From the NCBI GenBank assembly GCA_013001685.1, contig JABDMD010000174.1, positions 1-44,962 of the forward strand: DNA of 44,962 bases, in the 5' to 3' direction. The notes below the pieces were generated by a model. It was not told the DNA's origin. It saw only the letters and a program-made list of their open reading frames with translations, and made no database searches. Position 1 is the first letter of the stretch. The number at the start of each line of letters is the position of its first letter. Below, piece by piece: positions 1 through 44,962 of the stretch. Position numbers and translations under genes: made by a program. Source of the stretch: Gammaproteobacteria bacterium. GTDB taxonomy: Bacteria; Pseudomonadota; Gammaproteobacteria; UBA4575.

Positions 1-12
1 GGAGGAGTACAC

Positions 13-1362
13 ATGAAGAAAAGACTATTAACGTTAATGGTAGCATTAGGATCGATGCTTGCAGTTAGCACCTCGGTGTTAGCGGAAGACACCATGTACG
101 TACCGATTCCAAGTTATCGCGTAGGACCATATGCGGCAGGTGGAACGGGGTATTTTGGTGGTATCTTAGACTACTACAACCTACTTAATGAGCGCGACGG
201 CGGTGTAAACGGCGTGAAGCTTATTTGGTCAGAGTGCGAAACTGAATATTCAGTAGAGCGCGGAGTAGAGTGCTACAAGCGATTGAAAGATCGTGAAGGT
301 GGTGCAGTATTCTTTGACCCACTATCAGTAGGCATTTCAACTGCATTGATTGAAACCGGTCGTAAAGACAAGATGCCCATCATTGCGGTAAACCACGGTA
401 AGACAGCAGGTCAACGCGGTGACATTTTCCCTTACTACTTTATGCCCGGTATCAACACCTATGACGAGCACTCTATTATGGTGCACTTTATTGGTGACGT
501 ACTTGAAGGCGGACGTGACAACCTAAAAGGCAAGAAAATTGCCATGTTGTACCACGGTTCTCCATACGGTCGTGAAGCGATCGACTTCATGGACAGCATG
601 TGTGAAAAGCACGGTTGCACCCACCACCCTCTAGAAGTGCCACATCCAGGTAACGAACAACAGTCACAATGGTTGAACATTCGTAAATTAAAGCCTGACT
701 ATGTATTGCTAAGAGGCTGGGGGGTCATGAACCCAGTAGCGATGCAGACTGCAGTACGTACTGGATACCCAGTAAGCCGTCTAATCGGCAACATCTGGTC
801 AAACTCTGACGAAGACGTAATCCCAGCGGGTAAAGCGGCAGATGGCTACCAAGCGATCACTACGCACCCAGCAGGTACCGACTTCCCAGTAGTACAAGAG
901 ATCATCAAGACCGTATACGGCGGCGGCAACGGCGACTTACAAGACAAGTCACGTTTAGGCTCAGTATATTGGAACCTTGGCGTATTAGCGGGTGTAGTAC
1001 ATACCGAAGCACTACGTATTGCCCAAGCACGTTTTGGAAACCGCGCGTTGACTTCAGCCGAAGCACGTTGGGGCTTTGAGAACTTAAAGCTTGATGCGGG
1101 TCGAATTGGTGAATTAGGTGCGACGGGTCTAGTACCAGAACTAAACCTAAGCTGTTTGGATCACGTAGGTGGTCATCTTGCTAAATTCCAACAATGGGAT
1201 TCAGGTAAGCGTCAGTGGAACATCGTATCGGATTGGATTGAGGGCGACGTACCTCTATCACAAGCGATCATTGATGCCGGTGCAGAGCAATATGCAGCCG
1301 ACAACAAGATTGCAGCACGTCCTTGTTCTGCTGACAATAATGATGATGATTTTGACCTTTAA
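13..1362 (+). CDS. ABC transporter periplasmic substrate-binding protein (branched-chain amino acid/amide type)
   Basis: Predicted periplasmic type I solute-binding protein (Peripla_BP_6/LivJ-UrtA-like), which would capture a small amino acid or amide and pass it to an ABC permease. The first 24 residues are a signal peptide: MKKR, a hydrophobic core, and cleavage after V-L-A. The mature part of about 425 residues has the two-lobe layout of the family, including a YHGSPYGREA stretch near residue 180 and a conserved RGWG segment near 235. Several Cys (near 75 and 87, 195-201, and 380) could form periplasmic disulfides. A strong GGAGGAG ribosome site lies 6 bases before the ATG. No permease or ATPase gene follows, so its partners must lie upstream of the window or elsewhere. 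Codons are biased to AAC, GAC, ACC and CGT, unlike the AT-ending codons of its neighbours, which suggests high expression. The ligand cannot be deduced. Confidence 0.85.
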   Translation: MKKRLLTLMVALGSMLAVSTSVLAEDTMYVPIPSYRVGPYAAGGTGYFGGILDYYNLLNERDGGVNGVKLIWSECETEYSVERGVECYKRLKDREGGAVFFDPLSVGISTALIETGRKDKMPIIAVNHGKTAGQRGDIFPYYFMPGINTYDEHSIMVHFIGDVLEGGRDNLKGKKIAMLYHGSPYGREAIDFMDSMCEKHGCTHHPLEVPHPGNEQQSQWLNIRKLKPDYVLLRGWGVMNPVAMQTAVRTGYPVSRLIGNIWSNSDEDVIPAGKAADGYQAITTHPAGTDFPVVQEIIKTVYGGGNGDLQDKSRLGSVYWNLGVLAGVVHTEALRIAQARFGNRALTSAEARWGFENLKLDAGRIGELGATGLVPELNLSCLDHVGGHLAKFQQWDSGKRQWNIVSDWIEGDVPLSQAIIDAGAEQYAADNKIAARPCSADNNDDDFDL

Positions 1363-1390
1363 GATCTGATCATACGCATTAGCGAAAAAC

Positions 1391-1424
1391 AAAAGCCGGG
1401 CTTCGAAAGAAGTCCGGCTTTTTT
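1391..1424 (+). terminator. Rho-independent terminator after the substrate-binding protein gene
   Basis: A 14-bp stem (one G-T wobble) runs from 1391-1404 to 1409-1422, is closed by a GAAA tetraloop and ends in a T run. The core arms are AAAGCCGG and CCGGCTTT. It ends the first transcript and separates it from the dehydrogenase gene. Confidence 0.9.
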
Positions 1425-1430
1425 ACGCCT

Positions 1431-1452
1431 GATGACTTTATGATGACTTTAT
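1431..1452 (+). repeat. Perfect 11-bp tandem duplication
   Basis: GATGACTTTAT occurs twice head to tail (1431-1441 and 1442-1452), between the terminator and the dehydrogenase gene. It may be a replication-slippage duplication; it lies where a promoter for the next gene would be expected. Confidence 0.8.
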
Positions 1453-1476
1453 AACTCTCATGCATATTCTTTCGTA

Positions 1477-2322
1477 ATGACTGACAAAAACGTTTTGATT
1501 ACTGGTTGTTCCTCTGGAATTGGTTTACACCTTGCACAATCGTTACACGAGCAAGGCTATAGAGTTTTTGCTTCTGCAAGAAAACATTCTGACGTAGAGA
1601 AACTTACTCAACTTGGTTTACGCTGTTTACAACTCGATATCGCAGATTCTGAATCTATCCAAGCTGCTATGAAATCGTTATTAAGTGAATGTGACGGAAA
1701 ACTATATGCGTTGATCAACAATGCAGGTTTTGGACAGCCAGGTGCTGTAGAAGATTTAACACGCGATGTATTACAACAACAATTTGAGACCAATTTATTT
1801 GGCTTAGTTGAATTAACTAATAAGTTTTTACCCATCATGCATCAACAACGATATGGGAGAATAATTCAGATTAGTTCGGTTTTAGGATTTGTAGCTATGC
1901 CCTTTCGCGGCGCCTACATCGCATCTAAATATGCACTAGAAGGTATCAGTGATACTCTTCGCTTGGAATTAAAAGGTACTAATATTTATGTGTCTTTAAT
2001 TGAACCCGGACCAATCACAAGTCATTTTCGCCAAAACAGTTTAGAATTATTTAACAAGAATATTGATAGCAAAAATAGCCGCTTTCATAATAGTTACCAA
2101 ACAACGATTGCTAGACTTAAAACTGAAGGACCTGCAGTTCCATTTACGTTAGAGCCTGAAGCTGTTGCCAAAAAAGTACTGCATGCACTGCAAAGCTCGA
2201 ACCCCAAACCCAGGTACTATGTCACCTTCCCTACATATCTATTTGCCTATTTAAAGCGGTTACTCTCTAGCAACATGTTAGATAAACTATTATCGAAATC
2301 ATCGAAAGCAGAAAGCAAATAA
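1477..2322 (+). CDS. Short-chain dehydrogenase/reductase (SDR family)
   Basis: Classical SDR oxidoreductase of 281 residues using NAD(P)(H). The N-terminal Rossmann motif TGxxxGIG is at residues 9-16, an NNAG motif is near 86-89, and the catalytic Tyr147-xxx-Lys151 pair sits in YIASK with a serine about a dozen residues upstream (ISS). The sequence PGP near residue 188 fits the usual post-catalytic loop. The C-terminal 60 residues are basic and rich in Leu/Ser, longer than minimal SDRs and similar in layout to uncharacterised YbbO/DltE-type members. No clear Shine-Dalgarno precedes the ATG. It stands alone between a terminator and the small repeat-protein gene. The substrate is unknown. Confidence 0.85.
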   Translation: MTDKNVLITGCSSGIGLHLAQSLHEQGYRVFASARKHSDVEKLTQLGLRCLQLDIADSESIQAAMKSLLSECDGKLYALINNAGFGQPGAVEDLTRDVLQQQFETNLFGLVELTNKFLPIMHQQRYGRIIQISSVLGFVAMPFRGAYIASKYALEGISDTLRLELKGTNIYVSLIEPGPITSHFRQNSLELFNKNIDSKNSRFHNSYQTTIARLKTEGPAVPFTLEPEAVAKKVLHALQSSNPKPRYYVTFPTYLFAYLKRLLSSNMLDKLLSKSSKAESK

Positions 2323-2355
2323 GTAATTTAAATATTACTCGAATTCAATTACTTA
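2320..2355. repeat. Inverted repeat overlapping the SDR stop codon
   Basis: TAAGTAATT (2320-2328, including the stop codon) is matched by AATTACTTA (2347-2355) across an 18-base spacer. The 9-bp AT-only arms and long loop make it a weak terminator at best; it could equally be an operator for the next gene. Confidence 0.4.
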
Positions 2356-2376
2356 TCTACAGAACAAATATTTGGA

Positions 2377-2389
2377 TGACTTAACGTCA
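2377..2389. promoter_or_regulatory. Small dyad TGAC-N5-GTCA upstream of the repeat-protein gene
   Basis: A TGAC half-site at 2377-2380 and GTCA at 2386-2389 are separated by 5 bases, just upstream of the leader hairpin of the next gene. The spacing suits a dimeric regulator, but a dyad this short can arise by chance. No convincing -35/-10 pair was identified here. Confidence 0.25.
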
Positions 2390-2397
2390 ACCAAACT

Positions 2398-2441
2398 AAA
2401 CTCCATACGTTGTTAACTATGAGAACAACATAATGGAGTTT
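2398..2441 (+). promoter_or_regulatory. mRNA leader hairpin that buries the ribosome-binding site
   Basis: AAACTCCAT (2398-2406) pairs perfectly with ATGGAGTTT (2433-2441). A second 6-bp helix, GTTGTT (2409-2414) with AACAAC (2424-2429), sits above a small internal loop and carries a 9-base terminal loop. The Shine-Dalgarno GGAG (2435-2438), 7 bases before the ATG at 2446, is fully base-paired with CTCC (2401-2404). This arrangement is typical of translational control by an RNA thermometer or another opening signal. That it acts so is inference; a DNA operator dyad is the alternative. Confidence 0.6.
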
Positions 2442-2445
2442 TGAC

Positions 2446-2907
2446 ATGAATAATTTTTATAAAGCATTTTTAATCTTTTCAGCATTAGTTTTGCTTGCAA
2501 GCACCTCTATTGTAAGTGCTGACAAGGGCAATAAAGTTGAACGCCACCTTGACCGTAAGGGCGACAGAATTGACCACCGTTTAGATCGTAAAGGCGACAG
2601 AATAGATCATAGGTTTGATCGTAAAGGCGACCGCGTAGATCGAAAATTGGATCGTAAGGGCGATCGAATTGACCATCGTCTTGATCGAAAAGCTGACCGT
2701 GCACGTGATGCAGGAAAAGATGTCTTAGCAGATCATTTAGATCACAAAGGTGATCGAATTGATCGTCGCCTAGATCACAGAGGTGATGTTGCTGACCGTA
2801 GACTTGACCGCAGAGGTGATCGAATTGATCGAAAATTGGATCGTAAGGGTGATCGAATTGATCGACGTCTAGATCGAAAAGGTCAACACATCAATCGAAG
2901 ACACTAA
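2446..2907 (+). CDS. Secreted arginine/aspartate-rich protein with 11-residue repeats
   Basis: No function recognised. The 153-residue protein has a clear signal peptide (residues 1-25, cleavage near V-S-A). The rest is almost entirely copies of an 11-residue unit, consensus LDRKGDRIDRR. The leading Leu/Phe falls at residues 35, 46, 57, 68 and 79, then, after a degenerate stretch at 83-97, at 98, 109, 120, 131 and 142. The Ile/Val of each unit lies 7 residues after the Leu, giving a 7/4 spacing of hydrophobic residues. That is the stripe expected of a hendecad coiled coil, though one Gly per unit argues for caution. The mature protein is dominated by alternating Arg/Lys and Asp and has no Cys, so it is probably periplasmic or exported. 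A GGAG site lies 7 bases before the ATG but is inside a hairpin. A terminator follows, so the gene is a single unit. Confidence 0.8.
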   Translation: MNNFYKAFLIFSALVLLASTSIVSADKGNKVERHLDRKGDRIDHRLDRKGDRIDHRFDRKGDRVDRKLDRKGDRIDHRLDRKADRARDAGKDVLADHLDHKGDRIDRRLDHRGDVADRRLDRRGDRIDRKLDRKGDRIDRRLDRKGQHINRRH

Positions 2908-2925
2908 ATTTGCAATGTGGCATCT

Positions 2926-2953
2926 AAGGAGCAGCTCAAGGCTGTTCCTTTTC
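2926..2953 (+). terminator. Rho-independent terminator after the repeat-protein gene
   Basis: AAGGAGCAGC (2926-2935) pairs with GCTGTTCCTT (2941-2950) with one G-T wobble around a 5-base loop, followed by a short T run. It separates this gene from convergent clpB, whose stop codon is only a few bases away. On the minus strand no T run follows, so it probably works in one direction. Confidence 0.75.
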
Positions 2954-2957
2954 TACG

Positions 2958-5546
2958 CTAGGCTGCTTTAGAATCTTTGTGATTAAAACTTAATTTATCT
3001 CCACTCATTTCAACATTTACAATTTCACCTATTTGTATATCACCAGATAGGATTGATTGTGCCAGCGGATTTTCTACTAATTCTTGTATAGCGCGTTTCA
3101 ATGGACGAGCACCATATACTGGATCAAATCCTGCCTCAGATAGTTTATTTAATGCTGCATCAGTAAATTGTAGTGTGATATCACGGCCCGTGAGTCGTGC
3201 TTGTAACTGCTGTAACTGAATTTCGGTAATCGCACGAATATGTTCTTGTGCCAGTGGATGAAATACAATTGCATCATCAATACGGTTAATAAATTCTGGT
3301 CGGAACCTAGAAGCTACGATTTCCATTACAGCTGCTTTCATTTTTTCATAATCACTCCCAGCTAACTCCTGTATAACATCACTACCTAAGTTTGAAGTCA
3401 TAATGACAACGGTGTTTTTAAAATCTACAGTACGCCCTTGCCCATCTGTTAGACGTCCGTCATCTAGAACCTGTAGTAAAATATTAAATACATCTGGGTG
3501 TGCTTTTTCGATTTCATCCATCAGCACCACACTGTAAGGCTTACGTCGCACAGCTTCCGTTAAATAACCACCTTCCTCATAACCTACATATCCTGGTGGT
3601 GCACCAATTAAACGCGCAACAGAATGTTTTTCCATAAATTCGGACATATCAATGCGAACTAATGCGTCTTCACTATCAAACAAAAATTCGGTTAATGCTT
3701 TGGTTAACTCGGTTTTACCGACACCTGTAGGACCAAGAAACAAAAATGAACCATTAGGCCTACGAGGATCTGAAATGCCTGCCCTTGAACGCCGTACCGC
3801 ATCTGACACAACTTGAACCGCCTCACCTTGTCCCACTACGCGCTTACTAAGCGCATCTTCCATGGACAATAATTTCTCCCTTTCACCAGCGAGCATTTTC
3901 GATACAGGTATACCTGTCCAGTGTGAAACAATTTCGGCTACTTCCGCATCGGTTACTTTATTGCGCAATAATTTATTCTCTGAGGTTTTAACCTCACTTG
4001 CTGCCTGCAACTGTTTCTCCAGCTCAGGAATTCTCCCGTATTGCAGCTCAGACATTCTGGCAAGATCTCCTGAACGATGCGCAGCATCTAAATCAATACG
4101 TGCTTGTTCAAGCTCTTCTTTGAGCACATTCGCACCTTGTAATGTAGTTTTCTCGGAACGCCAAATTTCTTCTAAATCAGCATATTCTTTTTCAAGCTTT
4201 TGAATCTCAGACTCTAATTCATCCAGGTGTTTTTTAGATGCGTCATCTGATTCTTTCTTTAATGCTTCTCGTTCAATTTTTAGTTGAATGAGTTTGCGAT
4301 CAAGCTTATCCATCGACTCGGGTTTGGAATCGATTTCCATGCGAATACGCGAAGCTGCCTCATCGATGAGATCAATAGCTTTATCAGGCAACTGACGGTC
4401 AGAAATATAACGATGCGAAAGGGTCGCTGCACTAACAATTGCCGGATCAGTAATATCTACACCATGATGAACTTCATAACGTTCTTTTAAGCCACGCAAG
4501 ATAGCGATGGTATCTTCAACACTTGGCTCATCGACAATAATTTTTTGGAAGCGGCGCTCAAGCGCGGCATCTTTCTCAATGTATTTCCTATATTCATCTA
4601 ATGTTGTTGCTCCTAAGCAATGCAATTCACCACGCGCAAGCGCCGGCTTAAGCATATTGCCCGCATCCATTGCACCTTCAGCTTTACCAGCACCTACCAT
4701 GGTGTGTAATTCATCTATAAAAAGAATAATTTGACCTTCTTGCTTAGAAAGATCTTTCAAAACCGCTTTGAGACGCTCTTCAAATTCACCACGAAATTTT
4801 GCGCCTGCAATAAGTGCACTTAAATCTAGAGATAAGAGTTTTTTGTTTTTAATACCTTCAGGCACTTCTCCATTAACGATGCGTAATGCAAGACCTTCTA
4901 CAATCGCGGTTTTACCCACACCTGGCTCACCAATTAAAACCGGATTATTTTTAGTACGTCTTTGCAAGACTTGAATCGCACGACGTATTTCATCATCACG
5001 CCCAATCACGGGGTCAAGCTTGCCTTGTTCGGCACGCTCCGTTAAGTCAATTGTATATTTCTCCAAAGCTTGGCGTGTTTCCTCAGCATTTGCATCACTC
5101 ACATTTTCACCTGCTCGCATCGTATCTAGTGTTGATAATAATTCTTTTTTATTTAATCCTGATTTTTTAAGAAGCTTTCCTAACTCACCCTTGTCATCTA
5201 AGGCTGCTAAAGCAAATATTTCCGAGGCAATATAATCATCTCCTCGTTGCTGAGCGAGCTTGTCAGTTACATTTAATAAATTACTCAGAGAATTGGAGAC
5301 GTGCACTTCACCACCAGTGCCTGAAACACTAGGCAAGCGTTCAATCACCTGCTGGCATTCAGATTTAATTGCATTCACATCAGCACCAGTACGTTGATAC
5401 AAGGCTGCAACAGTACTATTTTCTTGATTAAGCATTGCAGCCATCAAATGCACAGGCTCAATGAATTGATGATCACGCCCTACAGCCAATGACTGCGCCT
5501 CTTGCAGTGCAAGCTGAAACGTAGTTGTCAATTTATCCATGCGCAT
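2958..5546 (-). CDS. clpB: ATP-dependent disaggregase ClpB
   Basis: Hexameric cytosolic AAA+ disaggregase that works with DnaK to rescue heat-aggregated proteins. In order it shows a Clp N-domain (about residues 1-145), the first AAA+ module with Walker A GEPGVGKT near 205 and Walker B LFIDELH, a long coiled-coil middle domain (about 400-530), the second AAA+ module with GPTGVGKT near 605, and a D2-small C-terminal domain. Length 862 is normal for ClpB. I chose the ATG at 5546 (MRMDKL, as in known ClpB) with GGAG at 5556-5553, 6 bases upstream. An in-frame TTG at 5558 would add 4 residues but overlaps that ribosome site. A sigma-32-type promoter lies directly upstream, so the gene can be transcribed apart from the pgeF-rluD pair behind it. 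Confidence 0.97.
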
Positions 5547-5576
5547 TTGCGACTCCAATTAAATAGAATAGTGCAT

Positions 5577-5609
5577 ATATAATGGGGTCAATTAAAAGTA
5601 ATTCAACCC
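5577..5609 (-). promoter_or_regulatory. Sigma-32 (heat-shock) type promoter of clpB
   Basis: Read on the minus strand, GGGTTGAA (5609-5602) is followed by 14 bases and then CCCCATTATAT (5587-5577). This closely matches the RpoH consensus CTTGAA, N13-15, CCCCAT. The predicted start lies about 25-30 bases before the clpB ATG. RpoH control of clpB is well established in gammaproteobacteria, which strengthens the call. Confidence 0.85.
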
Positions 5610-5663
5610 ATAAACAATCTAGATCAACATATTGGATTATTGTCTATCGAGGCTTGATATATA

Positions 5664-6404
5664 TCAGTATTTTTTCCAAATCAAAGTGGCCATTCTTCCG
5701 GTCTGCCCATCCCTTCTATACGAAAAAAAACTATTTTCTTGCGTGTAAGTACAATATTCACCTCCGTAAATATTTTTCACACCATTTGATGAAAGAATAT
5801 TTTTAGCAAGTCGATAAATATTTGCTAAATATTTAGAGTCACTTTGAACCCGAAAAGAATTTCCATGTGCTACATCTTTAGCAACAAATTGCTCAGAGAC
5901 CTCTTCCCCCACTTCAAATTTATTTGGTCCAATTGCTGGCCCTAACCAACACATTATGTCTACATTATCTACCGGTAGTGCCTGCAATGTATTTTCCAAT
6001 ACACCATTTAATAAACCACGCCAACCGGCATGCGCTAGAGCAACATAGCTCCCAGATTGGTCACAAAAAACTACCGGCAAACAATCTGCAGTAAGAACCG
6101 CACATATAACTCCTACTTCTTTCGTATAGGCAGCATCTGCTGATAGATTTTTAGTTTTAGTATCTAACAACTGTATTACTTGAGACCCATGCACTTGATC
6201 CAGCCATATTGGATCATTAGGTAAATTCAGATCATGTTTAAGCAGCTGTCTATTTTCTTGGACATGTTTGATATCATCATTTACACGCATACCCAGGTTT
6301 AACCCTTTATATAAATTTCTGCTAAACCCACCCTTCCTTGTCGTCGTTAAACAACGTATGTTTTTCGATGCAGGCCAATCTGGGGCTATATATTCAAGAC
6401 TCAT
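5664..6404 (-). CDS. pgeF: Peptidoglycan editing factor PgeF (YfiH/multicopper polyphenol oxidase fold)
   Basis: Cytosolic DUF152/YfiH-family protein of 246 residues. The E. coli family member removes mis-incorporated L-Ser from muropeptide precursors; other members have purine nucleoside phosphorylase or deaminase activity. The three metal/active-site ligands can be seen as His72 (QVHGS), Cys108 (TADCLP) and His125 (AHAGWRG), with the family's CWLGPAIGP segment near residue 172. Its start overlaps the rluD stop by 11 bases, so the two are translationally coupled and form an operon, as in many gammaproteobacteria. The clpB gene follows downstream but has its own promoter. Confidence 0.92.
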   Translation of the reverse strand: MSLEYIAPDWPASKNIRCLTTTRKGGFSRNLYKGLNLGMRVNDDIKHVQENRQLLKHDLNLPNDPIWLDQVHGSQVIQLLDTKTKNLSADAAYTKEVGVICAVLTADCLPVVFCDQSGSYVALAHAGWRGLLNGVLENTLQALPVDNVDIMCWLGPAIGPNKFEVGEEVSEQFVAKDVAHGNSFRVQSDSKYLANIYRLAKNILSSNGVKNIYGGEYCTYTQENSFFSYRRDGQTGRMATLIWKKY

Positions 6405-7344
6405 TTTGATTACATTCTAAAATTTCTATTAACTCCTGAAAGTCTTCAGGTAAAGGTGCTGAAAAAGTAATTTCTGACTGTTTTTTTGGATGGATAAAAG
6501 ATAATTCTGCTGCATGCAAGGCTTGACGAGAAAAATTCGAGAGCTTTAGTAGCGTACTATTTTTCCCTGCATTCATTTTTCTTCCGTAAACACGGTCGCC
6601 AACAATTGGGAACTTAATATGTGCCATGTGTACACGGATTTGGTGAGTCCTACCTGTTTCTAACTTCACGTCCAATAATGTAAATCCATTAAATTTTTTT
6701 CGTATACGATAGTGAGTAATTGCAGGCCTCCCCATAGATGGTTTTACTGCCATGCGTTTCCGATCAACAGAATGTCTTCCAATCGGCTCATCTACAGTTC
6801 CACCAGAAATTAGCTCTCCATACACTAGAGCTATATATTTTCTAGAAACCGTTCTTCGCTGCAACTGTTCTACAAGATGGGTATGACTTTTAAGGTCTTT
6901 AGCAACAACCAATAAACCAGTAGTATCTTTATCTAGTCGATGCACAATTCCTACTCTTGGTACTGCAAGAATTTCCGGTAAATGATGAAGTAACGCATTT
7001 GCCATAGTACCGGTCGGATTACCTGCGCCTGGATGGACGATAAGTCCCGCAGGTTTATTAATAACAATCAATTCGTCATCTTCAAATACAATATCTAGTG
7101 CAATCGCTTCAGGTTCGAATGAAACTTCATCAGTGAGTTGCATATCTATTAGAACATTTTCACCACCAGTGACAACATCTTTAGGGCGCATATTCTTACC
7201 ATTTACCGTTGCATCACCATTTTTAATCCACTTTTGTATGCGAGCTCGTGAATAATCTGGAAACAACTTCACCAAAGCATTATCCAAACGTAAACCACCA
7301 TATTCATCAGGAATTATGCCTGTTAATATTTCTTTTTTATTCAC
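6394..7344 (-). CDS. rluD: 23S rRNA pseudouridine(1911/1915/1917) synthase RluD
   Basis: Converts three uridines of 23S rRNA helix 69 to pseudouridine, needed for normal ribosome assembly. An S4 RNA-binding domain occupies about residues 17-65 and an RsuA/RluD catalytic domain about 88-245, with the signature HRLDKDTTG and catalytic Asp138. The GRTHQIRVHMA motif near 235 is also typical. Length 316 matches the family. The start is GTG at 7344, the only start that keeps the N-terminal S4 domain in register. The gene is divergent from bamD and overlaps pgeF. Rlu paralogues are possible, but the bamD-rluD-pgeF-clpB context is the classical RluD one. Confidence 0.94.
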   Translation of the reverse strand: MNKKEILTGIIPDEYGGLRLDNALVKLFPDYSRARIQKWIKNGDATVNGKNMRPKDVVTGGENVLIDMQLTDEVSFEPEAIALDIVFEDDELIVINKPAGLIVHPGAGNPTGTMANALLHHLPEILAVPRVGIVHRLDKDTTGLLVVAKDLKSHTHLVEQLQRRTVSRKYIALVYGELISGGTVDEPIGRHSVDRKRMAVKPSMGRPAITHYRIRKKFNGFTLLDVKLETGRTHQIRVHMAHIKFPIVGDRVYGRKMNAGKNSTLLKLSNFSRQALHAAELSFIHPKKQSEITFSAPLPEDFQELIEILECNQNES

Positions 7345-7347
7345 ACT

Positions 7348-7360
7348 TAAGGTTACCTTA
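7348..7360. promoter_or_regulatory. 13-bp palindrome between divergent rluD and bamD
   Basis: TAAGGT (7348-7353) and ACCTTA (7355-7360) flank a single central base in the 67-bp divergent intergenic region. A TATACT hexamer at 7397-7402 could be a bamD -10, only about 10 bases before the bamD ATG, but no well-spaced -35 was found. The palindrome could be an operator or chance. Confidence 0.3.
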
Positions 7361-7411
7361 GCGCTAATTTTTGTACGGATTCTTGTGAAAAATGGTTATA
7401 CTGCATTGATT

Positions 7412-8314
7412 ATGAAAGACTATACATTAACGTCAAAAAGATCCATTTGGCAGACCTTATTAATATTAATACTCATAGCATCCATTAGTGGCTGCTCGTC
7501 TTTGTGGCCATTTGGCAAAGATGATGAAGAAAAAGACCCTGAAATCGCTGCAGATGAATCCGCTGCGAAACTTTACAAAAAAGCACACGGATTTTTACTC
7601 GGGAGAGATTTTGTTGGCGCCATTGAACAGTTTGAATTGTTAGAAAGTCGCTATCCATTTGGTCGCTATGCACAGCAGGGCCAACTAGAACTTGCATATG
7701 CATATCATAAGCAAAATAATACTGAACAAGCACTAGATACTATAAACCGCTTCATACAATTAAACCCGCAACATCCTAGCATTGATTATGCGTACTACAT
7801 GAAAGGGCTGGTAACTTTTGATAAGGGTAAAAACTTAATTCACTACATTATTAAACGCGATCCATCCAATAATGACCCAACTTCACTACGAGAAGCATTT
7901 GATATTTTTGGTTTACTCATAGATAAATACCCTGATAGTGAATATGCAGATGATGCAAAATTACGCATGGTTTACTTACGGAATGAGCTCGCTGAATATG
8001 AACTTAAAGTTGCTAAGTTTTATATGCAACGCGGTGCTTATGTTGCTTCTGCAAATCGCGCAAAATATATAATGGAAAATTACCAAGGGGCAGAAGTGAT
8101 GCCAGAGGCTGTATATATATTAGAACAAGCCTACTTAGCTCTTGGAATAGAAGACCTTGCCGACGATACTCACCGTGTTTATGCACAAAATTACCAAACA
8201 GGCAAAGGCGGGGTTATAGATGAAAAATTTGCACAAGAAAATAGAAGTTGTGCTGAAAGCTTATGGGGCAAAGCTTTAGAAAAGCTGAAACTCAGAACCT
8301 ATTATTGCAATTAG
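7412..8314 (+). CDS. bamD: Outer-membrane assembly lipoprotein BamD
   Basis: Essential lipoprotein of the BAM complex that binds BamA and helps insert beta-barrel proteins in the outer membrane. The N-terminus has a lipoprotein signal: basic TSKR, hydrophobic LLILILIAS, and lipobox I-S-G-Cys near residue 27. Five TPR-like helical repeats follow (about residues 50-250), including the family's SRYPFGRYAQQ and PDSEYADDAKLRM segments. I start at the ATG at 7412 because it places the lipobox correctly. The reading frame is open back to 7316, but that extension overlaps divergent rluD and would bury the signal peptide. At 300 residues it is longer than the roughly 245 of E. coli, from a C-terminal extension. 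The bamD-rluD neighbourhood is conserved. Confidence 0.93.
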   Translation: MKDYTLTSKRSIWQTLLILILIASISGCSSLWPFGKDDEEKDPEIAADESAAKLYKKAHGFLLGRDFVGAIEQFELLESRYPFGRYAQQGQLELAYAYHKQNNTEQALDTINRFIQLNPQHPSIDYAYYMKGLVTFDKGKNLIHYIIKRDPSNNDPTSLREAFDIFGLLIDKYPDSEYADDAKLRMVYLRNELAEYELKVAKFYMQRGAYVASANRAKYIMENYQGAEVMPEAVYILEQAYLALGIEDLADDTHRVYAQNYQTGKGGVIDEKFAQENRSCAESLWGKALEKLKLRTYYCN

Positions 8315-8329
8315 TATAAACTTTTATAC
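8314..8329. repeat. Short palindrome spanning convergent bamD and nadE stops
   Basis: GTATAAA (8314-8320) and TTTATAC (8323-8329) form a 7-bp AT-rich dyad across the 9-bp gap between the two convergent genes. It is too weak for a classical terminator, and no other termination signal is visible between them. Confidence 0.4.
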
Positions 8330-9952
8330 ATTACGCAAAAAACCCGAAGTTATCGGATAACGACGGTCTTTGCCATAAGCACGTGAAGTAATTTTTATAC
8401 CAGGTGGAGATTGCCGCCTTTTGTATTCATTGCGTAACACCATCTGAATCACACGTCGTACTATTCTTTCATCAAAACCATCTGCAACAATTTCCTCAAG
8501 GGTAAAATCCAGTTCAACAAATTTTTCTAAAATTGGATCTAATATTTCATAAGGCGGCAAACTATCCTCATCTATTTGGTCTGGCGCCAGCTCTGCGGAT
8601 GGTGCACGGGTAATAATTCTTTCTGGAATAACTTTTGCAATACTATTTCTATACTTTGAAAGCTCATACACTAAAGTTTTAGAAACATCTTTTAGTGGCG
8701 CAAACCCTCCCGCCATATCACCATATAGTGTTGCATAACCTACTGACATTTCACTTTTGTTACCTGTGGTAAGCAGCATGCTGCCAGTTTTATTTGATAT
8801 TGCCATCAGCAATACACCACGAATACGTGATTGAATATTTTCTTCAGTAACATCTGCTGCCATTCCTGCAAAGAGAGGCTCAAGACTATTTGTGATCGCA
8901 CTAAATGACTGCTCTATGGGTATCTCATCTAACTTTACATTTATGGATTTAGCTAAAAGTTTCGCATCTTCAACACTTATGTCAGAGGTGTAACGAAATG
9001 GCATCATCACAGCATGCACATTTTCTGCACCAAGCGCATCTACTGCAATTGTCAGTGTTAGCGCAGAATCGATTCCCCCTGACAATCCAAGCACCACGCT
9101 TTCGAAATGATTTTTTTCTACATAATCTTTTACACCCAAGACAAGCGCTTGGTAAATTGACGCATGCTTAGGTAATTGTGCATGCATACTTTCGCTTTCA
9201 ATTAAATCATTTTTAGCTTTTGAATACTCTGCACTAAATACACCTGTTTCAAACGCTGGCGCCTGCAAACAAAGTTTGCCTTCTTTATTTAGACATAAAG
9301 ATTCTCCATCAAAAACTAGCTCATCTTGCCCACCAATTTGGTTTACATAAACAATAGGTATTTTTTGTTCAGATATACGCTGCCTTAGCACCTCTAAACG
9401 CTGCTGAGTCTTATTAAGTTGATAAGGACTAGCATTTAAATTAATAACCAACTCTGCTCCAGCACCCCTACTCTTTTTTATTGGCTCAGAAAACCATATA
9501 TCTTCACATATCGTAATTCCAACTTTCACATTTTTGATACTAGCAACACATGCATTATTTCCTTGACTAAAGTAACGTTTTTCATCAAATACTTCGTAAT
9601 TTGGTAATTGGTGCTTGTGGTATGTCGCTATAACTTGCGAGTTATAGATAATCAACGCAGAATTAAAAAGCTGCTCATTTTCTTGTGTAGGAGCACCAAG
9701 TACAACATAAATATCTTTAATTTCATTTTGTATTTTAATAACAGCAGACTGAACACGCTTCATCAAGGATGAGCGAAAAAGAAGATCTTCTAGCGGGTAA
9801 CCAGTTATTGACAGCTCTGTAAAAACGACTACATCTGCAGATTTTTCATCTCGTGCTTGCAATGCAGCATCAATAATAAGTTGCGCATTACCTTCTATAT
9901 CTCCTACTAAAAAATTCAGCTGTGCAAGCGCAATATTTAGAGAGTCTTTCAT
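8324..9952 (-). CDS. nadE: Glutamine-dependent NAD+ synthetase
   Basis: Catalyses the last step of NAD synthesis, amidating nicotinate adenine dinucleotide with ammonia drawn from glutamine. The N-terminal nitrilase-type amidase domain (about residues 1-250) shows the catalytic Glu46 (FTELSITGYP), a Lys near 113 (YHKHQLPNYEVF) and Cys near 150 (ITICEDIWF). The C-terminal synthetase domain carries the ATP-pyrophosphatase loop SGGIDS starting at Ser291. The 542-residue two-domain length identifies the glutamine-using form rather than the short ammonia-dependent enzyme. It lies 19 bases after sucD on the same strand and probably shares the sucCD transcript. Confidence 0.95.
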   Translation of the reverse strand: MKDSLNIALAQLNFLVGDIEGNAQLIIDAALQARDEKSADVVVFTELSITGYPLEDLLFRSSLMKRVQSAVIKIQNEIKDIYVVLGAPTQENEQLFNSALIIYNSQVIATYHKHQLPNYEVFDEKRYFSQGNNACVASIKNVKVGITICEDIWFSEPIKKSRGAGAELVINLNASPYQLNKTQQRLEVLRQRISEQKIPIVYVNQIGGQDELVFDGESLCLNKEGKLCLQAPAFETGVFSAEYSKAKNDLIESESMHAQLPKHASIYQALVLGVKDYVEKNHFESVVLGLSGGIDSALTLTIAVDALGAENVHAVMMPFRYTSDISVEDAKLLAKSINVKLDEIPIEQSFSAITNSLEPLFAGMAADVTEENIQSRIRGVLLMAISNKTGSMLLTTGNKSEMSVGYATLYGDMAGGFAPLKDVSKTLVYELSKYRNSIAKVIPERIITRAPSAELAPDQIDEDSLPPYEILDPILEKFVELDFTLEEIVADGFDERIVRRVIQMVLRNEYKRRQSPPGIKITSRAYGKDRRYPITSGFLRNV

Positions 9953-9971
9953 AGTATTTTATTATTTGTGA

Positions 9972-10844
9972 CTATACTTTTAAAAGTCTACTCATTTGGT
10001 CGCCAATTTCAGCAGGTGTTCTTACTGTGACTACGTCTGCTCTATCTAACGCCTGATATTTTTGCTCAGCAGTACCCTTGCCACCACTAATGATTGCACC
10101 TGCATGCCCCATGCGCTTTCCGGGCGGCGCAGTTACTCCAGCGATATATGCAACAACCGGTTTAGAAACTTTTTGCTGAATATATTCAGCAGCTTGTTCT
10201 TCAGCCGTACCTCCAATTTCACCCACCATAATAATTCCGTCGGTATCTTTATCCTCTTCAAACATTTGCAAACAATCTATAAAATCTAAACCGTGGATCG
10301 GATCACCACCTATACCAACACAGGTTGATTGCCCCATGCCATATTGAGTTGTTTGATTTACTGCAACGTAAGTAAGCGTACCTGAACGAGAAACTATGCC
10401 AACTTTACCAGGTCTATGAATATCGCCAGGCATTATGCCTATTTTGCACTCTCCAGGAGTAATTATACCTGGACAATTTGGACCTATTAAAATTGAACCA
10501 CTATCGTTTAATACAGCGTTAACTTTCACCATATCTAAAACTGCAATACCTTCAGTTATACATACAATCAACTTAATCTCGGCATATATAGCTTCAAGAA
10601 TTGCATCAGCTGCAAAAGCTGCGGGTACATAGATAACTGTGGCATCAATTTGATGATCGATCTGGGCTTGGCTGATTGTATCGTACACCGGCAAATTTAA
10701 TTGTCTTGAACCACCTTTCCCTGGCGTAACCCCAGCAACCATCTGAGTACCATAATCGACTGCTTGCTCGGTATGAAAACTTCCTTGAGCACCTGTTAGT
10801 CCTTGACATAAGACCTTGGTACTTTTATTTATTAGTATACTCAT
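9972..10844 (-). CDS. sucD: Succinyl-CoA synthetase alpha subunit
   Basis: Alpha subunit of the TCA-cycle enzyme that interconverts succinyl-CoA and succinate with formation of a nucleoside triphosphate. It has an N-terminal CoA-binding Rossmann domain ([13 protein letters not shown] near residues 15-27, GVTPGKGG near 39) and a C-terminal ligase domain with the phosphorylated histidine in GHAGAII, near residue 246. Length 290 is typical. The gene starts 24 bases after the sucC stop, the usual co-transcribed pair, and is followed closely by nadE. Confidence 0.97.
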
Positions 10845-10868
10845 CTTCTTATATAGCTTAAGTTTTAG

Positions 10869-12035
10869 CTATGCCTCTACAGCAAGTGCAATGGCTTGCT
10901 GAGCGCCATTGGTTAGATTATCAACAGGAATAATATTAGGTGATTTATTCTCAAGTAATTTTTTTCCTTCTGCAGCATTTGTTCCCTGCAGCAAAATCAC
11001 TACTGGAGTATTCAGCGTAATTTCATTCAATGCGTCTAGTACCCCTTGTGCAATTAAATCACAACGCACTATACCGCCAAAAATATTTACAAAGATTGAT
11101 TGCACAGATTCATCACTAGAAACAAGCTTAAATGCTTCAGCAACTTTCCCTTGCGTTGCACCACCACCCACATCAAGAAAGTTCGCTGGTTCACCGCCAT
11201 GATGTTTAACTAAATCCATAGTCGCCATAGCCAACCCTGCACCATTAACTATACAACCGATATTTCCATCTAGCTTTATATAATTTAAACCGAGTTGTTT
11301 TGCAGTAGCTTCGGCTTGATTTTGTTGCGAGGCATCATAAAATTCCTGTAATTTTTGGTGACGATAAAGCGCATTATCATCGATATTAATTTTTGCATCC
11401 AAGGCAATTAGATTGCCTTCTGCATTAACGATCAAAGGATTAATTTCAACAAGGCTGCAATCGTTATCTGTAAACAATTTAAACAAACTTTGTAAAATAT
11501 TTGCTAACTGTTTTATTTGGGGTTTATCAAGATGCAATGCATATGCAACACCACGTATTTGATTTGCTTGCAGGCCAGCTGCAGGGTGAATTAAATGTGT
11601 AAAGATTTTCTCAGGTGCTTGTTCAGCAACTTGCTCAATATCCATGCCACCTTCTGCCGAGGCAATAATTGCAATCTTCTTAGAGCCTCTATCAACCAAC
11701 ATCGCTAAGTAAATTTCTCGCTCAATACTTGTAAGCTCCTCGAGGAGTACAGTATTGACAGGTAGTCCATGCTCACCGGTTTGCTTAGTAACTAAGGTCT
11801 TCTCTAACATGCTTGTGACCGTCGGCTCCAATTGCTCAGCATCTCTCACAATAACAACCCCACCTGCCTTGCCTCGTCCACCAGCGTGAACTTGCGCTTT
11901 AACTATCCAAGGTTGATCTTTAATAGACTCACAAATTGACTGAGCATCATCGCCCTGCTTAATTACATGTGAGGGCAAGATAGGAATTTCATTTTCAGCA
12001 AACAGTGCTTTGGCTTGGTATTCATGTATATTCAT
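10869..12035 (-). CDS. sucC: Succinyl-CoA synthetase beta subunit
   Basis: Nucleotide-binding beta subunit partnering SucD. It begins MNIHEYQAKALF, as family members do. An ATP-grasp domain (about residues 1-240) includes KAQVHAGGRGKAGGV, and the C-terminal ligase/CoA domain includes the glycine-rich GCIVNGAGLAMATMD and NIFGGIVRCD. The 388-residue length is standard. It is first in the sucC-sucD-nadE group. A TATAAT hexamer upstream on the minus strand (12079-12074) gives a plausible promoter. The pair is not next to sucAB or sdh genes, which is unusual compared with E. coli. Confidence 0.97.
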   Translation of the reverse strand: MNIHEYQAKALFAENEIPILPSHVIKQGDDAQSICESIKDQPWIVKAQVHAGGRGKAGGVVIVRDAEQLEPTVTSMLEKTLVTKQTGEHGLPVNTVLLEELTSIEREIYLAMLVDRGSKKIAIIASAEGGMDIEQVAEQAPEKIFTHLIHPAAGLQANQIRGVAYALHLDKPQIKQLANILQSLFKLFTDNDCSLVEINPLIVNAEGNLIALDAKINIDDNALYRHQKLQEFYDASQQNQAEATAKQLGLNYIKLDGNIGCIVNGAGLAMATMDLVKHHGGEPANFLDVGGGATQGKVAEAFKLVSSDESVQSIFVNIFGGIVRCDLIAQGVLDALNEITLNTPVVILLQGTNAAEGKKLLENKSPNIIPVDNLTNGAQQAIALAVEA

Positions 12036-12073
12036 ACTTAATTTACACTTTTAATCTTAAGTTGAGCTGCTGC

Positions 12074-12104
12074 ATTATACTGACGCATCTAACCCCATAT
12101 GCAA
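12074..12104 (-). promoter_or_regulatory. Candidate sigma-70 promoter of sucCD-nadE
   Basis: On the minus strand a perfect TATAAT (12079-12074) lies about 40 bases before the sucC ATG. The best -35 candidate, TTGCAT (12104-12099), matches poorly and is 19 bases away. The -10 is convincing by itself; the full promoter is tentative. Confidence 0.45.
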
Positions 12105-12168
12105 GTAAAAGTGAGGTATGCTCTCAAACAAGTAAAAGTAATTTTATTCATTCGAGTTAATTTTACTT
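12102..12168. repeat. Repeated CAAGTAAAAGT elements between sucC and pilS
   Basis: CAAGTAAAAGT occurs at 12102-12112 and again at 12129-12139, 27 bp apart. An inverted partial copy (TTTTACTT, 12161-12168) lies just before the pilS start. Such spaced repeats could bind a regulator of either divergent operon; the AT-rich composition makes chance possible. Confidence 0.35.
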
Positions 12169-12177
12169 AAGTCTATT

Positions 12178-13800
12178 ATGAGCAATTTTTTCGAAGAAAA
12201 AACCATTCAACAATGGTCAGCCCTTAGGCTGTTTTCTCTTTACCGCCTTGTGGTATCAATTATATTTTTTGGTCTTAGCTTTTTTGCCAATCAAAGCAAT
12301 TTCCTTGCATCTCTAGATCCCAACCTACTTAGATGGGTTAGCGGGTGCTATGTAGCTGTCGCTATTATTGCATTGATCAGTGCTTACTTTCGGTGGCTGC
12401 CATACAAGCTTCAAGTTTATCTCCCAATCATTATAGATATCGTTGCAATTGTTGCACTGATGAATCTATACGGAGGGATCACTAGTGGGTTTGGTACATT
12501 AATGATTGCAGTTGTTGCAGGAGGCAGCCTTTTATTACCTGGTAGAACTGCACTTTTATTCGCTGCATTAGCAACTCTTGCAATTCTAGGTCACGAAATA
12601 TATGCAAGTCTAAATGGAATTTTTGAAAAAACTGCATATACACAAGCAGGATTACTAGGAGCAGCACTTTTTGCAACCGCGTTACTTGCTATAACGCTCG
12701 CTCATCGGGCTACAGAAAGTGCGAAACTTGCTGCACAACGTGGCGTTGATTTGGCTAACCTAGCAAAACTAAATGAACACCTTATCAATAGGATGGAAGC
12801 TGGAATCATGGTGGTTGATGATGACGGCACAATTAGAATGCATAACCATGCAGCATGGAAGTTACTAAACCAACCAGAAATCAACGAACAAACAAAACTT
12901 TTAGATATTTCAATGCCTTTGTTCGATTTGTATAAATCCTGGAACAAGGCAGCTGAAAACCCTGCTTTCAGAAATCATCTAGGAAAACTCAAACGAGCCA
13001 ATCTAGCAGACTTGCAAGTGCGTATTGTGCCAGTGGGCTTGAGAAAACATGACAAAGGATCTGTTATATATTTGAATGACAATACTGAAGTGGACAAACA
13101 GGTTCAGGAAACTAAGCTTGCTTCATTAGGAAGACTAACTGCCAGTATTGCACATGAAATTAGAAATCCCTTGGGCGCCATCAGTCATGCTGCGCAACTA
13201 TTAGATGAATCATCTGAGTTACACAAAGCAGACAAACGACTCGCCACAATAATTCAAGACCAATCAGTCCGATTAAATAATATTATTAATAATGTTCTTC
13301 GTTTATCGCGACGCGAAAAACCTAAACCAGAAAAAATCGAGCTAAACACATGGCTACGAAATTTTTTAGAAGAATTCACTCGTACAAACGATCTACAAGA
13401 CGATTGGGTCTCATTAAAAATTACCCCCCCAGATGGAAATGTCACGATGGATGCAAATAATTTGCATCAAGTACTCTGGAATTTATGTAAAAATGCAAAA
13501 AAATACGGTGCTAGTTTGGGGGAAAATGTTTGTATACAATTATTAGCAAACACCAACCATCCCGGCACGCCGCCTTATCTTGATGTAATAGATAATGGCC
13601 CTGGAATTAGTGCTGAGCATCAATCTCAATTATTTGAACCCTTCTTTACTACCAGTGATACAGGTACAGGGCTTGGTTTATACCTTTCACGCGAATTATG
13701 CAAGAACAATGGTGGTGATTTACGTTATATTAATATGCCTGAAGGCGGGAGCTGTTTCAGAATTGAATTCCCTTCACCCATAAATTGCGGAGAATCTTAA
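12178..13800 (+). CDS. pilS: Two-component sensor histidine kinase PilS
   Basis: Inner-membrane histidine kinase that phosphorylates PilR to control pilin transcription. About six hydrophobic segments lie in residues 20-180, a PAS-like sensing region is at about 200-300, the HisKA dimerisation domain has His326 in SIAHEIRNPLG, and the HATPase domain contains an N-box (NLCKNAKKYG near 437) and a glycine box (DTGTGLGLYLSREL near 495). Length 540 and this order match PilS. It is followed directly by pilR and then pilA, and bamD-rluD-pgeF-clpB lie nearby as in Pseudomonas. Here sucCD-nadE is interposed. No clear ribosome site precedes the ATG. Confidence 0.94.
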   Translation: MSNFFEEKTIQQWSALRLFSLYRLVVSIIFFGLSFFANQSNFLASLDPNLLRWVSGCYVAVAIIALISAYFRWLPYKLQVYLPIIIDIVAIVALMNLYGGITSGFGTLMIAVVAGGSLLLPGRTALLFAALATLAILGHEIYASLNGIFEKTAYTQAGLLGAALFATALLAITLAHRATESAKLAAQRGVDLANLAKLNEHLINRMEAGIMVVDDDGTIRMHNHAAWKLLNQPEINEQTKLLDISMPLFDLYKSWNKAAENPAFRNHLGKLKRANLADLQVRIVPVGLRKHDKGSVIYLNDNTEVDKQVQETKLASLGRLTASIAHEIRNPLGAISHAAQLLDESSELHKADKRLATIIQDQSVRLNNIINNVLRLSRREKPKPEKIELNTWLRNFLEEFTRTNDLQDDWVSLKITPPDGNVTMDANNLHQVLWNLCKNAKKYGASLGENVCIQLLANTNHPGTPPYLDVIDNGPGISAEHQSQLFEPFFTTSDTGTGLGLYLSRELCKNNGGDLRYINMPEGGSCFRIEFPSPINCGES

Positions 13801-13802
13801 TC

Positions 13803-15167
13803 TTGAAAAATGTTTTAGTCGTTGACGACGAACCTGATATTCGAGAACTGTTAGAAATTACACTCAGTCGTATGAATCTTGATTCTCATGCAGCGGCGAA
13901 TGTGCGCGAAGCAAAATCTTTATTAGATAACGAACAGTTTGATTTGTGTCTCACAGATATGAAATTACCAGATGGCACAGGTATTGAATTAGTCGAACAC
14001 ATTCAAGATCAATTCCCTCACATCCCTGTTGCGGTGATCACTGCATTTGGCAGTATGGAAGCAGCGATAAAAGCTTTAAAAGCAGGTGCATTTGATTTTG
14101 TCTCTAAACCGATCGATCTAAATATATTACGCGGCCTTGTAGATAGCGCATTGAAAGTCGCCAGTACCCCTATCGATAAGACTACCGATAGTGAGGCTAA
14201 AGCATCGCAAAAACTTCTTGGTGAATCTGAAGCCATGTTAGCCTTGCGTCAAAAAATCGATAAATTAGCTCGTAGCCAAGCACCCGTGTATTTACGTGGA
14301 GAATCAGGTGTTGGCAAAGAACTCGTGGCAACTCAAATTCATCAACAAGGTCCCCGTGCCAATTCAAGTTTTGTTCCTGTCAACTGTGGCGCAATTCCCA
14401 CAGAACTTATGGAGAGTGAATTTTTTGGACATCTAAAAGGTAGCTTCACAGGTGCTATGAGTGATAAAGAAGGCTTGTTTCAGGCTGCCAATGGTGGAAC
14501 ACTTTTTTTAGATGAAATTGCTGAATTACCTATACACATGCAGGTTAAATTATTACGTGCAATTCAGGAAAAAGCCATCAAACCGATTGGCGCACAAAAA
14601 GAAATACCTGTCGATATTCGTCTATTAAGCGCGACTCACAAAGACCTAGCCGCAGAAGTTAAAACAGGAAACTTTAGACAAGACTTATACTATCGCATTA
14701 ATGTAATTGAATTGAATATTCCTCCACTGCGAGAACGTATAACGGATTTACCTATTCTCGCCAACTTCATGCTAAGCAGAATTTCTGGAAGCAATAATGA
14801 TAAATATAGCTTGTCGGATGATGCGATAGAAAAACTTAAAACTTATCCTTTCCCTGGAAATATTCGCGAACTTGAAAATATTTTAGAACGTGCTGCAACA
14901 TTATGTGATGGCAATGAGATCACTGCTAACGATTTAGACTTACCAGATAGCAAACCTGCTGCTGGGGTAGCTGATGAAACCAACCCTGATGAATCATCTA
15001 TTTCGCTATCCGTCGACCAACTGGAAGACTATTTGATTCAAAAAGAACGTAAGGCAATCGTTGCAGCTCTTGAGCAGACTCGCTGGAACAAAACTGCTGC
15101 GGCCAAGTTGTTAGGCATCACCTTCAGACAACTACGCTATCGCTTACAAAAGCTTGAGTTAGAATAG
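13803..15167 (+). CDS. pilR: Sigma-54-dependent response regulator PilR
   Basis: NtrC-family activator of pilA. It has a receiver domain with acidic pocket Asp8-Asp9 and phosphoacceptor Asp52 (LTDMKLPDG), a sigma-54 interaction AAA+ domain with Walker A GESGVGKE and the GSFTGA loop that contacts sigma-54, and a C-terminal Fis-type helix-turn-helix (NKTAAAKLLGITFRQLRYRL). I start at TTG 13803 because GGAG (13789-13792) lies 10 bases before it and the protein then begins with KNVLVVDDEPDI, as response regulators do. An earlier in-frame TTG at 13785 would add six residues and overlap pilS. Either way it abuts pilS, so the two are co-transcribed. The GSFTGA variant of GAFTGA is usual for PilR. 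Confidence 0.94.
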   Translation: MKNVLVVDDEPDIRELLEITLSRMNLDSHAAANVREAKSLLDNEQFDLCLTDMKLPDGTGIELVEHIQDQFPHIPVAVITAFGSMEAAIKALKAGAFDFVSKPIDLNILRGLVDSALKVASTPIDKTTDSEAKASQKLLGESEAMLALRQKIDKLARSQAPVYLRGESGVGKELVATQIHQQGPRANSSFVPVNCGAIPTELMESEFFGHLKGSFTGAMSDKEGLFQAANGGTLFLDEIAELPIHMQVKLLRAIQEKAIKPIGAQKEIPVDIRLLSATHKDLAAEVKTGNFRQDLYYRINVIELNIPPLRERITDLPILANFMLSRISGSNNDKYSLSDDAIEKLKTYPFPGNIRELENILERAATLCDGNEITANDLDLPDSKPAAGVADETNPDESSISLSVDQLEDYLIQKERKAIVAALEQTRWNKTAAAKLLGITFRQLRYRLQKLELE

Positions 15168-15182
15168 GCAAAAAGTTAAAGC

Positions 15183-15197
15183 TGACAAATTTTGTCA
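15183..15197. promoter_or_regulatory. Candidate PilR upstream binding dyad
   Basis: TGACAAA (15183-15189) and TTTGTCA (15191-15197) form a near-perfect palindrome about 120 bp upstream of the sigma-54 promoter of pilA. Pseudomonas PilR recognises sites with a TGTC core, and the position suits an enhancer. Assignment to PilR is inference. Confidence 0.45.
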
Positions 15198-15314
15198 CTC
15201 TTGAACACTGAACCCCGGCCAAACGTCATAAAATGCCGCCTATCTTTTAGCCCCTCAAATTAAACAGGAAATAGAACATACTGTTTTCATTAGAGTTATA
15301 CAGCCTAATCATTA

Positions 15315-15331
15315 TTGGCATGATATCTGTA
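15315..15331 (+). promoter_or_regulatory. Sigma-54 (-24/-12) promoter of pilA
   Basis: TTGGCATG with the -24 GG at 15317-15318 is followed, exactly 10 bases on, by CTGTA, where GT at 15329-15330 stands in the place of the -12 GC. The -24 element is near consensus; the -12 is weakened (GT instead of GC). Together with a sigma-54 activator gene immediately upstream, this is very probably the pilA promoter, giving a leader of about 130 bases. Confidence 0.75.
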
Positions 15332-15378
15332 TATATTTAAACAAGATTGCTTTAGCAGTCACCAGTATTTCCGGAGTT

Positions 15379-15447
15379 GGAGTCGTTAAAGACTTCTAGC
15401 AAGGACAGCTGGAAATTTAACGTTCAACTTAAATTTAAATTTAAGTT
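15379..15447 (+). promoter_or_regulatory. Structured 5' leader of pilA with a 22-bp palindrome
   Basis: The transcribed leader contains a small hairpin (GGAGTC 15379-15384 with GACTTC 15391-15396) and a perfect 22-bp palindrome at 15426-15447 made only of A/T except for its outer AACTT/AAGTT ends. The palindrome ends 11 bases before the AGGAG ribosome site (15459-15463). It could stabilise the abundant pilin mRNA or modulate translation; function is inferred only from position. Confidence 0.5.
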
Positions 15448-15470
15448 TAAATGAGGATAGGAGATTCCCC

Positions 15471-15914
15471 ATGAAAAAAATGCAAAAAGGTTTTACCTTA
15501 ATCGAATTAATGATTGTGGTTGCGATCATTGGTATTCTTGCTGCGATTGCTATTCCTGCATATCAGGATTACACCACTCGCGCTAAAATCACAGAGGCTG
15601 TCAATGCCATGGCTCCTGCTAAGACTTCTGTCGCAGAATTCTACGTATCCCAAGGCTCTATGCCTGCAAACGCTGCAGCAGCTGGTTTCTCAACCGATAT
15701 TGGCTCTAAGTTTGTTCGCTCGGTGACTTATGCAAGAACCTCAACAACTGTAGGTCAGCTTACTGTAGTCATCACCGGCACAGTTGGTGGTGGAACAGCT
15801 GCAGCTGAGACCATTCTCATGAATGCTACTGGCACACCAGGACAAAACGTAGACTTTGATTGCCTACCAGGCACCTTAGCTACTAAATTTATTCCTGCGG
15901 ACTGCAGAACTTAA
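15471..15914 (+). CDS. pilA: Type IV major pilin PilA
   Basis: Structural subunit of the type IV pilus. A short leader, MKKMQKG, is cut by PilD before Phe8, which becomes N-methylphenylalanine. The mature N-terminus [21 protein letters not shown] is the conserved hydrophobic helix with Glu5 (Glu12 of the precursor). The variable globular part is rich in Ala/Thr/Gly, and two Cys at 130 and 145 frame the C-terminal disulfide loop. Length 147 fits a type IVa pilin. AGGAG lies 7 bases before the ATG. The gene is controlled by PilS/PilR through the sigma-54 promoter and closed by a strong terminator, so it can be expressed far above the downstream genes. The many Ser/Thr residues offer potential glycosylation sites. 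Confidence 0.96.
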
Positions 15915-15941
15915 GTTAGCAATAACTTAATTTAAAAACTA

Positions 15942-15977
15942 AAACCACTCTATCGTTTAAGATAGAGTGGTTTTTTT
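15942..15977 (+). terminator. Strong Rho-independent terminator after pilA
   Basis: A perfect 13-bp stem (15942-15954 with 15961-15973), 6-base loop GTTTAA and an uninterrupted T run to 15977. Only 23 bases separate it from the next start codon, so the glycan genes depend on read-through or on a weak promoter in that gap (a GATAAT hexamer is there). Confidence 0.93.
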
Positions 15978-16000
15978 ATACCTAGATAATATAAACGCGC

Positions 16001-17968
16001 ATGTTTAACAAGCTTGAGCGCATCAGTTCTCTTTACTATTTAGCCCCTCTTTTTTTTATTATACTCGCATGCATATGGGCATATGCCCCAGGCTTACAGG
16101 GCGGGTATTACTTCGATGACCCTGCTAATATTGTAGAAAACAATTTACTCCACATAGATTCTTTACAGCCTGCTGAACTCTGGCAAGCAATGTGGAGTGG
16201 TCAGGCCAGTCATCTAAAACGCCCAGTCTCAATGCTGACATTTGCAATAAATTATTACTATTTTGGGCTCGATCCCGGAGCCATGAAAATAGTAAATTTA
16301 TTGATTCATATATTCAATGGCTTGGCATTACTGTATTTGATTCGTATTTTTATTAAAAACTCTGCTCAAAAGTATCAAGAACCTAAATTATTAGCGATAA
16401 CTTCACTAGTTGTTGTCGCTTGCTGGCTTTTACATCCAATTAATCTTACTAGCGTACTGTATGTTGTGCAGCGTATGACAAGTTTGGCTGCATTATTCAC
16501 TATTCTCTCAATTTTATGCTATTCCTTGGGTAGACAAGCTCAATTAAATTCCTCTGGAAACTGGATGCTTATTTTAATTGCTTGTCCATTTTTTGGATTG
16601 ATTGCCTTACTCTGCAAAGAAAATGCAGTCCTAATTCCTTACTACATTCTATGTATTGAGTTATTTATTTTTAAATTTTGCGCGACGTCTAAGAGTGCAC
16701 AAAATACAATAAAAGCACTTGTATTACTTTCAGTAACCATACCAATTGCCTTGCTCATTGCCTACTTTACGATTAATGCAGGAACACTTGCTGCATGGCA
16801 TGCGCCCCGCGATTTCACAATGAACGAAAGATTATTGACCGAAGCAAGGGTATTAGTTTGGTACATGCAGATGATTGTTGCACCAAACATTAGTAGCATG
16901 GGGCTATTAATAGACGAATTTCAGCTATCAACTTCTTTATTTCAGCCACTTTCTACTTTTCTCTCGATTCTATTTATAACAAGCTTAATTGGAACGGCAT
17001 ATGTATGTCGAAAAACTTTACCACTCCTCTCGCTCGGTATATCTTGGTTCTTTGCCGGCCACCTATTAGAATCTACTTTCATACCATTAGAACTTGTGTT
17101 TGAGCATCGTAATTATCTACCTTCAGTGGGTATAATTTTAGCAGTCGTAGCGCTACTTGATTTTGCATTTAAATATATTCAAAGATTTAAGATGTTACGA
17201 ATCATACTGCCTGCATTTTGGATAATTGCATTTTCCTTTGCAACACATGGTCGAGCAGAACACTGGGAAAGCCCACTATCATTAGCCCTGATTGACGTCG
17301 AAAATCATCCAACCTCTAGTCGTACTAATGTCATGGCCGGACTTGTTTATACACAGGCTGCGTTAAATGCAAAATCCGAAAATGACAAATTAGCTTATGC
17401 TGAACAAGCAGATAAATATTTCTTAACTGCAATTGAGCTTGATAAAACAGGATTTAGCTCTTCTATCGGAAGAATTGTAATTTTATATCTTCTTAATAAA
17501 CCCATTGAGATAGAATATTTTGACACATTGGTCGATAATCTTGAGAATGGAAGAGTGGGCCCTAGCACTCAATCCTCACTGCTGTCATTAATTGAATGCA
17601 ATATTGAGAGAGTATGCAAACTTCCAGAAAAGTACTTAGTATCTCTCATAGAAGCAGTACTCAGAAATCCATTACTACCTACGAAAGACAAAGGCTCATT
17701 GATGGTCCAACTTGGTAGATACTATGCAGAATCTTTAGCAAACTTAGATAAAGCCGAAGAGCTTGTTAAAGAAGCAATCAAAATGGATAAAAGTACGATT
17801 AGATATAGACTCCCACTCGCTAATTGGCAAATCCTAAATGGCAAGTATGAAGAAGCACAGATTCAATTGAATATAATGAAACAATTGGACACTTTAAATA
17901 TGAACGCTTACGATATATCTAAGTGGGAATCATTTCTGAATGATAGAAGAAAAAACAATAACAGCTAG
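16001..17968 (+). CDS. GT-C type membrane glycosyltransferase with C-terminal TPR region
   Basis: Polytopic inner-membrane protein of 655 residues. About 10-11 hydrophobic helices occupy residues 12-420, and a soluble helical C-terminal part of about 230 residues has TPR-like patterns (AEQADKYFLTAIELD; LDKAEELVKEAIKMD). The first loop after helix 1 carries an Asp-Asp pair (residues 39-40, in YYFDDPANI), where GT-C enzymes such as protein O-mannosyltransferases and TMTC proteins keep catalytic acids. A later EHRNYLPSVG motif also looks family-specific. GT-C enzymes take sugar from a polyprenyl-phosphate donor and transfer it outside the membrane. It follows pilA directly and precedes a synthase-like GT2, so a pilin O-glycosyltransferase is the natural hypothesis. 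It lacks an obvious Wzy_C/PglL signature. The acceptor and sugar are not shown by the sequence. Confidence 0.7.
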   Translation: MFNKLERISSLYYLAPLFFIILACIWAYAPGLQGGYYFDDPANIVENNLLHIDSLQPAELWQAMWSGQASHLKRPVSMLTFAINYYYFGLDPGAMKIVNLLIHIFNGLALLYLIRIFIKNSAQKYQEPKLLAITSLVVVACWLLHPINLTSVLYVVQRMTSLAALFTILSILCYSLGRQAQLNSSGNWMLILIACPFFGLIALLCKENAVLIPYYILCIELFIFKFCATSKSAQNTIKALVLLSVTIPIALLIAYFTINAGTLAAWHAPRDFTMNERLLTEARVLVWYMQMIVAPNISSMGLLIDEFQLSTSLFQPLSTFLSILFITSLIGTAYVCRKTLPLLSLGISWFFAGHLLESTFIPLELVFEHRNYLPSVGIILAVVALLDFAFKYIQRFKMLRIILPAFWIIAFSFATHGRAEHWESPLSLALIDVENHPTSSRTNVMAGLVYTQAALNAKSENDKLAYAEQADKYFLTAIELDKTGFSSSIGRIVILYLLNKPIEIEYFDTLVDNLENGRVGPSTQSSLLSLIECNIERVCKLPEKYLVSLIEAVLRNPLLPTKDKGSLMVQLGRYYAESLANLDKAEELVKEAIKMDKSTIRYRLPLANWQILNGKYEEAQIQLNIMKQLDTLNMNAYDISKWESFLNDRRKNNNS

Positions 17969-18012
17969 CAATTTATTATTACTAATATTTTAATTAGACA
18001 TCAATAAAATAA

Positions 18013-18891
18013 ATGACAAATTCAATTCGTGATTATTCAAAAATATCGATTGTTATACCTGCAAAAAATGAAGCGTCTTCTATTGGTGAACTATTAAAAA
18101 AACTTAAGCAAAAATTTCATGATGCAGAGGTTATTGTCATTAATGATGGCTCTATGGACAACACAGCAAATATTGTCCTAGAAAATAATGCGAAACTGAT
18201 CTCGCATCCATATAGCATGGGAAACGGTGCGGCAATAAAAGCTGGAGCAAGAGCTGCAACAGGCGATATTCTTATAACAATGGACGCCGATGGTCAACAC
18301 GACCCTGAAGAAATTCCAAAATTATTAAAAAAAATGGATGAAGGATTTGAAATGGTGGTTGGCGCTAGGTCATCTCAGTCTCAGGCAGGAAAACGCAGGT
18401 GGCTCGGTAATGCATTTTATAATTACATTGCGAGCCTCATTGTAGGCAAAAAAGTTAAAGATTTAACTTCAGGTTTTAGAGCTGTTAATACCAAAAAGTT
18501 TAAAAGCTTCATACACCTATTACCCAATGGATTTTCATACCCTACCACAATTACTATGGCATTTTTTAGAAGTGGCTATCCAGTCGATTACATTTCAATC
18601 GAAGCAAAAAAACGAGTCGGACAAAGTCATTTACGCTTACTCAAAGATGGCCTCAGATTCTTAATAATTATTTTCAAAATTGGCACGCTTTATTCTCCAT
18701 TAAAAATATTCACACCCATAAGTGCATTACTATTTTCAATTGGAGTATCTTATTACGGATATACTTATTTCAGTATTGGCCGATTCACTAATATGAGTGC
18801 ATTATTATTGATAGTATCAATGATAATATTCATGATAGGGCTTGTATCAGAACAAATAACCGTATTACTTTATAAATCTTCTCGTGACTAA
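18013..18891 (+). CDS. Family 2 glycosyltransferase, polyprenyl-phosphate sugar synthase-like
   Basis: GT2 enzyme resembling dolichol/undecaprenyl-phosphate mannose or GlcNAc synthases. It opens with ISIVIPAKNEASSI, then VIVINDGSMDNT (nucleotide binding) and the metal-binding DxD in ITMDADGQHDPEEIP near residue 95. The acceptor-side segment DLTSGFRAVN near 152 is typical of this subgroup. Two transmembrane helices (about 225-250 and 258-282) end the 292-residue protein and should anchor it to the inner membrane. Such enzymes charge the lipid carrier that a GT-C transferase uses, which fits the preceding gene. There is a 44-bp gap to that gene and no terminator, so they are likely co-transcribed. 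The sugar is unknown. Confidence 0.82.
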   Translation: MTNSIRDYSKISIVIPAKNEASSIGELLKKLKQKFHDAEVIVINDGSMDNTANIVLENNAKLISHPYSMGNGAAIKAGARAATGDILITMDADGQHDPEEIPKLLKKMDEGFEMVVGARSSQSQAGKRRWLGNAFYNYIASLIVGKKVKDLTSGFRAVNTKKFKSFIHLLPNGFSYPTTITMAFFRSGYPVDYISIEAKKRVGQSHLRLLKDGLRFLIIIFKIGTLYSPLKIFTPISALLFSIGVSYYGYTYFSIGRFTNMSALLLIVSMIIFMIGLVSEQITVLLYKSSRD

Positions 18892-18903
18892 TAGGTCATC
18901 ACT

Positions 18904-19959
18904 TTGCGAATTTTATTTGATATAGCTCATCCTGCGCATGTCCATTTTTTTAAAAACCCCGCTCGAATTTTATTAGATCGAGGCCATGATATTTTATTCA
19001 CAAGTAGAGAAAAGGATATAGCCTTAGACTTATTAGATGAGCTTGGAATAGAACACAAGCCCATATCAAGTCTTAACAAAAAGGGAAATTTAATTGGATT
19101 CGCAACAGAACTTATCAAAAGGGACTTCGCATTACTTAAAATTGCTAATAAATTTAAACCAGATGTTATGGCTGCCATAGGAGGTACATTTATCTCGCAT
19201 GTTGGTATCTTAAACCGTGCAAAATCGCTTGTTTTTTATGATACTGAAAACGCAACATTACAAAATGCGATTACCTACCCTTTTGCTTCATGTGTGATCG
19301 TGCCTAATTGTTATAAATCTTGGTTGCCTAAAAATCGACACATCCGCTATAGTGGTTATCACGAATTATCTTATTTACATCCAAATTACTTCACAGCAGA
19401 TTTAAAACTCGCTGAAAAAAATGGATTATCTAGATTTCAATCAAATTTTTTATTGCGATTAGTATCTTGGCAAGCTAATCACGACATTGGAGAACAAGGT
19501 TGGACTAAGGAGTTACTTAGCTCATTAATTAATTATTTAAAGTCACAGGGCAAAGTCATAATTTCTGCTGAAGGCGAATTACCACCTGAGTTTGAACACT
19601 TGCGTTATCAAGGCAAAGCTAGCGAACTTCATCATGTTATGGCATTTTGTCGTTTATTTATTGGCGAAAGTGCAACTATGGCTTCTGAATCTGCCGTAAT
19701 GGGTATACCTGCTATTTATGCTGCAAATACTGGTCGTGGCTATACAGATGAACAAGAATCGCTCTATGGGTTAGTAAAAAATATACGAGAACTTAATTGG
19801 GAACAGCTTGAATCTGCAATTACAAATATTTTAAAACAACCACCACATTATTGGAGCCAAGCGGCAGAGAAACTATTAAAAAACACAGTAGATGTTTCCG
19901 AATTTACTGCCAACTGCATTGAGCAGTTCCCAAAAACTTTAAATAATTTTAAAGTTTGA
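18904..19959 (+). CDS. DUF354 family protein (GT-B / UDP-GlcNAc 2-epimerase-like fold)
   Basis: A 351-residue protein of the DUF354 family, whose fold resembles GT-B enzymes and UDP-GlcNAc 2-epimerases. Members occur in surface-polysaccharide clusters of bacteria and archaea, but the reaction is not settled to my knowledge. The N-terminal half begins RILFDIAHPAHVHFFKNP, a family hallmark, with AAIGGTFISHVG near residue 92. The C-terminal half has a sugar-nucleotide-site-like region, FIGESATMASESAVMGIPAIYA, near residue 255. The start is TTG at 18904, just after the previous stop; no upstream ATG fits. Tight spacing with the genes on both sides indicates one operon. Alternative roles are glycosyltransferase or sugar epimerase. 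Confidence 0.78.
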   Translation: MRILFDIAHPAHVHFFKNPARILLDRGHDILFTSREKDIALDLLDELGIEHKPISSLNKKGNLIGFATELIKRDFALLKIANKFKPDVMAAIGGTFISHVGILNRAKSLVFYDTENATLQNAITYPFASCVIVPNCYKSWLPKNRHIRYSGYHELSYLHPNYFTADLKLAEKNGLSRFQSNFLLRLVSWQANHDIGEQGWTKELLSSLINYLKSQGKVIISAEGELPPEFEHLRYQGKASELHHVMAFCRLFIGESATMASESAVMGIPAIYAANTGRGYTDEQESLYGLVKNIRELNWEQLESAITNILKQPPHYWSQAAEKLLKNTVDVSEFTANCIEQFPKTLNNFKV

Positions 19960-19977
19960 CAAACGCCCTACCTTAAT

Positions 19978-21831
19978 ATGTGCGGAATTGCTGGCTGGTT
20001 TTCTCATAACCCTAATATAAATAATCCCAATAAAATTTTGCACAACATGGCTACTGCAATCGCACACCGTGGCCCAGATGGTAACGGCGCTTATGTCGCA
20101 GAACATGTTGGGTTAGCCCATACACGCCTCGCTATTATTGATATTAACGGCGGTAAACAGCCCATGTACTCCGAGGACGAACAGCTAGTTATAACTTTTA
20201 ATGGAGAAATATACAATTATCAACTACTAAGAAGAGAATTAATTTCAAAAGGCTGCAAATTTCATACTGAATCAGATACAGAAGTTATCTTACAACTTTA
20301 CCAACAATATGGTTGGAAAGGCTTCAACCGTTTACGTGGCATGTATGCGTTTTCATTATGGGACTCTAGACATAAAATGGGCTTACTCGTCCGCGACCCA
20401 ATTGGCATTAAGCCTTTATTCATAAGCACATCTCCTGACGGAAGTTTGGTTTTTGGCTCTGAGGCAAAAGCAATTCATGCATTTAACAAAAATGCTAACG
20501 AAATTGACCCTTCAGCACTGCATCAATTACTGAACTTTCGTTATTTACCTGGCGATATAACAATGTTTAAAAATATTAAACAATTATCACCAGGTAGCGT
20601 GTTCACTTGGCACACAGATGGCAAACATAAGTTGCATACACTCGAACCAAATTTTCCTGATTCAAAAAGTAGTACATTGGAATTGTTGACTGAAGCCGTT
20701 GATATACACTGCACAGCTGATGTTGAAGTTGGTTGTTATTTATCAGGTGGAATAGATTCCGCAACTATTTGTGCACTTGCTAAACGCTCTGGTAGAAATT
20801 TAAGAAGTTTCACTTTAAATGCTGGCGATGATCCTGATGAAGCAAAAAATGCAGCAACTACAGCTAAACTATTAAATATTGTGAATATCTGCGAAACAAT
20901 TCCTTCTGAAATTTCTGATTTATCTCGTCTAATCAAACATCTTGAAGTACCAAAAATCAATGCTTATCAAATAAGCAGACTTGCTGAACATGCATCTAGA
21001 CATGTAAAAGTCGTACTCTCAGGACTGGGAGCAGATGAGATGTTTTTTGGATATAACGCTCATCGGATATTCAATCGATCGCATCAAATTAATCGATATG
21101 TGCCATCCCAATTTGCGCATGGAGTTGCGAATATAGGAGGTGCAATTGCTGGAATGCTATCACCTATTCAATGGACTGAACCACAACGCGCATTACAAAT
21201 GCTTGGCGCATCAAGAGACTGGCCTCGTGTATATGGCTTACTTCGAAATGTCTGGGATTCACCTAATATGCGTAAAATTTTATATGGGCCACGATTACTT
21301 GACTCAAATTTAGCTGACGCATTCACAACACTAGAGCACTTGTGGCCTGAAAATTCAGACCCCGTTAAATCAATGGCTAATTTTGAATGGAAAAATAAAA
21401 TGGTGAATGATCTTCTCTGGCAAGAAGATCGACTAAGCATGGCTGAAGGCTTGGAGGTAAGAGTTCCGTTCTTAGATATTAAATTTGCAAACAAAGTCAA
21501 CTCATTGGAGCGTAACGTATTAATGCCCAAAGGCAACCTTAAAGGCTATATGAAAAAAATGATTAGCGAAGTATTGCCTGCTGAAATTCTTCATAGACCT
21601 AAAAGCGGATTTCAAGTTGATGCTCCAGAATTTGTTAAAAATAGACTAAAACCATTAATTGACAAATGGCTCACTCCAGAATGTATTGAACAATATGGAC
21701 TGTTTAACCCATCTTTTGTAAAAACAATTTTGAATCAAAAACCAAAAAAGTACTTACGATGGCACTACTTCATGATTTATCAAATGCTCTTGACACATAT
21801 CTTGATAGAGGAATTCGAGGGTCCTAAGTGA
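19978..21831 (+). CDS. asnB: AsnB-type glutamine-hydrolysing amidotransferase
   Basis: Class II glutamine amidotransferase of the asparagine synthetase family, 617 residues. The N-terminal Ntn domain begins Met-Cys2-Gly-Ile, with Cys2 the nucleophile exposed after Met removal. The C-terminal synthetase domain has the pyrophosphatase loop SGGIDSATICAL near residue 256 and GLGADEMFFGYNAHR near 350. Members in glycan clusters often amidate sugars or sugar acids rather than aspartate, so asnB names the family, not the proven substrate. Its stop overlaps the GTG start of the next gene by 4 bases, a translational coupling that ties the two functions together. Confidence 0.85.
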   Translation: MCGIAGWFSHNPNINNPNKILHNMATAIAHRGPDGNGAYVAEHVGLAHTRLAIIDINGGKQPMYSEDEQLVITFNGEIYNYQLLRRELISKGCKFHTESDTEVILQLYQQYGWKGFNRLRGMYAFSLWDSRHKMGLLVRDPIGIKPLFISTSPDGSLVFGSEAKAIHAFNKNANEIDPSALHQLLNFRYLPGDITMFKNIKQLSPGSVFTWHTDGKHKLHTLEPNFPDSKSSTLELLTEAVDIHCTADVEVGCYLSGGIDSATICALAKRSGRNLRSFTLNAGDDPDEAKNAATTAKLLNIVNICETIPSEISDLSRLIKHLEVPKINAYQISRLAEHASRHVKVVLSGLGADEMFFGYNAHRIFNRSHQINRYVPSQFAHGVANIGGAIAGMLSPIQWTEPQRALQMLGASRDWPRVYGLLRNVWDSPNMRKILYGPRLLDSNLADAFTTLEHLWPENSDPVKSMANFEWKNKMVNDLLWQEDRLSMAEGLEVRVPFLDIKFANKVNSLERNVLMPKGNLKGYMKKMISEVLPAEILHRPKSGFQVDAPEFVKNRLKPLIDKWLTPECIEQYGLFNPSFVKTILNQKPKKYLRWHYFMIYQMLLTHILIEEFEGPK

Positions 21832-23006
21832 TTGAATCATTATTAACAAACAAGTTAGGCCTCATTTTAGATCAGGTTTATAAATGGAGCCGCGATCGAA
21901 ATTATCGTGGACATAATAAACATGACGCACTAAATAGCCCAATACTAAAAGTATTCTTAGGTTGGAGCAAATGGACTAGAATAATTGCGACTCAAGGTGT
22001 TATGAGATTCCCCATCAACCTTAGGCCGATACTCCTTGTTCCACATTCATATAATCCAAAAGGTTTGTCATTGCTTATCAGAGGGCTATTGCTTCGTCAC
22101 AAGACACACAAACGTAATCAATATTTAGAAGAAGCAGAGACCCTTCTAAATAAACTCATCGAGATACGCTCACCTGGAAAGTGGAGTGGTGCATGCTGGG
22201 GGTACCACTACCCTTGGCAAGATCTCGGCTTTTATGCAAAAACCAATACACCTAATGCTGTCGTTACATGTTTTGTTTGTGAAGCTTTTCTTGATGCTTA
22301 CCGAGTTACAAATAATCGCAACTATTTAGATATTGTAAGTGATTCAATAGAATTTTTGTTAAATGACCTAGTTGTTTTGAAAGATACTCCTACAGAGTTA
22401 TGTTTATCTTACATGCCGATATCAATGAAAATGCGCGTTATGGATGTAAGTATTTTAATAGGGTCGGTAATAAGTCAGTACTGCACACTTTCTAATAACA
22501 CAGAATACATGAGTATTTCAAAACGCTTAGTGAATTATGTAGTAAATCAACAAACAGATTATTATGCATGGTTTTACACTGACCCCCCTCAAGACTCTCT
22601 TATAAGGCATGATAATTATCATACGGGGTTTATTCTTGATGCCTTATGGAGATACATGCAAGCTACGAATGATGATTCATATCGTGAGGTCTATTTACAC
22701 GGCCTTAAGTTTTATGCAGATAAATTATTTAATCAGGACGGTTCCCCTAGATGGATGAGCGATAAAGATTTTCCGCACGATATTCACGGCGCTGCACAAG
22801 GAATAATAACTTTTTCTAGACATCAAGACACCTATCCAGGATTCAGTAATAAAATTGCCTCTTGGACTATTAGTAACTTATACAATGAATGTGGCCGTTT
22901 TTATTACCAACAAACACCTTTTTATACTAAACGTTTTACATTACTTCGTTGGTGCAATGCTTGGATGGCATTTGCACTAGCACAGCTAGAACTTGAACAA
23001 AATTGA
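21828..23006 (+). CDS. Unrecognised protein of likely alpha/alpha-toroid fold in the glycan cluster
   Basis: No family can be named with confidence. The 392-residue protein has no signal peptide or membrane helix. It shows repeated paired-helix patterns with aromatic-rich motifs (SGACWGYHYPWQD near residue 123; DNYHTGFILDALWRYM near 262; HDIHGAAQGIITFSRH near 313). Such patterns occur in alpha/alpha-barrel proteins such as six-hairpin glycosidases, N-acylglucosamine epimerases and uronyl-processing enzymes. The start is GTG, overlapping the asnB stop by 4 bases, with GAGGG shortly upstream. Coupling to the amidotransferase and DUF354 suggests work on the same sugar intermediate; hydrolase, lyase or epimerase are all possible. 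Confidence 0.6.
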   Translation: MIESLLTNKLGLILDQVYKWSRDRNYRGHNKHDALNSPILKVFLGWSKWTRIIATQGVMRFPINLRPILLVPHSYNPKGLSLLIRGLLLRHKTHKRNQYLEEAETLLNKLIEIRSPGKWSGACWGYHYPWQDLGFYAKTNTPNAVVTCFVCEAFLDAYRVTNNRNYLDIVSDSIEFLLNDLVVLKDTPTELCLSYMPISMKMRVMDVSILIGSVISQYCTLSNNTEYMSISKRLVNYVVNQQTDYYAWFYTDPPQDSLIRHDNYHTGFILDALWRYMQATNDDSYREVYLHGLKFYADKLFNQDGSPRWMSDKDFPHDIHGAAQGIITFSRHQDTYPGFSNKIASWTISNLYNECGRFYYQQTPFYTKRFTLLRWCNAWMAFALAQLELEQN

Positions 23007-23016
23007 TACTAAAAAT

Positions 23017-23799
23017 ATGCGAAATATTGAACCACCAAATACAGAAGATCGCCCTACTCTGACAAGTGATATAAGGGATTTTTGGTCTCGCAATGTAAAT
23101 GCGGAACGCATTATGGGAAATACCGTATCGCTTGAGCAAAGAGGGGGAGAGAAATACTTTGAAGAACTGGAAGCGCAAAGATATCGCTCGCATTACCATC
23201 TAAAACCATGGATAAATTCAATGGATAAAGGGAAATCGGTATTGGAATTGGGATGTGGAATTGGGATGGACACCTTTTCGATGGCCAAAAACGGACTTAA
23301 TGTAACTGCCTTAGATCTCACAGAAGTTGGAGTTCGAACAGCAAGAAATAGGTTCGAAAAAAGCAAATTTAACGGTTCGTTTTTAGCTGGAAATGCTGAA
23401 ATGCTGCCCATAAAAGACAATCAATTCGATTATGTCTATTCATTTGGTGTACTGCACCATGCGGCAAATACTGAAAAAACGATTAGAGAAGTATATCGAG
23501 TATTATCACCCGGAGGCACTGCAAAAATAATGCTATATCACCGCCACTCTATTAACGAGCTAGTCCATAGAATAACTAAAGTTCCTTTTGAAGAAAAAGA
23601 CGAACTATGCCCTGTAGTACGAAGATTCACAGTAAATGAAGTTAAAACTATGTTTAATCAATTTTCAAATATTCATCTGCAGCTTGAATACGTATATGGA
23701 GAAGGATATGGAAAATTATTCTCTCTAACCCCTAAACTCTTATACAAGTTTCTATCTAAGCACTGGGGTTGGCATATTATGATCACAGCAAGAAAATAG
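23017..23799 (+). CDS. SAM-dependent methyltransferase (class I)
   Basis: Class I methyltransferase of about 260 residues. Motif I is VLELGCGIGMDTFSMA near residues 70-85, with an acidic motif II (ALDLT). The Methyltransf_11-type segment FGVLHHAANTEKTIREVYRVLSPGG is near 142-166. I start at the ATG at 23017, just past the previous stop; an upstream in-frame TTG at 22993 would overlap the preceding gene by 14 bases and has no better ribosome site. Position in the cluster suggests methylation of a sugar or lipid-linked glycan. The C-terminal region after residue 190 is short and contains no recognised domain. Confidence 0.78.
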   Translation: MRNIEPPNTEDRPTLTSDIRDFWSRNVNAERIMGNTVSLEQRGGEKYFEELEAQRYRSHYHLKPWINSMDKGKSVLELGCGIGMDTFSMAKNGLNVTALDLTEVGVRTARNRFEKSKFNGSFLAGNAEMLPIKDNQFDYVYSFGVLHHAANTEKTIREVYRVLSPGGTAKIMLYHRHSINELVHRITKVPFEEKDELCPVVRRFTVNEVKTMFNQFSNIHLQLEYVYGEGYGKLFSLTPKLLYKFLSKHWGWHIMITARK

Positions 23800-23865
23800 A
23801 ATACTCTAGCCTAATCTATTAGTTAACATACCTTCGAGAAATAATTATTAGTCTCGCCTCAGCTG

Positions 23866-24777
23866 ATGATCCTTAAATCTATTTCAAATATGCTGCATAC
23901 CCCAGTACGTTTTATTAAACGTATTAGACTATTTGTTTCGATGATACGTTATGGTAATGAACATAATCGTGATTTTGCTATTGAACATTATGTTTTCTTC
24001 TGCAATTTAAAAAATAAGCTACGTGAACTTGATGTTCAAATAGACAGTTTAAGAACGTTAGAAATAGGATGCGGGAAAGCTTATTGGCTAACTTTATTAG
24101 CACATAGCTCCGGAATGAATGTAACAGGCATTGATACCGAGTTTGTATCTTCGAAAAACCAATTATCTAAATACTTTAGTATTATTCGTGATAACGGTAT
24201 TGAAAGGATGCTACGAACTCTTGTTTGGGACAAGTGCTATGCAAAGCCGTATTACGATCAACTTGCAATGCAGGCACCCTTCTCGCTTAACTTTAAAGAT
24301 GTAGACATTAGACGGATGAGCAGTACAAATGTTGATTTTCCAGACAATACATTTGATTTAGTTATATCTCATGAAGTTTTTGAACATATTGATGATATTG
24401 ATAGAACAGTCTTAACACTAAAAAGAATTCTTAAACCTGGTGGAATTACGTATATATATGTACATAATTTTACAAGTTTGTCGGGCGGACATCATATCGC
24501 TTGGAAATATCCTGATACAGAACCATCCGATACCGTTCCACCATGGGATCACTTACGAGAAAAAAGCTTTCCAGACATTCCTTCTTGGCTAAACGAGCTA
24601 AGAGAATCAGAGTATAAAAAGATTTTCGAAGAACATATGGATATTATTGAATGGCTCCCTGTAGGCAAAGAAGGTGAGAAATTATTAACACCCGATGTTC
24701 GCGCAGAACTTTCAGACTACGATGAGCATGAGCTACTAACAAAAGGCTTTATTATTATAGCCACACCCAAAACATGA
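23866..24777 (+). CDS. SAM-dependent methyltransferase with internal insertion
   Basis: A 303-residue class I methyltransferase. Motif I is TLEIGCGKAYWLTLLAH near residue 65, with acidic GIDTEF after strand 2. A stretch of about 60 residues without a recognisable motif separates these from NTFDLVISHEVFEHIDDIDRT and LKRILKPGGITYIYVHNF in the C-terminal half. That insert and the HHIAWKYP segment after motif III distinguish it from the other two methyltransferases nearby, so it is not a simple duplicate. It starts 66 bases after the previous gene. The acceptor is unknown, probably a glycan building block. Confidence 0.77.
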   Translation: MILKSISNMLHTPVRFIKRIRLFVSMIRYGNEHNRDFAIEHYVFFCNLKNKLRELDVQIDSLRTLEIGCGKAYWLTLLAHSSGMNVTGIDTEFVSSKNQLSKYFSIIRDNGIERMLRTLVWDKCYAKPYYDQLAMQAPFSLNFKDVDIRRMSSTNVDFPDNTFDLVISHEVFEHIDDIDRTVLTLKRILKPGGITYIYVHNFTSLSGGHHIAWKYPDTEPSDTVPPWDHLREKSFPDIPSWLNELRESEYKKIFEEHMDIIEWLPVGKEGEKLLTPDVRAELSDYDEHELLTKGFIIIATPKT

Positions 24778-24793
24778 AAATGCACAATTTTAT

Positions 24794-26965
24794 ATGAAAC
24801 AAGTATTGGAAAATCTCAGAAATGGTGATATTTCAGTTGATGAAATACCAACCCCAACCATTAAGCCTGGACAGGTCTTAGTACGAAATCACTTTTCCTT
24901 AATCAGCACCGGAACCGAGGGTGGAACGGTTAAATTAGGAAAAATGAGCTATATAGGCAAAGCAAAAGCTCGCCCAGAACAAGTTCAAAAAGTCATTAAA
25001 GTTGTTCGAACCCAAGGTTTATTAACAGCCTACCGCGCAGTTGATAGAAGCCTTGATATACCAATTGCACTTGGGTACTCCTGCGCAGGAGAAGTGATAA
25101 AAGTTGGAGCTGATATAACCGATTTATCTGTAGGCGACACTGTAGCTTGTGCTGGTGCAGGACTCGCGAACCATGCTGAAATAGTAGCCATTCCACGCAA
25201 CCTTTGTGTGCCAGTACCATCAAGCATGAACTTAAAATATGCAGCATTCGCAACTGTTGGAGCAATTGCTATGCAAGGTGTACGGATTGCAAATGTTAAA
25301 TTGGGAGAAAATATTGTAGTTATTGGTCTAGGTCTTGTTGGAATACTAACTGCCCAAATATTGCGTGCTGCAGGCGCTAATGTTTTTGGAATTGACGTTG
25401 ATGAAAATCAGCTTTCGTATGTAAATAAACTCAATATTTGTAAAACCGAAAACTTTAATGCTGATAATTTAATAGAACAGGTCATGTCTTTTTCTGGTGG
25501 AAACGGTGCTGACTCTGTAATTATTACAGCAACAACTGCTGATAATGGGCCTGTTTCATTAGCTGGCAAAGTTGCTCGTCACAAAGCTAGAGTTGTAGCT
25601 GTGGGCAGAACCGAAATGAAAGCCCCAAGAGACACATATCTATTCAAAGAACTAGAGCTTCACACTTCTTATGCTTATGGCCCAGGCACAGGTGACCCAA
25701 GTTATGAGGAGAACGGGGTTGATTATCCAATTGGGTATGTTCGCTGGACAGAAAATCGAAACATGTCTGCTTTCATAGATCTAATCTATCAAAAGAAAAT
25801 AGACTTTAGTCATCTAATCACTCATGAATTTGATATTGAAGAAGCCAATAAAGCATTCGATCTCATTATAAATAATACTCAAGAACATGTATCAGCAGTT
25901 ATATTACGCTACCCTCATAGAGAGCAAACATATAACAAAAATCTTATCCCCCTCCAAAATACCTCCTCTTCGCCTTCTCACAATAGCAACAATAAAATAA
26001 TAGGTGTAAGTTTAATTGGGGCAGGAAGTCATGCCACAAATGAACTAATCCCATTACTTAGTAAGTTTAAAAATGTAGACTTAAGAGGAATTGCTACCGC
26101 AACAGGTATCAGAGCTCATGCGCTTGGAAAGAAATATAAATTTGAATTTTGCACCTCAGATATCGAAGCCATTTTATCAGACGATAAATCCGATTGTATA
26201 TATATATTAACCCGCCATGATACACACGCAGATTTAACTACCGCAGCACTAAAAGCAGGCAAACACGTTTTTGTAGAAAAGCCCCTAGCTCTTAACAAAG
26301 ACGAATTAGATACAATAAAGAGTGCATACCAAGATTCTAATAAAATTTTACTTACAGGCTTTAATCGCAGATATGCCCCAACAGCTATCAAAATGCGTAA
26401 TTTTTTTGGCAATCGTGCACAACCTTTATTTATGAGCTATCGTTCAAATGTGGGTTACAGACCTCCAAATCATTGGTTACATAATCCATTAGAAGGTGGC
26501 GGTGTAATAATTGGCGAAGCTTGCCATTTCATTGATTTCTGCTATTGGTTCACTAACTCACAAATTGTGGATATTAATGTAAGCGCTTTAAAAGGAAAAA
26601 ACACGGGACTCATTAGTGAAGATAACGTGCATATTACACTCAGTTTTTCTGACGGCTCACTAGCTGCAATAACATATATATCCAATGGAAGCGTTTCATA
26701 CTCTAGAGAAAGAGTTGAAGTTCATTGCGATAATAAATCAGCAGATTTATGTGATTTTAAGAAGCTAACTCTTTCCGATGGAAAACGTACTAAACAATTC
26801 AGTAATTGGATTTCTGCAGATATGGGACACCAAGCCCAATCTAAAGCTTTCTTAGATGCTATATCAGAAGACAACCAAGCATTAATTGACAGCGCAGGAT
26901 ATTTAGAGTCAAGTAACATAACAATAACTGCAGACAGTTTAATAAATGATAAATTAAATCCGTAA
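24794..26965 (+). CDS. Bi-domain oxidoreductase: alcohol dehydrogenase fused to Gfo/Idh/MocA
   Basis: One polypeptide of 723 residues joins two NAD(P)-dependent modules. Residues 1-375 are a medium-chain dehydrogenase: a GroES-like part with LGYSCAGEVIKVGADI and VGDTVACAGAG, then a Rossmann motif VIGLGLVGILTAQI near 176. A Ser/Asn-rich linker (about 380-400) leads to a Gfo/Idh/MocA domain with IGVSLIGAGSHATNELI and the signature EKPLALNKDEL near 494, followed by the substrate-side GEACHFIDFCYWF. The combination suggests two successive redox steps, or a keto-sugar epimerisation channelled between domains. Similar fusions are known from glycan clusters, but their chemistry is generally unassigned. 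It starts 16 bases after the preceding methyltransferase. Confidence 0.85.
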   Translation: MKQVLENLRNGDISVDEIPTPTIKPGQVLVRNHFSLISTGTEGGTVKLGKMSYIGKAKARPEQVQKVIKVVRTQGLLTAYRAVDRSLDIPIALGYSCAGEVIKVGADITDLSVGDTVACAGAGLANHAEIVAIPRNLCVPVPSSMNLKYAAFATVGAIAMQGVRIANVKLGENIVVIGLGLVGILTAQILRAAGANVFGIDVDENQLSYVNKLNICKTENFNADNLIEQVMSFSGGNGADSVIITATTADNGPVSLAGKVARHKARVVAVGRTEMKAPRDTYLFKELELHTSYAYGPGTGDPSYEENGVDYPIGYVRWTENRNMSAFIDLIYQKKIDFSHLITHEFDIEEANKAFDLIINNTQEHVSAVILRYPHREQTYNKNLIPLQNTSSSPSHNSNNKIIGVSLIGAGSHATNELIPLLSKFKNVDLRGIATATGIRAHALGKKYKFEFCTSDIEAILSDDKSDCIYILTRHDTHADLTTAALKAGKHVFVEKPLALNKDELDTIKSAYQDSNKILLTGFNRRYAPTAIKMRNFFGNRAQPLFMSYRSNVGYRPPNHWLHNPLEGGGVIIGEACHFIDFCYWFTNSQIVDINVSALKGKNTGLISEDNVHITLSFSDGSLAAITYISNGSVSYSRERVEVHCDNKSADLCDFKKLTLSDGKRTKQFSNWISADMGHQAQSKAFLDAISEDNQALIDSAGYLESSNITITADSLINDKLNP

Positions 26966-27021
26966 CAGATCCAAAATAGCAGTTAAACACGCCAAGTAAT
27001 ACACCCAAAAGTTATTAAAAG

Positions 27022-27936
27022 ATGACAATTCCAAAGCCAGTTAAATCCGATTTATATGATGACGCATGGCTTGATTCTGCTTGGGGCAATAAGGCTAATA
27101 AAGAGCTACTTGAAAAAGACACCCTTACAGCAAGACCCCGTCTTGCACGAGCTCTAGAACTATCTAATATAAAACCAAACTTAAAAATATTAGATATTGC
27201 GTGCGGCCGTGGCGAAATGCCAATACTTTCTGCAGAACTAGGTGCGCATGCAATTGGAATTGACTATTCATCAGCAGCATTAAGATTTGCTAAAAAATTA
27301 GTTTCTACAAGATTAGAGAAAAACCCCACACCAATAAATGTGGATCTAATTGGAAGTGATGCATGCCAGCTTCCGTTTGCTGACAATAGTTTTGACAGAG
27401 TTACAATGTTAGACATAATCGAACACTTATATCCTGATCAGCTAGAAAAAATGCTAGTAGAGGTTCATCGAATCCTAAAGCCCTGCGGCTATGCCGTTAT
27501 TCACACATTACCTAATAAATGGGTATATGATATTACATTCCCTCTCCTGAACTTCATTAATAAAAAATTCCCGAAAAACCCACGCAGCGAATCAGAAAAA
27601 AACATTCATATTAATGAACAAAATATCCCAAAATTATTCCAAACTATAAAAAAATGCGGATTCAATCAGCATATCTGGTTAGAACAATACATTCCTGCAC
27701 AAGCAAAATGGAGCAAAGGAAAAGACATCTATGGAGACAATCGAGATAACTTGTATCCTGAATTCACTGGAATAAAAGGCAGGCTATTAGAACTAGCAAG
27801 CTTAACACCGCTAAAATTAGTTTTATGCAACGATATTTTTGGAATTATCTGGAAAGATAAAAAGCCTAAAAATATCAACACTCCATTTGCATTTACAGAG
27901 AGAATCATCCGCAACTTATCTATTAACGAGCATTAA
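27022..27936 (+). CDS. SAM-dependent methyltransferase (class I)
   Basis: A 304-residue class I methyltransferase. Motif I is ILDIACGRGEMPILSAELG near residues 56-75 with GIDYSSAALRFAKK after it, then LPFADNSFDRVTMLDIIEHL near 115-135 and VHRILKPCGYAVIHTLPN. The last 120 residues are basic and carry no recognised domain. It is the last plus-strand gene of the glycan block, and its 3' end overlaps the convergent membrane-protein gene by 21 bases. It differs from the other two methyltransferases outside the SAM motifs, so each probably has its own acceptor. Confidence 0.8.
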   Translation: MTIPKPVKSDLYDDAWLDSAWGNKANKELLEKDTLTARPRLARALELSNIKPNLKILDIACGRGEMPILSAELGAHAIGIDYSSAALRFAKKLVSTRLEKNPTPINVDLIGSDACQLPFADNSFDRVTMLDIIEHLYPDQLEKMLVEVHRILKPCGYAVIHTLPNKWVYDITFPLLNFINKKFPKNPRSESEKNIHINEQNIPKLFQTIKKCGFNQHIWLEQYIPAQAKWSKGKDIYGDNRDNLYPEFTGIKGRLLELASLTPLKLVLCNDIFGIIWKDKKPKNINTPFAFTERIIRNLSINEH

Positions 27937-28827
27937 TACGGTTGTTGGCAACCAAGCCATAGCAAACACCAATCCCCTCAATAACAAAAAAGCTGTGAGA
28001 ACAGTAGGTTCTGACAAACCGATCGAAGAAAACAAAAAAATTCCCGTCAGCTCAACAGTACCTATACCATTTAGACTAATTGGCACATAAGCAACTAGAG
28101 AACTTGCTGCCACAAGGGGGATAACACTCCAAACTGAGATGTCATTTTCACCAAGTGCATTAAACATAAACCAATATGCCAATCCTATCAGAGAGATTTT
28201 GACTGTTGTTAAAATAATATTTGCAATTACGCGTTTAGGGTAAAATAATATTGTGTTTCTAGTTTCTGCTATAGCTCTTCGTACAAAGTTAATCACTTTA
28301 TGTTTTTTATTTTTAAAAAAAACATAAATTATATTTCTTTTTGCGATTAGCAATAATGAAATTACTACTAAAACAGCTACAAAACTAAATAAAGTATTAC
28401 TATTAAATTGATTTATTTTTACAATTTTTGTTAGCGCATAAATAGCTAAAGCCAACATAACTAATAACGAAATAACTTTATCTACCAAACTTCGCGCCAG
28501 TATTATACTCCACTCAAAACCTAATCGCTTAAGAAGAATCGATATACTAGCGATGTCTCCAATTTGACCAGGCACCACTAGACTAACAGACCAACTCATC
28601 CAATAAATTGGTAAAAATCGCGAAAATAATATCTCACTTTCTCTAGACACAATCAGAAACATAGCAATTGCACCTAGCATTGTTGCGACAAGTATTGTTA
28701 GCACAACTAGGCAAACAAAATTAATATTTACATCTCTAAATTCATTTGCAACTTTTCTAAAGTCAAGAAGGTAGATCAAAAGAAATAGAATCGAGACGCC
28801 CACTAATACGCGTAACCATGGGTGCAT
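27916..28827 (-). CDS. UPF0104/AglD-like integral membrane protein (LPG synthase-type transmembrane domain)
   Basis: A 303-residue polytopic membrane protein with about 8 hydrophobic helices, including WMSWSVSLVVPGQIGDIASI near residue 77 and YVPISLNGIGTVELTGIFLF near 255. This Pro-Gly-x-Gly-(D/E) pattern is the usual mark of the lysylphosphatidylglycerol synthase transmembrane/AglD family. It lacks the soluble aminoacyl-transferase domain of MprF, so it is not an LPG synthase itself. Stand-alone members accompany glycan clusters and are proposed to handle or flip polyprenyl-linked sugars. It lies 4 bases after the acyltransferase gene, on the opposite strand to the rest of the block. Confidence 0.78.
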   Translation of the reverse strand: MHPWLRVLVGVSILFLLIYLLDFRKVANEFRDVNINFVCLVVLTILVATMLGAIAMFLIVSRESEILFSRFLPIYWMSWSVSLVVPGQIGDIASISILLKRLGFEWSIILARSLVDKVISLLVMLALAIYALTKIVKINQFNSNTLFSFVAVLVVISLLLIAKRNIIYVFFKNKKHKVINFVRRAIAETRNTILFYPKRVIANIILTTVKISLIGLAYWFMFNALGENDISVWSVIPLVAASSLVAYVPISLNGIGTVELTGIFLFSSIGLSEPTVLTAFLLLRGLVFAMAWLPTTVLMLVNR

Positions 28828-28831
28828 TAAA

Positions 28832-29425
28832 TTAGTCCTCGATAGTCTTGATTATCTTTAATGGATTGCCTGCGGCGAATACGTTTGAAGGCACATCTTT
28901 TCTAACTAGAGAACATGCGCCAATAACAGAATTATCACCAACTTTAACCCCATGAAGTATCACCACCTGAACCGATACCCAAACATTTTTACCAATATTT
29001 ACTGGCTCTGTTTTAACTTGCTCTGTTGTATATTCACGCCTATTTTTACTTAAGCTATGCGCAGTTGTATCAGTAATATATGCATCTGCAATATTACTTA
29101 AATCACCTATATAGATATTCTTAACACACTGGATTGATGTTCCATTCAGCCCTGCACTATCTCCCAGTTTCACCTTTGCATTGCTTGCCAATGTCCTAAT
29201 ACAGACTGGCTTTATTGCATTAGAGATAATTAAACAATTATCACCAAACTCAACCCTACCAGGACCAGAAACGACTAATGGTCCATACACACGAAAGTAA
29301 GGACCTGCAGAAAAACTTTTTAATTGCATCTTAAACTTTACTCTATACCACCAGCCCCTTAGCCATGCAAAAAAAGCAGGAAGTACAAGATGCGGTTGAC
29401 TAATTATTCTTTTAACGAGCAACAT
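28832..29425 (-). CDS. Hexapeptide-repeat (left-handed beta-helix) acyltransferase
   Basis: A 197-residue acyltransferase of the WcaF/maltose-O-acetyltransferase type, expected to add an acetyl or other acyl group to a sugar. An N-terminal stretch of about 35 residues is basic and amphipathic. From about residue 50 the [LIV]-G-x4 hexapeptide pattern appears, most clearly in NIGKNVWVSVQVVILHGVKVG and NSVIGACSLVRKDVPSNVFAAGNPLK. The usual catalytic His position before DTTAHS/KNVWV is hard to place by eye. It is co-directional with the UPF0104 gene (4-base gap), and the two form a short minus-strand operon facing the plus-strand glycan genes. Confidence 0.82.
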   Translation of the reverse strand: MLLVKRIISQPHLVLPAFFAWLRGWWYRVKFKMQLKSFSAGPYFRVYGPLVVSGPGRVEFGDNCLIISNAIKPVCIRTLASNAKVKLGDSAGLNGTSIQCVKNIYIGDLSNIADAYITDTTAHSLSKNRREYTTEQVKTEPVNIGKNVWVSVQVVILHGVKVGDNSVIGACSLVRKDVPSNVFAAGNPLKIIKTIED

Positions 29426-29937
29426 AGATAGATGTTTATGTTTATTGTGTTTGTATGTCAGGCACAGTTTTTAACATATATAAAGTAAGCGCCAATATAT
29501 CCTCAAATATAACTTGCGCCAAACTTATAGAGAAACATAACGATATATAAGTTTAACATTTAGAAGAATCTGTTAAGAACTATATACTTCTCAGAAAATC
29601 TATTATTTATGGATAAATGACACTTCGTGCAGGTATAAATAGATACAACTGATAGTTTAATACCCATACAAAACATACTATAGGAATTACAGAGATCTGG
29701 TTGGCCGACAACTAGAACGTTAACCATCAAAATTTCACCGTTTATCACTAACAATTTAGTACTTTTCACTAATTTAGCTATACTAGATACTTCTGAGTTT
29801 TAATTTTCTAGCAAACTATCAGTGACATATGCACTTGGTCGGCTAATTACTTGATTTAAGCCAAATAATCTATACTATCGCATCATATCAAGCATCATAA
29901 CTATCTAATATATATAAGAATTTAAAGGATAATCACA
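29426..29937. other. 512-bp AT-rich intergenic region upstream of pilB
   Basis: No convincing gene is present; a 69-codon open frame on the minus strand (29769-29560) has no ribosome site or recognisable content. It contains direct repeats GCGCCAA at 29489-29495 and 29516-29522 (27 bp apart), and GCATCATA at 29880-29887 and 29892-29899 just before pilB. The region must hold divergent promoters for the acyltransferase operon and for pilBCD. Confidence 0.6.
29847..29876 (+). promoter_or_regulatory. Candidate sigma-70 promoter of pilBCD
   Basis: TATACT at 29871-29876 is a good -10. TTACTT at 29847-29852, 18 bases upstream, is a mediocre -35. The predicted start is about 55 bases before the pilB GTG. 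Unlike pilA, no -24/-12 element is visible here. Confidence 0.4.
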
Positions 29938-31656
29938 GTGGCTACAGCTGCTTCTACAATCAGAATAAGCGGTTTATCCCGTCGGCTCATTAATGATGGG
30001 TTCGTCTCTGAAAAAGATGCTGTGAATGCCCAGAAAGAAGCGCATGATAATGGAGTAGCACTCTCTACCTATCTAGTTAAAAACAATCTTATTAATGCAA
30101 GTGATCTTGCACACTCTGCCTCGAATGAATTTGGAATACCGTTGCTAAATATCAATTCAATTGATTTGGAATCAATACCAAGCAACATAGTCCCTGAAAA
30201 ACTCTTACGACAACATAATGCATTACCAATACAGAAACGTGGCAACAGACTTTTTGTAGCAATTTCAGATCCGATGAATTTAGCTGCGTTAGATGAATTC
30301 AAATTTAACACAGGCATCACAACAGAAGCTGTTCTTGTAGAAGAAGATAAGCTTGAAACCATAATAGATAAAGCTCTTGAATTAGGTGATAAGTCACTCG
30401 ATATGGATGGCCTACTAGATGATGATTTAGACAACCTAGACGTCTCTAGCAGTGATGATGAATTGGATGATGGTGGTGACTCAGATATTGACGATACACC
30501 TATTGTGCGTTTTGTTAATAAATGCTTACTTGATGCAATAAATAAAAAAGCATCAGATATTCATTTTGAGCCTTATGAGAAAGTCTACCGTGTACGTTTT
30601 CGTGTAGATGGTGTATTAGAAGAAATTGCAAATCCCCCACAAAATTTAGCACCAAGAATATCTGCTCGTTTGAAAGTAATGTCGCGACTAGATATTTCTG
30701 AGCGACGTGTTCCTCAGGATGGGCGTATTAAGATGCAGCTATCCAAAAAACGGGCTATCGATTTTCGCGTTAATACTTGCCCTACATTGTTCGGCGAAAA
30801 AATAGTATTACGTATACTAGATCCTACTAGCGCAACACTGGGAATCGACGCATTGGGTTATGAAGAGGATCAAAAACAACTTTACTTAAATGCTCTATCA
30901 AAACCTTATGGATTAATCCTTGTCACAGGGCCCACAGGTAGTGGTAAAACAGTATCCCTCTATACAGGTCTGAATATTCTAAATACTGCGGATCGCAATA
31001 TTTCCACAGCAGAAGACCCTGCAGAAATTAACATGCCTGGGGTCAACCAGGTCAACGTCAACCCCAAAGTAGGCCTAACCTTCGCATCTGCTCTGAGAGC
31101 TTTCTTACGCCAGGATCCAGACATTATAATGGTAGGTGAGATTCGAGATCTTGAAACGGCTGAAATAGCCGTTAAAGCTGCTCAAACAGGTCACTTAGTC
31201 CTTTCTACCTTGCATACTAATGACGCACCTCAAACACTTACTCGATTAGCCAATATGGGCGTACCCCCTTATAACATTGCCTCTGCAGTAAGCCTTATCA
31301 TCGCTCAACGCCTTGCTCGTAGGCTCTGTGAACCGTGCAAAGTTGTGGATGACGTACCAAATGAAGCGCTGATTGAAGAAGGGTTTTTAGAATCAGAACT
31401 TAGTAAACTAAAAATATACAAAGCTGGCGGCTGTGATCAATGTAACAATACTGGATACAAAGGACGCTCAGGCATCTTTCAAGTGTTAGCCATATCTGAA
31501 GAAATGGGGACTTTGATTATGGAAAATGGCAATGCAATACAACTTTCTGAACAAGCTCAAAAAGAAGGTTATCCAGATTTACGTGCCTCAGGATTAGAAA
31601 AGGTACGAGCTGGTATTTTAAGTCTTGAAGAACTAAATCGTGTGACAAAGGATTAA
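29938..31656 (+). CDS. pilB: Type IV pilus assembly ATPase PilB
   Basis: Cytoplasmic hexameric motor that powers pilus extension. The N-terminal MshEN/GSPII_E-N domain (about 1-150) may bind nucleotides such as c-di-GMP in related proteins. An acidic linker (DDDLDNLDVSSSDDELDDGG) precedes the ATPase core with Walker A GPTGSGKT (residues 331-338), an Asp box (DPDIIMVGEIRDLETAE) and the His box QTGHLVLSTLHTND. Four cysteines in CEPC and CDQC near 465-502 form the usual zinc site. GTG is the start codon, with AAAGGA 8 bases upstream. Length 572 is typical. It is first in pilB-pilC-pilD-coaE-zapD, separated from pilA by about 14 kb rather than adjacent. Confidence 0.97.
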   Translation: MATAASTIRISGLSRRLINDGFVSEKDAVNAQKEAHDNGVALSTYLVKNNLINASDLAHSASNEFGIPLLNINSIDLESIPSNIVPEKLLRQHNALPIQKRGNRLFVAISDPMNLAALDEFKFNTGITTEAVLVEEDKLETIIDKALELGDKSLDMDGLLDDDLDNLDVSSSDDELDDGGDSDIDDTPIVRFVNKCLLDAINKKASDIHFEPYEKVYRVRFRVDGVLEEIANPPQNLAPRISARLKVMSRLDISERRVPQDGRIKMQLSKKRAIDFRVNTCPTLFGEKIVLRILDPTSATLGIDALGYEEDQKQLYLNALSKPYGLILVTGPTGSGKTVSLYTGLNILNTADRNISTAEDPAEINMPGVNQVNVNPKVGLTFASALRAFLRQDPDIIMVGEIRDLETAEIAVKAAQTGHLVLSTLHTNDAPQTLTRLANMGVPPYNIASAVSLIIAQRLARRLCEPCKVVDDVPNEALIEEGFLESELSKLKIYKAGGCDQCNNTGYKGRSGIFQVLAISEEMGTLIMENGNAIQLSEQAQKEGYPDLRASGLEKVRAGILSLEELNRVTKD

Positions 31657-31660
31657 CACT

Positions 31661-32887
31661 ATGGCAACCGCAACCGCAACGAAACCAAACGCAGTTCTTT
31701 TTGTATGGGAGGGTGTAGACCGTAAAGGCACGCGAGTAAAAGGTGAAGCACAAGCTTCGAATGAAATCCTATTAAAGGCAGATTTACGTCGACAAGGCAT
31801 TAATCCTTTAAAAGTAAAGAAAAAACCTAAACCTTTATTTGGCAAAGGTAAAAAAATCATACCCAAAGATATCGCTATTTTTTCTAGACAACTGGCAACC
31901 ATGATGGCTGCAGGTGTGCCATTAGTACAAGCCTTTGAGATTATAGGCAGAGGCCATGAAAAACCTGCTATGCAAGAACTCATTATGGCCATCAAGGCCG
32001 ATGTGGAATCAGGCACTGCATTAGCTCATTCTCTAGAGAAGCATCCAAAATATTTTGATGCTCTGTTTTGCAACCTAGTGGAAGCAGGCGAACAATCTGG
32101 CGCATTAGAAACATTGCTAGACAAGATTGCAATGTATAAAGAAAAAACTGAAGAATTAAAAGGCAAAGTAAAAAAAGCTTTATTTTACCCAACTGCAGTT
32201 TTGGTTGTTGCCTTTGTCGTTTCAGGAATCCTTTTGTTATTTGTTGTCCCTCAATTCCAAGAGCTTTTTCAAGGCTTTGGCGCAGACTTACCAGCATTCA
32301 CCCAAATGGTAATCAACTTATCTGAATTCATGCAAAAATATTGGTGGTTAGTTTTATTTGGCATAGGTGCAGCTGTGTATGGGTTCGTCACTGCAAAACA
32401 ACGGTCTTTAGCGGTACGACAAAGTCTAGACAGACTTTCTCTTAAAATACCTGTAATTGGAGCTATTTTGGAAAAATCTGCTATTGCAAGATTTGCTCGA
32501 ACCCTAGCCACTATGTTCGCTGCAGGTGTGCCTTTAGTTGAAGCCATGCAGTCTGTTGCCGGAGCAACAGGCAATTCAGTTTTTGAACAAGCCACCCTAC
32601 GAATGAAAGATGAGGTCTCTACCGGAACACAATTACAACAAAGTATGCGCTCCACAAATCTTTTCCCGAACATGGTCGTACAGATGGTTGCCATCGGTGA
32701 AGAATCAGGCTCGTTGGATGAAATGTTGAGTAAAGTAGCCGATTTCTATGAACAAGAAGTTGATAACCTGGTGGATGGCTTAAGCAGTCTATTAGAACCA
32801 CTTATTATGGCAATTCTTGGTGTTGTGGTAGGTGGACTTGTAATTGCTATGTATCTACCAATCTTCAAACTTGGTGCTGTTGTATAA
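31661..32887 (+). CDS. pilC: Type IV pilus inner-membrane platform protein PilC
   Basis: Inner-membrane core protein that couples the PilB motor to pilin insertion. Two T2SSF domains, about residues 70-195 and 270-395, share the pattern FSRQLATMMAAGVPLVQAFE / FARTLATMFAAGVPLVEAMQ. Three transmembrane helices sit near residues 175-200, 225-245 and 378-400. Length 408 matches PilC. It begins 4 bases after the pilB stop, so the two are co-translated. Confidence 0.97.
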   Translation: MATATATKPNAVLFVWEGVDRKGTRVKGEAQASNEILLKADLRRQGINPLKVKKKPKPLFGKGKKIIPKDIAIFSRQLATMMAAGVPLVQAFEIIGRGHEKPAMQELIMAIKADVESGTALAHSLEKHPKYFDALFCNLVEAGEQSGALETLLDKIAMYKEKTEELKGKVKKALFYPTAVLVVAFVVSGILLLFVVPQFQELFQGFGADLPAFTQMVINLSEFMQKYWWLVLFGIGAAVYGFVTAKQRSLAVRQSLDRLSLKIPVIGAILEKSAIARFARTLATMFAAGVPLVEAMQSVAGATGNSVFEQATLRMKDEVSTGTQLQQSMRSTNLFPNMVVQMVAIGEESGSLDEMLSKVADFYEQEVDNLVDGLSSLLEPLIMAILGVVVGGLVIAMYLPIFKLGAVV

Positions 32888-32924
32888 AAAGCGCTTTGAC
32901 TTAATTCTTGTCTGTTAAAAAATA

Positions 32925-33809
32925 TTGGATTTCCTAGATAATTCAATCCTGATTTACATTGCAAATAACTCTGTGATGTTACTCACCTATAGTTTCATCA
33001 TTGGCGCTTTCATTGGCAGCTTTTTAAATGTTGTAATACATCGCATTCCAGTGATGCTGGAGCGGCAATGGAAAAGCGAATGCCAAGAATTACTCAATCC
33101 CGAAACTGACACTCCTTCTCTTCCAAAATATAACCTAAGTGTACCTAGATCGCACTGCCCTGCTTGTAATCACCAAGTCAAAGTGATTGAAAATATTCCA
33201 ATTATTAGTTATTTGTTTCTGAAAGGAAAATGTAGCAGCTGTGGAATAAAAATTTCACCTCAGTATCCCTTTGTAGAGTTACTCACTGCAATATTGACAA
33301 CCTTTATCATGTTGAAATTTGGTTTTAGCATACAAGCACTTGGTGGAGTAATTTTTACTTGGTTTCTAATTGCTCTCAGTGGGATTGATATAAAAACACA
33401 ATTACTTCCAGATGACTTAACATTTCCATTTTTATGGCTTGGCATAATTTTCAATCTATTCACAACCTATACCGATTTAACCTCAAGTGTGCTCGGCGCA
33501 ATATTTGGCTACCTCACACTCTGGTCTGTCTTCCACCTATTTAAGTTAATCACAGGCAAGGAAGGCATGGGCTATGGCGATTTTAAATTGCTGGCAGCAC
33601 TTGGCGCCTGGCTTGGCTGGCAAAGCCTGCCATTAATTATCTTATTCTCCTCTGCTGTGGGCGCCGTTATTGGAATTTTCATGATCGTTTCTAAACTACA
33701 AGAGCGTAGTCAGCCCATTCCTTTTGGGCCCTATCTGGCAGTAGCAGGATGGATAGCAATGTTGTACGGTAATCAATTAATATCCCTGTATTTAAGCAAA
33801 ACTTTATAA
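32925..33809 (+). CDS. pilD: Prepilin leader peptidase/N-methyltransferase PilD
   Basis: Integral membrane aspartyl protease that removes the pilin leader after Gly and methylates the new N-terminal Phe. The N-terminal segment GAFIGSFLNVVIHRIP is characteristic. Two CxxC pairs (CPAC near residue 77, CSSC near 105) form the zinc-binding loop of full-length PilD. The catalytic aspartates are in GIDIKTQLLPDDLT near 150 and GMGYGDFKLL near 215. About 8 transmembrane helices fit the family. I keep the TTG start at 32925 because it gives an N-terminus comparable with known PilD; ATG at 32976 would shorten the first helix. The pilin above carries the matching KG-FTLIE cleavage site. Confidence 0.95.
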   Translation: MDFLDNSILIYIANNSVMLLTYSFIIGAFIGSFLNVVIHRIPVMLERQWKSECQELLNPETDTPSLPKYNLSVPRSHCPACNHQVKVIENIPIISYLFLKGKCSSCGIKISPQYPFVELLTAILTTFIMLKFGFSIQALGGVIFTWFLIALSGIDIKTQLLPDDLTFPFLWLGIIFNLFTTYTDLTSSVLGAIFGYLTLWSVFHLFKLITGKEGMGYGDFKLLAALGAWLGWQSLPLIILFSSAVGAVIGIFMIVSKLQERSQPIPFGPYLAVAGWIAMLYGNQLISLYLSKTL

Positions 33810-33825
33810 ACAATTCATAACGTCC

Positions 33826-34428
33826 ATGTTGGTAGTAGGTCTCACAGGCGGAATTGGCTGCGGCAAAAGTCTTGTTTCTGACCTATTCCACAAGCTCTTT
33901 AATATACCAATCATTGATGCAGATGTAGTTGCGAGAGAGCTAACTCAAACTAGCCCAGTAGTCGATATTATTTCTCAGCAACTTGGCAAAGAGTATATTG
34001 ATAACAATAATAACTTATTACGTGAAAAGCTTAGACAAGCAATTTTTTCTGACTCGAGTATTCGCGAAAAACTTGAAAAAATTCTTCATCCGTTGGTGTA
34101 TGATGAAATCAGAAATAAAATTAGTCAGTTGGATACAAGTTATTGCATTGTAGTCATACCTTTATTACTAGAAACTAAACGGACTGAATTTCTTGATCGT
34201 ATTTTGGTTGTGGATTGCACGGTTGAACAGCAAATTTCACGTGTAATGCAACGTGACCAATGCAGTGAATCCCATGGTAAAAAGATCATTGCCGCGCAAA
34301 TAGATCGAGATAGTCGTTTGTCACTAGCTGATGATATTATTAAAAACGATAGCAGCACTGCAGCTGTTAAAGAACAAGTATTATTACTACATAAAAAATA
34401 TATTGAATTAAGTAAACCTCAAAATTAA
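33826..34428 (+). CDS. coaE: Dephospho-CoA kinase
   Basis: Cytosolic enzyme of the final step of coenzyme A synthesis, phosphorylating the 3'-OH of dephospho-CoA. The P-loop GGIGCGKS is at residues 8-15, then DADVVAREL near 33, the CoA-domain REKLRQAIF and LHPLVYDEIR near 88, and VIPLLLETKR. Length 200 is usual. It starts 16 bases after pilD, the conserved pilD-coaE arrangement of gammaproteobacteria, and is followed 2 bases later by zapD. Confidence 0.96.
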   Translation: MLVVGLTGGIGCGKSLVSDLFHKLFNIPIIDADVVARELTQTSPVVDIISQQLGKEYIDNNNNLLREKLRQAIFSDSSIREKLEKILHPLVYDEIRNKISQLDTSYCIVVIPLLLETKRTEFLDRILVVDCTVEQQISRVMQRDQCSESHGKKIIAAQIDRDSRLSLADDIIKNDSSTAAVKEQVLLLHKKYIELSKPQN

Positions 34429-34430
34429 TT

Positions 34431-35216
34431 GTGGCTGATAAAATAGAAACAAATGAAACGTGTTATGAGCAGCCGCTTAATGAGCGTATGCGGACATTTT
34501 TACGCTATGAGGAACTTACTCGACGCTTTAGTTTTTTTGCCAAACAAGAAAGTAGTTCTGATTCACATGCTGCGCTACTAACTTTAATTGAAATCTTAAG
34601 CCTGGTATCACGCGGTGATCTTAAACAAGAGCTACTAAAAGAATTAAAACGACAAATTGATACACTTGAACAACTTGCTAACAAGCCTAAACTGAATACA
34701 AGTAAATTAATTCAAATATTATCCAAGCATAAAAATATATTTGATCGTTTACATACAGTACGCGGTCAAATCGGTAACCACCTTAAAGAAAATGATTTCA
34801 TTAATAGTATTCGACAACGTGCTGTTATTCCTGGTGGAACATGTGATTTTGATTTACCCGAATATCATCATTGGTTATCTCTTCCATTTAATCAACGCAA
34901 CAAAGTACTTTTAGAATGGATTGCTCCATTTGAACTAGTTGAAAAAAGTGTCAGCCATGCACTCCGCTTGATTAGAGAAAGCACTCAGTATATTGATAAA
35001 ACTGCGACAAAAGGTTTCTACGATCAAAATCTAGACCCAAATTCGCCAAACCAACTAATACGCATTGCTGTTGCAAAAAAACATAATTTTTTCCCAGAAT
35101 GTAGCGCCGGCAAACATCGATTTTCTATTCGATTTCTATCGCAGGATCATCCGAACTCCACTCCTAAGCAATCCCAAGCTAATATTGACTTCAAACTTGC
35201 CTGCTGTACTTTTTAA
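34431..35216 (+). CDS. zapD: Cell division protein ZapD
   Basis: Cytoplasmic FtsZ-bundling protein (YacF/DUF1342) that stabilises the Z ring. The 261-residue sequence shows the family's N-terminal YEQPLNERMRTFLRYEEL, a helical region to about residue 115, and a beta-rich C-terminal half with GGTCDFDLPEYHHWL near 138. Start is GTG two bases after coaE. Its stop region overlaps the convergent MutT-fusion gene by 4 bases. In E. coli, yacG would follow; no yacG is present between zapD and mutT here. Confidence 0.93.
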   Translation: MADKIETNETCYEQPLNERMRTFLRYEELTRRFSFFAKQESSSDSHAALLTLIEILSLVSRGDLKQELLKELKRQIDTLEQLANKPKLNTSKLIQILSKHKNIFDRLHTVRGQIGNHLKENDFINSIRQRAVIPGGTCDFDLPEYHHWLSLPFNQRNKVLLEWIAPFELVEKSVSHALRLIRESTQYIDKTATKGFYDQNLDPNSPNQLIRIAVAKKHNFFPECSAGKHRFSIRFLSQDHPNSTPKQSQANIDFKLACCTF

Positions 35217-36181
35217 GTAGCTAAATCCCAAAAACTTCTTATTGCGGCAATACCTTGCCCACCATAGTTGACACATACACCTATATCGCTCTCACTTAGG
35301 CCGCCGATTGCATAGGCAGGAATAAGACTGTGTTTTGATAATGCTGCAAAACCATCCCACTCAAGTGTTTTACTATTTTCACTGAAGTTTTTTTCAATTA
35401 CTGGCCCTATAAATATATAGTCCAATCCAAGCATATTTGCATGTTCAACTTCTTTTTGATCGTGACAAGATGCTCCTACTAGTTTAGTTGCATCTAGTGG
35501 CCTTGTTTTTGTGCTCAACAATTTATTACTAGTTAAATGCATACCAGCAATTTGTGATTCATTAAGGCTGTTCACTTCGCTATTTAATATAAGTTGAACT
35601 TCGTAATCACCACATAATATGGCACATTTTTTTGCTAATTTCATATACTCAGAACTCCCTAATTCATGCGATCGAAGTTGAATGATGTTGACCGAATCTT
35701 GACTGACGACATTCTCAAATTTCATTAAGAAATTACCAGGGTCTTGTGAATAGCTAGGGGTAACCGGGAAAATTTTAGGCAACTTCAAGGCTCTTATTAG
35801 CCCATAGTTCGCAGCTGGGAAATCATCATCATTCAAAGAATCGATAGATTTCCAATAAATCTTTTGTCCTTCGTGTGCAGTAACACCACCAGAATACTCA
35901 GAAACTAAATAAGCATCTAGCAATATTTTTCGATCTGAATAGACATAAGGAACCTGTATTAGTGGTGTAGATTTTATTAGTTGGATATTTAACTCTTCCA
36001 ATAGCTCTCGTCGCAATGAATTAGCTGAGGTTTCATTTTTCTCTACCTTACCCCCAGGAAACTCGAGCAAATCACCTAAATGAGTATCAGATTTCCGCCT
36101 ACTAACAAGAACTTCATGCTTTGAATTTTTTATAATAGCAACAACGACATGAATACTTTCTAACTCTGGTATATCGTTCAC
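35213..36181 (-). CDS. Nudix hydrolase (MutT-like) fused to a thiamine phosphate synthase/TenI-like domain
   Basis: A two-domain protein of 322 residues. Residues 1-130 are a MutT-type Nudix hydrolase that would clear 8-oxo-dGTP. The Nudix box fits GX5EX7REUXEEXGU (GGKVEKNE...RELLEELNI) except that Asn replaces the final Gly. Residues 140-322 resemble ThiE/TenI TIM barrels (IIQLRSHEL, GASCHDQKEVEHANMLGLDYIFIGPV, AIGGL), with the usual phosphate-binding loop only partly kept. Such MutT-ThiE fusions are common in gammaproteobacteria at this argJ-secA locus; the role of the ThiE part is unclear, so true thiamine synthesis should not be assumed. It follows argJ after 16 bases on the same strand. 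Confidence 0.88.
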   Translation of the reverse strand: MNDIPELESIHVVVAIIKNSKHEVLVSRRKSDTHLGDLLEFPGGKVEKNETSANSLRRELLEELNIQLIKSTPLIQVPYVYSDRKILLDAYLVSEYSGGVTAHEGQKIYWKSIDSLNDDDFPAANYGLIRALKLPKIFPVTPSYSQDPGNFLMKFENVVSQDSVNIIQLRSHELGSSEYMKLAKKCAILCGDYEVQLILNSEVNSLNESQIAGMHLTSNKLLSTKTRPLDATKLVGASCHDQKEVEHANMLGLDYIFIGPVIEKNFSENSKTLEWDGFAALSKHSLIPAYAIGGLSESDIGVCVNYGGQGIAAIRSFWDLAT

Positions 36182-36197
36182 TAAAGAAGATTATAGT

Positions 36198-37415
36198 TTA
36201 AGTTCGATACTCTGCATTAATTTTTACATAGTCATAGGAAAGGTCAGTCGTCCATACAGTTACCTCAGAATCGCCATCACCTAGTGATAATCGAAATTGT
36301 ATTTCGTCTTTTTGCATTTCTTTTTGACCATTTTTTTCATTATAACTATCTGCTAACTCTCCACGCTTAATAACGTATAAGTCATTGATAAATAGAGATA
36401 TATTTTCTATTTGGATTGGCTCTTCTGTTGCTCGACCTGCTGCTGCCAATATTCGACCCCAATTTGGATCACATGCGAACACAGCAGTTTTCACTAACGG
36501 CGAGTGCGCAATAGCAAAAGCAACTGCTCGCGCAATTGATTTACTTTTTGCTTGTTCAACTTTAACCGAAATATATTTTGTAACTCCTTCACCATCTCTA
36601 ATAATAGACTGAGCTAATTTCAAGAAAATAAAATTTAATTCAGTTACAAATTTTTCTTTAGTTTGTTTAGAAAGTTCACTAAACTTCAAACCTGACTTAC
36701 CTGTTGCAATTAATGCACACGCATCATTAGTAGAAGTATCCCCATCAACAGTAATGCAGTGAAATGATTGCTCTACACCTGCATACAAAAGATCATTTAA
36801 GTTTTTATTATCGATTTCTAAATCTGTGGCGATATAGGCAAGCATGGTTGCCATATCAGGACGAATCATCCCAGCACCTTTTGCAATACCGGTAATTGAA
36901 ACTGCAGTTCCATCTAAAATAAGTTGTTTGGAATAACCTTTGGCCACAGTATCGGTAGTCATAATGGCAAAAGCCGCTGCCAACCAGGCATCTTCTTTAA
37001 GATGCTCTAATAAAGCTGGCAACTGATTTGTAATTTTATCTACAGGCAGCCTTTCACCTATTACACCCGTTGAAAAAGGTAATACTTGTATTTCTTCACA
37101 CTTAGATTCTGTTGCAAGGGCAGCACAGGTTTGCTTTGTATCCGAAATACCTTGCTTACCGAGCCCTGCATTAGCGTTGCCAGAATTGATCAGCAAATAT
37201 TTAGGTGTTGATGCTTCTAGATGTGTTCGAGCTATTTCAATCGGTGCTGCACAGAATTGATTTTTTGTAAGCACAACCGCGGTATTAGAACCCTCAGATA
37301 ATTCAAATAACACAAGATCATCTCGATCTTTATATTTGATTCCTGCCGCTGTTGTAGCGATTCGGATTCCAGATATAGGAAGCAGTTTAGATGGGGCTAG
37401 AAGTGTGATTGCCAT
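36198..37415 (-). CDS. argJ: Glutamate N-acetyltransferase / ornithine acetyltransferase ArgJ
   Basis: Ntn-type transferase that moves acetyl from N-acetylornithine to glutamate in the cyclic arginine pathway (and may also use acetyl-CoA in bifunctional forms). The precursor cuts itself before the Thr of KGAGMIRPDMATML, near residue 190; the freed Thr is the nucleophile. Other family segments are LINSGNANAG near 76, TVDGDTSTND near 222 and DPNWGRILAAAGRA near 315. Length 405 is typical. It lies between secA and the MutT fusion, as in Pseudomonas. Mono- versus bifunctional cannot be decided from sequence. Confidence 0.95.
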   Translation of the reverse strand: MAITLLAPSKLLPISGIRIATTAAGIKYKDRDDLVLFELSEGSNTAVVLTKNQFCAAPIEIARTHLEASTPKYLLINSGNANAGLGKQGISDTKQTCAALATESKCEEIQVLPFSTGVIGERLPVDKITNQLPALLEHLKEDAWLAAAFAIMTTDTVAKGYSKQLILDGTAVSITGIAKGAGMIRPDMATMLAYIATDLEIDNKNLNDLLYAGVEQSFHCITVDGDTSTNDACALIATGKSGLKFSELSKQTKEKFVTELNFIFLKLAQSIIRDGEGVTKYISVKVEQAKSKSIARAVAFAIAHSPLVKTAVFACDPNWGRILAAAGRATEEPIQIENISLFINDLYVIKRGELADSYNEKNGQKEMQKDEIQFRLSLGDGDSEVTVWTTDLSYDYVKINAEYRT

Positions 37416-37483
37416 TGTTAACTGTAACTCGCCTCAAGGAAAATAAACAAAATTTTATTTTATTCAAACTTCAAGCATGTTTA

Positions 37484-40195
37484 TTAAGTTAACTTGCCAT
37501 GGCATTGTTTGAATTTCTTTCCTGATCCACAGTGACAAGGGTCATTGCGACCTAATTTTTTATCCTTACGCTTATAAGGCTCTTGTTTAACCTGCTCTTC
37601 TACCTTTGGCACAACTTCCTGCTGCTCTGGATGCAAAATATCATCCGCTTGTGCATGCTGATATTGAATATTTTCTGGCACTTGTTGTGCAGCTTCCATG
37701 GCTTTAATTTCTTCTAATGTTGGAAGCTCCACTCGGGAAATTAATGAAATAGTCTCATGCTTGATTTGCTCGAGCATTTCTTCAAACATACCAAAGGCTT
37801 CACGCTTATATTCCTGTTTAGGATTTTTCTGCGCATAGCCACGCAAACCTATTCCTTGGCGTAAATAATCCATTGCTGCTAGATGTTCTTTCCAACGGTT
37901 ATCTAATACCTTTAACATCATATCTTTTTCAAGTCTGCGCATAATGTCAGGCCCGACACGATCTTGTTTTTCCTGAAATAACTTTGCTACACGTTGATGA
38001 ATTCTTTCACGCACTTCTTCTTCAGCTACAGAGTCCTCATCATCTAACCACTTCTGAATTGGTAACGACAATCCATAATCATTTTTAAATGCAGCAGTCA
38101 AACCCTCAATATCCCATTGCTCATCCATACTGCCTGCAGGCAGGTACTCATTAATCGAGGCATCAACAACATCTTCACGAATAGCCGCTAGGTTTTCTGA
38201 TATATCTTCTTCCATCATAAGATCACGTCGTTGTTCGTAGACAACTTTACGTTGATCATTGGCAACATCATCATATTCAAGTAGATTTTTACGAATATCA
38301 AAGTTATGTGCTTCGACTTTACGCTGCGCATTCTCAATGGCTTTGGATACCCAAGGATGTTCAATAGACTCACCCGATTGCATGCCTAACTTTTGCATCA
38401 ATCCTCGAACCTTGTCGGATGCAAATATACGCATGAGGTTATCTTCCATCGAAAGATAAAAACGACTAGAACCAGGATCACCTTGACGACCCGAACGACC
38501 ACGTAATTGATTATCAATACGACGGGATTCATGCCGTTCTGTACCGATTATATGTAGCCCCCCAGAATTGATTACCGCATCATGTCGCTTTTGCCACTCA
38601 GATTTAACAGAATCCGCTTTACTAGAATCATCAAGTTGTTGTAATTCAGCATCTAAACTACCACCTAAAACAATATCAGTTCCTCGCCCTGCCATATTAG
38701 TAGCAATGGTTACCTTACCCGGCATACCTGCTTGAGTAATAATATGCGACTCTTTTTCATGCTGCTTAGCATTCAATACCTGGTGCTCAATATTCGACTT
38801 TTTCAGTACATTTGAAATTAACTCAGATGATTCAATTGAAGTCGTACCCACTAAAACAGGTTGTCCCCGCTGCGCGCAATTTTTTATATCTTCAATAATC
38901 GCATCATATTTTTCATTTAAGGTTAGGTAAACCAAGTCTCCCATATCATCGCGAACCATATCTCGATGCGTTGGTATCACAACTACTTCTAAACCATATA
39001 TAGATTGAAACTCAAATGCTTCAGTATCTGCTGTGCCAGTCATGCCAGAAAGCTTGTTATAGAGACGGAAATAATTTTGAAAGGTAATCGAAGCTAAGGT
39101 TTGATTTTCATTTTGTATATTCACACCTTCTTTTGCTTCTACGGCTTGATGCAAACCATCAGACCAACGTCGACCAGGCATGGTGCGACCTGTAAATTCA
39201 TCAACAATAATGACTTGCCCATCTTGAACAATGTAATCAACATCTTTTTGAAATAGGGCATGAGCACGCAATGCTGCATTTACATGATGAAGTAAACCAA
39301 TGTTAGTAGTGTCATAAAGTGTTTCATCTTCACCTAACAAACCCTGCTTACTTAACAAGTCTTCAATATTTTGATGGCCTTCCTCAGTCAGGAAAATTTG
39401 TCTACTTTTCTCATCAACACTGTAATCCCCAGGACCCTCTTCTTCATGCTGCACATCTAGCTTTGGTACCAGTTTGTTAATGGCAATATACATATCAGAA
39501 TTTTCACCTGAAGGGCCAGAGATAATCAAAGGTGTTCGCGCTTCATCAATTAAAATTGAATCCACTTCGTCGACAACAGCAAAATTTAATTCGCGCTGCA
39601 CACAACCTTGAATAGAAAATTCCATATTGTCGCGCAGATAATCAAAACCAAATTCGTTATTGGTGCCATAAGTGATATCTTCCGCATAGGCTTGCTGACG
39701 TTCTTCATGCATCATGCCGCCAGTTACCACACCTACATTTAGACCGAGAAATCTGTAAACTTGCCCCATCCATTCTGCATCTCGTTTGGCTAAGTAATCG
39801 TTAACCGTAACCACATGCGCGCCTTTGCCAGAGAGAGCATTTAAATATACTGGTAGCGTTGCAACGAGCGTTTTACCCTCGCCTGTTCGCATCTCGGAAA
39901 TTTTGCCATCATTTAGCACCATGCCACCAATAAGTTGCACATCGAAATGTCGCATCCCTAAAACTCGACTGGCTGCTTCACGCACCGTTGCGAATGCATC
40001 AGGAAGAAGTTCTTCTAGAGTAGAACCATTGCTAAGTTGATTACGAAATTCAGCGGTTTTGTTTTTTAATGCCTGATCATCAAGTGCCTTATAAGTATCT
40101 TCCAGATCATTAATTTGTTTAACCGCTTTTGTATATTGATTAACCAGTCGTTGGTTGCGACTGCCAAATAACTTCTTTGTGACCTTTTGAAACAT
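37484..40195 (-). CDS. secA: Preprotein translocase ATPase SecA
   Basis: Motor ATPase that drives preproteins through SecYEG. The 903-residue protein contains Walker A in [11 protein letters not shown] near residue 104, the Walker B-type [17 protein letters not shown] near 207, a preprotein cross-linking domain (about 230-375), the second nucleotide domain with [10 protein letters not shown] near 505 and [13 protein letters not shown] near 567, the helical scaffold, and the C-terminal zinc motif [13 protein letters not shown] that binds SecB. No SecM arrest gene lies upstream; instead there is an untranslated leader of about 150 bases from a TATAAT hexamer. Confidence 0.98.
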
Positions 40196-40354
40196 ATTTT
40201 ATGATGTGCGAGAGATAATAATATTACTGAATAAACAGTAGAGAAGAATGCCCGCTTTCTAGATGGCTAAAACAAAACTGCAATACGAGCTGACTCTACC
40301 AATGCAAAATTAGGTAAATAAATATAAATTTAAAGTATATGAAGCAAGCTATGA

Positions 40355-40360
40355 ATTATA
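40355..40360 (-). promoter_or_regulatory. Candidate -10 element for secA
   Basis: On the minus strand TATAAT lies at 40360-40355 within the 234-bp gap between the M23 peptidase gene and secA. No good -35 is found at 16-18 bases. If used, the secA leader would be about 150 bases, AT-rich and without any upstream ATG. Confidence 0.4.
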
Positions 40361-40429
40361 CACTAGCCCGAATGAAAGGAATCTACAAAGTTGTTAAAGC
40401 CGTGATCTGATTTTTTGCTTGCTGCTTCC

Positions 40430-41338
40430 CTAATCGACAAACTTCATAGGGTCGATACGAGCTCCGTCCTTAATAACCTCGAAATGCACATGAGGGCCGG
40501 TTGAACGACCTGTGCTACCGAGCTTAGCGATCACTTGACCACGCTTTATAGCCTCGCCCACCTGTACATGAATCATCTGGTTATGGCCATAGCGTGTTAC
40601 ATAGCCATTACCATGATCTATCTCTACTAGATAGCCGTATCCTCCTTTTTCATCAGCATGGGTAACCACACCACCTGCAACCGCAACAACATCGTTGCCC
40701 GCCTTGCCAGCAAAATCCACACCTTTGTGTGTTTCAGTCTTGCCGCTGAAAGGGCTTGTACGTTTGCCAAAATATGAGGAAATCCAACCATGAATAACAG
40801 GTCTGCCTTGTGGGCGAGTTTCTTGTTCTAACTTTTCATCGATTAGTAAATCATTGAGCACGCGTAATTGGTATTCACGATTATCAATTTCAGTATTCAA
40901 TCTTGCTAGTACTGCATCGATCTCCATATCAACCTGTGCTTCGCCATCGGATGATGAATTAGGACCACCAAGACCTGGAACCGAATCAAAACTAAACTCA
41001 TCTGCATCCAAGCCAGCCATATTAACCAACATATTACCTAACGCATCAATGCGATTTACATGCGCTTGTAATAAACCCACTTTCGTAGTCAATGCATCCA
41101 CATGGGTTTCACTTTCACGTTTGGCAATCGTTAAACGTTCTTTTTGTGCACTGACATCAGCTTTCCATTCACTTAATATTGTCTTATGACCAAATGAGAT
41201 GCCAAGCAAATAGCCTCCACCCAACAGAACTGCAGAAAGTGTAATTAAGCCCAAAAACACACCAATCTTATTAAAGCCATGCAATGAATTTGCATAGATA
41301 TGATTTGTTCGCGGGCGCGGAAAAATGATAATGTTCAT
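40430..41338 (-). CDS. M23 family metallopeptidase (LytM-type, membrane-anchored)
   Basis: Predicted periplasmic peptidoglycan endopeptidase or regulator. Residues 27-50 form one transmembrane helix (GVFLGLITLSAVLLGGGYLLG) preceded by basic residues, so the bulk is periplasmic. A helical/coiled-coil stretch covers about 55-165. The C-terminal LytM domain has the zinc ligands His-x3-Asp in THKGVDFAG near 205 and the H-x-H of HVHFEVIKDG near 285, so it should be catalytically active rather than an EnvC/NlpD-like degenerate form. The gene sits between secA and divergent dciA, close to ftsZ and lpxC, consistent with a role in wall growth or division. Confidence 0.9.
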   Translation of the reverse strand: MNIIIFPRPRTNHIYANSLHGFNKIGVFLGLITLSAVLLGGGYLLGISFGHKTILSEWKADVSAQKERLTIAKRESETHVDALTTKVGLLQAHVNRIDALGNMLVNMAGLDADEFSFDSVPGLGGPNSSSDGEAQVDMEIDAVLARLNTEIDNREYQLRVLNDLLIDEKLEQETRPQGRPVIHGWISSYFGKRTSPFSGKTETHKGVDFAGKAGNDVVAVAGGVVTHADEKGGYGYLVEIDHGNGYVTRYGHNQMIHVQVGEAIKRGQVIAKLGSTGRSTGPHVHFEVIKDGARIDPMKFVD

Positions 41339-41416
41339 CTAACTATTTTTATACTTATTATTTTATTTATAGGTTCTTGTTCATTCATAATTAATTACAT
41401 CCATGTAAATAATCTG

Positions 41417-41851
41417 ATGCAAAAATTTTGTTCCTACATCAGCGTAGACCTGCAAAAAAAAGCAAAACTGCTACATAGACTCACCCTGAGTATAAGAACG
41501 CAGTTGCCTGAAGACCTAGCCAATCACTGTTGGGTTGCAGGTGTCGACAATCGCACCCTTACGATCATTACAGATGATCCTAATCGGGCGAGCGTTATTC
41601 GATTCCAACAACGTGAGATATTGAAGCAACTGAATCAAGAACTAAGTCTTACTGTAAAGGAATACTTGAATCAAATAAAGGTTAAAATATGTAACGTTAT
41701 CAATGGTGTAAATCATCCGACGAATGCCGAAATTTTGTCTAAAAATAGCGCAAATCTCATCAATCAGTGTGCGAAAAATATCAAGGACTTAGAGCTTCAA
41801 AAAGCGATGCAGAGACTCGCAAAAAGAGGCTTAAAAGAAACGGAGAAGTAA
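41417..41851 (+). CDS. dciA: DciA-like protein (DUF721)
   Basis: Short protein (about 144 residues) with a DUF721/DciA N-terminal domain. The segment KKAKLLHRLTLSIRTQLPED, then NHCWVAGVDNRTLTIITDDPNRASVIRFQQREIL, matches the KH-like fold of DciA, the ancestral loader of the DnaB helicase. The C-terminal 60 residues are basic and low in conservation, as in the family. I start at ATG 41417; the open frame extends back to 41300, but that adds a hydrophobic stretch translated from the AT-rich region overlapping the M23 gene. Location next to lpxC/secA is the usual one for this family in Pseudomonas-type genomes. Confidence 0.72.
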   Translation: MQKFCSYISVDLQKKAKLLHRLTLSIRTQLPEDLANHCWVAGVDNRTLTIITDDPNRASVIRFQQREILKQLNQELSLTVKEYLNQIKVKICNVINGVNHPTNAEILSKNSANLINQCAKNIKDLELQKAMQRLAKRGLKETEK

Positions 41852-41853
41852 TT

Positions 41854-41894
41854 CATTTTTAATAACCATTAAAGGTTAATGGTTATTAAAAATG
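41854..41894. terminator. Long perfect hairpin between convergent dciA and lpxC (bidirectional terminator)
   Basis: A perfect 19-bp inverted repeat (41854-41872 with 41876-41894) with a 3-base loop AGG. Each arm ends in a run of five T on the outgoing strand, so it can terminate transcription both ways. It fills most of the 79-bp gap. Confidence 0.85.
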
Positions 41895-41930
41895 TGCAGA
41901 ATTGCATGACAAATAAGTCTATTTGAATTG

Positions 41931-42848
41931 TTACGAACTAGCGCTGATTGGTCGACTATAGAAAATAGGCACATTTTCTTCATCGTCTTCAAAAGTCACT
42001 TCTTCCCAGGCATCGGTAACAGAGACTAATTTACGTAACAATTTATTATTTAATGCATGACCGGATTTATAGCCACTGAAAGCACCTATTAAGCTATGTC
42101 CTAACAAATATAAATCACCAATGGCATCTAGAATTTTGTGTTTAACAAATTCATCTTCGTAACGCAGACCATCTTCATTAAGAATACGATGATCATCAAC
42201 TGCAATGGAGTTGTCTAAGCTGCCACCCAAGGCAAGGTTCTTTGAGCGTAGCGTTTCAAAATCTCGCATGAATCCAAATGTACGCGAACGCGAAACCTCT
42301 TTAACAAAAGAAGTGGTTGAGAAATCAAGTTCAGCTTTTTGTGGTGCAGCTTTGAAAACTGGGTGATCAAAATCGATAGTGAAACCAACTTTAAATCCAT
42401 CAAACGGATCAAAACGTGCCCACTTATCATCTTCTTTTATTTCCAGTGCCTTTATAATGCGAATAAACTTCTTCGGTGCATTTTGCTCAATAATTCCTGC
42501 CGACTGAACCAAGAACACAAAAGGTCCTGCACTGCCGTCCATAATTGGCACTTCAGGAGCACTCACATCGACAAAAGCATTATCAATACCAAGCCCTGCA
42601 ATTGCAGACAAAAGATGCTCTACAGTTGAAATACGTACTTCGTCAGATACCAGAGTGGTTGAGAGACTCGTATCTCCAACATTTTCAGGACTGGCTTTAA
42701 TTTCTACGGGAGGATCGAGGTCAATACGCCTAAACACTACACCTGTTTCAACGGGAGCAGGTCTTAAGGTTAAATACACCTTTTTACCTGTATGTAAACC
42801 CACCCCAGTGGCACGAATTACATTTTTTAGCGTTCTTTGTTTTATCAC
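41931..42848 (-). CDS. lpxC: UDP-3-O-acyl-N-acetylglucosamine deacetylase LpxC
   Basis: Zinc amidase of the first committed step of lipid A synthesis. The Zn ligands are visible: His78 in STVEHLLSA, and a His and Asp in [15 protein letters not shown] near 237-241. The catalytic His is in YKSGHALNN near 264. The N-terminus [22 protein letters not shown] is the family hallmark. Length 305 is typical. The start is GTG, with AGGA about 10 bases upstream. The order ftsA-ftsZ-lpxC is classical. An unusual leader containing two tiny abutting open frames precedes it. Confidence 0.97.
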
Positions 42849-42860
42849 GGACTGTAAATC

Positions 42861-42968
42861 CTATTCGATCGCAGTTAGAAAATGGACACCCCTATATGGA
42901 TGTGCCATTCAGAGTAATAGCGCCATCATTACAGCTGCATGAAGACGCCACTTAAAAAACCGCGACAT
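42861..42968 (-). other. Two abutting mini-ORFs in the lpxC leader
   Basis: On the minus strand an ATG at 42968 opens a 19-residue frame MSRFFKWRLHAAVMMALLL, cationic then hydrophobic like the start of a signal peptide, ending in TGA at 42909. An ATG follows immediately in the same frame (42908) and gives 15 residues ending in TAG at 42861, just before the lpxC GTG. They could be a leader peptide pair, a single small gene broken by one nonsense codon, or chance. AGGA lies 11 bases before the first ATG. Confidence 0.35.
42881..42909. repeat. Imperfect dyad just upstream of lpxC
   Basis: AATGG (42881-42885) and CCATT (42905-42909) enclose further partial complementarity (GGGGTGT with GCACATCC, with bulges). 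It lies 33-61 bases upstream of the lpxC start, overlapping the second mini-ORF. It could fold in the mRNA leader or serve as an operator. Confidence 0.4.
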
Positions 42969-43076
42969 TATTACACAAATCCTACAAATACGTCGCCTCG
43001 GGGGTTTGAGCCCTTAGCTGTAATTTGGTTCCGTTTAACCTGTTAAGTTAAGAAGCCTAATAAACTAAGCTACCTA

Positions 43077-44252
43077 TTAGTCAGCCTGTCTGCGCAAGAA
43101 AGCTGGAATATCCAAGTAATCCAAGTCATAGTCATCTTCTTTCTCACTTACTGTAGCTTTAGCACGATTTTCCGTACGTATCGCTACCGGAGCTTCCAGC
43201 TCTTCTTCAAGCCCAGTAACTGATGGATCCTCAATCACCTTTTTCGGCTGTGTTTCCACCAATTTCACAGCTGGTCGAGCAGGCATGGAAACTCTTGGAG
43301 AACCAATTCCCGTCGCTACCAGAGTTACTCGTAGATCATCCGCCATGGATTCATCAATCACTGTACCTACGACTACCGTCGCATCATCAGAAGCCAAGCC
43401 TTTAATATGGTTGCCCACCTCTTCAAATTCACCGATTGACAAGCTACTGCTTGCAGTTACATTTACTAGAATGCCTTTAGCACCAGAAATATTGATATCT
43501 TCTAGCAATGGACTTGAGATTGCAGATTCCGCTGCTTCGCGTGCACGCTCAGTACCAACTGACAAACCAGAACCCATCATCGCCATACCCATCTCGGACA
43601 TGACGGTTCGTACATCAGCAAAGTCGACATTGATTAAGCCCGGACATGTAATTAATTCCGCAATACCTTGTACCGCACCATGCAGCACATCATTTGCAGA
43701 TTTAAATGCTTCAAGCAAATTTGTATCTTTACCTAAAACCGTTAATAACTTTTCATTTGGAATTGTTATTAATGAGTCAACATGTTTGCTAAGTTCTTCA
43801 ATACCGGTGTCAGCAATTTGCATACGCTTGCCACCTTCAAATGGAAACGGCTTGGTTACCACAGCAACGGTTAATATTCCTAACTCTTTAGCCACTTCAG
43901 CAACCACCGGTGCTGCACCCGTACCGGTGCCACCACCCATGCCAGCAGTTATAAACAACATGTCAGCACCTGCAATCACATCATGAATGCGATCACGATC
44001 TTCAATAGCCGCTTCACGACCCACTACAGGGTTCGACCCAGCGCCTAAACCTTTTGTAATTTCGCTACCCAACTGCATAACGGTTTTTGCATTGGTATTT
44101 TTCAGCGCTTGTGAGTCGGTATTTGCACAAACAAAATCAACTCCCTCAATTGCCGAGTTAACCATATGCTGCACCGCGTTACCGCCGCCGCCGCCGACAC
44201 CTATGACTTTAATTACAGCACTTTGACTGTATGCATCCATTAATTCAAACAT
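43077..44252 (-). CDS. ftsZ: Cell division GTPase FtsZ
   Basis: Tubulin homologue that polymerises into the Z ring. The GTP-binding signature GGGTGTGAAPVVA is near residue 107, with VIGVGGGGGNAVQHM at the N-terminus, and the T7-loop NVDFADVRTVM near 208. After a variable linker (about 318-375) the C-terminal peptide DYLDIPAFLRRQAD is the docking site for FtsA, ZipA and ZapD-type partners; zapD is also in this window. GAGGAG precedes the ATG by 9 bases. It follows ftsA after a 59-bp gap. Confidence 0.98.
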   Translation of the reverse strand: MFELMDAYSQSAVIKVIGVGGGGGNAVQHMVNSAIEGVDFVCANTDSQALKNTNAKTVMQLGSEITKGLGAGSNPVVGREAAIEDRDRIHDVIAGADMLFITAGMGGGTGTGAAPVVAEVAKELGILTVAVVTKPFPFEGGKRMQIADTGIEELSKHVDSLITIPNEKLLTVLGKDTNLLEAFKSANDVLHGAVQGIAELITCPGLINVDFADVRTVMSEMGMAMMGSGLSVGTERAREAAESAISSPLLEDINISGAKGILVNVTASSSLSIGEFEEVGNHIKGLASDDATVVVGTVIDESMADDLRVTLVATGIGSPRVSMPARPAVKLVETQPKKVIEDPSVTGLEEELEAPVAIRTENRAKATVSEKEDDYDLDYLDIPAFLRRQAD

Positions 44253-44311
44253 GATATTTCTCCTCTAGTTACATGCTAAATATTAGATCTAAAAAAACAC
44301 ACCTTGAGTTC

Positions 44312-44962
44312 TTAAAAACTCCCCTGAAACCAATTTCTCATCCTCTTAAACGCACTTCCCATTCCTGATTCATTAAATAAAGTAGCTTCACCCATCTGTT
44401 GATTCTTATGCCCGAACAACAGCAGACCGACGCCAGTCGCATGAATAGGATTACGCACCACATCAACTAATCCGGTGATATGTTGCGGTAAGCCTAAACG
44501 TACCGGCATATGGAATACTTCTTCCGCTAAATCAACCACTCCTTCCATCTTTGAACTACCGCCGGTAAGCACTACCCCTGCGGCAACTAAATCTTCAAAA
44601 CCACTACGTCGTAATTCTGCATGCACAAGCGTTAATAATTCCTCATAACGAGGTTCGACTACTTCTGCAAGTGTTTGTCTTGAAAGCCGTCTTGGGTCGC
44701 GATCTCCCACGCTTGGCACTTCTATTGTGTCATCAGGATTAGCAAGCTGACGTAACGCACAAGCGTATTTAATTTTAATTTCTTCTGCATATTGGGTCGG
44801 GGTTCGCATCGCGACCGCAATATCATTAGTAACTTGATCGCCCGCGATAGGAATTACTGCGGTGTGTTTAATTGCGCCATCAGTGAAAACTGCAACATCT
44901 GTGGTGCCGCCACCAATATCCACCAAACAAATTCCCAACTCTTTTTCATCATCAGTTAATAC
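44312..44962 (-). CDS. ftsA: Cell division protein FtsA (partial, N-terminus outside window)
   Basis: Actin-like protein tethering FtsZ to the membrane. Only the C-terminal part (about 216 codons) is present; the frame stays open to the window edge at 44962. The phosphate-2 motif CLVDIGGGTTDVAVF and the adenosine motif GVVLTGGSSKMEGVVDLAEEVF are present. The last residues, FKRMRNWFQGSF, form the basic amphipathic helix that inserts in the membrane. It is followed by ftsZ. Confidence 0.97.
   Translation of the reverse strand, partial: VLTDDEKELGICLVDIGGGTTDVAVFTDGAIKHTAVIPIAGDQVTNDIAVAMRTPTQYAEEIKIKYACALRQLANPDDTIEVPSVGDRDPRRLSRQTLAEVVEPRYEELLTLVHAELRRSGFEDLVAAGVVLTGGSSKMEGVVDLAEEVFHMPVRLGLPQHITGLVDVVRNPIHATGVGLLLFGHKNQQMGEATLFNESGMGSAFKRMRNWFQGSF

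Follow-up and report, generated by a model that had tools for sequence, protein, structure and literature searches.

A variable pilA-pilB interval carrying a probable pilin O-glycosylation cassette in a gammaproteobacterium of the UBA4575 lineage

The type IV pilus locus of this gammaproteobacterium holds a block of eleven sugar-active genes between pilA and pilB, and the block is very probably an exchangeable cassette for O-glycosylation of the pilin, seated in a variable slot. The locus was analysed in a window of 44,962 nucleotides, positions 1-44,962 of contig JABDMD010000174.1 (assembly GCA_013001685.1).

Layout and limits of the block

A first-pass annotation had described pilS, pilR and pilA ending at a strong terminator, pilB, pilC and pilD resuming at 29938, and eleven genes in between. 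Gene calls and the stem-loop bear this out: the block consists of eleven intact open reading frames of 197-723 aa in 16001-29425, nine on the + strand and two on the - strand (27916-28827, 28832-29425), and pilC and pilD come after pilB (Table 1). The stem-loop of the terminator is symmetric and can thus act on both strands; in the pilin-accessory cassettes of Pseudomonas aeruginosa a terminator is likewise placed and was proposed to attenuate downstream expression (PMC11841053).

The eleven genes start at 16001, but comparison within the genus indicates that the exchanged part begins after the GT2 gene, at ~18.9 kb, rather than at the terminator. On the other side, same-genus genomes become homologous again at the nucleotide level at 29897-29917, directly before pilB; this point marks the right-hand limit of the exchanged part. 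The spacer in front of pilB was found to contain no ORF of 100 aa, and a regulatory RNA there was dropped after an Rfam search without a match. A recent foreign island was also rejected on composition, since the GC content of the block (36.5%, vs 38.7% for the window) is close to that of its surroundings and the GC3 values of block and flanks overlap; composition therefore fails to mark the block.

Table 1. Features of the pilS-pilB region, in window coordinates
Feature	Position	Strand	Remarks
pilS	12178-13800		upstream of block
pilR	13785-15167		upstream of block
pilA	15471-15914	+	major type IV pilin; presumed acceptor
Intrinsic terminator	15941-15974	none	14-pair stem-loop and T-run, between pilin and accessory genes
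GT-C/TPR membrane glycosyltransferase	16001-17968	+	655 aa; TMTC-like motifs, C-terminal TPR; proposed pilin O-glycosyltransferase
GT2, polyprenyl-phosphate sugar synthase type	18013-18891	+	E=7e-33; DxD; hydrophobic C-terminus
DUF354, putative GT-B glycosyltransferase	18904-19959	+	3.5e-13; core module
AsnB-type amidotransferase	19978-21831	+	Cys2 nucleophile and SGGIDS PP-loop intact; core module
Soluble (alpha/alpha)6 toroid	21828-23006	+	proposed sugar epimerase/isomerase; core module
Class-I methyltransferase MT1	22993-23799	+	
Class-I methyltransferase MT2	23866-24777	+	
Bi-domain oxidoreductase, zinc-type ADH fused to Gfo/Idh/MocA	24794-26965	+	EKP motif intact
Class-I methyltransferase MT3	27022-27936	+	
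LPG_synthase_TM/UPF0104 'flippase-like' membrane protein	27916-28827	-	~8 TM; 4e-25; proposed lipid-sugar flippase
Hexapeptide-repeat O-acetyltransferase, WbbJ/LacA-like	28832-29425	-	
Spacer	29426-29937	none	AT-rich, 29.3% GC
pilB	29938-31656	+	right flank of slot

The slot in related genomes

The interval between pilA and pilB serves as a slot for cassettes. Comparison of related genomes, which the first-pass annotation had proposed as a check, found the interval empty, occupied by a Wzy_C-family ligase, or filled with a glycan cassette led by GT-C and GT2. Among 15 fetched intervals, the pilA-pilB distance is 0.1-3.1 kb in eleven, all without GT-C and GT2, and 8.9-15.9 kb in four, all with GT-C/TPR and GT2. 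Two of the short intervals (G013 and G037) hold a single Wzy_C protein, a member of the family of the pilin transferases TfpO/PglL. Within the genus, PilR and PilB are 88-93% identical while the cassettes behind GT2 differ, with NDP-sugar/aminosugar genes in G002 and a Wzx-like flippase, a sulfotransferase and two GT4 genes in G003; PilA is only 48% (G002) and 79% (G003) identical. The C-terminal Ser/Thr of PilA was rejected as the glycosylation site because the protein ends in CRT here, CRS in G003 and CR in others, which leaves no C-terminal Ser/Thr rule.

One close likeness is to the tfpO/tfpW cassettes of P. aeruginosa (PMC11841053), in which, as here, a glycosyltransferase gene adjoins pilA across a terminator and the pilA-linked slot is variable; here the slot varies among close relatives between conserved flanks. 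TfpW is a GT-C enzyme, and TfpO and TfpW each glycosylate pilin and confer protection against pilus phages (PMC11841053). The present locus differs in that its transferase has a TPR domain as well as TMTC-like motifs, and in the GT2 and nine sugar-decorating genes that come after it.

The GT-C/TPR enzyme

The first gene of the block encodes an N-terminal membrane GT-C part and a C-terminal TPR array, as do TMTC1-4, the animal O-mannosyltransferases with lumenal TPR that are fed by dolichyl-phosphate mannose (PMC7801869). The TMTC motifs published there (DD, RP, KE and R-Y in periplasmic/lumenal loops) were matched by eye, without a TMTC profile, to DD39-40, R74-P75, K206-E207 and E368/R370/Y372 (E-R-Y-LP), the last with its spacing one residue off the published motif. 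Across 49 sequences these residues are nearly invariant: D39 in 46/46, D40 in 45/46, R74 in 48/48, P75 in 44/47, K206 in 48/48, E207 in 45/48, E368 and R370 in 49/49, and Y372 in 46/49. The TPR array is weak in the window protein, clear in other members, and appears as helical hairpins in the structure model. For the GT-C half, no Pfam or NCBIfam family above cut-off and no PDB sequence match were found, and a fold search with the model returned mainly TPR chains and one weak OST match (8agc_A, TM 0.35). The likeness to TMTC extends to the GT2 neighbour, a synthase of the polyprenyl-P sugar type, and full-length prokaryotic TMTC homologues were already recorded (PMC7801869). The enzyme described here differs in being bacterial and pilA-linked, with a donor that is probably a decorated oligosaccharide.

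GT-C/TPR is carried by 105 of 369 genomes of the class (28%). Of the 27 best loci with flank, 21 have pilA in the same orientation no more than 1.5 kb upstream of GT-C/TPR, and GT2 follows GT-C/TPR in 22 of 29; the pair stands directly behind pilA in many families. TPR domains bind proteins, and TMTC and PglL-type enzymes have several targets each, so that GT-C/TPR might serve general protein O-glycosylation, acting on several envelope proteins with pilin among them. This reading is unlikely, since GT-C/TPR is the sole copy in the source genome and is tied to pilA, and is the fast-changing member of the cassette (27-43% identity across cassettes, vs 51-73% for GT2); PilA varies with the cassette as well, as expected if the enzyme were dedicated to pilin.

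The core enzymes

GT2 stands behind pilA in most GT-C cassettes, and its best NCBIfam model is AglJ, below the cut-off. This recalls the Agl pathway of Haloferax volcanii (AglJ, AglG/I/E, AglP, AglQ, AglB), which uses lipid-monophosphate sugars, a methyltransferase and the soluble, isomerase-like AglQ, modelled on N-acylglucosamine 2-epimerase and glucuronyl hydrolase (PMC3827465). The pathway differs in that AglB N-glycosylates the S-layer; the toroid resembles AglQ by description, and the archaeal homologues of the toroid (27-34%) belong to other loci.

AsnB was assigned by family search to Asn synthase with an intact class-II amidotransferase domain. The first-pass annotation had suggested an amidated sugar, but amidation of a uronic acid stands on weaker ground: in the source genome (G000, 99.2% complete) and in G150, which also carries the whole cassette, no NDP-sugar dehydrogenase scored over cut-off; all 20 further genomes tested have one. 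The uronic acid on which AsnB-type amidotransferases usually act thus has no obvious source here. Replacement of the dehydrogenase by the ADH-Gfo/Idh fusion remains a lead; both genomes without the dehydrogenase carry the fusion, and some genomes carry both.

The toroid-like label of the fifth protein was confirmed by structure prediction (pLDDT 87.5, pTM 0.91). The protein has the (alpha/alpha)6 fold of N-acylglucosamine 2-epimerase, GH76 and GH88 toroids, with GH76 4v1s (E=2e-7) and cellobiose 2-epimerase 5zhb (E=3e-7) as the best Foldseek matches at TM ~0.6. It matched no Pfam/NCBIfam family above cut-off, those three included, and gave only sub-threshold matches; no PDB sequence relative was found. 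Members are misnamed in databases as 'antibiotic ABC transporter permease' or 'aspartate-semialdehyde dehydrogenase'. The family is patchy, being present in 13/369 genomes and absent from the pil slots of the same-genus G002 and G003, and it is this patchiness, not the trees, that points to a non-vertical history; most inner branches of the toroid and DUF354 trees are unresolved, so the trees neither prove nor exclude transfer between phyla. A phage origin was rejected, with no viral contig carrying a toroid relative, and so was a plasmid origin, as plasmid matches are only 27-34% identical and mostly on archaeal megaplasmids.

Recurrence of the cassette and the question of a surface polymer

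All eleven genes of the cassette are found again, with order and orientation kept, in G150 and G262 (another family; 35-66% identity), where they follow pilA and no pilB was found beside them. The core GT2-DUF354-AsnB-toroid adjoins pil genes in 16 of the 19 testable toroid loci, namely 15/18 loci of the 52-66% identical toroid family and one distant 31% homologue beside pilB; loci L090, L092 and L098 have no pil gene within the fetched DNA. Scattering of the block, or a tie to O-antigen or capsule export, which would have told against a pilin role, was thus not seen in the close family.

The first-pass annotation had left pilin and surface polymer side by side as destinations of the decorated sugar, and the slot and the pil linkage favour pilin as the likely acceptor. 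It is improbable that the block makes a surface polysaccharide, an LPS side chain or a glycolipid and that the pilA-pilB interval is merely a convenient insertion site. A 27%-identical toroid relative does lie in an ordinary exopolysaccharide cluster of Pseudoalteromonas, other distant relatives (27-34%) lie in archaeal glycan clusters, and periplasmic three-component systems with a GT-C can decorate O antigen (PMC11127046). Those systems (GtrA/GtrB/Gtr and GT136) likewise encode a polyprenyl-P sugar synthase, a flippase-like protein and a GT-C together, but their acceptor is O antigen in place of the putative pilin acceptor here, where many cytoplasmic decorating enzymes are added. Against a surface polymer, family searches found no polymerase, OPX (Wza)/Wzc, ABC exporter or ligase among the eleven genes; the close toroid family is pil-linked in most testable loci, GT-C/TPR and GT2 follow pilA directly in many families, and the alternative occupant of the slot is a Wzy_C-family ligase. 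An O-antigen or capsule locus was accordingly rejected; the one Wzy_C (O-antigen-ligase-type) match in the genome is on another contig, within a distinct LPS-core locus.

The decorating genes

Family searches agree with the annotated labels of GT2, DUF354, Asn synthase, the three methyltransferases, ADH-Gfo/Idh, UPF0104 and the acyltransferase, and the UPF0104 protein recurs in other cassettes. A role in pilus assembly without pilin modification, as known for TfpY among the pilA-linked accessory proteins TfpX/Y/Z of P. aeruginosa (PMC11841053), is highly improbable for eleven sugar-active genes with intact catalytic motifs, among whose labels from general family searches no TfpY-like protein was recognised.

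Proposed mechanism and implications

For a pilin O-glycosylation cassette, the following order of steps is proposed. GT2 would load the first sugar onto undecaprenyl phosphate, and DUF354 would add one or more further sugars in the cytoplasm. There the sugars may be amidated by AsnB, isomerised by the epimerase/isomerase-like toroid, methylated by the three methyltransferases, oxidised or reduced by the ADH-Gfo/Idh fusion and acetylated by the acetyltransferase. The UPF0104 protein may help to flip the lipid-linked glycan, which the TMTC-like GT-C/TPR enzyme would then move to Ser/Thr of PilA in the periplasm. With pilA, GT-C and GT2 as a constant front and the decorating enzymes behind them swapped between strains, the sugar coat of the pilus would differ from strain to strain, with phage pressure as a plausible cause.

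A broader reading is tentative though quite possible: a TMTC-like GT-C/TPR enzyme and a polyprenyl-phosphate sugar synthase devoted to it may form a common, as yet unnamed bacterial machine for pilin O-glycosylation, parallel to animal TMTC/DPM O-mannosylation. The donor would be an oligosaccharide on a lipid monophosphate, as in the Agl pathway, with an outer part that is exchanged in the manner of an antigen cassette and with the toroid as a new family of soluble sugar epimerases.

The finding offers a testable class-wide rule, by which cassettes for pilin glycans are exchanged at the pilA-pilB slot, and gives a pathway context to the toroid family, which is common to archaea too. If the rule is true, the pili of many environmental gammaproteobacteria would carry strain-specific sugars, which bears on adhesion and on the evasion of phages that use the pilus as receptor, and bacteria would have a functioning counterpart of the animal TMTC pathway, one more easily studied.

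Organization of the pilA-pilB interval

The window contig (C178) is part of a 2.64-Mb genome that is 99.2% complete. It is a gammaproteobacterial genome, since genomes of the 'same class' label have contigs in common with named Gammaproteobacteria MAGs. A glycan block between pilA and pilB, proposed in the first-pass annotation, was confirmed, and Pfam and NCBIfam agree with its gene labels. The order is pilS-pilR-pilA, a terminator, eleven ORFs, a spacer and pilB-pilC-pilD. The terminator matches the one described in pilin-accessory cassettes, which is proposed to attenuate expression (PMC11841053). Catalytic signatures are intact in GT2 (DAD), in AsnB (Cys2 and SGGIDS) and in the Gfo/Idh domain (EKP). 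Locus L084 (JAHEKB010000064.1) has the genes from pilA to the second methyltransferase (MT2) of the block at 99-100% protein identity; its assignment to 'Bacteroidetes bacterium Ww572' is almost certainly a binning error, and the contig one from the window's species.

Features of the pilA-pilB interval in the window and in fetched loci (L numbers)
Feature	Position or length	Remark
Stem-loop terminator	15941-15974	window; strong; behind pilA
Eleven-ORF block	16001-29425	window
AT-rich spacer	512 bp	window; between block and pilB
Wzy_C-family protein	L044 2893-4368	sole gap filler
Wzy_C-family protein	L048 16505-18067	sole gap filler
256-aa protein without Pfam match	L045 17272-18042	G010; alone between pilA and pilB
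Tandem GT-C/TPR genes	L077 1944-5827	behind pilA
Tandem GT-C/TPR genes	L079 1388-5271	behind pilA
Tandem GT-C/TPR genes	L039 14078-18088	behind pilA

The locus was located through PilB in 55 related genomes, and upstream DNA was fetched for the best ones. Both genes are visible in 15 intervals and co-directional in all; the gap measures 94-3067 bp in eleven, which contain neither GT-C nor GT2, and 8.9-15.9 kb in four, which contain both. Only 94 bp separate pilA and pilB in G017 of the same family, while a single Wzy_C-family protein occupies the gap of G013, also of that family, and of G037. TfpO and PglL, two pilin transferases already known, belong to the Wzy_C family, and the lone proteins of L044 and L048 are probably of this type. 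From these contents, the slot is either empty, filled by a TfpO-like ligase or filled by a GT-C-led cassette. In size, the slot protein of G010 resembles the TfpY-like proteins of pilus assembly. The LPS-core locus of the window's genome (waaA, heptosyltransferase, hldE) lies apart (L134, G000:C177:48000-64000) and holds the only Wzy_C-domain protein found in that genome.

The constant front and the exchanged segment

A GT-C/TPR profile matched proteins in 105 of the 369 genomes of the class. Among the 29 best non-self loci, a GT2 of 52-63% identity follows in 22; flanking DNA is available for 27 of them, and 21 of these carry pilA on the same strand within 1.5 kb upstream. Motifs of the TMTC family have been published, and full-length prokaryotic homologues already noted (PMC7801869); the residues equivalent to these motifs are near-invariant among 49 GT-C sequences (D39 46/46, D40 45/46, R74 48/48, K206 48/48, E207 45/48, E368 and R370 49/49, Y372 46/49). 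With an AlphaFold model of moderate confidence (pLDDT 79), whose fold search returned mostly TPR proteins, membership in the TMTC family is suggested by motifs and architecture rather than established. GT2 belongs with the polyprenyl-phosphate sugar synthases, and AglJ is its closest NCBIfam model, though below cut-off. Several genomes carry the GT-C/TPR gene as a tandem pair, which suggests two transferases that differ in pilin site or donor.

Within the genus, G002 and G003 share 89-91% PilR and 88-93% PilB identity with the window, and PilA (48% and 79%, respectively), GT-C (36% and 43%) and GT2 (73% and 61%) vary. Behind GT2, the window shares nothing with these two genomes beyond methyltransferase similarity of a generic kind and, in G003 only, an AsnB paralogue of 31% identity. 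The G002 cassette encodes a nucleotidyltransferase, a 4,6-dehydratase, two DegT aminotransferases, a flavin oxidoreductase and a GNAT enzyme; that of G003 encodes a sulfotransferase, two GT4 enzymes and, in place of the UPF0104 protein, a Wzx-like flippase. Nucleotide homology with G003 is continuous over 12160-16265, a stretch that spans pilS, the terminator and the GT-C start, reappears at GT2 (18044-18860) and picks up again at 29917, directly ahead of pilB, which places the exchanged segment at about 18.9-29.9 kb.

The core module and the toroid family

Toroid matches occur in 13 of 369 class genomes, and 15 toroid loci were found among the named genomes scanned. GT2-DUF354-AsnB-toroid recurs in this order as a core, adjoined by pilA and/or pilB in 16 of 19 testable loci: 9/9 class genomes (G134 with a toroid of only 31%) and 7/10 further named loci, each genome being counted once and G359, G176 and G286 excluded for short contigs. 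The exceptions are L090 (a Nitrospinaceae MAG), L092 and L098 (Desulfogranum japonicum), whose fetched DNA showed no pil gene. In G150 and G262, of another family, all eleven genes recur in the window's order and orientation, the two reversed genes included, at 35-66% identity and with GT-C duplicated; the cassette is thus a stable unit rather than a random assembly.

The window toroid has no PDB sequence match, no Pfam match above cut-off and no TM segments. A confident model built from 15 sequences (pLDDT 87.5, pTM 0.91) predicts an (alpha/alpha)6 barrel, closest to GH76 mannanases and cellobiose/glucose 2-epimerases (TM ~0.6, 10-14% identity). Polar residues conserved in at least 11 of 12 sequences across bacteria and archaea, including D33, R66, K78, H265, D318, H320, Q324 and R374, plausibly form an active centre. 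Homologues of 27-34% identity lie on haloarchaeal and Methanosarcina plasmids; DUF354 is listed in the DNA fetched from Halomarina, Haloarcula, Methanosarcina, Halobaculum and Haloferax, together with an NDP-sugar dehydrogenase in two of these. A Pseudoalteromonas homologue lies within an exopolysaccharide cluster. Distant relatives on archaeal plasmids (L135, L136, L141) are annotated, evidently wrongly, as 'antibiotic ABC transporter permease', and a Pseudoalteromonas relative (L139) as 'aspartate-semialdehyde dehydrogenase'. The nearest functional parallel comes from Haloferax, where AglQ, a soluble presumed isomerase, acts in a pathway that builds a glycan on a lipid monophosphate; it was modelled on the enzymes also closest to the toroid fold (PMC3827465).

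Possible amidation of the sugar

AsnB-type sugar amidation normally requires a uronic acid. A search for NDP-sugar dehydrogenases (TIGR03026) gave no hit above cut-off in G000, the window's genome, or in G150, whereas each of 20 other genomes tested has at least one. The ADH-Gfo/Idh fusion is present in both, and either the uronic acid arises by another route, perhaps through this fusion, or AsnB amidates something else. The amidated sugar of the first-pass annotation therefore stands as a guess of moderate strength.

Proposed pathway and implications

The trio of GT2 as lipid-sugar synthase, UPF0104 flippase-like protein and GT-C transferase is similar to three-component systems of the periplasm (PMC11127046). 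The cassettes of G015, G220, G348, L085, G150 and G262 encode UPF0104-type proteins as well. A lipid-linked sugar would be extended and decorated by soluble enzymes and then flipped. Pilin glycosylation islands are already known; a limited search of open-licence literature found no account of the GT-C/TPR and GT2 frame, the recurrent core with its unnamed toroid family, or the slot logic. In conclusion, the first-pass reading of the block as builder of a decorated sugar for pilin or a surface polymer is supported and extended. Since pilin glycosylation by TfpO/TfpW guards against pilus phages (PMC11841053), such shielding is a possible reason for cassette swapping.
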